A stretch of DNA of 36,985 bases, from the IMG/VR virus record IMGVR_UViG_3300046011_007285, positions 1 through 36,985 of that record, one strand, 5' to 3'. The notes beneath the pieces are model-generated. The model worked only from the letters and a program-made list of their open reading frames with translations, searched no databases and had not been told where the DNA came from. Positions 1 to 36,985 of this stretch are shown here, piece after piece. Position numbers and translations under genes: made by a program. This DNA comes from a virus. How positions within the stretch are numbered: position 1 is the first letter of the stretch; each line of letters begins with the position of its first letter.

Positions 1-63
1 GGTACATCAGATGGAAGGCATCATTATGGACGAGATGAAAAAGACCCTTTCTTTAGAGAATAA
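1..63 (+). CDS. C-terminal end of a protein cut by the window edge
   Basis: Frame 1 is open from the first base to a TAA at 61-63 and encodes 20 residues rich in Asp, His and Arg, ending in Phe-Phe-Arg-Glu. The stop lies 3 nt before the next ATG, the same tight spacing seen through the rest of the island, so this is probably the tail of another co-transcribed gene. Too little remains to assign a family; by position it may belong to glycan biosynthesis. Confidence 0.55.
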   Translation, partial: GTSDGRHHYGRDEKDPFFRE

Positions 64-66
64 AAA

Positions 67-927
67 ATGAAAACTATTGCCGTTATAATTGCAGACGATA
101 ATACATCAGCTTGGAGAATGAAGGCTATAAATTCTTTTAAATTTTTCCATCCAGATATTAATTTAATTCATTATTCAAATGAAGAAATAAAAAATATAAT
201 TGAGAAATATAACTTAGAAAAAGTTGAAATAAATCTTAGATTTGTTGGCCCATTAATATTAAAAGAAGTATGGGAAAAGGAAAATCCAGATCTATTAATT
301 AAAATAGGTAATGATACTTTGACTTTAGGTAGATTTGATGAGATATTAAATAATAAATATGATGTTGCCGCTGGAAGAAATGATACAAATTTAATAAATA
401 ATAAAGACGAAAGAATTAATAGACCAGATGAAATAAAAGAAATACCAAATAACGAATGGGTAAACGCAGATCTTATAGCTATAAGGAATAAAAATTTTTT
501 AGATGAATATGTTAATTTAACTTTAGACTATGCTTTTGGAAGAAAAATGGCGATCAATTCTTTTGGTAAAACTTACAATGGAGATTGCCAAATGTCATTA
601 AATGTCATCTTTAGAAATCGAGGTTATAATAGTTTAATTTTAGATAAAGATACTTCTGGAGTTATATATAATGCTTCTGGTAATTGGACCGGTGGAGAAG
701 ATAAAAGACCAGCGTGTTTACAATGGCATCCAAATAATTGGACGAGTTGGAAATATATTTATTTTGATGAACAAAAATGTATAATGCCAGATTTAGGAAT
801 AGGTTGTGGAGATAGAGTAGTTAAATGTCTTCATCATTGTGGTGGAGATTTAAAATATAAGCTTTCTTGGGATTTTTTTAATGAAGATTTCTTACCTTAT
901 TTAAGAAAAATTACTGGAGTTAATTAA
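67..927 (+). CDS. GT-A-like glycosyltransferase
   Basis: A 286-aa soluble protein with no signal peptide or membrane segment. The N-terminal hydrophobic strand followed by a Lys-Ile-Gly-Asn-Asp segment (residues 79-83, in the place of a DxD-type metal/nucleotide-sugar motif) and the later Gly-Asp-Cys-Gln region (about 175) resemble nucleotide-diphospho-sugar transferases of the GT-A fold. The C-terminal third contains several Trp, Cys and His residues (about 205-265) that may form an acceptor pocket. It is the first complete gene of the island and is followed after 1 nt by the next gene. The exact GT family is not recognised, and donor and acceptor are unknown. Confidence 0.6.
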   Translation: MKTIAVIIADDNTSAWRMKAINSFKFFHPDINLIHYSNEEIKNIIEKYNLEKVEINLRFVGPLILKEVWEKENPDLLIKIGNDTLTLGRFDEILNNKYDVAAGRNDTNLINNKDERINRPDEIKEIPNNEWVNADLIAIRNKNFLDEYVNLTLDYAFGRKMAINSFGKTYNGDCQMSLNVIFRNRGYNSLILDKDTSGVIYNASGNWTGGEDKRPACLQWHPNNWTSWKYIYFDEQKCIMPDLGIGCGDRVVKCLHHCGGDLKYKLSWDFFNEDFLPYLRKITGVN

Positions 928-928
928 T

Positions 929-1285
929 ATGATTAAAATTTCTGTAGATTATGGATATGCATTTGATGTTCTAGCTATTGTAGAAGTAAAAAATAAAATT
1001 GTTGGTAAAAAAGGCGAAAATTATTATAGACTTTATAAAGATATCGAAGAGCAAATTGGACGAGAAAAGATGGATGAAGTTATAAATAGTAACGAATATA
1101 TAAAATTAATAGACACAAATCAAAAGGTATTTGATTTAGTTGATCAAGCTCAAAAAGATAATGGATTAGCTAAACAAGTAGACTCTGCAAATTATGAGAG
1201 ATACATAGTTAAAACTAATTTACAAAAAAAATTCTTTAACGAAAATATCACAGAAATTAAACTAGGATATAATAATGAAAGTTAA
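929..1285 (+). CDS. Small DUF6165-like protein of polysaccharide clusters
   Basis: A 118-aa cytosolic protein. The N-terminal pattern of a short beta strand, Asp-Tyr-Gly, a hydrophobic helix and then Glu-Val-Lys (residues 3-22) resembles DUF6165 proteins found in bacterial sugar-biosynthesis loci; this is recognition from memory and not a search result. The remainder is charged and helical. The start follows the previous stop by 1 nt and the end overlaps the next gene by 11 nt, so it is translated within the glycan operon. Function is unknown; a regulatory or accessory role in glycan assembly is only an inference from position. Confidence 0.5.
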   Translation: MIKISVDYGYAFDVLAIVEVKNKIVGKKGENYYRLYKDIEEQIGREKMDEVINSNEYIKLIDTNQKVFDLVDQAQKDNGLAKQVDSANYERYIVKTNLQKKFFNENITEIKLGYNNES

Positions 1286-2147
1286 AATTTTTGGTTGGAG
1301 AAATATAAACTTAGATCAAATCTCAAGAATTGAAGAAGGTCTAAGATTCTTAGGGCAAGAAATTGTAGAAAATGATCCAGAGATAATATATTCCCACGAT
1401 TTTACTGAGATAGATAAAGCTTATGAATATAAATTAAAATATCCAAATGCAAAATATTTACAAAAAGTATTAGATCTACCGATACATTTATTTAACACTC
1501 AATTTTTTGATCTTAATAAAACTAAAGAAAAATTACTTAGAGCAGATATTATATTAAGTAATAGCCAAACAGTTAAAAATAATATTAAGAAATATTTAGG
1601 GCTAGATAGCTTTGTTGTTTATGATGCAATTAAAGACGTTGAAAATATTAATTTAGATAAAGATATTCCATTTCTTTATATAGGTAGAGCAAATGATCCA
1701 AATAAAAGATTTAATTTAATTCGACAGACATTTAAGCTATTAAATTTATCTGAAGAGAAAATAACTATTATTGGTCCAGATAATCCTAATTTTGGCAATT
1801 ATAAAGGGGTAGTTAATGATATAGATCTAAATTCATATTATAATAGATCTAAATATATTATATTTCCTAGTTATATAGAAGGAATTGGATTACCACCTAT
1901 AGAAGGTATTATATGTAATTCAATACCAATACTTTGTAGCGATAATGAAACAAGTTATGAATTCTTAGACCAAAAATTAATCTGTGATCCAAATCCTTAT
2001 TCTATCGCAGGTAAGCTTATTGATATAGAGAATAATTATAAATTATATTTAAATTTAATTAATTTATATTCACCAAAATATAAGAACTTTTTTAATAAAA
2101 ATACTATAGCTCAAAACATTATTAATGCTTTCAACAGTATTAAATAA
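1275..2147 (+). CDS. GT-B glycosyltransferase, GT4-like
   Basis: A 290-aa protein. The C-terminal half has the hallmarks of a GT4 nucleotide-binding domain: a strand-Gly-Arg at about 136, an Ile-Ile-Gly-Pro strand at about 166, and the E-X7-E signature with Glu202 and Glu210 after a Phe-Pro-Ser-Tyr segment. The N-terminal acceptor domain is short (about 120 residues), so the protein is smaller than the 350-400 aa usual in the family but not obviously broken. It overlaps its upstream neighbour by 11 nt. Its stop lies 4 nt before the -35 of the next promoter, so it is the last gene of this transcription unit. Confidence 0.75.
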   Translation: MKVKIFGWRNINLDQISRIEEGLRFLGQEIVENDPEIIYSHDFTEIDKAYEYKLKYPNAKYLQKVLDLPIHLFNTQFFDLNKTKEKLLRADIILSNSQTVKNNIKKYLGLDSFVVYDAIKDVENINLDKDIPFLYIGRANDPNKRFNLIRQTFKLLNLSEEKITIIGPDNPNFGNYKGVVNDIDLNSYYNRSKYIIFPSYIEGIGLPPIEGIICNSIPILCSDNETSYEFLDQKLICDPNPYSIAGKLIDIENNYKLYLNLINLYSPKYKNFFNKNTIAQNIINAFNSIK

Positions 2148-2151
2148 TCTC

Positions 2152-2180
2152 TTGATTTGATTTTAAATATATAGTAAAAT
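2152..2180 (+). promoter_or_regulatory. Sigma70-like promoter, leaderless start
   Basis: The -35 is TTGATT (2152-2157), the spacer exactly 17 bp, and the -10 TAAAAT (2175-2180). The ATG at 2186 follows the -10 by only 5 nt, so the predicted transcription start falls at or very near the initiation codon. An imperfect hairpin (arms about 2119-2128 and 2137-2147) lies just upstream and could end the previous transcript, but in such A+T-rich DNA this is weak evidence. Confidence 0.65.
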
Positions 2181-2185
2181 TGACT

Positions 2186-3121
2186 ATGGTTAAGCCCTGG
2201 CTTCTTACAATGACGCAAGAGCGTCGAGAGCATATATCTTTAATGTTGAGAAATATATATCCTACATTTAAAGGAGTCATATCTTTAGTTAATTTACCAT
2301 CAAATGATGGGACAATCGAACTACTAGAACAAAACAAAGGCGAGGGTAGAGTTATTACTCAAAATTGGACTCAGAACCATGCATTTTTAATGAATCATCT
2401 TTTATATTATGGAAATATAAAAAATGGAGAATATTGTTTATATTTAGATTCTCCAGAATCATTAACAGATTATTTTGTAGAACAATTACCAAGTCTTTTA
2501 GAAGATTTTGAAAAAAATAATGTTGGCGCATTATTTTGGGATCAAAGACCATATATATTTAAATATAATCCATATATGGAATTCTTTGGGGCAGTTCATT
2601 GGGGTTTAAGTAATATATATGGTAAAATTATAACTTTACCAGAAAAAGAAAAATATATTATAAATAGAAGAAAAGATACACCAAAATTTTTTGGATCAAT
2701 TAATGGAACAAAATATTATGTATGTTACTTTCTTGGTAATGATACTCAACTAGTATATGGAAAATATGGACAAAATATAGTAAATCATCATGAAAATCTA
2801 AGAAGACAATTCCAAATGTATTGTATGGAAAAACTTAAATTAAATATTAATACATTAGATGACATGATTAATTATATGAAAAAAATTAAAAATAAAGAAA
2901 TCTCTCCAGAGAATTATTTTATTGAGATGGTTGAATTAGAGTTTAGACTAAGTGAGTTATTTCAGATAGAAGTTTTAAACCAAGATTTTATAAATGATGT
3001 TGTTCCAAGGAGATATAAGTTTTCTTTTAAAGATTATTTAAATGGTGGATCTGGATATCCAGAAGAATACCTTGGGACTATATTAAAATATAATAGACAA
3101 TTCAATATACAAGATGATTAA
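2186..3121 (+). CDS. Probable GT-A glycosyltransferase
   Basis: A 311-aa protein. The ATG at 2186 is chosen over an in-frame TTG at 2180, because that TTG overlaps the last base of the -10 element. An opening strand with Thr-Met-Thr-Gln-Glu-Arg, a GT2-like Ser-Asn-Asp-Gly-Thr turn at about 39-43, and a Tyr-Cys-Leu-Tyr-Leu-Asp-Ser segment at about 84-90, where a DxD motif normally sits, suggest a divergent GT-A enzyme. No second Asp is visible there, so metal binding may be altered. The C-terminal 100 residues are helical and charged. It leads an operon whose genes overlap end to start. The family is uncertain. Confidence 0.5.
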   Translation: MVKPWLLTMTQERREHISLMLRNIYPTFKGVISLVNLPSNDGTIELLEQNKGEGRVITQNWTQNHAFLMNHLLYYGNIKNGEYCLYLDSPESLTDYFVEQLPSLLEDFEKNNVGALFWDQRPYIFKYNPYMEFFGAVHWGLSNIYGKIITLPEKEKYIINRRKDTPKFFGSINGTKYYVCYFLGNDTQLVYGKYGQNIVNHHENLRRQFQMYCMEKLKLNINTLDDMINYMKKIKNKEISPENYFIEMVELEFRLSELFQIEVLNQDFINDVVPRRYKFSFKDYLNGGSGYPEEYLGTILKYNRQFNIQDD

Positions 3122-3881
3122 ACCCAAAATAGGCATTTTATATTGCGCTTATAATTGCAAAACTTATTTAAAAGAAAGTTTAGATAATTTTTTTAAGGCC
3201 AAAAAGGATGGATTAATACATGAGATCTGCGCGGTTTCGTTACCATTTCTTGAATATTATGATATAAACAATACTGACGACGGAACCACGGAAGAGATTG
3301 TAAATTTATATAAAGAAGGAAGCATAGATTACGCCTTTACTAACCCTAAATATATAAAAGAACATTTAGCAAGAGATCTTTGTCTGCAATATTTAAAATT
3401 CAAAGAATGTGATCTATTTTGGTTAGTTGATGGAGATGAATTCTATTCACTAGAAGATATTAAGAACATAATTTCATTCGTAGAATCAAATCAAGAATAT
3501 TGTTGGTATACTATAAATTTTAAAAATTATATATTCGATGGCAAGCAGTGGATTGATGGTTTTTGTCCATCTAGAATTTTTAGAAAAAACTTTAATGATT
3601 TTAAAATACAGTCTTTCTATTGGGATAACGATATAGGTTATGAGAAAGATAATAAGATTTATAATTATAAAGACCTACCTAAACTAGAGGTTCCAAAAGA
3701 TATAGCCCATATAAAGCATCTTACTTGGCTTCATCTGAATGGTAAAGATAAATATGAATATCAAATGAAACATTTTGGATATTGTGGATATATATGGAAC
3801 TATGAGTTGAATCAATTAGAATTTAATAAACAATTTTATTTGAAAACCAATCAACAATTACCTACGATATATTATGAATAA
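3114..3881 (+). CDS. GT2-like glycosyltransferase
   Basis: A 255-aa protein with a GT-A start (hydrophobic strand, then Tyr-Asn-Cys in the place of the usual Tyr-Asn-Glu), a Thr-Asp-Asp-Gly-Thr-Thr nucleotide-binding turn at 54-59, and a clear DxD-type motif Asp106-Gly-Asp108-Glu. These features fit transfer of a sugar from a nucleotide-sugar donor with a bound divalent metal. It is shorter than many GT2 enzymes and has no membrane anchor, so it acts on a soluble or peripheral acceptor. It overlaps both neighbours by 8 nt, consistent with translational coupling. Confidence 0.75.
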   Translation: MIKPKIGILYCAYNCKTYLKESLDNFFKAKKDGLIHEICAVSLPFLEYYDINNTDDGTTEEIVNLYKEGSIDYAFTNPKYIKEHLARDLCLQYLKFKECDLFWLVDGDEFYSLEDIKNIISFVESNQEYCWYTINFKNYIFDGKQWIDGFCPSRIFRKNFNDFKIQSFYWDNDIGYEKDNKIYNYKDLPKLEVPKDIAHIKHLTWLHLNGKDKYEYQMKHFGYCGYIWNYELNQLEFNKQFYLKTNQQLPTIYYE

Positions 3882-5037
3882 TTTTAAATGGCCCCTAAAT
3901 AATTCTAGTTTTAATCTATTAGATAGAATTAAAATATCAAGATTTATATTAAATAAGGCTAATTTTTGGACTCAAGGGAAATATGTAAAACAATTCGAAG
4001 ATAAATTCAAGCGCTTTGTAGGCTCAAAGTATTCTGTATTTGTATCTAGTGGATCTACTGCAAATACCTTAATGGCTATGTTCTTAAAAGATAAGGTTTA
4101 TACTAAAAATAAGAATATTGTAATATTTCCCTCAACAACTTGGACGACTTCAATATCTCCTTTTATAAGAGAGGGTTTTACGCCAAAATTTATAGACATT
4201 TCTTTAGAAGATTTTTGTTTAGATTTGAATCTAACAGAAAAATATCTTAAGAAAAATTACAAAAAGGTCGCAGCAATTGTTTGTGTGTCTTTAATTGGTC
4301 AGGTTCCAGATATTAAAAAATTAAAAGAGTTAGAAGCAAAATATAAGGTTAAAATATTTTTAGATAACTGCGAAAATACACTTGGTAAATATAAAGATAA
4401 AAATATATCCTCATATTTTACAAGCAGTACAAGTACATACTTCGGACATCAAGTACAAAGTGTAGAGGGTGGGTTTATTTTTACTAATTCTCAAGAAGAA
4501 TATGAATATTTTATAATGAATAGAAATCATGGTATGACTAGAGGATTGAAATTATATGGTTTAGACGATAAGAAATATTCAAATCAAGATGTTGATGAAT
4601 CATTTGATTTTTGCACTTTAGGTAATAATTTTAGAAACACAGATATTAATGCTTTTATTGGTCTATTAGATTTTAATAGGATTGAAAATTATCTAAACAA
4701 AAGAGTTGAAATATTCAATAAAATTAAAAATACTTTATCATTAAAAGATATTATTCTTCCTCAAGAATATTCAGATAGAATGTCCGCACCTTTTTGTTTC
4801 CCGATTATTTCTAAAGATAGATCTGTAGTAGATATGTTTAAACAATTCTGTAAAGATAATAAAATAGAAATTAGACCAATAATATCTGGCAATCTTCTTA
4901 GACAGACTTGTTATAAACAATATGCAAATTTTAAAGATTTTAAAAATAGCGAATTTTTGCATACAAATGGTTTTTATTTTGGAATATATCCAACTATAAC
5001 AGATAAACAAATAGAAATATTAAAAAAATATGAATAA
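3874..5037 (+). CDS. ColD-like sugar 3-dehydratase (DegT fold, Lys to His)
   Basis: A 387-aa fold-type-I PLP protein of the DegT/DnrJ/EryC1/StrS family. Visible elements are Ser-Ser-Gly-Ser-Thr-Ala-Asn at 58-64 for the cofactor phosphate, Asp164-Asn-Cys for the PLP ring, and Glu-Gly-Gly at 198-200. The position that carries the Schiff-base Lys in aminotransferases is His192. This substitution marks the PMP-dependent 3-dehydratases ColD and RfbH, and the length matches ColD (about 388 aa). With GMD encoded at 12417, a GDP-4-keto-6-deoxymannose substrate leading to a GDP-colitose-type sugar is plausible, but the substrate is inferred. It lacks the RfbH iron-sulfur cysteines. Confidence 0.8.
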   Translation: MNNFKWPLNNSSFNLLDRIKISRFILNKANFWTQGKYVKQFEDKFKRFVGSKYSVFVSSGSTANTLMAMFLKDKVYTKNKNIVIFPSTTWTTSISPFIREGFTPKFIDISLEDFCLDLNLTEKYLKKNYKKVAAIVCVSLIGQVPDIKKLKELEAKYKVKIFLDNCENTLGKYKDKNISSYFTSSTSTYFGHQVQSVEGGFIFTNSQEEYEYFIMNRNHGMTRGLKLYGLDDKKYSNQDVDESFDFCTLGNNFRNTDINAFIGLLDFNRIENYLNKRVEIFNKIKNTLSLKDIILPQEYSDRMSAPFCFPIISKDRSVVDMFKQFCKDNKIEIRPIISGNLLRQTCYKQYANFKDFKNSEFLHTNGFYFGIYPTITDKQIEILKKYE

Positions 5038-5836
5038 ATATAATACAAAAATTACAAAAATTGAAAATGTACAAGAGGTAACCCATCTAGAGGAATTTGA
5101 TTTCTTATTCAACTCTGAAAATTATAAAATTAAATATTTACATAACGTTCCTCATAGATCAACCGAAGATATAGAAAATGATCCATACGCAAAGTCATTT
5201 GGAGAATTTGTTGATAAAATGAAAGATTTTATTCCAAATAATTCAGAAGTTATTGATGTTGGAGCTTACGATGGCGATACATCCTTATCTTTAGCTTTAA
5301 TGGCTGGAAAGAATGGAAGATGTATAAATTTTGAATGTGGACCAGCATGGCAAAGACTTCAGATTAATTCCGCTTTAAATAAAGAACTTAATTTAGAGAA
5401 TTATAACTATGCCGCTTCTAATGTTTACGGAGTTGATAAATTTAATTATAATAACGATGTAGGTGGTAGCCAGCATAAAACTTCTTATATTGGAGAATAT
5501 CCTTTAAAGAGATTTGTCAGAACAATAGATATAGATAATTTTTTAAATAATTTAAATATATCTAATCTAAGTTTAATTAAATTGGATACAGAAGGATTTG
5601 ATGTCCAAATATTAAATTTTATGGATAAGTATATAGATAAATTTCGTCCGCTTGTTCATATAGAATGGTTTCCATCTACTGAAAATGAACTATATAATTT
5701 CTTGATAAATAAGAACTATAATAGCGTGGACTTCTATACATTAAAGCTATTTGACATACTTCCGAATTATTGGGCGCAAGATTTAATTCTAATACCAAAA
5801 GAAAAAGTAAATAATTTTAAAACTTTAGTTAGATGA
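5030..5836 (+). CDS. FkbM-family methyltransferase
   Basis: A 268-aa class-I SAM-dependent methyltransferase. Motif I is at 74-82 (Val-Ile-Asp-Val-Gly-Ala-Tyr-Asp-Gly), an acidic residue ends the next strand (Asn-Phe-Glu-Cys-Gly at about 100-104), and the FkbM signature Lys-Leu-Asp-Thr-Glu-Gly is at 184-189. FkbM enzymes O-methylate sugars and other small hydroxylated molecules. Here it is flanked by a dehydratase and a transferase, so capping or modifying a glycan by O-methylation is likely. It overlaps its neighbours by 8 and 4 nt. Confidence 0.85.
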   Translation: MNKYNTKITKIENVQEVTHLEEFDFLFNSENYKIKYLHNVPHRSTEDIENDPYAKSFGEFVDKMKDFIPNNSEVIDVGAYDGDTSLSLALMAGKNGRCINFECGPAWQRLQINSALNKELNLENYNYAASNVYGVDKFNYNNDVGGSQHKTSYIGEYPLKRFVRTIDIDNFLNNLNISNLSLIKLDTEGFDVQILNFMDKYIDKFRPLVHIEWFPSTENELYNFLINKNYNSVDFYTLKLFDILPNYWAQDLILIPKEKVNNFKTLVR

Positions 5837-6672
5837 ATTTTATATCAAAAAACAGAACTCAAGAAGATTTTGAGTTACTTGGTAAAATATGCTATGATAC
5901 TTTAATTCAAAATATAGATATAAGACAACAATCCGATGAATTTTGCGGTATATATTTCGAAGGTAGAGATAGAGAATTAAATTATTTAGAGGATTTTGCG
6001 GTAATTCATAGTTTTAAAATATTTTCTGAATATAACTATCCTATATTTATTTTTAGTCCTAATTCAAATAATATTTTAAATAATGATATAAGATATAAAA
6101 ATGCAAGGATCGAACATATAAAAATACCAATACAAGATTCTCATGATAAGTATTCATCATTTATGCTTAATGATATCTGGAAGTATTTACCAAAACAATT
6201 TGAAAATCTACTATTTTTTCATCCAGATGGTTTTTTAATAAAAGAAGGATGGGAACAGTTTGTAATAAACAATAAATTAAAATATATAGGCTCTGCTTGG
6301 TGTCACGCTCCAAGTATTGATATATATGAAAATAATCAATGGTATAATTTAGGTTTTCCTAGAATACAATGTGGAAATGGAGGTTTTAGCTTCCGATCAA
6401 GAAAAGCTTGTGAAAATATTAGTTCAATTTATAGCAAATGTATTTTAAGAGAATCTGGCACAGATGGCACAAGAGTTCCAGAAGATTTATTCTATAGTCA
6501 TCTTATTAATGGGACCGAAGGAGGAGTTGGTACTTTATCTCAATGTATGAAATTTTCACTTGACCCAATAACATTAAATGAGTATAATAATAAATTAAGT
6601 TATGGTTTCCATTATCCTAAAAAAATTAACGAATATCAAAGACACAGAGATTATTTTCTAAATGAATTTTAA
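5833..6672 (+). CDS. DUF5672-like putative glycosyltransferase
   Basis: A 279-aa protein resembling the DUF5672 family, which is thought to be glycosyltransferase-related. Key features are the Phe-His-Pro-Asp132-Gly segment in the place of a DxD motif, a Gly-Ser-Ala-Trp at 153-156, the Gly-Asn-Gly-Gly-Phe-Ser segment at 181-186, and a Val-Pro-Glu-Asp-Leu-Phe motif towards the C-terminus that gives a typical catalytic acidic pair. It starts in an ATGA overlap with the methyltransferase gene. The family assignment is from memory of these motifs; donor and acceptor are unknown. Confidence 0.7.
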   Translation: MNFISKNRTQEDFELLGKICYDTLIQNIDIRQQSDEFCGIYFEGRDRELNYLEDFAVIHSFKIFSEYNYPIFIFSPNSNNILNNDIRYKNARIEHIKIPIQDSHDKYSSFMLNDIWKYLPKQFENLLFFHPDGFLIKEGWEQFVINNKLKYIGSAWCHAPSIDIYENNQWYNLGFPRIQCGNGGFSFRSRKACENISSIYSKCILRESGTDGTRVPEDLFYSHLINGTEGGVGTLSQCMKFSLDPITLNEYNNKLSYGFHYPKKINEYQRHRDYFLNEF

Positions 6673-7351
6673 ACTACATAATATAAATAATGAAACTATT
6701 TTACCCATAGTTTTATTTGGAAATAATCGGGATTCAGAAATAACAAATTACCATAGACAAGTTATGGTGGAGTATTTTAATATACCATTTAATTATGTCT
6801 CTTGTCCATTTCCATATGTTTCGCACGGATTATGCATGGATGAAGTAATAAATTTAACTATAGATTCTTTAAAACCTGATTATTATTGGTTTTGTGATAA
6901 TGACGCTATAATTCTAAAGAAAGAATGCGTAGATATAATGTATGATATGGTAAAAAATAAAATGACTTTAGCAGGTCAGATTTGGCAAAGCAATCATAAA
7001 AAGGGGCCAAATGGTATGATTCCTCATCCTTATATAAGTCAAGCTTTTATGTGGTTATCTAGAGATCTTTATAATAATCTAGGAAGACCTACTTGCGATG
7101 ACAAAACAGAAAGATCTGATACTGCTGAAGAAATAACTTATCTAGCAAAAGAAAAAGGCTATTTTGTAGCAGGATGCTATCCTTCTCATTCAGTTTTAAG
7201 AAATGTAGATCTTGATAATGGATTTAAATATGGATTAAGCAATACATATGGCCCAAATCTAATGTATCACGCAAGTCAACAAGATAATCCAAAAAGTAAA
7301 GATTTATTTATTGAAAAATGTAAAGAGGTTCTAAATGGAAAATTCTTATAA
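6662..7351 (+). CDS. GT-A glycosyltransferase with DxD
   Basis: A 229-aa protein with a hydrophobic first strand, a Tyr-Trp-Phe-Cys-Asp79-Asn-Asp81 motif that is a canonical DxD metal site, and an Ala-Gly-Gln-Ile-Trp segment at about 102-106 beside the putative active site. The Thr-Ala-Glu-Glu segment at about 154-157 could supply the catalytic base. It is a small single-domain transferase without membrane segments, overlapping its upstream neighbour by 11 nt and the rfbH-like gene by 17 nt. The specific family was not recognised. Confidence 0.65.
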   Translation: MNFKLHNINNETILPIVLFGNNRDSEITNYHRQVMVEYFNIPFNYVSCPFPYVSHGLCMDEVINLTIDSLKPDYYWFCDNDAIILKKECVDIMYDMVKNKMTLAGQIWQSNHKKGPNGMIPHPYISQAFMWLSRDLYNNLGRPTCDDKTERSDTAEEITYLAKEKGYFVAGCYPSHSVLRNVDLDNGFKYGLSNTYGPNLMYHASQQDNPKSKDLFIEKCKEVLNGKFL

Positions 7352-8651
7352 AGAAGATATAAAATTATTTATCCAACAACTCACAAAGAAGTATGGATTC
7401 TTACCAAAGTTTGCTCACAATTTAAATCCAGATTTAAAAAATAAAGTTTATTATTCTGGCGCATATTTTGATGAAAATGAAATCTCTGCAGCAATAGAGA
7501 CTCTTTTATTTGGCAAATGGAGTTCTAGCGGAGAAGTTTGTGCGAAATTCGAGAAAGAATTTAGCAAAAAAATAAATCAAAAATACTCTTTCTTCACAAA
7601 TTCTGGCTCTTCTGCTAATTTACTATTAGTAGCAGCTTGTAAGGAATATTTTAATTGGCAAGATAATGATGAAGTGATTGTGTCTGCGGTAGGTTTTCCT
7701 ACAACTACATCTCCACTTATTCACAATAATTTAAAGCCAGTATTTATTGATATTGAATGGGACACATTAAATTTTGATCTATCTAAAATAGAAGAAAAAA
7801 TAACAGATAAAACTGTAGCAATCTTTTTATCTCCAGTATTAGGTAATCCACCAGACATGGATAAATTAATCAATCTATTAAATAAATATCCAAAGATTAA
7901 ACTTCTTTTAGATAATTGTGATTCTTTGGGTTCAAAATGGAATGATAAGTATTTAAATGAATACGCAGTCGTATCGTCTTGTTCCTTTTATCCCGCTCAT
8001 GAAATCACAACTCTAGAAGGTGGAATGGTATCCTCTAATATTGAAGAAATAATAAAACTAGCTCGAAGTTATGCAACTTGGGGAAGAGATTGCTGGTGCA
8101 TTGGTACTGCAAATCTATTATGCCAAGGATCTTGTAATAAAAGATTCTCTAACTGGCTCCAAGATTTTCCAGAGACAATTATAGATCATAAGTATGTATT
8201 CAATAGAATTGGATATAACTTAAAACCTTTAGATTTACAAGCTGCAATAGGAATTGAGCAACTTAAAAAGCTTGATTTTATCTGCCAAAAAAGAAAATCG
8301 AATCTTGATAAAATACTCTCTATATTTCAGAAAAATCTAAATTCATTAAGAAGTGTCAATGTATTTGATAAAACTCATTGGGTTCCATTTGGCGTTCCTC
8401 TTATATGTAAATCAAAAGAAGAAAAGATGAAACTTGTAAATTATTTAGAAAATAATGGAATCCAAACCAGAAATTATTTTGCAGGTAATCTTTTAATGCA
8501 TAAAGGTTATAAATATTTAGATAATTATAAAAATTATCCAGAATCAAATAAAGTTCTAGATCTAGTATTCTTTATTGGCTGTTCTCCAACTATTGACGAA
8601 GAAAATATATCTTACATAGAACAAAAGATAAAAGAATATGAACAAAATTAG
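7335..8651 (+). CDS. rfbH: RfbH/E1-type 4-keto-6-deoxysugar 3-dehydratase
   Basis: A 438-aa protein, the size of CDP-6-deoxy-L-threo-D-glycero-4-hexulose 3-dehydrase (RfbH, DdhC, E1). It has the PLP-fold phosphate loop at about 90-94, His222 in place of the Schiff-base Lys within Tyr-Pro-Ala-His, and the Glu-Gly-Gly that follows. Most tellingly, Cys195, Cys253, Cys255 and Cys263 reproduce the C-X57-C-X-C-X7-C spacing that binds the [2Fe-2S] cluster of E1. The family removes the 3-OH on the way to 3,6-dideoxyhexoses and needs an E3 reductase, which is not in this window. The start has an AGAGG Shine-Dalgarno-like sequence 6 nt upstream and lies in a 17-nt overlap. The nucleotide carrier (CDP in known cases) is not proven here. 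Confidence 0.9.
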   Translation: MENSYKEDIKLFIQQLTKKYGFLPKFAHNLNPDLKNKVYYSGAYFDENEISAAIETLLFGKWSSSGEVCAKFEKEFSKKINQKYSFFTNSGSSANLLLVAACKEYFNWQDNDEVIVSAVGFPTTTSPLIHNNLKPVFIDIEWDTLNFDLSKIEEKITDKTVAIFLSPVLGNPPDMDKLINLLNKYPKIKLLLDNCDSLGSKWNDKYLNEYAVVSSCSFYPAHEITTLEGGMVSSNIEEIIKLARSYATWGRDCWCIGTANLLCQGSCNKRFSNWLQDFPETIIDHKYVFNRIGYNLKPLDLQAAIGIEQLKKLDFICQKRKSNLDKILSIFQKNLNSLRSVNVFDKTHWVPFGVPLICKSKEEKMKLVNYLENNGIQTRNYFAGNLLMHKGYKYLDNYKNYPESNKVLDLVFFIGCSPTIDEENISYIEQKIKEYEQN

Positions 8652-9453
8652 CGTTTTTGGCTCTACAGGTTTTATTGGTAAAAAATGGATGGAGTTATAT
8701 CCAATAGAATCTTTTGCCGAGGACAGATCTTCAATTATATCAAAAAATAAAGACATTCTATATTTCAGAGGAACAAATTCAAATTATTCCGTTTTCAAAG
8801 ATCCAACATTAGAAATAAAAACAAATTTATTATTATTAACAGAAATGTTTTCTAATTTAAATAAAGATAATACTTTCAATCTTATATCTTCCTGGTTTGT
8901 ATATGGCAAAAACAATCTTATTACAAATTCAGAGAATGATTATTGTAATCCAAAGGGTTTTTATTCTATTGCAAAATATGCCCAAGAACAATTTTTAGAA
9001 TCTTACTGTAAAACTTTTGGTATAAATTATAGGATATTAAGATTATGTAATATTATCGGAAAAGATGCTGGCGCTAATTCACAAAAGAATGCGACAGAAT
9101 ATCTAATTGAAAGATTGAAAAGGAATGAAGAGGTCAACGTATATAAAGGAGATAATTATAGAAACTTTCTTTTTGTAGAAGATGTTTGTCGAGCTATAAA
9201 ATTAGTTTTAGATAAAGGCGAAAAAGATCAAATTTATAATATTGGTAATACAGAAAGCGTAAAACTAATAGACATTATTTATTATTGTAAAAAAATATTA
9301 AATTCTGAAAGTAAAATCAACTTCATAGATCCTCCGCTTTTTCACCAACAAGTTCAAGCGAAAGATTTCCACATGAATATAAATAAATTATATAGTTTAG
9401 GATTTAAACCTAAATATTCTCTAGAGGACACATTAAAAATATTGTGCAAATAA
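8638..9453 (+). CDS. Extended-SDR sugar reductase/epimerase
   Basis: A 271-aa NAD(P)-dependent SDR. The Rossmann glycine motif is at 8-14 (Gly-Ser-Thr-Gly-Phe-Ile-Gly), followed by an Ile-Ser-Ser strand at 83-85 and the catalytic Tyr109-X3-Lys113. It directly follows the RfbH-like gene with a 14-nt overlap. In O-antigen loci this is where CDP-abequose or CDP-paratose synthases (4-keto reductases) sit, while ColC-type epimerase-reductases serve GDP-colitose. Reduction of the 4-keto-3,6-dideoxy intermediate is therefore the best guess; product stereochemistry cannot be read from the sequence. Confidence 0.8.
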   Translation: MNKISVFGSTGFIGKKWMELYPIESFAEDRSSIISKNKDILYFRGTNSNYSVFKDPTLEIKTNLLLLTEMFSNLNKDNTFNLISSWFVYGKNNLITNSENDYCNPKGFYSIAKYAQEQFLESYCKTFGINYRILRLCNIIGKDAGANSQKNATEYLIERLKRNEEVNVYKGDNYRNFLFVEDVCRAIKLVLDKGEKDQIYNIGNTESVKLIDIIYYCKKILNSESKINFIDPPLFHQQVQAKDFHMNINKLYSLGFKPKYSLEDTLKILCK

Positions 9454-9454
9454 A

Positions 9455-10084
9455 ATGGCTAATGGAATTTATAAGATAACAGAAGAATTTGAACAAGCTT
9501 TATCAAAATATACAGGCGCACCTTATGTCGTAACTGTAGATAATGCTAGTAATGCTTTATTTTTATCTTTAGTCTATGAAAATGTAAAAGGACAAGTAAT
9601 AGATATCCCAGCTAGAACTTATCCATCTGTTCCTTGTGAAATTATACATGCTGGAGGAAAAGTTAATTTTATACCAGTAAATAGTAATAAAATAAAAGGT
9701 GCATACCAATTAAAACCTACAAAAATTTGGGATAGTGCTTTAAGATTTACTTCAAATATGTATCTACCTAATAGCCATATGTGCATCTCTTTTACCGGTC
9801 CATATAAACACTTTAAACTTAGTAAAGGAGGAGCAATTTTAACTGATGATTATAAAGCTTATCTTTGGTTTAAAAGAGCTAGATATAGTGGTAGAAGAGA
9901 ATGTTCGTATCATGACGATAATTTTGATATGCTTGGTTGGAATTTTTATATGATGCCAGAACTAGCGGCTAGAGGATTACTTCTAATGAATCAATTTTAT
10001 AATACAGATGGAACGCCTAAACATAATGAAGATTTAGAATTACCTTATCCAGATCTATCAAAATTTGAGATATATAAAAAATAA
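9455..10084 (+). CDS. Short DegT/DnrJ-like PLP protein
   Basis: Only 209 aa, against 370-400 for normal DegT/DnrJ/EryC1/StrS aminotransferases. The PLP-phosphate segment (Asp29-Asn-Ala-Ser-Asn), the Pro-Ala-Arg-Thr-Tyr strand (52-56), an Asp at 93 and a Lys-rich segment ending in Gly-Gly (118-126) are present. Lys118 aligns with the Schiff-base lysine. Part of the central domain and most of the C-terminal small domain are missing. It has normal spacing to its neighbours and no trace of leftover coding sequence, so this looks like a compact form and not a fresh pseudogene. It could aminate the RmlB product before the acyltransferase at 10091 acts, or it could be non-catalytic. Confidence 0.7.
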   Translation: MANGIYKITEEFEQALSKYTGAPYVVTVDNASNALFLSLVYENVKGQVIDIPARTYPSVPCEIIHAGGKVNFIPVNSNKIKGAYQLKPTKIWDSALRFTSNMYLPNSHMCISFTGPYKHFKLSKGGAILTDDYKAYLWFKRARYSGRRECSYHDDNFDMLGWNFYMMPELAARGLLLMNQFYNTDGTPKHNEDLELPYPDLSKFEIYKK

Positions 10085-10090
10085 TTTAAA

Positions 10091-10696
10091 ATGCAAAATA
10101 CAATTTTAATTTTTGGCACAGGAGGATTGTGCAAGCAAATATTAAATAATCCTATTATTATAAAAGAAGATTTTTATTTGTATAATGATAATAATATATA
10201 TGAAGAATTTTTTAAAAATTTTAAAATAGCTGATGAAATTTCTGAAAAATTTACTCATTTTATCTTAGCCGTATCTGGACCAAAAAATAGAAAAGATATA
10301 AGTAAAAAGTTATACGAAAAGGGTTTGGGAGATTATCAATATATTGATTCATTCTTATCAAAAGATGTTGATCTCGGAAATAATATTATTATATTAAAAA
10401 ATGTTTTCATTGAACCAATGGTCAAGATTGGATCTGGTTCACTAATTAATGTAGGAGTACAACTTCATCACGATGTAAAAATTGGAGAATATTGTGAGAT
10501 TAGTCCTATGTGTTGTTTATTAGGCAATGTAAATATTGGTAATAATACTTTTGTAGGAGCAAATACTACGATTTTACCAAAAATAAAAATTGGTAATAAT
10601 TGTTTAATTGGCGCTGGTAGTGTTGTTACAGAAGATATACCCGATAATCAAGTTTGGTTTGGAAATCCAGCTAGGTTTAAATATAATAATCTATGA
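10091..10696 (+). CDS. PglD/NeuD-like sugar acyltransferase
   Basis: A 201-aa protein with an N-terminal Rossmann-like PglD_N domain (Phe-Gly-Thr-Gly-Gly at 8-12) and a left-handed beta-helix from about 95 made of hexapeptide repeats (Ile-Gly-Asn-Asn types). His127, followed by Asp128, fits the general base used by PglD, which acetylates amino sugars with acetyl-CoA; NeuD relatives acetylate sialic acids. It is probably a cytosolic trimer. It follows the short DegT protein by 6 nt, so N-acylation of an amino-deoxy sugar is a coherent role. The acyl group and substrate are inferred. Confidence 0.85.
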   Translation: MQNTILIFGTGGLCKQILNNPIIIKEDFYLYNDNNIYEEFFKNFKIADEISEKFTHFILAVSGPKNRKDISKKLYEKGLGDYQYIDSFLSKDVDLGNNIIILKNVFIEPMVKIGSGSLINVGVQLHHDVKIGEYCEISPMCCLLGNVNIGNNTFVGANTTILPKIKIGNNCLIGAGSVVTEDIPDNQVWFGNPARFKYNNL

Positions 10697-11439
10697 TACA
10701 TATATTCTATCGAGCTACAAGTTATCCAGAGGTAGGAAATAAATGTAGACCAAATTATTTTTCATTAGAGAAATGTTTTAAGAATTTTTTAGATACGCTA
10801 AATTTTAATAAAGCGAAATTAACAGTAGTTTTTGATGGGCCTATTAAAAATAGTTTTATTTTAAAATATAAAGACAAATATAAATTTGATATTCATTTAA
10901 TTAATGCTGGAACAGATTTTAAGTCAAATACTATGACTTTTCAATATATTAAAGAACAAAAATTAGCAGATAATGATATAATTTATGTCTTGGAACAAGA
11001 TTACCTTCATTTGCCTTGGGTTGACGCAGTTGAATTCTTATATCAAACAAATCCAAATTATAATATAAATAATTCTTATATATCCTTATATGATCACGGC
11101 GATAAATATACAAGAAATAATCCAGATATGAAGAATACAGAATGGGGCATGTACCATGATTTAAAATCACAAATCTATTTTACTCCTTATAGATATCTTA
11201 GAACTGTACCTAACACTTGCGGTTCCTTTATATTAAGCAAACAACTCTTCGACAAAGATTATGAAATTCATATTTCTGGTAAAGCGGATAACACAAGATT
11301 TCATATTTTAACCCAAGAACCTTATAATCGAATAGTTTTAAGTTTTATGCCTGGATTTTCTACTCATATGCACACGCATTTTCTATCACCATTTGCAGAT
11401 TGGGAAGAAGTAAACAAACAAACAATTTTATTACCATGA
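10693..11439 (+). CDS. Putative GT-A glycosyltransferase
   Basis: A 248-aa protein. A first strand, a Val-Val-Phe-Asp-Gly segment at 45-49, and Tyr-Val-Leu-Glu101-Gln-Asp103 in the DxD position resemble GT-A enzymes with an ExD motif. Conserved-looking His and Trp residues near the C-terminus (about 228-240) may complete the active site. It overlaps both neighbours by 4 nt in ATGA arrangements, so it is translationally coupled to the acyltransferase and to rmlB. No specific family was recognised; a transferase using the sugar made by its neighbours is an inference. Confidence 0.55.
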   Translation: MIHIFYRATSYPEVGNKCRPNYFSLEKCFKNFLDTLNFNKAKLTVVFDGPIKNSFILKYKDKYKFDIHLINAGTDFKSNTMTFQYIKEQKLADNDIIYVLEQDYLHLPWVDAVEFLYQTNPNYNINNSYISLYDHGDKYTRNNPDMKNTEWGMYHDLKSQIYFTPYRYLRTVPNTCGSFILSKQLFDKDYEIHISGKADNTRFHILTQEPYNRIVLSFMPGFSTHMHTHFLSPFADWEEVNKQTILLP

Positions 11440-12407
11440 ATATTTTAGTTACAGGAGGTTTAGGATTTATAGGATCTAATTTTATTAGAACTATAATTAA
11501 TAAGGATTCCATATCTTCTATAGTAAATATAGATTGTCCAAGTAAATTAAGCGCAGCTGCAAATATAAATAATGCAAAAGATTTTAAAGACAATCCAAAA
11601 TATCATTTTTATGATTTTTGGTTAGATCATCTAGAAGATCCTCAGACCTTTAAGAAATTTATTCAAGTGTTAAAAGATCATAAGATATCACATATAATAC
11701 ATTTCGCCGCAGAGACTCATGTTGACAATTCTATATCAAATCCTAGAGACTTTTTGAGATCTAATATAATTGGAACATTTAATCTTTTAGAATTATGTAA
11801 ACAAGAAAACTTAAGAATTCATTTAATTTCTACAGATGAAGTATACGGCAGTTTAGGACACGAAGGAAAATTTTCAGAAACTTCTTGCTATGCACCAAAT
11901 TCTCCTTATTCCGCTTCTAAAGCTTCAGCCGATATGCTCGCTAGAGCTTATTATCATACATTTAAAGTTCCTATAACAATATCTAATTGTTCTAATAATT
12001 ATGGCCCATATCAACATAATGAAAAATTTATACCTGTAGTTATAAATTCAATATTAAATAATCAAAAAATACCTGTTTATGGTACAGGAAAAAATATTAG
12101 AGACTGGATTTATGTAATAGATCATTGCGAAGCTGTATTTGAGATTGTTAAAAATGGAAAGATTGGCGAGACATATAATATTGGTGGAGATTGCGAAAAA
12201 ACTAATTTAGAAATTATATCTAACATCTGTAAAATATTACAAGTTAATCCAGAAGACTACATTAAATTTGTAGAAGATAGGAAAGGTCATGATTTTAGAT
12301 ACGCTATAGATAATACGAAGATTAATAAAGAATTGAATTGGTATCCTAGAACTGATTTTTTACATGGTTTAGAAAAAACTATAGAATTTTATAAAAATAA
12401 ATATTAG
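11436..12407 (+). CDS. rmlB: dTDP-glucose 4,6-dehydratase
   Basis: A 323-aa extended SDR that makes dTDP-4-keto-6-deoxyglucose. Motifs: Gly7-X2-Gly10-X2-Gly13 for NAD, Phe-Ala-Ala-Glu-Thr-His-Val-Asp at 90-97, the catalytic Thr133-Asp134-Glu135 diagnostic of this dehydratase, Tyr158-X3-Lys162, the Asn-Asn-Tyr-Gly-Pro substrate segment at about 189-193, and Gly-His-Asp-X-Arg-Tyr near the C-terminus. The ATG at 11436, in an ATGA overlap, is chosen because the longer in-frame TTG (11400) would extend into the previous gene and add residues before the NAD-binding strand. It supplies the common 4-keto intermediate for dTDP amino or deoxy sugars. Confidence 0.93.
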   Translation: MNILVTGGLGFIGSNFIRTIINKDSISSIVNIDCPSKLSAAANINNAKDFKDNPKYHFYDFWLDHLEDPQTFKKFIQVLKDHKISHIIHFAAETHVDNSISNPRDFLRSNIIGTFNLLELCKQENLRIHLISTDEVYGSLGHEGKFSETSCYAPNSPYSASKASADMLARAYYHTFKVPITISNCSNNYGPYQHNEKFIPVVINSILNNQKIPVYGTGKNIRDWIYVIDHCEAVFEIVKNGKIGETYNIGGDCEKTNLEIISNICKILQVNPEDYIKFVEDRKGHDFRYAIDNTKINKELNWYPRTDFLHGLEKTIEFYKNKY

Positions 12408-12416
12408 TATTATATA

Positions 12417-13469
12417 ATGAAAAAAGTTATTATTACCGGCGTTACAGGTCAAGATGGATCTTATATGGTAGATTATATATTAAATAACACAAATTATTTT
12501 GTTTATGGTGTTAGAAGAAGAAGTTCTAATCCCAATCTAGAGAATATACAACATAACTTAAATAATGAAAGATTTAAATTTATAATAGGAGATTTATCTG
12601 ATAGTAATTCTATAGATGAAATTGTAAAAGACATAAAGCCAGATTATTTTATTAATTTTGCGGCACAATCTTTCGTTGGTAGTAGCTGGCAAATTCCCTT
12701 ACAGACTTTTGATGCAACCGCACTTGGTGTGCTTAGATGTTTAGAAGCTATAAGAAAATATGCTCCTAATTGTAGATTTTATTCAGCGGGTTCTAGTGAA
12801 GAAATGGGCGATGTTTTATATAGCCCTCAAGACTTAAAACATCCAATTCGTCCTCGTAGCCCATATGGTGCAGCTAAAGCAGCCGCAAGACATATTACAA
12901 AGGTTTACAGAGATTCTTATAATCTTTTTGCAATACATTCTATTCTTTATAATCACGAAAGCGAAAGACGAGGGGAAGAATTTGTCACCAGAAAAATTAC
13001 AAAAGGTGTTGCTAGAATATATAATGCATTAAAAAATAATATAGATTTTGCTCCAATTGAACTAGGTAACTTAGATGCAAAAAGAGATTGGAGTCATGCT
13101 GAAGATTTTATTAATGGTATATGGTTAATGTTGAATCAAGATAAACCAAAAGAATATATCCTTTCCTCAGATGAAACGCATAGTATTAGAGAATTTGTTG
13201 AAAAAGCTTTTTTAGCTATTGATATAAAAGGATCATGGATCTATAATGGAGATGGAAGAGATGAAGATGAAGCATTTTATTTTAAAGATAATCAAGGAAA
13301 TTACAAACAGTTAGTAAAAATTAACCCTAAATTCTTTCGTCCTGCTGAAGTAGATCTCTTATTGGGTAATTCATCAGAGGCAAGAAATGAACTAAATTGG
13401 AAACCAAAAGTATCTTTTAATGAACTAGTTGAAAGAATGGTCAAATCAGATATACAGAACTATAAGTGA
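12417..13469 (+). CDS. gmd: GDP-mannose 4,6-dehydratase
   Basis: A 350-aa extended SDR converting GDP-mannose to GDP-4-keto-6-deoxymannose. It has the GMD-type start Gly8-Val-Thr-Gly-Gln-Asp-Gly14, the Arg-Arg-Arg-Ser-Ser cofactor-phosphate segment at 33-37, Ala-Ala-Gln-Ser at 82-85, Ser-Ser-Glu at 126-128, Tyr150-X3-Lys154, and the family-specific Asn-His-Glu-Ser-X-Arg-Arg-Gly-Glu and Leu-Gly-Asn-Leu-Asp-Ala stretches. Length is typical. The usual Thr of the catalytic Ser/Thr-Ser-Glu region is Ser here. Its product is the substrate of ColD, and a ColD-like enzyme lies at 3874, so the two may form one pathway. Confidence 0.92.
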   Translation: MKKVIITGVTGQDGSYMVDYILNNTNYFVYGVRRRSSNPNLENIQHNLNNERFKFIIGDLSDSNSIDEIVKDIKPDYFINFAAQSFVGSSWQIPLQTFDATALGVLRCLEAIRKYAPNCRFYSAGSSEEMGDVLYSPQDLKHPIRPRSPYGAAKAAARHITKVYRDSYNLFAIHSILYNHESERRGEEFVTRKITKGVARIYNALKNNIDFAPIELGNLDAKRDWSHAEDFINGIWLMLNQDKPKEYILSSDETHSIREFVEKAFLAIDIKGSWIYNGDGRDEDEAFYFKDNQGNYKQLVKINPKFFRPAEVDLLLGNSSEARNELNWKPKVSFNELVERMVKSDIQNYK

Positions 13470-14197
13470 AAAATATATTAATTTCTACAATTATTAGAAA
13501 TAGAAAAAATTTTTTACATAATTGGTACGAACAGATAAAAAGTATTGTAGCGCTTGATAAGCAAAACAATTATTATCTTTCTGTATACGAAAATGATTCA
13601 ACAGACGGAACACAAGATATATTAAAAAACTTAGATTTTTCTTTCTTTTCAGATTTTAATATAAAATTAGAAATATTAAATACTCCTTCTTTTGGTAGCG
13701 TAGTTAATGAAGAAAGAGTAAAACTTTTATCGGAAGCAAGAAATCAAACAATTTATAATAATAAATTACTAGAGAAATGTTCTCATATATTAGTTGTAGA
13801 ACCAGACGTAAAATATGAACCTAAAACATTAATAGATAATATTATAAATAATGGAGACTACGATATAATTTCCCCTAGAAGCGTAGAGATTAATGATGAC
13901 AAACATCATTATCTTTATGACGATTGGGGGACAAGACAGAATCCAGATTCTAGATCTTGGCATATTTTTAATCCTATTATTCTGAGAAATTTAGGTTTAA
14001 TAAATGTTTGGACAACATTTAACTGCTTCTGCTTCTATAAATCGGAACCTTTTAAAAGATTTTTGACGTTTGGATATTTCAATGAGAGATTTAATACATT
14101 TGATTGTGATACGGCAGTAGTTTGTGAAAACTTTAGAAAATATGGTTATTCAAATATTGTCTTAAATTCTTCAGTCGAAGTATATCATTCTAGATGA
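13466..14197 (+). CDS. Glycosyltransferase, CAP59/GT69-like
   Basis: A 243-aa protein with a GTG start in a GTGA overlap with gmd. Tyr-Glu-Asn-Asp-Ser-Thr-Asp-Gly-Thr at 41-49 and Val-Val-Glu112-Pro-Asp114 at about 110-114 (an ExD variant of the metal motif) resemble CAP59/CMT1-type mannosyltransferases (GT69) known from fungi and found in some bacteria and phages. An Asp-Trp-Gly-Thr-Arg segment at about 151-155 fits the acceptor side. It is the last gene of the first glycan operon: the next promoter starts 5 nt after its stop. The GT69 link is recalled from motifs and is moderate at best. Confidence 0.65.
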   Translation: MKNILISTIIRNRKNFLHNWYEQIKSIVALDKQNNYYLSVYENDSTDGTQDILKNLDFSFFSDFNIKLEILNTPSFGSVVNEERVKLLSEARNQTIYNNKLLEKCSHILVVEPDVKYEPKTLIDNIINNGDYDIISPRSVEINDDKHHYLYDDWGTRQNPDSRSWHIFNPIILRNLGLINVWTTFNCFCFYKSEPFKRFLTFGYFNERFNTFDCDTAVVCENFRKYGYSNIVLNSSVEVYHSR

Positions 14198-14202
14198 TTT
14201 AC

Positions 14203-14231
14203 TTGACAAATTATTAAAAATAATATAATTT
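14203..14231 (+). promoter_or_regulatory. Sigma70-like promoter for the recA operon
   Basis: A consensus -35 TTGACA (14203-14208) is followed after 17 bp by TAATTT (14226-14231); a TATAAT with a 15-bp spacer (14224-14229) is an alternative. The start of the next gene, a TTG at 14241, lies 9 nt downstream, so little or no leader is expected. The spacer holds a perfect A+T palindrome (ATTATT-AAA-AATAAT, 14210-14224). Confidence 0.55.
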
Positions 14232-14240
14232 ATATATATA

Positions 14241-14585
14241 TTGAATAAGACAAACCATAAACTTTGCCAATTTATAGTAAAAAAATTTGTTAAAGGAAAT
14301 ATTAATTGGCCAAGAGAAATCAAAATAGCTCAAAAATTAATAAAGAAATTTAATTCATTTAATTTTTGGGACAATCTTCAAGATCTAAAAGCACCACCAC
14401 CTTCACTTGCTTGGTTTCTAAAATCAGAAGGTAAAGCTTTCCTCTTAAAGGAATACGAAGCATTTAATTTAAATTTAAATAAAAATATTATTAAATTACA
14501 AGAAAATAAAGCTCAAGATGATAAAAACATTTGCAAAAAACCTAAAACCTTGCTAGAATTTATAAGATATGGGAAGAAAACCTAA
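14241..14585 (+). CDS. Unknown 114-aa basic protein before recA
   Basis: No Met occurs inside the frame, so the only usual start is the TTG at 14241. The protein is rich in Lys, Asn and Leu and helical, with two Trp-containing segments: Asn-Trp-Pro-Arg-Glu at about 22-26, and a Phe-Trp-Asp / Ala-Pro-Pro-Pro-Ser-Leu-Ala-Trp stretch at about 42-58. The C-terminal part is Lys-rich. It overlaps the recombinase gene by 17 nt, which argues for co-translation and a role in recombination or replication, perhaps as a nucleic-acid-binding accessory. I recognise no family. Confidence 0.6.
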   Translation: MNKTNHKLCQFIVKKFVKGNINWPREIKIAQKLIKKFNSFNFWDNLQDLKAPPPSLAWFLKSEGKAFLLKEYEAFNLNLNKNIIKLQENKAQDDKNICKKPKTLLEFIRYGKKT

Positions 14586-15711
14586 AGAAGAAATCGTTGA
14601 ATCATCTGGTCCAAGTGCATCAGATAGACTATTATCATTTCTAAAAGATAATAAAGAAGATCATTATAATTTTGAAGATGAAGTTTATTATAAAGTTTCT
14701 ACTGGTAGTCTAAATTTAGATATTGCTACTGGAGGTGGACTTTGCCCAGGACTTCATAGATTCATTGGAATGAATGAAGGTGGTAAAACATCAGAAGCAC
14801 TAGAAGTAACAAAGAACTTTCTCAAAACAGTAGAAAATTCCAGAGCTTTACTTTTTAAAGCCGAAGGAAGATTAAGTAAAGAAATTAAAGAGCGATCTGG
14901 GATTAAGTTTGTAACAGATCCTAAAGAATGGGTTGATGGAACTTGTTTTGTATTTGAATGTAATATCTTTGAAACAGTTTCAGAATTAATGAAAGATCTT
15001 ATTCAATCTAATGATGAAGATAAAAGGTATATGTTTATTCTCGATTCAGTTGATGGGTTGATGACTAAAGGTGATGCTCAAAAAAGCATGACAGAAGCAA
15101 CAAAAGTTGCTGGAGGAGCAGTTATCTCGTCAATGTTAATGAAAAAGATTTCTCTTGCACTTTCTAAGCGTGGACATATGGCTATTTTTATAAGTCAAGT
15201 ACGATCTGATATTAAACTTGATCCTTATGCCGCAAATAAAGATATTCGTCAAACTACTGCTACTGGCGGAAATGCATTATTGCATTTTGCTAATTGGATT
15301 CTCGAATTTGAACCAAAGTTTAATAAAGATTTAATTTTAGAAAAACCAAATGATAAATATGATCCAATTAAAAATAAAATTATTGGTCATAATGTTAAGA
15401 TCGTAATTAAAAAATCCACTAATGAATCAACAAACTCTAAAGTTCAATATCCAATTAAATATGGCCGTAAAGATGGATCTTCTGTTTGGAGAGAATACGA
15501 AGTCATTGACCAAATCCTTTCTTGGGAATTCGCAACTGCAAAAGGCGCATGGGTTACTTTCTCAGATGAGATTATCGAAGAACTTAAGAACGCTAATTTA
15601 GAATTAAAGAAGCAACACCAAGGCATTGATAATCTAAGATCTTATCTAGAAGAAAATAAACCAATCGTAGATTATTTTTATAATAAATTTATTAAAACTC
15701 TTGCGTCATGA
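14569..15711 (+). CDS. RecA/UvsX-like recombinase
   Basis: A 380-aa RecA-fold ATPase for homologous strand exchange. The Walker A segment is Gly67-Met-Asn-Glu-Gly-Gly-Lys73-Thr74, differing from the bacterial Pro-Glu-Ser-Ser-Gly-Lys-Thr. Glu99, within Lys-Ala-Glu-Gly, aligns with the catalytic Glu96 of RecA. The Walker B strand ends at Asp159. An Ile-Ser-Gln-Val-Arg segment (about 209-213) and Thr-Gly-Gly-Asn-Ala-Leu correspond to the RecA Gln194 switch and the loop L2/next-helix region. The C-terminal domain differs from bacterial RecA, fitting a phage form. It overlaps both neighbours (17 and 4 nt). Confidence 0.9.
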   Translation: MGRKPKEEIVESSGPSASDRLLSFLKDNKEDHYNFEDEVYYKVSTGSLNLDIATGGGLCPGLHRFIGMNEGGKTSEALEVTKNFLKTVENSRALLFKAEGRLSKEIKERSGIKFVTDPKEWVDGTCFVFECNIFETVSELMKDLIQSNDEDKRYMFILDSVDGLMTKGDAQKSMTEATKVAGGAVISSMLMKKISLALSKRGHMAIFISQVRSDIKLDPYAANKDIRQTTATGGNALLHFANWILEFEPKFNKDLILEKPNDKYDPIKNKIIGHNVKIVIKKSTNESTNSKVQYPIKYGRKDGSSVWREYEVIDQILSWEFATAKGAWVTFSDEIIEELKNANLELKKQHQGIDNLRSYLEENKPIVDYFYNKFIKTLAS

Positions 15712-16127
15712 GATTATTAAATATTAACGGCAAACTCGTTAATAAGAACGTAAGAGATTATCTTGTAGATTGGGATGGAAAATGCAGAAGTAAATTGCAG
15801 TTTAAATTTAAGCAATTCTTTTATCCTTATTGGAAAAATCATATTGTTTATGAAGAATTTCCAGTTTATGGAACTATGCTTAAGGTTGATATATTAAATG
15901 CAACAAAAAAGATTGCCGTTGAGATCCAAGGAGATCAACATGAATCATTTAATAAATTTTTCCATAACAACTCTAGATTAAAATATTTAAATAGCATAAA
16001 AAGAGATGTAAAAAAAGAAAAATGGCTTGAATTAAATGGATTTAAATTCTTGGAATTGTATGAAAATGATTTAAAAAATTTATCACCACAATATATAGAA
16101 GAAAAATGCGGAATTCTTATTATTTAA
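15708..16127 (+). CDS. Small PD-(D/E)XK/Vsr-like endonuclease
   Basis: A 139-aa protein. A Glu49-Glu50 pair, Val-Asp61-Ile-Leu, and Ala-Val-Glu72-Ile-Gln74-Gly-Asp-Gln-His78 form a restriction-endonuclease-like core of the D-X(n)-E-X-Q type, with a later Lys-Arg-Asp-Lys region and a Leu-Glu-Leu strand as in DUF559/Vsr/EDxHD-type nucleases. It is coupled to the recombinase gene by an ATGA overlap. A role in recombination intermediate processing, mismatch repair or host DNA attack is possible; a free-standing homing-type nuclease is the alternative, but its tight operon position argues against a recent insertion. Confidence 0.7.
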   Translation: MRLLNINGKLVNKNVRDYLVDWDGKCRSKLQFKFKQFFYPYWKNHIVYEEFPVYGTMLKVDILNATKKIAVEIQGDQHESFNKFFHNNSRLKYLNSIKRDVKKEKWLELNGFKFLELYENDLKNLSPQYIEEKCGILII

Positions 16128-16136
16128 GTGTAAAAA

Positions 16137-16418
16137 ATGGTAGTGACTAATAAGAAAAAATTTAAAGTACCAGATTCTCTTTTAAAGCAAATTGATGAAT
16201 GCAGTTTTGGCGGGTACATAATGTTTAATTTTTCAAATAAAGGTGAACCACAGGTTTTCACAAAGTTTGATAATCAAATAAATGCTATGGCACTTTTATA
16301 TTATGTTAATACTTGGAGTCAAAGTATTGATCAATTAAACCTAGAAGCAACAACAGATTTAATAGCAAGAAAAAATTTAGATGACGATGATTTAGATTCT
16401 CCAGAAGAAGAAAATTAA
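16137..16418 (+). CDS. Unknown 93-aa protein with acidic tail
   Basis: A small protein with a basic N-terminus (about 10 residues), a compact middle part containing Gly-Gly-Tyr-Ile-Met-Phe-Asn-Phe (24-31), and a very acidic C-terminal tail of Asp and Glu (about 82-93). An acidic tail after a small domain is common in phage DNA-transaction proteins that touch basic surfaces of partners. It is the last gene before the helicase promoter, and its stop lies inside an inverted repeat. No family is recognised and no function is claimed. Confidence 0.6.
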   Translation: MVVTNKKKFKVPDSLLKQIDECSFGGYIMFNFSNKGEPQVFTKFDNQINAMALLYYVNTWSQSIDQLNLEATTDLIARKNLDDDDLDSPEEEN

Positions 16419-16438
16419 AACACTTGACTTTTAATTTT
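16411..16438 (+). repeat. Perfect inverted repeat over the helicase -35
   Basis: AAAATTAAAA (16411-16420) and TTTTAATTTT (16429-16438) are perfect reverse complements separated by 8 nt that contain most of the -35 TTGACT. The stem could end the upstream transcript, being followed by a T-rich run, or form an operator over the promoter. A+T richness makes chance a real alternative. Confidence 0.4.
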
Positions 16439-16452
16439 TACTTTGGTATCAT
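16424..16452 (+). promoter_or_regulatory. Sigma70-like promoter for the helicase operon
   Basis: The -35 is TTGACT (16424-16429), the spacer 17 bp, and the -10 TATCAT (16447-16452). The ATG at 16463 is 10 nt past the -10, giving a predicted leader of about 3-5 nt. A TATAAT at 16454-16459 also occurs but is too far (24 bp) from the -35. Confidence 0.7.
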
Positions 16453-16462
16453 CTATAATTGA

Positions 16463-17947
16463 ATGATATATTCGTTACAAGTAGAAAGACATGTATTAAG
16501 CGGACTTTTAAAGCATCAAGATCTCTTTGCAGATATTGATGTTTTTCTAACCGAGAATGATTTTTATAATGATGTTCATGCATCAATATATACTGTCTTT
16601 AAAAATATAAAACATAGAGGCGAAAATGTAGATAAAGTATTATTAGCCGAAAAGATTAAAAATTTAGGTATTACATTTAAAGATGAAATAAATATATTTG
16701 ATTATATTGATAATTTAAGCTTCTCTCAAATAACCGAAGAAGCCACAATGAATGCGTGTAAGGAGTTGATTAAATTAAGAATTCGTAGAGAGATATCTCA
16801 AACCGCAGACAAATTAAAAGAATATGTAAATAAGAATTCCGAAGATTCAGTAGATCAAATTATAGGTAAGATAGATCATATTTATAATAAAAAGATTTCA
16901 GCATACTCAGAAAATGATATGCCTATTAATATTTTTGCAGAAGTCGAAGACCTTGTAGAAGAAATTGGTAATACTCCAAAAGATGATACTGGATTAATAA
17001 CTCCATATTCAGAATTTAATAGAATGTATGGCGGTTTAAAGAACGGTAATATTTACGCTATTGCAAGTAGGCCAGGTCAAGGTAAATCTACTTGGCTTAA
17101 TGACATTTGTTTTAAAACTTCAATTAACCCTAAAAATAAAACTAAAACATTAATTCTTGATACAGAAATGCAAACAGTGGATATTCAATTAAGAATGGTC
17201 GCATCATTAACAGATGTTCCAGTTTGGTATCTTGAAACTGGAAATTGGCGTAAGAATGAAGAGATGACCAAGAAAGTTAGAGCTGCTTGGGCAAAAGTAA
17301 AAACCTATGAATATTTTCATTACCATGTAGGCAATAAGAATATTGATCAAGTATGTTCTATTATTCGTAGATGGTATCTTTCTAAAGTTGGGCGTGGAAA
17401 TCAAGCGATGATTGCGTATGATTATATTAAATTAACTGGCGAAAAAGTCAGCCAAAATTGGGCAGAGCATCAAGCCATTGGCGAAAAGATTGATAAACTA
17501 AAAAGAATATCAGAAGAAATACATTGCCCAATAATAACTGCTATGCAATTAAATAGGACTGGAGAAAATTTCAATCGTAATTCAAATAACGTTGTTGATG
17601 ATAGTTCTGTAATTTCTCTATCAGACAGACTTCAATGGTTTGCATCATTCGTGGCTATCTTTAGGAGAAAAACTCTTGACGAGGTAACTCTCGATGGTCA
17701 AGCATTTGGAACACATAAATTAATTCCAACAAAAACTAGATTTCAAGGTAAAGACGCAGCTGGACATCAAGATTTAGTCAGGAGACTAGATTCTGCTGGT
17801 AAAGAAATTTGGGCACAAAATTATCTTAATTATCAAGTAACTAATTTTAATATAGAAGAACGAGGTTCTTTAAGAGATGTAGCAGAGAGACAAAGAGAAC
17901 AATATGAACTCACCGACCAAAATGCAAATGATGGAGAATTATTATGA
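16463..17947 (+). CDS. DnaB-like replicative helicase
   Basis: A 494-aa hexameric-type helicase that unwinds DNA ahead of the fork. Residues 1-105 form a DnaB N-terminal domain (Gln-Val-Glu-Arg-His-Val-Leu start). A linker is followed by the RecA-like motor with Walker A Ser202-Arg-Pro-Gly-Gln-Gly-Lys-Ser-Thr210, motif H1a ending in Asp233-Thr-Glu235, Walker B strand ending at Asp320, and a Gln-Leu-Asn-Arg motif (about 374-377) that matches the DnaB H3 glutamine and DNA-binding loop. Length is close to bacterial DnaB. No N-terminal primase is fused; a separate primase lies downstream. The end is acidic. Confidence 0.93.
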   Translation: MIYSLQVERHVLSGLLKHQDLFADIDVFLTENDFYNDVHASIYTVFKNIKHRGENVDKVLLAEKIKNLGITFKDEINIFDYIDNLSFSQITEEATMNACKELIKLRIRREISQTADKLKEYVNKNSEDSVDQIIGKIDHIYNKKISAYSENDMPINIFAEVEDLVEEIGNTPKDDTGLITPYSEFNRMYGGLKNGNIYAIASRPGQGKSTWLNDICFKTSINPKNKTKTLILDTEMQTVDIQLRMVASLTDVPVWYLETGNWRKNEEMTKKVRAAWAKVKTYEYFHYHVGNKNIDQVCSIIRRWYLSKVGRGNQAMIAYDYIKLTGEKVSQNWAEHQAIGEKIDKLKRISEEIHCPIITAMQLNRTGENFNRNSNNVVDDSSVISLSDRLQWFASFVAIFRRKTLDEVTLDGQAFGTHKLIPTKTRFQGKDAAGHQDLVRRLDSAGKEIWAQNYLNYQVTNFNIEERGSLRDVAERQREQYELTDQNANDGELL

Positions 17948-18600
17948 ACGTAGAATTAATATCAATAACAAAACCAGAAATTAAAGGAATTAAAAACGCG
18001 GAAGATCTTGTTGCGTTCTGCGCCAGAGTTAGTAATCCATCTAATCAGATGAATACAGAGACTGCTCCAAAACTTTTAAAGTTTCTAATAAAACATAAAC
18101 ATTGGAGTCCATTTGAATTAGTTGATATGTGTGTCGAAATTAAGACTAGTCGTGGTATTGCTGCTCAAATTCTTAGACATAGATCATTTAGCTTTCAAGA
18201 ATTTAGTCAAAGATATAGCGTCGCCAATGAATTCGAAGATATTGAACTTCGTCTACAGGGAGATAAAAATAGACAAGTTGGTGAAAAATTAATGCCAATA
18301 GAGACGGACGCTTATGATAAGGTCAATGAATTACTAGTAGAATCATTATCTTTATCTCAACATTGTTATGAAACTATGATAGAAAATGGCGTTGCAAAGG
18401 AAGTCGCCAGAATGATATTACCCTTAACAACACAAACGACTATGTACATGAAAGGTTCATTAAGAAGTTGGATTCATTATATTGAATTAAGAACCGAACA
18501 AAATACTCAGAAAGAACATAGACAGATCGCTGAAAGATGTAAAAAAATATTTGTTAAGGAATTTCCTACAATAAGCGAGGCCCTAGAATGGACGAAGTAA
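17944..18600 (+). CDS. thyX: FAD-dependent thymidylate synthase
   Basis: A 218-aa ThyX making dTMP from dUMP with methylenetetrahydrofolate, FAD and NADPH. The diagnostic R-H-R-X2-S-X4-S-X-R-Y motif is complete at residues 78-91. Length is normal. A GGAG Shine-Dalgarno-like sequence lies 7 nt before the ATG, which overlaps the helicase stop by 4 nt. In phages thyX supports nucleotide supply during replication, here of an A+T-rich genome, and its place between helicase and primase fits that role. Confidence 0.95.
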   Translation: MNVELISITKPEIKGIKNAEDLVAFCARVSNPSNQMNTETAPKLLKFLIKHKHWSPFELVDMCVEIKTSRGIAAQILRHRSFSFQEFSQRYSVANEFEDIELRLQGDKNRQVGEKLMPIETDAYDKVNELLVESLSLSQHCYETMIENGVAKEVARMILPLTTQTTMYMKGSLRSWIHYIELRTEQNTQKEHRQIAERCKKIFVKEFPTISEALEWTK

Positions 18601-19493
18601 ATGTATATCAAATCCTAACTGATCTAGGATATAAATTAAAAGACTATGGTAAAGAGTACAGAACTAAACCTTTGTATAGAGAGAGCGATAACGATACTGT
18701 TTTAAAGATATATAAAGATTCTGGACATTGGTTTGATTTTAAAGAAAATATTAGTGGTGATTTTAATTCTTTAGTCAGCATGACCCTTAAATTAGAAAGT
18801 CCATCTAAAGCGAAAGAATGGTTAAAAGATAAAAATTTTTCTTTCTCTCGATCATTTGAACCAACAAAACCTTTATTGAAATCTACAAAAAAATTTGATA
18901 TAGAGATTCTTCAAAACCTTGAACTAAATCATCAATATTGGAATAAAAGAAATATCATGGATGAAACTTTAAGTCAATTTAAAGGTGGCGTTGCTAAAGC
19001 TGGTAAGATGAAAAATAGATATGTTTTTCCGATATTTGATATCAATAATAATATTATTGGTTTTTCTGGCCGCGACATAACAAACCTATCAAAAATAAAA
19101 TGGAAACATCTAGGAGAAAAGAATGATTTTCTCTATCCATTATTTTTAAATTCAAGTCAAATAGAAGCCCAAAAAGAAATAATCCTTGTTGAAAGTATTG
19201 GTGATATGCTAAGTTTATACCAAGCTGGAATTAAAAATGTTTTAGTTACATTTGGCACAAATCTTAGTTTATCAATTTTAAATTATTGTTTAAAGATTGA
19301 TATGAAAAAAATCTATATAAGTTTGAACAATGATTCTAACAAAAACAATGCAGGAAATATTGCGGCGGAAAAAACTCACGCCAGACTAAAAAGATATTTT
19401 GACGATAAGCAACTAAAAATATCATTGCCAACAAAAAAAGACTTTGGAGAAATGACTAAAGAAGAAATTTTACAATGGAAAACAAATCTTTAA
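18588..19493 (+). CDS. DnaG-like primase with divergent Toprim
   Basis: A 301-aa protein. The N-terminal 70 residues resemble a DnaG zinc-binding domain (Gly-His-Trp-Phe-Asp-Phe followed by a Gly-Asp-Phe-Asn segment) but have no zinc-binding cysteines. A primase core follows (Arg-Tyr-Val-Phe-Pro-Ile at 144-149; Gly-Phe-Ser-Gly-Arg at 158-162), then a Toprim domain with Glu202, Asp206 and a Phe-Gly-Thr at 222-224. The usual D-X-D is Asn247-Asn-Asp249. It lacks a helicase-binding domain as long as that of DnaG. It lies between thyX and the RecB-type nuclease with 13- and 19-nt overlaps and a GAGG sequence before its start. It should prime lagging-strand synthesis with the adjacent helicase. Confidence 0.8.
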   Translation: MDEVNVYQILTDLGYKLKDYGKEYRTKPLYRESDNDTVLKIYKDSGHWFDFKENISGDFNSLVSMTLKLESPSKAKEWLKDKNFSFSRSFEPTKPLLKSTKKFDIEILQNLELNHQYWNKRNIMDETLSQFKGGVAKAGKMKNRYVFPIFDINNNIIGFSGRDITNLSKIKWKHLGEKNDFLYPLFLNSSQIEAQKEIILVESIGDMLSLYQAGIKNVLVTFGTNLSLSILNYCLKIDMKKIYISLNNDSNKNNAGNIAAEKTHARLKRYFDDKQLKISLPTKKDFGEMTKEEILQWKTNL

Positions 19494-20419
19494 AAGTATT
19501 ATCAGCATCTAGAATAAAAACTCTTGAGACTTGCTCTTGGGTCTATTGGAATAACTACCATACTAAAGTTCCACAATCTCAAAATGATGGAGCATTAAGG
19601 GGTACAATCTGTCATACAATCTTCGAACTTCTTTTAAACCCAAAACATAAGGCACATTACGATAAAATTATAAAGAAAAACTCTGTTAAAGGTAGTAAAG
19701 CAATTGCGCGACTAATAAAAAAATTAAAAGCTAAAGTTGGCCTAGATGAATCAAATTTTGAAATTTTAGATCAAATGATTATGGTTGGATTAAAGCATGA
19801 CTTCTTTGGTGAAAAAGATGGCGAAATTGTATCTCCAGAGTATGCTTTTGAAATTAAAAATGATAGCCCAAAATATCATATTAAGGGCTTTATTGATAAG
19901 CCTATTAAATCAAAGAATAAAATGGTTATAATTGACTACAAAAGCTCCAAGGCTAAATTTAGAGGAGATGACCTTGAAGCAAATATTCAAGCAATGATGT
20001 ATAGTTTAGCTAGTAAAAAATTATGGCCTAAACTTAAACCCATAGTAAGGTTTCTTTTTTTAAGATTCCCTAAACAGCCAATTCAAGAACTTCAATTTAC
20101 AGAAGATCAGATAAAGGGATTTGAATATTATTTAGAACATATTAATGATTATATTAATAAATTTGATGAAAATTCTGCTAAAGCAAATTTTGCAATAGAT
20201 AGCGATAAGAGTAAATGGATGTGTGGTATTGGTAATTGGAGATGTCCATATAGAGATCCTTATGAATATTATGTTAAATTAAATACTAATAATGATATTA
20301 TTGAAACTAGTATTGATGGTAAATTTAAAGATATAACAGGATTTAAGGTAGAAAAAAGAAAATATACAGGATGCCCTAAATTTAATCTACAAAAAACAAA
20401 TGACGAATTTTTAGATTGA
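19475..20419 (+). CDS. RecB/Cas4-like PD-(D/E)XK nuclease
   Basis: A 314-aa nuclease. Motifs of the RecB nuclease family are visible: N-terminal Ser-Ala-Ser-Arg-Ile-Lys-Thr-Leu-Glu-Thr-Cys, His47 in Cys-His-Thr-Ile-Phe, Gly-Phe-Ile-Asp141, and Ile-Asp154-Tyr-Lys156-Ser. Cys20, Cys250, Cys257 and Cys300 are placed at both ends as in iron-sulfur AddB/Cas4-type enzymes, but the spacing differs, so a cluster is only possible. It probably degrades or trims DNA ends during recombination or replication. The coding end overlaps the next promoter: the -35 lies across its stop codon. Confidence 0.8.
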   Translation: MENKSLKVLSASRIKTLETCSWVYWNNYHTKVPQSQNDGALRGTICHTIFELLLNPKHKAHYDKIIKKNSVKGSKAIARLIKKLKAKVGLDESNFEILDQMIMVGLKHDFFGEKDGEIVSPEYAFEIKNDSPKYHIKGFIDKPIKSKNKMVIIDYKSSKAKFRGDDLEANIQAMMYSLASKKLWPKLKPIVRFLFLRFPKQPIQELQFTEDQIKGFEYYLEHINDYINKFDENSAKANFAIDSDKSKWMCGIGNWRCPYRDPYEYYVKLNTNNDIIETSIDGKFKDITGFKVEKRKYTGCPKFNLQKTNDEFLD

Positions 20420-20444
20420 TTATTATTAATATCTTTGTTATACT
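20416..20444 (+). promoter_or_regulatory. Sigma70-like promoter for the polymerase operon
   Basis: The -35 is TTGATT (20416-20421), the spacer exactly 17 bp, the -10 TATACT (20439-20444). The ATG at 20453 begins 8 nt after the -10, so the transcript should begin at or almost at the start codon. An imperfect inverted repeat (20384-20395 with 20408-20417) ends on the -35. Confidence 0.72.
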
Positions 20445-20452
20445 AAAATAAA

Positions 20453-21199
20453 ATGATACCACTATTTAAGTCTCATTATTCTCTTGGCCGTTCTATATTA
20501 ACTTTAGAAAATAAAGATGAAGCAGACGACTATCCAGATTCAATTATTCAAATTGCAAAACAAAATAATTTGAAAGAGATATTTTTAATTGAGGATAATA
20601 TGTCTTCATTCCTTGAGGCTTATACAAATACAAAATTAAATAATATTAAATTAAATTATGGTCTAAGAGTTTCAATTACTGAGTCTATAAATGATAAAAG
20701 TGACGAATCTAGACAGAAAACTTCTAAAATCATTATATTCTTTAAGAATAAAAAAGGTCACGAGTTATTAACAAAATTATTTAGTATTGCAGCGAAAACA
20801 GGTTTTTATTACGAACCAAGGCTTGATTACGAAACTTTAAATAAAAATTGGACCGATGACTTAATATTAGCTATACCATTTTATGATTCATTTATATTTA
20901 ATAATACATTAAGAAATTCAATCTGTATTCCTCAATTTAATTTTACTAAACCAATAGTATTTATTGAAAATAATGATTTACCATTTGACATAATTGTGAA
21001 AGATAAGATGGAAAGATACGCTAAAGAAAATGATCTTGAATTATATAAAGTTAAAAGCGTATACTATAATAAGAGGAAGGATTTTAAAACATATCTTACT
21101 TTTAGATGCATTAATAATAGAAGTATTTTAAATAAACCAGAATTAGAACATATGTCTAGTAATGAATTTTGTTTTGAAAGTTATCTAGGTGCAAAATAA
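20453..21199 (+). CDS. Detached PHP domain of DNA polymerase III alpha
   Basis: A 248-aa protein resembling the N-terminal PHP domain of DnaE/PolC. The start Lys-Ser-His8-Tyr-Ser-Leu matches the DnaE opening but keeps only one of the two motif-I histidines. The last 60 residues follow the DnaE pattern after the conserved Asn-Asp-X-His-Tyr (here Lys-Ser-Val-Tyr-Tyr), ending in Ser-Ser-Asn-Glu-Phe-Cys-Phe-Glu-Ser near the point where the PHP domain joins the palm. Most metal ligands are lost, so it is probably structural and not a phosphoesterase. The TAATG junction couples it to the exonuclease gene. Confidence 0.75.
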   Translation: MIPLFKSHYSLGRSILTLENKDEADDYPDSIIQIAKQNNLKEIFLIEDNMSSFLEAYTNTKLNNIKLNYGLRVSITESINDKSDESRQKTSKIIIFFKNKKGHELLTKLFSIAAKTGFYYEPRLDYETLNKNWTDDLILAIPFYDSFIFNNTLRNSICIPQFNFTKPIVFIENNDLPFDIIVKDKMERYAKENDLELYKVKSVYYNKRKDFKTYLTFRCINNRSILNKPELEHMSSNEFCFESYLGAK

Positions 21200-21837
21200 T
21201 GGACGAACATTTATTAAGATATAATAAGAATAAAACATTAGTCTTTATAGACTGTGAAACTTTTAATCTTTGTTTAAATTTTTGTCATAATTTACCTTGG
21301 CAAATCGCAATGATTAAAGTCCAAGGAGATAAAAAGATTGATGAAAAGAATTTTTATATTAAGTGGCAAACAGATTTAAAAATAAGTCAAGATGCCGCTA
21401 GAATCACTAGATACGATCATAAAAAAGTACAGAAGGAAGGGCAAGATCCAAAAGAGTTATTCCCAACAATTAAAGATTGGTTAGATCATGCAGACTATAT
21501 TATTGGTCATAACACTTTGGGGTTTGACATTTACCTTATAAAAGAATATTATAAATACATGGGTTGTAATTGGCATCATTTAGTAAATAAATTCATTGAT
21601 ACAAATGCCGTCGCCCGTGGAATTAAATATGGAATACAATATAGTCCAAAAGAAAGCTTAATAGAATATCAATATAAAATATATCATACAAGGAAGAAAA
21701 ATGTAAAAAGCTCATTGACAGTATTAGGCAAAGAAAATGGAATTGAACATGATTACGATAAATTGCATGATGCAATTAATGATCTTGACTTAAATTTAAA
21801 AGTATGGAATAAATTGAAATGGCAAATAGAGGTATAA
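21199..21837 (+). CDS. DnaQ-like DEDDh 3'-5' exonuclease
   Basis: A 212-aa proofreading-type exonuclease. Exo I is Phe-Ile-Asp18-Cys-Glu20, exo II is in Gly-His-Asn-Thr-Leu-Gly-Phe-Asp110, and exo III is His190-X4-Asp195. All four acidic residues and the His are present, so it should be active. It lies exactly between the PHP-domain gene and the polymerase core, which makes proofreading for that polymerase the natural role. A one-base overlap (TAATG) links it to the upstream gene. Confidence 0.9.
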   Translation: MDEHLLRYNKNKTLVFIDCETFNLCLNFCHNLPWQIAMIKVQGDKKIDEKNFYIKWQTDLKISQDAARITRYDHKKVQKEGQDPKELFPTIKDWLDHADYIIGHNTLGFDIYLIKEYYKYMGCNWHHLVNKFIDTNAVARGIKYGIQYSPKESLIEYQYKIYHTRKKNVKSSLTVLGKENGIEHDYDKLHDAINDLDLNLKVWNKLKWQIEV

Positions 21838-21838
21838 T

Positions 21839-22054
21839 ATGGCATCATTAGATGATATTTATGACATGATTCAGAAATTAGATGATTCAAATATAGAATA
21901 TCTCTTGATTACTATTCAAAAAGGAAAGAAAAATGGGAAAGCTGATGTGTTCTATTCTCTAAAAGATAAAAATTCAATGAAGATTTTAACTCAAGGATTA
22001 AATGAATTTACAAAAGAGGTTGATAGATTAGATGATGAAGGAAAATTTGAATAA
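21839..22054 (+). CDS. Unknown 71-aa acidic protein within the polymerase operon
   Basis: A small acidic protein (many Asp and Glu, two predicted helices around a short strand at about 20-42). It has an AGAGG Shine-Dalgarno-like sequence ending 6 nt before its ATG and overlaps the polymerase core gene by 23 nt, the second-clearest coupling in the window after the overlaps upstream. A theta-like clamp, exonuclease adaptor or connector between the separate polymerase parts is conceivable purely from position. No family is recognised. Confidence 0.6.
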   Translation: MASLDDIYDMIQKLDDSNIEYLLITIQKGKKNGKADVFYSLKDKNSMKILTQGLNEFTKEVDRLDDEGKFE

Positions 22055-24641
22055 CCTTCGCGCTGATAAAGATCTATCTTCAAAATTTGAAGATCTAGAT
22101 TTAGGCTTACATGGAGTAAGACTTCCAGAGTTTAATATTGAATCTTCAGCGAAAAGGCATCTTAATCTTAGTGAGGATGTTTTAAATTATGATTTTCTTA
22201 GAGCATTAGCCTTAAATGGATTTAAAGATCTAAAGATAGATAAAAGTCTGCCAGAATATAAAAAATATGTAGATCGCGCTAAATACGAATTAGATACATT
22301 AAAAGAACTTGGATTTATTGATTATATTTTATTAGTTTGGGATGTTATTAACTTTTGTAAAACTAATAATATTCCTGTTGGTTTAGGTAGAGGTTCTGCC
22401 GCAGGGTCTCTAATTCTTTATCTTATAGGGGTGACAAGAATAGATCCAGTTAAATATAACCTTTATTTTGAAAGATTTATATCCAAGATTCGAGCTAAAA
22501 AGCAGGTTGTTGATGGGGTAACGTACTTAGATGGTAGTTTAATGTGCGACGTAGATCTTGACATTTGTTACTATAATCGTCATAAAGTATTGGAGTATCT
22601 TGAGAATAAATTTAAAGGCAAAACAAGTAAGATTTTAACTCTTAATACCCTTAGCGGAAAATTACTCATAAAGGAATGTGGTAAAATTGTAGGCGAGAAA
22701 ACTGAAGAGGAAATGACTACGATATCTTCTTTGATCCCAAAAGTATTCGGTCAAGTTAAAGACATAACAACTGCCTATAAAGAAGTATCTAAATTTCAAG
22801 AATGGTGCGATGAGAATAAAGAAGTATACGAAATAGCACTAAAACTAAGAGATTTAATTAAAAATAAAGGCGTACATCCATCTGGCGTGTTGCTTTCTTA
22901 CGATGATTTAGAAAAAGTATGTCCAACAGAATTTTCTTCTGATAAAGAACCTGTTTCAAGTTTTGATATGAATTGGGTAAGTTTATTTAATATTAAACTA
23001 GATATTTTAGGTTTAAGAAGCGTATCTGTAGTTCATGATGTATGCAAAAATATAGGAATAAAAGTTGAAGATATCAATCTAAATGACGAATCAATTTATA
23101 GAAATCTTCAAGACCTAAGAAGTCCACATGGATTATTCCAAATTGAGGCAGATACAAATTTTAAAGTTTGCCAAAAAGTAAAACCAAAAAATCTAGAAGA
23201 ACTTAGTGGGGTTCTTGCGTTAGCTAGACCTGGAGCGCTTCAATTTGTTGATAAGTATGCAAAATATACAAATACAGAAGATTATGAGAGCATTCACCCA
23301 TTCTTTGATGAGATTCTAAAACAAACTGGTGGAGTTGCACTTTATCAAGAGCAATTGATGCAAATGGCCCACAAGATTGGATTTACGCTCGATGAAGCAG
23401 AAATCTTAAGAAGAATCGTGGGTAAGAAGAAGATCGAAGAGATTAAAGCATGGCAAAAGAAAATTGATGCAAAAATAAAACAAAATAAATTACCAAAAGA
23501 GGTCGGAGATATCTTATGGAAGATCATGGAAGACTCTGCAAATTATTCATTTAATAAATCTCATTCACTTGCATATGCAGCTTTGGCCGCGGTTACAATT
23601 TATCTTAAATTTAATTATCCACAACAATTTTTCTTATCCTTATTAAAGATGAGCAGAAATGAACCAGACCCAATTGGTGAAATATCTAAAATTCAAAAAG
23701 AAATGCATGAATTTAAAATTGAATTATTACCACCCCACATCATTAAATCTGATATGGATTTTTCTATTGAAGATAGAGATATTAGATTTGGCTTACTTTC
23801 TATCAAGGGAATATCAGATAAATCAATTGAGAAACTAAATAGTTTTAGGAATAAATATTCTAATAAATTTGAAATTTTTCAAGCGGCAGAAGAAGCAGAT
23901 CTAAACATTGGAGTTTTATCTGCCTTAATTCAAGCTGGAGCATTAAGTGGATTTAAACAATCAAGATCTAAAATAGTTTTAGAAGCTCAATTATGGAACA
24001 TTTTAACCTCTAAAGAAAAGAAATATGCTATTTCATTTGCAGAGAAATTTGATTATGATCTAATTAAAATCATTAAACATTTAAATAAATTTACAGATGA
24101 AAAAAATCATATAGTCGTTAAAGATAATAGACTTAAAACAATAAAAAATAAATATGATCCATATTTAAAGATATACAATCAAAATAGTAAGAGTGAAAGT
24201 TTTGCAAATTGGTATTATGAAAAGAGATTATTAGGTTATACTTATAATAAGAATCTAAAAGAAATATTTTCAGAGAAAAGAGAGAATCTAATACATATAT
24301 CCGATATATCTGATATACCTTTAAATACAAAAATTGCATTTGTTGGTCAAATTGACGATGTATTCTCTGGAGTTTCAAAAAATGAAAAGAAAACTAGATA
24401 TGTTCGACTTAAGATTTCTGATGAAACTGGATATATTAATACGTTAATATTTAACGATAATATTGAAAATAATAAATTATTAAATAATAGGAATTTTGAA
24501 GAAGGAAATATTGTTATAGTTAAAGGATTAAAGAAAGATGATTGTATATTTGGCGATCTTGTCGCGATCCAAGACCAAGAAATATATATGAAATTAAATG
24601 ATCTAAAGAAAATAGTTGACAATACTAATAATAAAGAGTAA
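22032..24641 (+). CDS. C-family DNA polymerase core lacking PHP
   Basis: An 869-aa polymerase III alpha core. After about 30 residues it starts at the DnaE palm with Leu-Pro-Glu-Phe (31-34), where PHP normally ends. Visible are Gly119-Arg-Gly-Ser-Ala-Ala-Gly-Ser126, the catalytic Asp175 and Asp177 with a third Asp324 (Leu-Asp-Ile-Leu-Gly-Leu), Gly-Val-His-Pro-Ser-Gly (280-285), Tyr-Gln-Glu-Gln (438-441), Phe-Asn-Lys-Ser-His (507-511), a helix-hairpin-helix near 586-602, and a C-terminal OB fold at about 766-845. No beta-clamp-binding motif was confirmed. Start is ATG 22032 or 22035. Confidence 0.92.
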   Translation: MMKENLNNLRADKDLSSKFEDLDLGLHGVRLPEFNIESSAKRHLNLSEDVLNYDFLRALALNGFKDLKIDKSLPEYKKYVDRAKYELDTLKELGFIDYILLVWDVINFCKTNNIPVGLGRGSAAGSLILYLIGVTRIDPVKYNLYFERFISKIRAKKQVVDGVTYLDGSLMCDVDLDICYYNRHKVLEYLENKFKGKTSKILTLNTLSGKLLIKECGKIVGEKTEEEMTTISSLIPKVFGQVKDITTAYKEVSKFQEWCDENKEVYEIALKLRDLIKNKGVHPSGVLLSYDDLEKVCPTEFSSDKEPVSSFDMNWVSLFNIKLDILGLRSVSVVHDVCKNIGIKVEDINLNDESIYRNLQDLRSPHGLFQIEADTNFKVCQKVKPKNLEELSGVLALARPGALQFVDKYAKYTNTEDYESIHPFFDEILKQTGGVALYQEQLMQMAHKIGFTLDEAEILRRIVGKKKIEEIKAWQKKIDAKIKQNKLPKEVGDILWKIMEDSANYSFNKSHSLAYAALAAVTIYLKFNYPQQFFLSLLKMSRNEPDPIGEISKIQKEMHEFKIELLPPHIIKSDMDFSIEDRDIRFGLLSIKGISDKSIEKLNSFRNKYSNKFEIFQAAEEADLNIGVLSALIQAGALSGFKQSRSKIVLEAQLWNILTSKEKKYAISFAEKFDYDLIKIIKHLNKFTDEKNHIVVKDNRLKTIKNKYDPYLKIYNQNSKSESFANWYYEKRLLGYTYNKNLKEIFSEKRENLIHISDISDIPLNTKIAFVGQIDDVFSGVSKNEKKTRYVRLKISDETGYINTLIFNDNIENNKLLNNRNFEEGNIVIVKGLKKDDCIFGDLVAIQDQEIYMKLNDLKKIVDNTNNKE

Positions 24642-24644
24642 TAT
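24616..24644 (+). promoter_or_regulatory. Sigma70-like promoter for the SSB-like gene
   Basis: A perfect -35 TTGACA (24616-24621), 17-bp spacer and TAATAT (24639-24644) precede the ATG at 24652 by 7 nt. The -35 lies in the last codons of the polymerase gene. Its TTG is also an in-frame start that would extend the next protein by 12 residues, but that start lies in the promoter. Confidence 0.75.
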
Positions 24645-24651
24645 ATTTATT

Positions 24652-25194
24652 ATGATATCATTTTATAAACCAAATAGTAAAAATACAGGTACGGCTTGTA
24701 GTTTTAGCGTAAATTCAAAAGAAGGCTCAATCTGGAGTTCTTTAATTAAACAGAGTTCTTGGAATGAAGCCACGAAAACTGGTTCGTTCTCTGATAATAG
24801 AGATAATCCTCAAAAAAGTGCTAGAGTTAAATTCTCTCAAACAGAGGTCGCTGGCTTACTTGAAGCTCTTGATAAAAATGTAGAATTTTCTGCTTATCAT
24901 TCTTCTGATAAACAAATTACAAAAATTAAATTTTCACCTTATATTAAAGATAATAAACAAGTCGGCTTCTCTTATAGTGTTAATAAGGAAAGTAAAGAAA
25001 ATATAGAGAATAAACAATCATTTTTGCTTGGCTTCTATTTTAGCGAAGCTAGACTACTAAGAGAGTTCTTGGTTCATTCTTTACATTCAATATTTAAAGC
25101 TCAAGAAGTTGAAGCAATTAAAAAATTTAAAAACTCAAAATCATCTCAAGAATCAAATAAATCTAACGCCGAAGAAGATGGCGAACTTTGGTAA
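24652..25194 (+). CDS. Candidate single-stranded DNA-binding protein
   Basis: A 180-aa protein. The first 145 residues look like an all-beta/alpha domain with alternating polar strands (Ser-Phe-Ser-Val, Ala-Arg-Val-Lys-Phe-Ser) and a C-terminal helix carrying Phe-Leu-Val-His. A low-complexity Ser/Asn/Lys linker then leads to a short acidic tail, Glu-Glu-Asp-Gly-Glu-Leu-Trp, ending in an aromatic residue, as in phage ssDNA-binding proteins of the T7 gp2.5 kind. Its own strong promoter directly after the polymerase suits a highly expressed SSB. Fold and binding are inferred; no motif is diagnostic. Confidence 0.5.
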   Translation: MISFYKPNSKNTGTACSFSVNSKEGSIWSSLIKQSSWNEATKTGSFSDNRDNPQKSARVKFSQTEVAGLLEALDKNVEFSAYHSSDKQITKIKFSPYIKDNKQVGFSYSVNKESKENIENKQSFLLGFYFSEARLLREFLVHSLHSIFKAQEVEAIKKFKNSKSSQESNKSNAEEDGELW

Positions 25195-25196
25195 TT

Positions 25197-27125
25197 GTGT
25201 CTCGCAAGAAGAAAATAGTCTATCAATCTGATTTCTCTCTTGCCAAAACTGGTTTTGGTAGAGCAGCAAAAGCTCTTTTAACTTTCTTATATAAAACTGG
25301 AAAGTATGATATAGTACATTATTGTTGCGGATTGCAATATTCAAATCCAGAACTTAAAAAGACTCCTTGGAAGTCCATAGGTTCATTGCCAGATAATCCA
25401 CAAGAAATAGAACAATTAAATAAAGATCCAAATATAGCTAGACTAGCAAGTTATGGCTCGCATTATCTGGATAGAGTTATTCAAGAAGAGAAGCCTGATG
25501 TTTATATAGCTGTTCAAGATATTTGGGGTATAGATTTTGCTATTGATAAAAAATGGTTTAATAAGATTTCTTCGGTATTATGGACTACTTTAGATTCTTT
25601 ACCGATTCTTCCTTCTGCGGTTGAAAAAGCTCCAAAAATCAAAAATTATTGGATATGGAGTGATTTCGCTACAAAAGCATTACATGAACTTGGGCATAAA
25701 CATGTAAAAACTTTACATGGACCTCTTGATGTTTCTAATTTTTACAGATTAGAAAATTACAGAAGAGAAGAGATTAGGAAAAAATATAATATCCCCTTAG
25801 ATTCTTTTATTATAGGATTTGTATTTAGAAACCAACTTAGAAAAAGTGTCCCCAATCTTTTAGAAGGATATTCCTTATGGAAAAGATCTAACCCTCAAAT
25901 TAAAAATACTTTTTTACTTTTACATACTCATTGGAGTGAGGGATGGAACATACCTAAATTATCAAAAGAATATGGAATTGATCCAAGAGAAATCTTAACA
26001 ACCTATATTTGTAAAAAATGTGGCGAGTATGAAATTAAAAATTTTCATGGACAAGATGTAGACTGTAGATTTTGTAAGAGTGAAAAAAGTCAAGTAACTA
26101 CTAATGTAGGGATAGGAGTAACAGAAGAACAATTAAATGAGGTCTACAATCTAATGGATGTATATTGTCATCCATTTACAAGTGGAGGTCAAGAGATACC
26201 AATTCAAGAAGCAAAACTCACAGAGTTAATTACATTGGTAACAAATTATTCTTGCGGAGAGGAAATGTGTCAAGAATCAGCTGGGTCTTTTGAATTAGAA
26301 TGGAGTGAATATAGAGAGCATGGAACAGAATTTATAAAAGCTTCTACCAAACCTAATTCTATAGCTAAACAAATAAATAAAGTCTATAATATGTCCATTC
26401 TAAAAAGAAGAGAAATGGGAATAAAAGCTAGAGAATGGACTATACAAAATTATGCAGTTGAAAACATAGCAAAAGAGATTGAAAAGTTTATAGATCAATC
26501 AGAATACACAACTTACGACTTCTCTCTCAAGGAAGAAGATAAAGATCCATTTCATCAAATTCCAGAGATAAAAAATGATAGTGAATGGATAACTTATATG
26601 TATCATAATCTTTTAAAGATGAAAGATATTAATGGAGATGATGATGGACATAAATATTGGATGACAGAGATTTCAAAAGGAGCAAAAAGACAAGACATAG
26701 AAAATTATTTTAGAAATGTTGCCGCACAAGAGAATCAAAAGAATAAAAAAATAGATTTTTCAGATCTTTTAGATAAAGATGACGAAGGAAGAAGGATTAT
26801 ATATGTAATGCCCGAGAGTATTGGAGATATATATATTTCAACTTCTTTGTTTGAAAATATTAAAAAACAATATCCTAATCATAATCTATATGTAGCAACA
26901 AAGCCCGAATATTTTGAAATACTCGAAGGAAATCCTCACATACATAAATTATTACAATTTATACCTCAGATGAATCAACTGCTATGGCTAGAAGGAGCTG
27001 GAGAACATAAAGGATACTTTGAAGTCGCCTTTCTTCCTCATGCAGGAACACAATTATTTTTAGATTATATACATAATGGTAAGACTAATATACAATTCAA
27101 TATAAAGGATGAAATATGCACTTAA
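25197..27125 (+). CDS. GT4-zinc ribbon-DUF4214-like-GT9 N-half fusion
   Basis: A 642-aa multidomain protein from GTG 25197 (a TTG at 25188 would overlap the previous stop). Residues 1-435 are a GT-B, GT4-like transferase, with Gly-Gly-Gln-Glu-Ile-Pro-Ile-Gln-Glu (330-338) as an E-rich donor site. An inserted zinc ribbon has Cys272-X2-Cys275 and Cys290-X2-Cys293. Residues about 461-505 resemble DUF4214 (Tyr-His-Asn-Leu-Leu, then Tyr-Trp-Met). From 531 a Rossmann domain (Ser-Ile-Gly-Asp at 541-544) looks like the N-terminal half of a GT9 heptosyltransferase, and the chain stops there. The C-terminal half is encoded by the next gene, which overlaps by 10 nt. Confidence 0.7.
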   Translation: MSRKKKIVYQSDFSLAKTGFGRAAKALLTFLYKTGKYDIVHYCCGLQYSNPELKKTPWKSIGSLPDNPQEIEQLNKDPNIARLASYGSHYLDRVIQEEKPDVYIAVQDIWGIDFAIDKKWFNKISSVLWTTLDSLPILPSAVEKAPKIKNYWIWSDFATKALHELGHKHVKTLHGPLDVSNFYRLENYRREEIRKKYNIPLDSFIIGFVFRNQLRKSVPNLLEGYSLWKRSNPQIKNTFLLLHTHWSEGWNIPKLSKEYGIDPREILTTYICKKCGEYEIKNFHGQDVDCRFCKSEKSQVTTNVGIGVTEEQLNEVYNLMDVYCHPFTSGGQEIPIQEAKLTELITLVTNYSCGEEMCQESAGSFELEWSEYREHGTEFIKASTKPNSIAKQINKVYNMSILKRREMGIKAREWTIQNYAVENIAKEIEKFIDQSEYTTYDFSLKEEDKDPFHQIPEIKNDSEWITYMYHNLLKMKDINGDDDGHKYWMTEISKGAKRQDIENYFRNVAAQENQKNKKIDFSDLLDKDDEGRRIIYVMPESIGDIYISTSLFENIKKQYPNHNLYVATKPEYFEILEGNPHIHKLLQFIPQMNQLLWLEGAGEHKGYFEVAFLPHAGTQLFLDYIHNGKTNIQFNIKDEICT

Positions 27126-28255
27126 TTGAAAGATATGCAACTTCTTGCGGAGTAAAGATAGGAAAGCCCTATATTTACGAAACATTTTTCCCTATACCTG
27201 TTGAAAAATACATATCTTTTCAACCTTTTAGTAAATATCAATCAAAAAATTATGATTATTGGGATGAAGTCATCGCAATGATTTCTCCGTATTTAAATGA
27301 ACAAAATATAAAAATTATACAAATTGGCGCAAAAGACGATAAACATATTAATGGAACAATTAATCTATCTGGACAAACAAAGATATCTCAAGCCGCTTAT
27401 ATAGTTAATAACTCAATTTTGCATTTGGGCGCAGATAGTTTTGCGGCTCATATTGCTTCAGGCTTTAATAAGAAGATAGTATGCATCTATTCAAATAATA
27501 ATATTAATAATGTAAAACCTTATTGGTCAAAATCACAGGACTTAGTATTATTAAAACCAAATACAGATAAGAAACCTCAATACTCTGCTAATGAATTCCC
27601 AAAAAGTATAAATAATATTAAACCAGAAGAAATAGCCAAAGGAGTTTTAGACTTACTAAATATAACATATAAAAAGACTCCCAAGACTATCTATATTGGA
27701 GATGATTACAAATCAAAAACATTTGAAATTATTCCAGATAAACCAATTAATATTTCTTCAATTAATATAGAGACATTTATTATTAGAATGGATTATCATT
27801 TTGATGAACAAGTTTTGGAATATTACTTACAGAATAGAAAATGTATTATTATTACGAATAAACCTATTAATGAGAATCTCTTAAAACAATATAAGAATAA
27901 TATAGTACAATTCGTTTATTTGGTTGAGAATGATAACGATTCAAAATTTATTAAGATTCTAAAGAATAACACTATAAATACAGTTTATATGTCATATCTT
28001 AATGAGGATGAATTAAATCAATTTAAATTAGACTATATGGATTATGGTTTAATTATAAGAAGAGATTATCCTAAAGATCATATAAATTTTGCAGATAATA
28101 TTTATTTCAAATCTTCTAGAATTATTTTATCTTCAGAAGGGCAATTTAATACTAAATATCAATGGTTAACCAAAGACTTATCAAATAAATATATAGAGAA
28201 TAAAGAACTACAAAAAGAATTAAATAATCTTTATATCTTTTCTCTTGACCAGTAA
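27116..28255 (+). CDS. GT9 C-terminal half plus unknown domain
   Basis: A 379-aa protein in a different frame from its upstream neighbour, starting at an ATG within a 10-nt overlap, with AAGGA 6 nt upstream. Residues about 80-130 resemble the GT9 C-terminal nucleotide-binding domain (Ile-Gln-Ile-Gly-Ala, Ile-Leu-His-Leu-Gly-Ala-Asp-Ser-Phe-Ala-Ala-His). Together with the preceding protein this completes a heptosyltransferase fold, so the two products may assemble. Residues about 200-379 form a second alpha/beta region, possibly a radical-SAM-free Rossmann-like domain, that I do not recognise. A true split, or a frameshift in an originally single gene, are both possible. Confidence 0.6.
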   Translation: MHLIERYATSCGVKIGKPYIYETFFPIPVEKYISFQPFSKYQSKNYDYWDEVIAMISPYLNEQNIKIIQIGAKDDKHINGTINLSGQTKISQAAYIVNNSILHLGADSFAAHIASGFNKKIVCIYSNNNINNVKPYWSKSQDLVLLKPNTDKKPQYSANEFPKSINNIKPEEIAKGVLDLLNITYKKTPKTIYIGDDYKSKTFEIIPDKPINISSINIETFIIRMDYHFDEQVLEYYLQNRKCIIITNKPINENLLKQYKNNIVQFVYLVENDNDSKFIKILKNNTINTVYMSYLNEDELNQFKLDYMDYGLIIRRDYPKDHINFADNIYFKSSRIILSSEGQFNTKYQWLTKDLSNKYIENKELQKELNNLYIFSLDQ

Positions 28256-28273
28256 TAAAAATTACAGTATCAT
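28245..28273 (+). promoter_or_regulatory. Sigma70-like promoter, leaderless start
   Basis: The -35 is TTGACC (28245-28250), the spacer 17 bp and the -10 TATCAT (28268-28273), the same -10 as the helicase promoter. The ATG at 28281 is 7 nt further. The -35 overlaps the end of the upstream gene, and its TTG is an in-frame false start. Confidence 0.72.
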
Positions 28274-28280
28274 TATTAAA

Positions 28281-29084
28281 ATGAGCCCAAAAATTAAAGA
28301 AAATCAAGAGACTATTACGATAGGTAGTTCAGAGTTAAATAACATTGATATACTAAGTGAGCCAAGTAAAGCTATAGAAGAGGTTCAGATTCCACCAAAA
28401 ATAATTACCAGAAATAAATATGGTTTGTTAGAGAATAAAAATATAAATTATATCTATAATGAAGATGGTTCTATTAATTGGCGTAAGATGGTAAAGACAG
28501 AGTATCTTGTTCCAAATCGTCAAAAGACACAAGAAACAGATGTATCAAAATTAGAAGATAAAGACCTATTAATTCTATTAGGTGGTATTAAAGAATTAGC
28601 TCAAATTAGAGGTTATTCAAAGGTTGAATACAAAGTAGTTACCGCTTCTGAGAATTATTTTGCCACAAGCTGTAGAATTACTTGGATGCCAAACTATGAA
28701 ACCGATGGCAGAGAAATTATCTTCGAGGCTCTGGCTGATGCGACATCTAGTAATACAAAATCTTTCGCTCGCTTCTTTCTTGCAGCAATAGCTGAGAACA
28801 GAGCTTTTGTTCGTTGTGTACGTAACTTCTTAAAAATTAATATCGTTTCTCAAGAGGAACTAGGAGACGCTAAACTCCTTGATGAATCTCCCTCCGTACA
28901 GGAGAATCCAACTTCTCCTCATGTTTTACTAGAGAAAGTCATGAAAGAAAAAGGAATTTCTTTTGACCAATTAAAAAAGAAATTAATTAAAGAAAAATTT
29001 GAAAATGCAGAAAATATTAATAATATATCAGATATATCGAAGAGCAAAATCTTTGAACTTATTGAAAGGATAAAGAATGTATGA
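28281..29084 (+). CDS. Possible single-strand annealing protein
   Basis: A 267-aa protein. The N-terminal 60 residues look flexible. A central alpha/beta domain (about 80-180) contains Gly-Tyr-Ser-Lys-Val-Glu-Tyr-Lys-Val and then Ala-Glu-Asn-Arg-Ala-Phe-Val-Arg-Cys-Val-Arg-Asn-Phe-Leu. That last pattern resembles the Ala-Glu-Thr-Arg-Ala-(Phe)-Arg motif seen in some phage annealing proteins of Rad52/Erf/RecT-like groups. The C-terminal 50 residues have an acidic region and then a charged helical segment. It has its own promoter and lies near replication genes. The functional guess is weak; it could be another phage core protein. Confidence 0.4.
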   Translation: MSPKIKENQETITIGSSELNNIDILSEPSKAIEEVQIPPKIITRNKYGLLENKNINYIYNEDGSINWRKMVKTEYLVPNRQKTQETDVSKLEDKDLLILLGGIKELAQIRGYSKVEYKVVTASENYFATSCRITWMPNYETDGREIIFEALADATSSNTKSFARFFLAAIAENRAFVRCVRNFLKINIVSQEELGDAKLLDESPSVQENPTSPHVLLEKVMKEKGISFDQLKKKLIKEKFENAENINNISDISKSKIFELIERIKNV

Positions 29085-29239
29085 ATAAAGAAGATCAAGA
29101 ATCAAGTTACACTTTCTCTTTAACTCTAAAAGAAGTAGAGGCTCTATTTAAATATCTATCTCGTACAGAGTTAAAAGGAGTTGAAGTACCAGAATTTAAT
29201 AATATCTTGAATATCTTTAAGATAAAGAAAGATGATTAA
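29081..29239 (+). CDS. Small 52-aa acidic protein
   Basis: A short ORF with ATGA overlap to the preceding gene, ending in an 8-nt overlap with the next. An AAGGA lies about 12 nt before its ATG. The protein has a Thr-Phe-Ser-Leu-Thr-Leu strand (11-16), an amphipathic helix with Glu-Val-Glu-Ala-Leu-Phe-Lys-Tyr-Leu, and an acidic, Lys-rich end. Small proteins of this layout are common in phage operons. Function unknown; the couplings at both ends are the evidence that it is translated. Confidence 0.6.
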   Translation: MNKEDQESSYTFSLTLKEVEALFKYLSRTELKGVEVPEFNNILNIFKIKKDD

Positions 29240-30080
29240 TAAAATTTTATCTTTTTTTAAAAAAGATGATCCAGAGATAGAATTCTATTCTATAATTCCT
29301 GGCTTAGAAGAAGTAAGTCAACCAATTAAAGCCTTTCACGACGAGAATCCTTCTTGGCTAAAGAATAGATTAGAAAAAACCAAGATCTATATTGACGATT
29401 TTCACGATAACAAGAATTTAAATCCAAAAGGTAATACTTTCTTTGTTGAAAAATGTCCTGGCATTAGATCTATAATGAACGAGGGAATTCATTTAAAAAC
29501 TTGGCAAGATATAAGAGTTACCTTAATATCAAATGATGATGATGGTAAATTTCTTATAGAAACTCCTACTCCAGCTGGAAATCTTAAAAATGGACAATTT
29601 ATAAATCCAGAAGTTCAATCTCATAATGGTAATCAATTTCCAGAATTTGCGAGAAGTAGAGAAGATACATGGCCGCATTTATTAAAAATTATGTCTAATT
29701 GGAGAGTGAATATGAATAAAGATTGGCAATTAATGTTATTACCAGTATATTATTCTAATACTTCTAATTTATTCTCAGCTGTTCCAGGAATATTTAATCC
29801 AGAATTTGGAAGTCATCTTAATATAAATATACAAATTCATAGAAAAGCTCCGTTCTCCTTCTTAATTCCGGCTGGAACATCTATAGTTAAAATGATTCCT
29901 ATAAAGAAAAATAATAATTTTAATTTTAATGTAAGGAAAGTAACAGATAACGATATTTTTAAAGAAGAGGCGACTTTGGCTTTATTAAAGAAGAGATATA
30001 TATCTTCTAGGAAAGATCAAATAAACGATCTAAATAAATTAAGAAGTTCCATATCAAAATGTCCATTCTTTCATAAATGA
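29232..30080 (+). CDS. DUF6065-like phage protein
   Basis: A 282-aa protein of a type seen in marine and freshwater phage genomes, which I recall as DUF6065-like. Conserved-looking features are Cys-Pro-Gly-Ile (about 75-78), an Asn-Glu-Gly followed by a Thr-Trp-Gln-Asp segment (82-93), Val-Tyr-Tyr (about 173-175) and an Ala-Gly-Thr-Ser (about 214-217) before an Ile-Pro-Ile strand, giving a mostly beta fold. The enzymatic role is unknown. It lies between small phage genes and a glycosyltransferase, and is coupled to both by overlaps of 8 and 4 nt. Confidence 0.5.
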   Translation: MINKILSFFKKDDPEIEFYSIIPGLEEVSQPIKAFHDENPSWLKNRLEKTKIYIDDFHDNKNLNPKGNTFFVEKCPGIRSIMNEGIHLKTWQDIRVTLISNDDDGKFLIETPTPAGNLKNGQFINPEVQSHNGNQFPEFARSREDTWPHLLKIMSNWRVNMNKDWQLMLLPVYYSNTSNLFSAVPGIFNPEFGSHLNINIQIHRKAPFSFLIPAGTSIVKMIPIKKNNNFNFNVRKVTDNDIFKEEATLALLKKRYISSRKDQINDLNKLRSSISKCPFFHK

Positions 30081-30811
30081 AAACGGCAATAGTAACTTAT
30101 TATTGGTTCGAGCCTTCATATAAAGAAGCTTTTGAAAAAGTTGTTGTGCCACGTTTGAATTTTTTAGCTAACAAATGGAATGCAGAATTAATTATTGAAA
30201 ATAGAATAGATAAAAATTTAAAAAATGAAGATTGGCCAGAAAATTACGAATTAAATCAATATAATAAGTCCTTAATACTAAAAAATATAATAGGAAAATT
30301 TGATAAAACTTTATGTATAGATGCTGATATGGTAGTGTCCAGAAAAATTCCTAATATTTTTGAGATATATGAAGATGGATATTTCTATGCGGTTTTAGAC
30401 GGAGCAGCTGGAGATGAATATTGCTTTCATAGAGTAGATGAAATGATTAGCTCTCAAGCAATGTTAGGCAGTATAAATTGGACTTATGGTTATTATAATG
30501 CAGGATTTATGATGATGGAAAAAGAGCATAAAGTTATCTTTGATGACGAAAATTATAAAATATTTTTTAATTTTTCTGATCAAACAAAAATTAATTATCT
30601 TTTAAGAAAATATAAAATACCTCATCGCGCATTACCTAAACAATATAACTCAATGGCTATAAATTGCATTCGTTCTAAACTATCTCCGAGAGTTGTAAAT
30701 CTAGTTCCACCAGATATACTTTCTAAAGATGTATACGTAGCTCACGCTGCCGCAATTCCTAAAGAAATAAAGAACGACTATATCTTTAGACTAGATACAT
30801 TGATGGAATAA
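30077..30811 (+). CDS. GT8-like glycosyltransferase
   Basis: A 244-aa GT-A enzyme. Leu-Cys-Ile-Asp82-Ala-Asp84-Met is a standard DxD, and Tyr-Tyr-Asn-Ala-Gly-Phe-Met-Met (about 137-144) plus Asp-Gln-Thr-Lys-Ile (about 168-172) match GT8 motifs for donor and acceptor binding. A His near the C-terminus (about 228) may be the family's metal ligand. It forms an ATGA overlap with the upstream gene and a 1-nt overlap (TAATG) with the following heptosyltransferase. It may extend the first sugar added by the TibC/Aah-like pair, but that is inference. Confidence 0.8.
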   Translation: MKTAIVTYYWFEPSYKEAFEKVVVPRLNFLANKWNAELIIENRIDKNLKNEDWPENYELNQYNKSLILKNIIGKFDKTLCIDADMVVSRKIPNIFEIYEDGYFYAVLDGAAGDEYCFHRVDEMISSQAMLGSINWTYGYYNAGFMMMEKEHKVIFDDENYKIFFNFSDQTKINYLLRKYKIPHRALPKQYNSMAINCIRSKLSPRVVNLVPPDILSKDVYVAHAAAIPKEIKNDYIFRLDTLME

Positions 30812-31794
30812 TGAATAAAGAAAATATTTTTTTTAATGGTTCTATTTTGGGTCTAGGCGATTCTATAGCGGTAATGCCTTTGATAGAAATATACGCAAAT
30901 ATAAATAAAAATAAAAAAGTTTTTTTTTCAAATAAATTTTACTACCTTTTTTATAAAGAATATAAAAATATATTTTTCTTAAAGGATGATCAAGATTTTT
31001 TTACAAAAAATAATGATTTATTCTTAGTTTACGATGATAACGTATATTCATTAAATGAAATGTATAATCTAGCTTATACAACCACCTATCTCAAGAAAGA
31101 AAATAATAAAATTATTAAAAAAGAATTAAAAAATAAAAGACTTCCACTTCAAGCACAAATGGCGGATTTTTTAGATTTAGAGATCACAGAGGAGATTAAA
31201 CCAAAAATTTCATTTAATCCTCAACCAATTTTTATGGATAAGATGGGCGTAAATGGATACGTATGCATAGCTACACAGACAACGGTACAAGGTAAATATT
31301 GGAATAATACTACTGGATGGAAAAATATAATAGATTTTCTAAATATAAAAGGATATTCAGTTATATGCGTAGATCAGCATAGAAACTATGGAAACTTAGT
31401 ATACTATAATAGTATACCAAATAATTGTATAGATTTCACTGGTTTGCCATTAAAAGATTTAGTTAATATAATATATAATTGTAGTTTTTTCATAGGTTTA
31501 GATTCAGGTCTTTCTTGGTTAGCGTGGGCACTAGATAAGAAGGTTATACAGATTTTAGGTTTAACAGGAAGAAGGATTGCTTTTAAAAATCCTTATTCAA
31601 TATTAAATAAGGATGTTTGTAATTCTTGTTTTGAAGACAAATCAATAACTGGATTCTCTACAGATAACCCATTTAATGATTTCTTAATGTGTCCAAGGCA
31701 TAAAAATACCAAAAGAATGTTCGAGTGTACAAAAAAAATAAATTCTAATATGGTTATCGAAGTTATAAACCAAGTAATAAAATCAAATGAATAA
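30811..31794 (+). CDS. TibC/Aah-like heptosyltransferase (first copy)
   Basis: A 327-aa protein of the bacterial autotransporter heptosyltransferase type (GT9-related). The N-terminal half has Leu-Gly-Asp-Ser-Ile (15-19) and Leu-Pro-Leu-Gln-Ala-Gln-Met-Ala-Asp119, whose Asp aligns with the general base of TibC. The C-terminal half has Gly-Lys-Tyr-Trp-Asn (161-165), Phe-Phe-Ile-Gly-Leu-Asp-Ser-Gly-Leu-Ser (226-235), and the four metal-site cysteines Cys270, Cys273, Cys294 and Cys306. The Phe-Ser-Asp-Pro-Lys segment of TibC is changed here to Leu-Thr-Gly-Arg-Arg (251-255). It is about 20 residues longer than the next copy. Confidence 0.8.
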   Translation: MNKENIFFNGSILGLGDSIAVMPLIEIYANINKNKKVFFSNKFYYLFYKEYKNIFFLKDDQDFFTKNNDLFLVYDDNVYSLNEMYNLAYTTTYLKKENNKIIKKELKNKRLPLQAQMADFLDLEITEEIKPKISFNPQPIFMDKMGVNGYVCIATQTTVQGKYWNNTTGWKNIIDFLNIKGYSVICVDQHRNYGNLVYYNSIPNNCIDFTGLPLKDLVNIIYNCSFFIGLDSGLSWLAWALDKKVIQILGLTGRRIAFKNPYSILNKDVCNSCFEDKSITGFSTDNPFNDFLMCPRHKNTKRMFECTKKINSNMVIEVINQVIKSNE

Positions 31795-32665
31795 CATTTT
31801 AATAAAATTTTTAAGTAATTGTCTAGGAGACTCTCTAGCTTGGATGCCTATGGTTGAAGAATATAGAAAATTAAGTAACGCTAATATTTTTTGTATAAAT
31901 GAATATTATAAAATATTTAATTACCCAAATATTAATTTTATAAATTCGACTCAAATACAAGATTTTAATTTTAATAAAATTTATGAATTAGGATTTTTTA
32001 TAGAAGATCTAAAATTTAAAGAATTAAATCTAAAAGATCCGAGATCTTTAAATTTACAAGAAGTAGCTTGTGATATACTAAGAATTCCATATAGATCAAT
32101 TAAACCTAATCTATTAATAAGAGATACAAAAAATCAAGAAAATCAAAAATATGTATGCATATCAGTTCAGAGTACAAATCAAGCTAAATACTGGAATTAT
32201 CCAAATGGATGGGAAATTATTACAGACTATTTAAATAGATTAGACTATAAAGTAATATGCATAGATAAATATTCATCTTATGGCAATTTAGTATATATTA
32301 ATAATATACCTAGAAATGCAGTAGATAAAACTGGAAATATAAATATTCAAGAAAGAATAACGGATATTTATAATTGTGAATTTTTTATTGGCCTACCATC
32401 TGGTCTCTCTTGGTTAGCTTGGGCTTTAAATAAAAAAGTTATATTAATTAGTGGATTTAGTGATCCTAAAACAGAATTTTATACACCATATAGAATCATC
32501 AATAAAAATGTGTGCAATAGTTGTTGGAATGATGAGAATTTTATTTTTTCATATAAAGATTTTATATATTGTCCTAGACATAAAAATACAGATAAAATGT
32601 TCGAATGTACAAAACAAATACATCCAAATATAATTATTGAAAATATAAATAAATTACTTAACTAA
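31787..32665 (+). CDS. TibC/Aah-like heptosyltransferase (second copy)
   Basis: A 292-aa paralogue of the preceding gene and the closer match to TibC. It keeps Gly14-Asp15-Ser, Leu-Gln-Glu-Val-Ala-Cys-Asp96 (catalytic Asp position), Ala-Lys-Tyr-Trp-Asn (133-137), Gly-Leu-Ser-Trp-Leu-Ala-Trp (206-212), and Phe-Ser-Asp-Pro-Lys-Thr-Glu-Phe (224-231). The metal cysteines are Cys243, Cys246, Cys262 and Cys274, the last in Phe-Glu-Cys-Thr. Known relatives transfer heptose from ADP-heptose to Ser on repetitive adhesins. The 8-nt overlap with the first copy indicates co-expression, and a hetero-oligomer is possible. Its 3' end overlaps the opposing tail-fibre gene by 12 nt. Confidence 0.88.
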   Translation: MNNILIKFLSNCLGDSLAWMPMVEEYRKLSNANIFCINEYYKIFNYPNINFINSTQIQDFNFNKIYELGFFIEDLKFKELNLKDPRSLNLQEVACDILRIPYRSIKPNLLIRDTKNQENQKYVCISVQSTNQAKYWNYPNGWEIITDYLNRLDYKVICIDKYSSYGNLVYINNIPRNAVDKTGNINIQERITDIYNCEFFIGLPSGLSWLAWALNKKVILISGFSDPKTEFYTPYRIINKNVCNSCWNDENFIFSYKDFIYCPRHKNTDKMFECTKQIHPNIIIENINKLLN

Positions 32666-34531
32666 AAATGTTTTTGATGTAGTAGTACCGCCAACGCAAA
32701 CACTAATTGCTAGTTCAGTAAATCCTACAACTCCTGCTGAACGATTTGAATAACTTGCATATGAAGAATTTGTTGCAAATGCAGAATTCGATGCGGTTCC
32801 TGCATATCCCGCATTTGTTGATGAGGTTGCGTTTGTCGCAAAGGCTGCGTTGGTAGCAGTCCCTGCGTATCCAGCGTTGGTTGCGTAAGATGAATTCGTC
32901 GCGAATGCTGCGTTGGTAGCGGTTCCTGCGTATCCAGCGTTGGTTGCGTAAGATGAATTCGTCGCGAAAGCTGCGTTTGTAGCGGTTCCAGCGTATCCCG
33001 CAGCAAGTGCATATGAAGAGGGTCCACCAGGGGAACTTAAAGCGTAACTTGCAGTAGTAGAAAATTGAGCATTTGTTGCCGTTCCAGCATATCCAGCATT
33101 TGTTGCAAATGTCGAATTCGTCGCGAATGCTGCGTTTGTAGCGGTTCCAGCGTATCCCGCATTTGTTGCAAATGTCGAATTCGTCGCGAATGCCGCGTTG
33201 GTAGCAGTCCCTGCGTATCCAGCGTTGGTTGCGTAAGATGAATTCGTCGCGAATGCTGCGTTGGTAGCGGTTCCTGCGTATCCAGCGTTGGTTGCGTAAG
33301 ATGAATTCGTCGCGAAAGCTGCGTTGGTAGCGGTTCCTGCGTATCCAGCGTTGGTTGCGTAAGATGAACTTCCGGCAGAACTTAAAGAATATGAAGATGT
33401 AGTTGCAAATGCTGCGTCAGTAGCTGTTCCAGCATATCCGGCATTTGTAGCGTAAGATGAATTTGTGGCAAAGGCTGCGTTAGTAGCTGTTCCAGCATAC
33501 CCAGCGTTGGTTGAACTATTTGCAAATGCCGCAAACTGAGAGTTAGTAGCTGTTCCTGCGTATCCAGCGTTGGTTGCGTAAGATGAATTCGTCGCGAAAG
33601 CTGCGTCTGTAGCGGTTCCTGCGTATCCAGCGTTTACTGCATAAGACGAGGCTGAAGAGAAGTCAGAAAAAGCTGCATTTGTAGCTGTTCCCGCATAACC
33701 AGCAGAGATAGCGTATGTACCTCCTGGACTAGATAATGCATAGCTTGCGGTAGTGGCAAATTGTGCATTTGTGGCAGTACCGGCGTATCCTGCGTTGGCC
33801 GCATACGAAGTACCACCCGCAGCAGTTAAAGCATAAGAGGCTGTATCAGCATTATTAGCAAAAATAGCAATACCAGCATTATTTGCAGTTCCAGCATAAG
33901 CAGCGTAAGATGATCTAGTTGCATCTGCAGTTACTAATGAGTAAGAGCTATCTCTTGCAATCTCAGAATAAAAAGAATAAGTTGCATAAGAAGCTTGGGC
34001 TGCATTATTAGCTGAGCTCGCATTTGATGCAATTAATGCAAATCTAACACCAAGATTTGGCAAATAACTATCTCCATTCGCATTTGAAGCCACATATATT
34101 GGATTATTTGTTGTTCCCCAATTTCTTAAATATACATTTGTATTCGCTACAATATCAGCAGAATCTAATTCTATTATTTTATTATTAACTGTATCTTGTA
34201 TACTTAACAAAGAAGCTGAATTATTAGTTTTAAGTAATGAAAAAGTATTTTGACTTTTTGTATATACATTCATTGAGTTTCCATCTGTATATATTTGAGT
34301 ATATAAATTTGGAAATTCTGCTGGCCTAAAAGTTATACCGGCATTATTTAAAAAAGATTCAAAATAAGGAGATGAACTTGATGTATGTCTTATTGAATTT
34401 AATTGTAATACGTTTGAACAGTAATCATTATAAAATTGATTTGTTCCAAATTTTAAATCTCTAGTTCTTGGATCTAAACAGTCTGCTCCTAGTAATTTAT
34501 TTCCGTAATCTGGTTTAATTTGAGCTGCCAT
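32654..34531 (-). CDS. Repetitive tail-fibre-like protein
   Basis: A 625-aa protein. The N-terminal 160 residues (a Tyr-, Asn- and Asp-containing head with Cys18 and Cys38) are followed by an Ala/Ser/Thr/Asn-rich region of about 400 residues. That region holds fifteen copies of an Ala-Gly-Tyr-Ala-Gly-Thr-Ala core, most of them on a 21-residue period. Within one period the motif Asn-X-X-(Tyr/Phe)-Ala recurs with spacings 9, 6 and 6. The last 30 residues form a distinct end after Ser-Ala-Gly-Val-Val-Gly. Such Ser/Thr-rich repeats suit elongated trimeric fibres. It starts 1 nt after the preceding stop with AAGG upstream, so both fibre genes are one operon. Tail origin is inferred from composition. 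Confidence 0.7.
   Translation of the reverse strand: MAAQIKPDYGNKLLGADCLDPRTRDLKFGTNQFYNDYCSNVLQLNSIRHTSSSSPYFESFLNNAGITFRPAEFPNLYTQIYTDGNSMNVYTKSQNTFSLLKTNNSASLLSIQDTVNNKIIELDSADIVANTNVYLRNWGTTNNPIYVASNANGDSYLPNLGVRFALIASNASSANNAAQASYATYSFYSEIARDSSYSLVTADATRSSYAAYAGTANNAGIAIFANNADTASYALTAAGGTSYAANAGYAGTATNAQFATTASYALSSPGGTYAISAGYAGTATNAAFSDFSSASSYAVNAGYAGTATDAAFATNSSYATNAGYAGTATNSQFAAFANSSTNAGYAGTATNAAFATNSSYATNAGYAGTATDAAFATTSSYSLSSAGSSSYATNAGYAGTATNAAFATNSSYATNAGYAGTATNAAFATNSSYATNAGYAGTATNAAFATNSTFATNAGYAGTATNAAFATNSTFATNAGYAGTATNAQFSTTASYALSSPGGPSSYALAAGYAGTATNAAFATNSSYATNAGYAGTATNAAFATNSSYATNAGYAGTATNAAFATNATSSTNAGYAGTASNSAFATNSSYASYSNRSAGVVGFTELAISVCVGGTTTSKTFLVK
32770..33800 (-). repeat. 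63-bp tandem repeats inside the fibre gene
   Basis: The coding repeats are visible at DNA level as 63-bp units on the plus strand, nearly identical in blocks near 32865-32990, 33200-33365 and 33555-33620, with short spacers carrying Ser-Pro-Gly-Gly-type breaks. The block is richer in G and C than its surroundings. Units are directly adjacent and stay in frame, so this is a coding tandem repeat and not a CRISPR array. Confidence 0.85.
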
Positions 34532-34532
34532 T

Positions 34533-36985
34533 TTACCTTATACCTGTTATTATAGTATTAATTACACTGTTTGTATATTTTCCAGTTTCATAACCACTTA
34601 CTATTAATAGACCACTTATAATATCATTACTAAAATAATTTCTTGTTTTTGCTTGAATATATAGTTGACTTACATCATTAGAGATAAAACCAGAGTTAAT
34701 ATAAGAATTATTTAATATATAATTATTTAATTTAAAGTCTTGAAGACCTGTTAGAGTTCCATTTAAATAATATCCCGTAATTAAATTAAATGCATCAGTA
34801 AATGTTTTATTATATCTTTGTCCAGTTAATAAACCTGTTAATAGATAATTATTCTCATTTAGTTGTATAACTCCAGAACCAGTAAGGTATCCAATAAATC
34901 CAGTTTGATTTATATTTGATACTACCTGCACATATCCAGTATTTGAAAAATAATCCGAGAAGAATAAAAGATCAGCATATTCATTATTAATAAATTCTAA
35001 ACCAGATTTTAAATTTAAATTAGAATTACCATTTATAATAACTTCATCAATAGTTCTTAGTTTTACCCATTGCTGTTTGTTATCTCCGCTGCCTGTATAT
35101 AAATGTATTGCCCCACTTATATTTGGATATGTTATTGGATCTGTGTTGTAAGATGCTACTGCTAAAAGATCACCTAAATCATTTAATTTTAAAACATGCC
35201 CAAATTCAGTTGGCGCATTTACTGTTCCGCTAATAAATGAATTCTGAAACCATTGATTATTTAAGTTTCCTGTAAATATGTATATTGCTCCTCTTGAAGA
35301 AGAATATCCTGGCGCACCAATTGCGGCAATATTGCCTAGTTTATTTAGAGATGTAGAATATCCAAATAAATCTCCATTCTGACCATTTGTTCTATTTAAT
35401 ATTGATACTAATTCATAGTTAGCATTATAACTTCCTGTAAAAATATAAGCATAACCACTAGATGGCGCGTTTATTGCTCCAATTAATAAATTATTTCCAT
35501 TGTTATTTATAGAAATAGATTGACTAAAATTATGACTACTATTTGATATCTGCCCGACGATTCTCTGAGTTTCATTAAAGCCTGTTAGTAAAATATTTCT
35601 ATAAAAATTAAGTGCACCACCATTTAAAGTAATAGTACTATTCCGTGGTTCACCAACTACAAGTGCATTTCCAGACTGTAAAATCTTCGAGCGAGATCCA
35701 AATTGAGCATTAGTATTTCTACCTTTTATTTTATCAAAAAATTTAAAATTATTTGGTGCACCAGTATAGATATATACTGCACCAGCTAGTGAAACATCAT
35801 CAGAATTTCGAACCGCTCCAACGGAAAGAATATTTCCACTATCATTTAAAGATACTGAAATACCAAAATAATCTGCCACATTTTCCCCAGTAAAGATATC
35901 TGTTTGAATCCAATTATTTCCACTTCCTGTATAGATATATGCATATCCAGGGTTATTAAAATTATTACTTCCAATAGCGATAATATCTCCTTTTTTATTT
36001 ATATCAACTGCAGTACCAAAGTATGACAACGCGGAGGGTGGTAAAATTTTCGCTCCAGTATTCCAAATAAAATTATCTCCAGTTATTATCCATACCGCTC
36101 CAGCATCAGAGCCTACTTGTCTATCTAAAGGAGAGCCTACAACAGCTATATTTCCACTGCTATTTAACGCAACTGACCGACCCATAGCGCTATTAATCGT
36201 ATTTCCCGTGATTTTTGGCTCTATTTTAGACCAAATAATACCACTACCAGTTATAAACCATACTGCACCAACATTAGAATTATCATTAGAAGCTCCAACT
36301 AATCCTATATTACCATAATCATTTATAGCTACACTTGTCCCAAATTGATCAGTTCCACCATCTCCTGTTAGTCTTGCGCCTGTTGCCCACGTAATTCCAT
36401 TTCCAGTTAAGATAAAAACTTGACCAGCAAAATTAGTAGCCCCTTCTTGATGGGAGGAAGCACCGATTAAACCTAAATAACCATTCCCATTTAAAGCTAC
36501 GCTAGCTCCAAAATTATCAACGCCTATTCTATCGCCATATATTTTTATACTTTTTTCATAAAAATTACCATCACCAGTCAATATCCAAACTCCTCCATTT
36601 AACGAAAAGAAAGTGCTATTATTTGGAATACCAGCTAAAATAACTTTTTCATCTCTACTTACGCTTATTGATGTTCCAAGAGCGTCTGCTCCAGGATCAG
36701 AATATATTATATTAGTTCGTGAATATCCGCTAATATTTTCAGATTTATAAACAAAAGCTGCTCCAGTTCCACCATCTGCATAATTTGCGCCAATTATTAA
36801 TATATTTCCAGAATTTATCGCTAAACTATTTCCAAAGTTTCCACTTTTTTCAAAATACTCCGCATCAATAATATTCTGAGTATAATCTATAAATCTATAA
36901 ACTCTTCCAGAAATTCCTGTGTTATTTAATAGAGATCCTCTTTTTGACGTAATAAAGATTTCATCTCCTCTTCTATCTATTATTC
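34533..36985 (-). CDS. FG-GAP beta-propeller protein, 5' end outside window
   Basis: The reading frame is open from the stop at 34533-34535 to the right edge, giving at least 816 residues. The in-frame TTG at 36581 is not a credible start, because the upstream codons continue the same repeats. About eleven FG-GAP-like units are visible (Phe-Gly-X-Ser-Val-X-Leu-Asn-X-X-Gly-Asn, then a hydrophobic strand and Gly-Ala, then Gly-Ala-Val-X-Ile-X-Thr-Gly-X-Gly), as in integrin-like propellers. The last 200 residues change to Leu-Thr-Gly-rich sequence. The Asp-X-Asp calcium loops of classic integrins are mostly Asn or Ser here. It is probably a virion surface or receptor-binding protein. Confidence 0.8.
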   Translation of the reverse strand, partial: IIDRRGDEIFITSKRGSLLNNTGISGRVYRFIDYTQNIIDAEYFEKSGNFGNSLAINSGNILIIGANYADGGTGAAFVYKSENISGYSRTNIIYSDPGADALGTSISVSRDEKVILAGIPNNSTFFSLNGGVWILTGDGNFYEKSIKIYGDRIGVDNFGASVALNGNGYLGLIGASSHQEGATNFAGQVFILTGNGITWATGARLTGDGGTDQFGTSVAINDYGNIGLVGASNDNSNVGAVWFITGSGIIWSKIEPKITGNTINSAMGRSVALNSSGNIAVVGSPLDRQVGSDAGAVWIITGDNFIWNTGAKILPPSALSYFGTAVDINKKGDIIAIGSNNFNNPGYAYIYTGSGNNWIQTDIFTGENVADYFGISVSLNDSGNILSVGAVRNSDDVSLAGAVYIYTGAPNNFKFFDKIKGRNTNAQFGSRSKILQSGNALVVGEPRNSTITLNGGALNFYRNILLTGFNETQRIVGQISNSSHNFSQSISINNNGNNLLIGAINAPSSGYAYIFTGSYNANYELVSILNRTNGQNGDLFGYSTSLNKLGNIAAIGAPGYSSSRGAIYIFTGNLNNQWFQNSFISGTVNAPTEFGHVLKLNDLGDLLAVASYNTDPITYPNISGAIHLYTGSGDNKQQWVKLRTIDEVIINGNSNLNLKSGLEFINNEYADLLFFSDYFSNTGYVQVVSNINQTGFIGYLTGSGVIQLNENNYLLTGLLTGQRYNKTFTDAFNLITGYYLNGTLTGLQDFKLNNYILNNSYINSGFISNDVSQLYIQAKTRNYFSNDIISGLLIVSGYETGKYTNSVINTIITGIR

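Follow-up and report, generated by a model that had tools for sequence, protein, structure and literature searches.

The closest described counterparts of the locus analyzed here are the bacterial systems TibC/TibA and Aah/AIDA-I, whose enzymes belong to the Aah/TibC O-heptosyltransferase family (bacterial autotransporter heptosyltransferases, BAHT) and link heptose to serines of surface adhesins. The family is further characterized by ADP-heptose:serine transferase activity and a dodecameric assembly. Among phages, mycobacteriophage virions are glycosylated by phage glycosyltransferases. For phage Maravista, virion glycosylation has been suggested, with the capsid as the target (PMC11256854). 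Our search of the open-access literature (subscription papers were outside its scope) found no paper describing TibC/Aah enzymes in phages.

Two transferase genes convergent with a fiber gene

The locus lies in the IMG/VR virus record IMGVR_UViG_3300046011_007285, of which we analyzed a stretch of 36,985 nucleotides, hereafter the window. A sequence-only reading had proposed that two adjacent TibC/Aah-like transferases heptosylate the repeats of a neighboring fiber, and an ORF check found all the elements it named at the positions it gave:

28245-29084, plus strand: conserved gene bordering the variable tail module on its left, present in 48/48 near relatives
29232-30080, plus strand: phrog_7084 protein, a conserved member of the module
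30077-30811, plus strand: GT8-like glycosyltransferase (PF01501, 30.9 bits; cut-off 24.3)
30811-31794, plus strand: g5, TibC/Aah-type transferase, barrel-less, 327 aa
31787-32665, plus strand: g6, TibC/Aah-type transferase, barrel-less, 292 aa
32654-34531, minus strand: tail-fiber-like protein, 625 aa, the proposed acceptor
34533-36983, minus strand: FG-GAP repeat protein (PF14312), its ORF open at the window end

The ORFs of g5 and g6 share 8 bases, and the fiber ORF and the end of g6 overlap by 12 bases, stop against stop. The FG-GAP gene is directly upstream of the fiber gene on the same strand; its homologs adjoin other fiber genes in relatives, and its product likely has a tail or adhesion role. 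The AlphaFold2 (AF2) model of the phrog_7084 protein has a pLDDT of 32. Many other sugar genes are found in the window (GT4, GT9 halves, DegT aminotransferases, epimerases, GMD, and FkbM). The phage collection yielded no close isolate; DnaE matches there are approximately 30% identical.

The transferases are barrel-less members of the TibC/Aah family

Both transferases exceed the curated membership cut-off of 200 bits of the whole-protein NCBIfam profile TIGR04414 (hepto_Aah_TibC), g5 with 210.4 and g6 with 300.7 bits, and TibC (4RAP/4RB4) is the sole PDB match for either (E 3e-47 and 2e-61, respectively). Window proteins score far under the cut-offs of the GT9 LPS heptosyltransferase models. 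The catalytic Asp110, invariant across 111 phage and 74 bacterial-type aligned domains, is kept in g5 and g6, as are the four iron-finger cysteines (TibC 339/342/358/370) and, by residue mapping, the donor-site residues Thr226, Lys230, and Trp305. An adjacent pair with the TibC-type cysteine set and catalytic Asp, tail-to-tail with a fiber, is thus confirmed in its ORFs, overlaps, and residues. Where the alignment places the hydrophobic beta-hairpin thumb of TibC (Phe265-Val266), a loop at which it is uncertain, both proteins read GNLVY, a hydrophobic stretch.

The two proteins differ at the donor site. Every donor-binding residue is kept in g6, including Arg286, which contacts the adenine, and Pro300; in g5 these two are replaced by Leu and Asp, and in the g5 ortholog of the related contig L012 by Val and Asp. 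Loss of Arg286 abolished or largely diminished TibC activity; because g5 lacks this residue, we class it only as a BAHT-like variant. Missing from both proteins is the N-terminal beta-barrel of TibC (TibC 1-97; Pfam TibC_1st): the TIGR04414 match starts only at profile position 84-89 of 374, the ORFs leave no room upstream, and a search of g5 and g6 for PF21129, the TibC N-terminal domain, found no match. Removal of the first 80 or 95 residues inactivates TibC, showing that the barrel is needed (PMC4358343). Lacking it, g5 and g6 are classified as a barrel-less variant rather than as TibC orthologs.

In the phylogenetic tree, g5 and g6 group with phage sequences rather than within the main bacterial Aah/TibC clade; their separation from each other precedes the split between the window and L012, and g5 is on the longer branch. 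In another contig, L011, two BAHT-type domains are fused in one protein. Judged by profile, PDB match, and residues, the proposed TibC/Aah family identity of g5 and g6 is right; the implied equivalence of the two enzymes is not upheld, given the altered positions 286 and 300 in g5.

The putative acceptor is a repetitive, tail-fiber-like protein

The fiber consists of a head domain (residues ~1-160), a shaft of 21-residue repeats (~215-590), and a conserved C-terminal tip. We detected 15 repeat starts, with exactly 21 residues in 10 of the spacings; self-identity is 0.54 at lag 21 versus ~0.1 at lags not divisible by 3. The sequence-only reading described these repeats as rich in Ser, Thr, and Asn; the 21-residue unit stands, to which a strong inner 3-residue period (A-x-x) must be added, with shaft contents of 14% for Ser and 15% for Thr. 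The 63-base arrays that TRF detects in the gene are divergent at the codon level, and thus the repeats are not an assembly stutter.

The head of the fiber is shared with the related contig L326 and the tip with L012, whereas the shafts between them vary. A homolog of the head sits in a relative's tail module, and at the syntenic position relatives encode lambda J-like and minor tail proteins. From this placement in a tail/host-recognition module and from its conserved head and tip, the product appears to be tail-fiber-like. A search against NCBIfam at E up to 1 gave no match to the fiber, including the strand-loop-strand acceptor repeat TIGR04415 (cut-off 30 bits), and a profile search for autotransporter domains found none. 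A match to Plasmodium HRP was rejected as a low-complexity artifact. The analogy with the AIDA-I repeats is consequently weaker than had been implied, both because the fiber has no TIGR04415 match and because the enzymes are without the beta-barrel that TibC needs.

The AF2 model of the fiber has one solenoid coil per 21 residues, and its loops hold 35 of the 41 Ser residues vs. 16 of the 55 Thr residues. This predicted placement is in line with the preference of TibC, which modifies Ser and not Thr (PMC4358343), and structural matches of the model include TibA (4Q1Q), which is glycosylated by TibC (Z 15.5). The evidence from fold and loops is weak, since AF2 is known to predict false beta-solenoids for repeats with high confidence (PMC11795689), any beta-helix will match any other, and only one of the five models was fairly confident, the other four being below a mean pLDDT of 49. 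Independently of the model, the extra residues of the longer repeats fall in their Ser-rich second half.

Enzymes and fiber recur together

We compared the window with 48 near relatives that have a near-identical ThyX, all of which carry the gene at 28245 that served as the boundary; the ThyX scan returned only the window's own lineage and was used for syntenic comparison. Strong transferase matches were found in one of the 48, the L012 contig, and are absent from the other 47; the weak BAHT-profile hits among near relatives (E 2e-11 to 3e-4) are only partial, and we left them out of the enzyme count. L012 carries the whole module (g6 72%, g5 55%, GT8 61%, and phrog_7084 71% identical) together with a fiber having the same repeats. 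A third locus, L016, has one enzyme (43%), phrog_7084 (45%), and a convergent A-x-x fiber, with GT8 absent. A homologous fiber head recurs in only one further contig (G013/L326), which has neither the 21-residue repeats nor the transferases. Another 20 sites that were inspected hold different genes, mostly tail genes, and in the relatives' loci inspected that are without transferases, phrog_7084 is not present. Close relatives also carry GATGATG triplet-repeat fibers without any such enzyme, so the link between enzyme and fiber is not universal.

Beyond this lineage, relatives of the enzymes occur in at least 593 IMG/VR stretches. We compared 46 enzyme clusters with 49 control loci (GDP-mannose dehydratase loci). 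A triplet-repeat fiber is encoded within 8 kb in 12 of the 46 clusters vs. 1 of the 49 controls (Fisher p 7e-4), and a sheath, terminase, or portal gene is present in the locus in 17 vs. none (p 7e-7). Phage homologs of the pair are therefore found beside such fibers, in L012 and L016 as well as in this enrichment. In other phages, the enzyme adjoins sheath, terminase, or Hoc-like genes besides fibers, and many phage copies are in sugar-gene clusters with no obvious fiber near. In the phage-like loci L077, L091, and L098, the enzyme directly follows a protein with TIGR04415 repeats (70-138 bits; cut-off 30); these enzymes are full-length, with matches that begin in the N-terminal domain (520-562 bits in the two that were scored), and group with bacterial sequences in the tree. 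A protein of L089 also exceeds the TIGR04415 cut-off. The isolate Microcystis phage Mel-JY01 has a fused family member between fiber-like genes. The cysteine set is missing in 12 phage domain rows of the alignment; these resemble ordinary GT9 domains within fused proteins and should not count as BAHT.

Only a few enzyme-bearing phage contigs contain heptose-pathway genes. As gmhA exceeds its cut-off in a single phage record (LR756504, 636 kb) and rfaE-II matches, below cut-off, occur in two contigs, a phage-encoded donor supply is not general.

Proposed mechanism and alternatives

We consider it probable that the phage carries here a barrel-less form of the heptosylation system known from bacteria, with its own fiber as the target. 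The proposal of self-glycosylation is thus partly supported, by recurrence of the module, enrichment across the family, and the TIGR04415 pairings; since other phages commonly encode related enzymes next to fiber and tail genes, self-glycosylation of fibers by phages is probable. In this scheme g6, probably with g5, would take a sugar, most likely heptose from the ADP-heptose of the host, and attach it to serines in the loops of the repeat shaft, and the fiber would be modified in the infected cell, ahead of virion assembly. The GT8-like protein possibly extends the glycan. Fiber and enzymes would form a single exchangeable cassette for host recognition and move as a unit; as for the benefit to the fiber, masking, stiffening, or receptor binding are our guesses.

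The pair could instead glycosylate another structural protein, such as the FG-GAP protein or a head or tail protein encoded outside the window, with the fiber a mere neighbor. The sheath, terminase, and Hoc-like neighbors in other phages would fit this, as would the membership of FG-GAP homologs in the same tail operon. On the other hand, FG-GAP homologs are present in the enzyme-less relatives L310, L311, L314, L318, and L326 and so do not track with the enzymes, whereas the repeat-bearing fiber does (window, L012, and L016); we regard this alternative as unlikely. Modification of the host envelope (LPS core, O-antigen, or a host adhesin), leading to superinfection exclusion or receptor change as with other phage glycosyltransferase genes, is suggested by the many sugar genes of the window and by the GT9 relatives being LPS heptosyltransferases. 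It appears quite improbable, because the iron-finger cysteines and TIGR04414 match separate g5 and g6 from these enzymes and because the pair is gained and lost with the fiber while gene order to the left is unchanged. An inactive pair, carried along in a sugar-gene island captured from a bacterium, would agree with the missing barrel and, in g5, the missing Arg286; with open frames, active-site residues kept at 55-72% identity between two phages, and a tree position among phage sequences, we find this very hard to credit.

A division of labor, in which g6 catalyzes the transfer and g5 joins it in a mixed ring as a partner without catalytic function or with an altered donor, refines the preferred explanation rather than denying it. 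The substitutions at 286 and 300 in both g5 orthologs, with other residues kept, point this way, as do the retention in the window and L012 of a pair that separated before their split, with a longer g5 branch, and the fusion in L011. Even so, g5 retains the catalytic Asp, Lys230, Trp305, and all the cysteines, and L016 has a single copy, so we rate a division of labor as a real possibility that falls somewhat short of an even chance.

Taken jointly, the comparisons suggest a broader view, which we put forward tentatively, as nearly evenly balanced: phages may commonly have protein O-glycosylation systems of their own, through an extensive and mostly unannotated phage branch of TibC/Aah enzymes, frequently joined in one protein with other glycosyltransferases and FkbM methyltransferases, that build glycans on triplet-repeat or strand-loop-strand fibers. 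Here the system would take a barrel-less two-subunit form with split roles (heptose transfer by g6, an altered donor site in g5), moving with the fiber as a cassette. If true, fiber glycosylation would be a phage-encoded trait in hundreds of uncultured phages, which would change how fiber-receptor binding, fiber stability, and host range are read from sequence. To the mycobacteriophage cases it would add a further route of virion modification, and it would provide a class of BAHT acceptors outside autotransporters.

Comparison with known systems

With TibC/TibA and Aah/AIDA-I (PMC4358343), the locus shares the catalytic domain, Asp110, Lys230, Trp305, and the four-Cys iron finger, as well as an enzyme gene that adjoins a repetitive surface protein with Ser-bearing segments. 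Unlike TibC and Aah, it has two enzyme genes, no N-terminal beta-barrel, and an altered donor site in g5; unlike TibA and AIDA-I, the partner is a phage fiber with 21-residue A-x-x repeats, no autotransporter barrel, and no TIGR04415 match, encoded convergently. GT9 LPS heptosyltransferases (WaaC/WaaF/WaaQ) are of the same GT-B superfamily and give weak profile matches, but have no iron finger and use the LPS core as acceptor. Mycobacteriophages likewise have phage-encoded enzymes thought to decorate their own virions, although these belong to other families, with no TibC-type enzyme. The loci L077, L091, and L098 resemble the window in placing a phage-encoded BAHT beside a repetitive tail-like protein, and differ in that their enzyme, like their repeat, is of the classic bacterial kind.

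Transferase genes and their neighborhood

Six genes make up the region under study, at the right end of the 36,985-base IMG/VR record:

29232-30080, +, phrog_7084 protein
30077-30811, +, GT8 glycosyltransferase-like protein
30811-31794, +, g5, TibC/Aah-type transferase
31787-32665, +, g6, TibC/Aah-type transferase
32654-34531, -, fibre
34533-36983, -, FG-GAP protein

The g6 and fibre genes converge, their stop-codon ends overlapping by 12 bases. Both g5 and g6 belong to the NCBIfam family TIGR04414, hepto_Aah_TibC (hmmscan, 210.4 and 300.7 bits, respectively; cut-off 200), LPS heptosyltransferase models in NCBIfam scored far under their own cut-offs for either protein, and TibC was the sole PDB match for each (phmmer). 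We mapped both proteins onto the TibC residues named in PMC4358343: Asp110, Thr226, Lys230, Trp305, and Cys339/342/358/370 (TibC numbering) are present in both. Arg286 and Pro300, the latter of which selects ADP-D,D-heptose in TibC (PMC4358343), are retained in g6; g5 has Leu and Asp at these positions, and its orthologue in the related phage L012 has Val and Asp. The N-termini of g5 and g6 coincide with the start of the TibC catalytic domain; the N-terminal beta-barrel is therefore missing, which makes them a barrel-less variant of the family. TibC lacking 80 or 95 N-terminal residues is inactive (PMC4358343).

Other sugar-related genes were also seen in the window. Positions 67-14197 form a dense sugar island with GT4, DegT aminotransferase, epimerase, FkbM methyltransferase, hexapeptide acetyltransferase, and GDP-mannose and dTDP-glucose dehydratase-like genes. 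Two ORFs overlapping by 10 bases divide a GT9 heptosyltransferase-like domain between them: its N-lobe ends ORF 25188-27125, after GT4 and DUF4214-like parts, and its C-lobe starts ORF 27116-28255. The same division occurs in L012 and, with no overlap, in the related phage L016.

The fibre and its predicted fold

The fibre comprises a head domain roughly 160 residues long, a repeat shaft, and a tip shared with the L012 fibre. The shaft has 15 repeat starts, with 10 spacings of exactly 21 residues and the consensus AGYAGTATNAAFATNSSYATN. The repeat itself shows a clear periodicity of 3 residues, in which the first position is mostly Ala; Ser clusters in one segment (NSSY), Thr lies mainly elsewhere, and the extra residues of longer repeats fall in the NSSY-containing half. 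AF2, given three sequences, modeled a solenoid in which each repeat forms one coil (best model: pLDDT about 80-90 across most of the shaft, Ser mostly in loops). This model matched many beta-helices, including Ag43, Vag8, and TibC-glycosylated TibA, and had no convincing match in a viral structure library; it lends weak support, because AF2 yields false solenoids for repeat sequences (PMC11795689).

Recurrence in related phages

In L012 (IMGVR_3300000736_000153), gene order is identical throughout the module (identities of 72% for g6, 55% for g5, 61% for GT8, and 71% for phrog_7084), and the fibre carries the same repeats. In the L016 locus (IMGVR_3300045421_000607), which lacks g5 and GT8, a single enzyme (43% identical to g6) and phrog_7084 are again convergent with an A-x-x fibre, of which the end is present.

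Among 48 near relatives (ThyX about 79-98% identical), all have the gene at 28245-29084 (+), strong transferase matches occur in the L012 contig only, and a homologous fibre head in that contig and one other (L326, 31%). We examined the region after this gene in 20 relatives other than L012: the transferases, GT8, and phrog_7084 are absent from all 20, and most have other tail genes, some lambda J-like. L326 has neither the 21-mer repeats nor the enzymes. Thus, the enzymes and the repetitive shaft are present or absent together. On the other hand, GATGATG triplet fibres occur with no enzyme in three relatives (L310, L311, L314); thus, a repetitive fibre does not need the enzyme. The region to the right of the gene 28245 homologue (L309-L328) is a hypervariable tail module of one phage lineage, in which lambda J-like, TPTPTP, PSPSPS, GATGATG, and FG-GAP proteins swap at one boundary.

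The family across phages

A profile scan confirmed at least 593 relatives in IMG/VR, and four INPHARED records contain the family, including megaphage genomes as well as Microcystis phage Mel-JY01, an isolate. The first 91 loci, clustered at 70% identity into 46 clusters, were compared with 49 GDP-mannose dehydratase loci. A triplet-repeat fibre lies within 8 kb of the enzyme in 12 of 46 clusters versus 1 of 49 controls (p 7e-4), and a sheath, terminase, or portal gene is present in the locus in 17 of 46 versus 0 of 49 (p 7e-7; Fisher tests), p-values that are rough because clusters are partly dependent, some controls come from the window's lineage, and contigs are truncated. Within 5 kb, the fibre counts are nine clusters and no controls.

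In many phage copies, the enzyme is joined to GT4, GT9, or FkbM domains, as if for building and capping a glycan. Among capsid and fibre genes, a single 1219-aa ORF (L011:8939-12598) unites two TibC-type domains with a GT9 domain and an FkbM methyltransferase. In Mel-JY01 (PP395634), the record lists the TibC-type protein as methyltransferase FkbM, and a long GTSGTSGSSG repeat ORF (L020:2-3052, +) lies opposite annotated minus-strand hypothetical genes; the annotation there probably follows the wrong strand.

In three loci (L077, L091, L098), a full-length enzyme comes immediately after a protein bearing TIGR04415, the curated heptosylation-target repeat; pairs of enzyme and known acceptor type therefore exist in phage-like loci. 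L077 has tail genes, and L091 has an integrase and a reverse transcriptase. In the latter, prophage-like locus (L091:11164-14726), these two genes lie next to those for the heptosyltransferase and the strand-loop-strand protein, together with a gene for a variable lectin-like protein that matches a Hoc-like family; the arrangement is probably a diversity-generating retroelement adjoining a putative glycosylated fibre. In a quick tree with many weakly supported branches, the L077 and L091 enzymes fall inside the main bacterial Aah/TibC clade, and g5 and g6 group with L012 among phage sequences outside it.

Proposed mechanism and comparison with known systems

We consider it reasonably likely that the fibre is the acceptor of the g5/g6 module. 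The analysis establishes the profile-based family assignment, the retained active-site residues, the layout of the genes, the recurrence of the module, and its family's association with fibre and tail genes; the steps that follow are inferred. The donor would be host ADP-heptose, which g6 would place on Ser of the shaft loops; g5 would help g6 or attach a further sugar, and GT8 may lengthen the glycan. ADP-heptose synthesis genes occur in few phage contigs. One 636-kb phage genome (LR756504.1) encodes GmhA, the first enzyme of this synthesis (430182-430640), about 27 kb from its TibC-type gene.

In a search of the open-access literature, we found no description of TibC-type enzymes like these in phages. 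The TibC/Aah enzyme kind is already known; what is new is a phage-borne, barrel-less pair, convergent with a non-TIGR04415 fibre. Compared with TibC, both enzymes share the catalytic Asp and the four Cys, whereas the beta-barrel is absent from both and Arg286 and Pro300 from g5.
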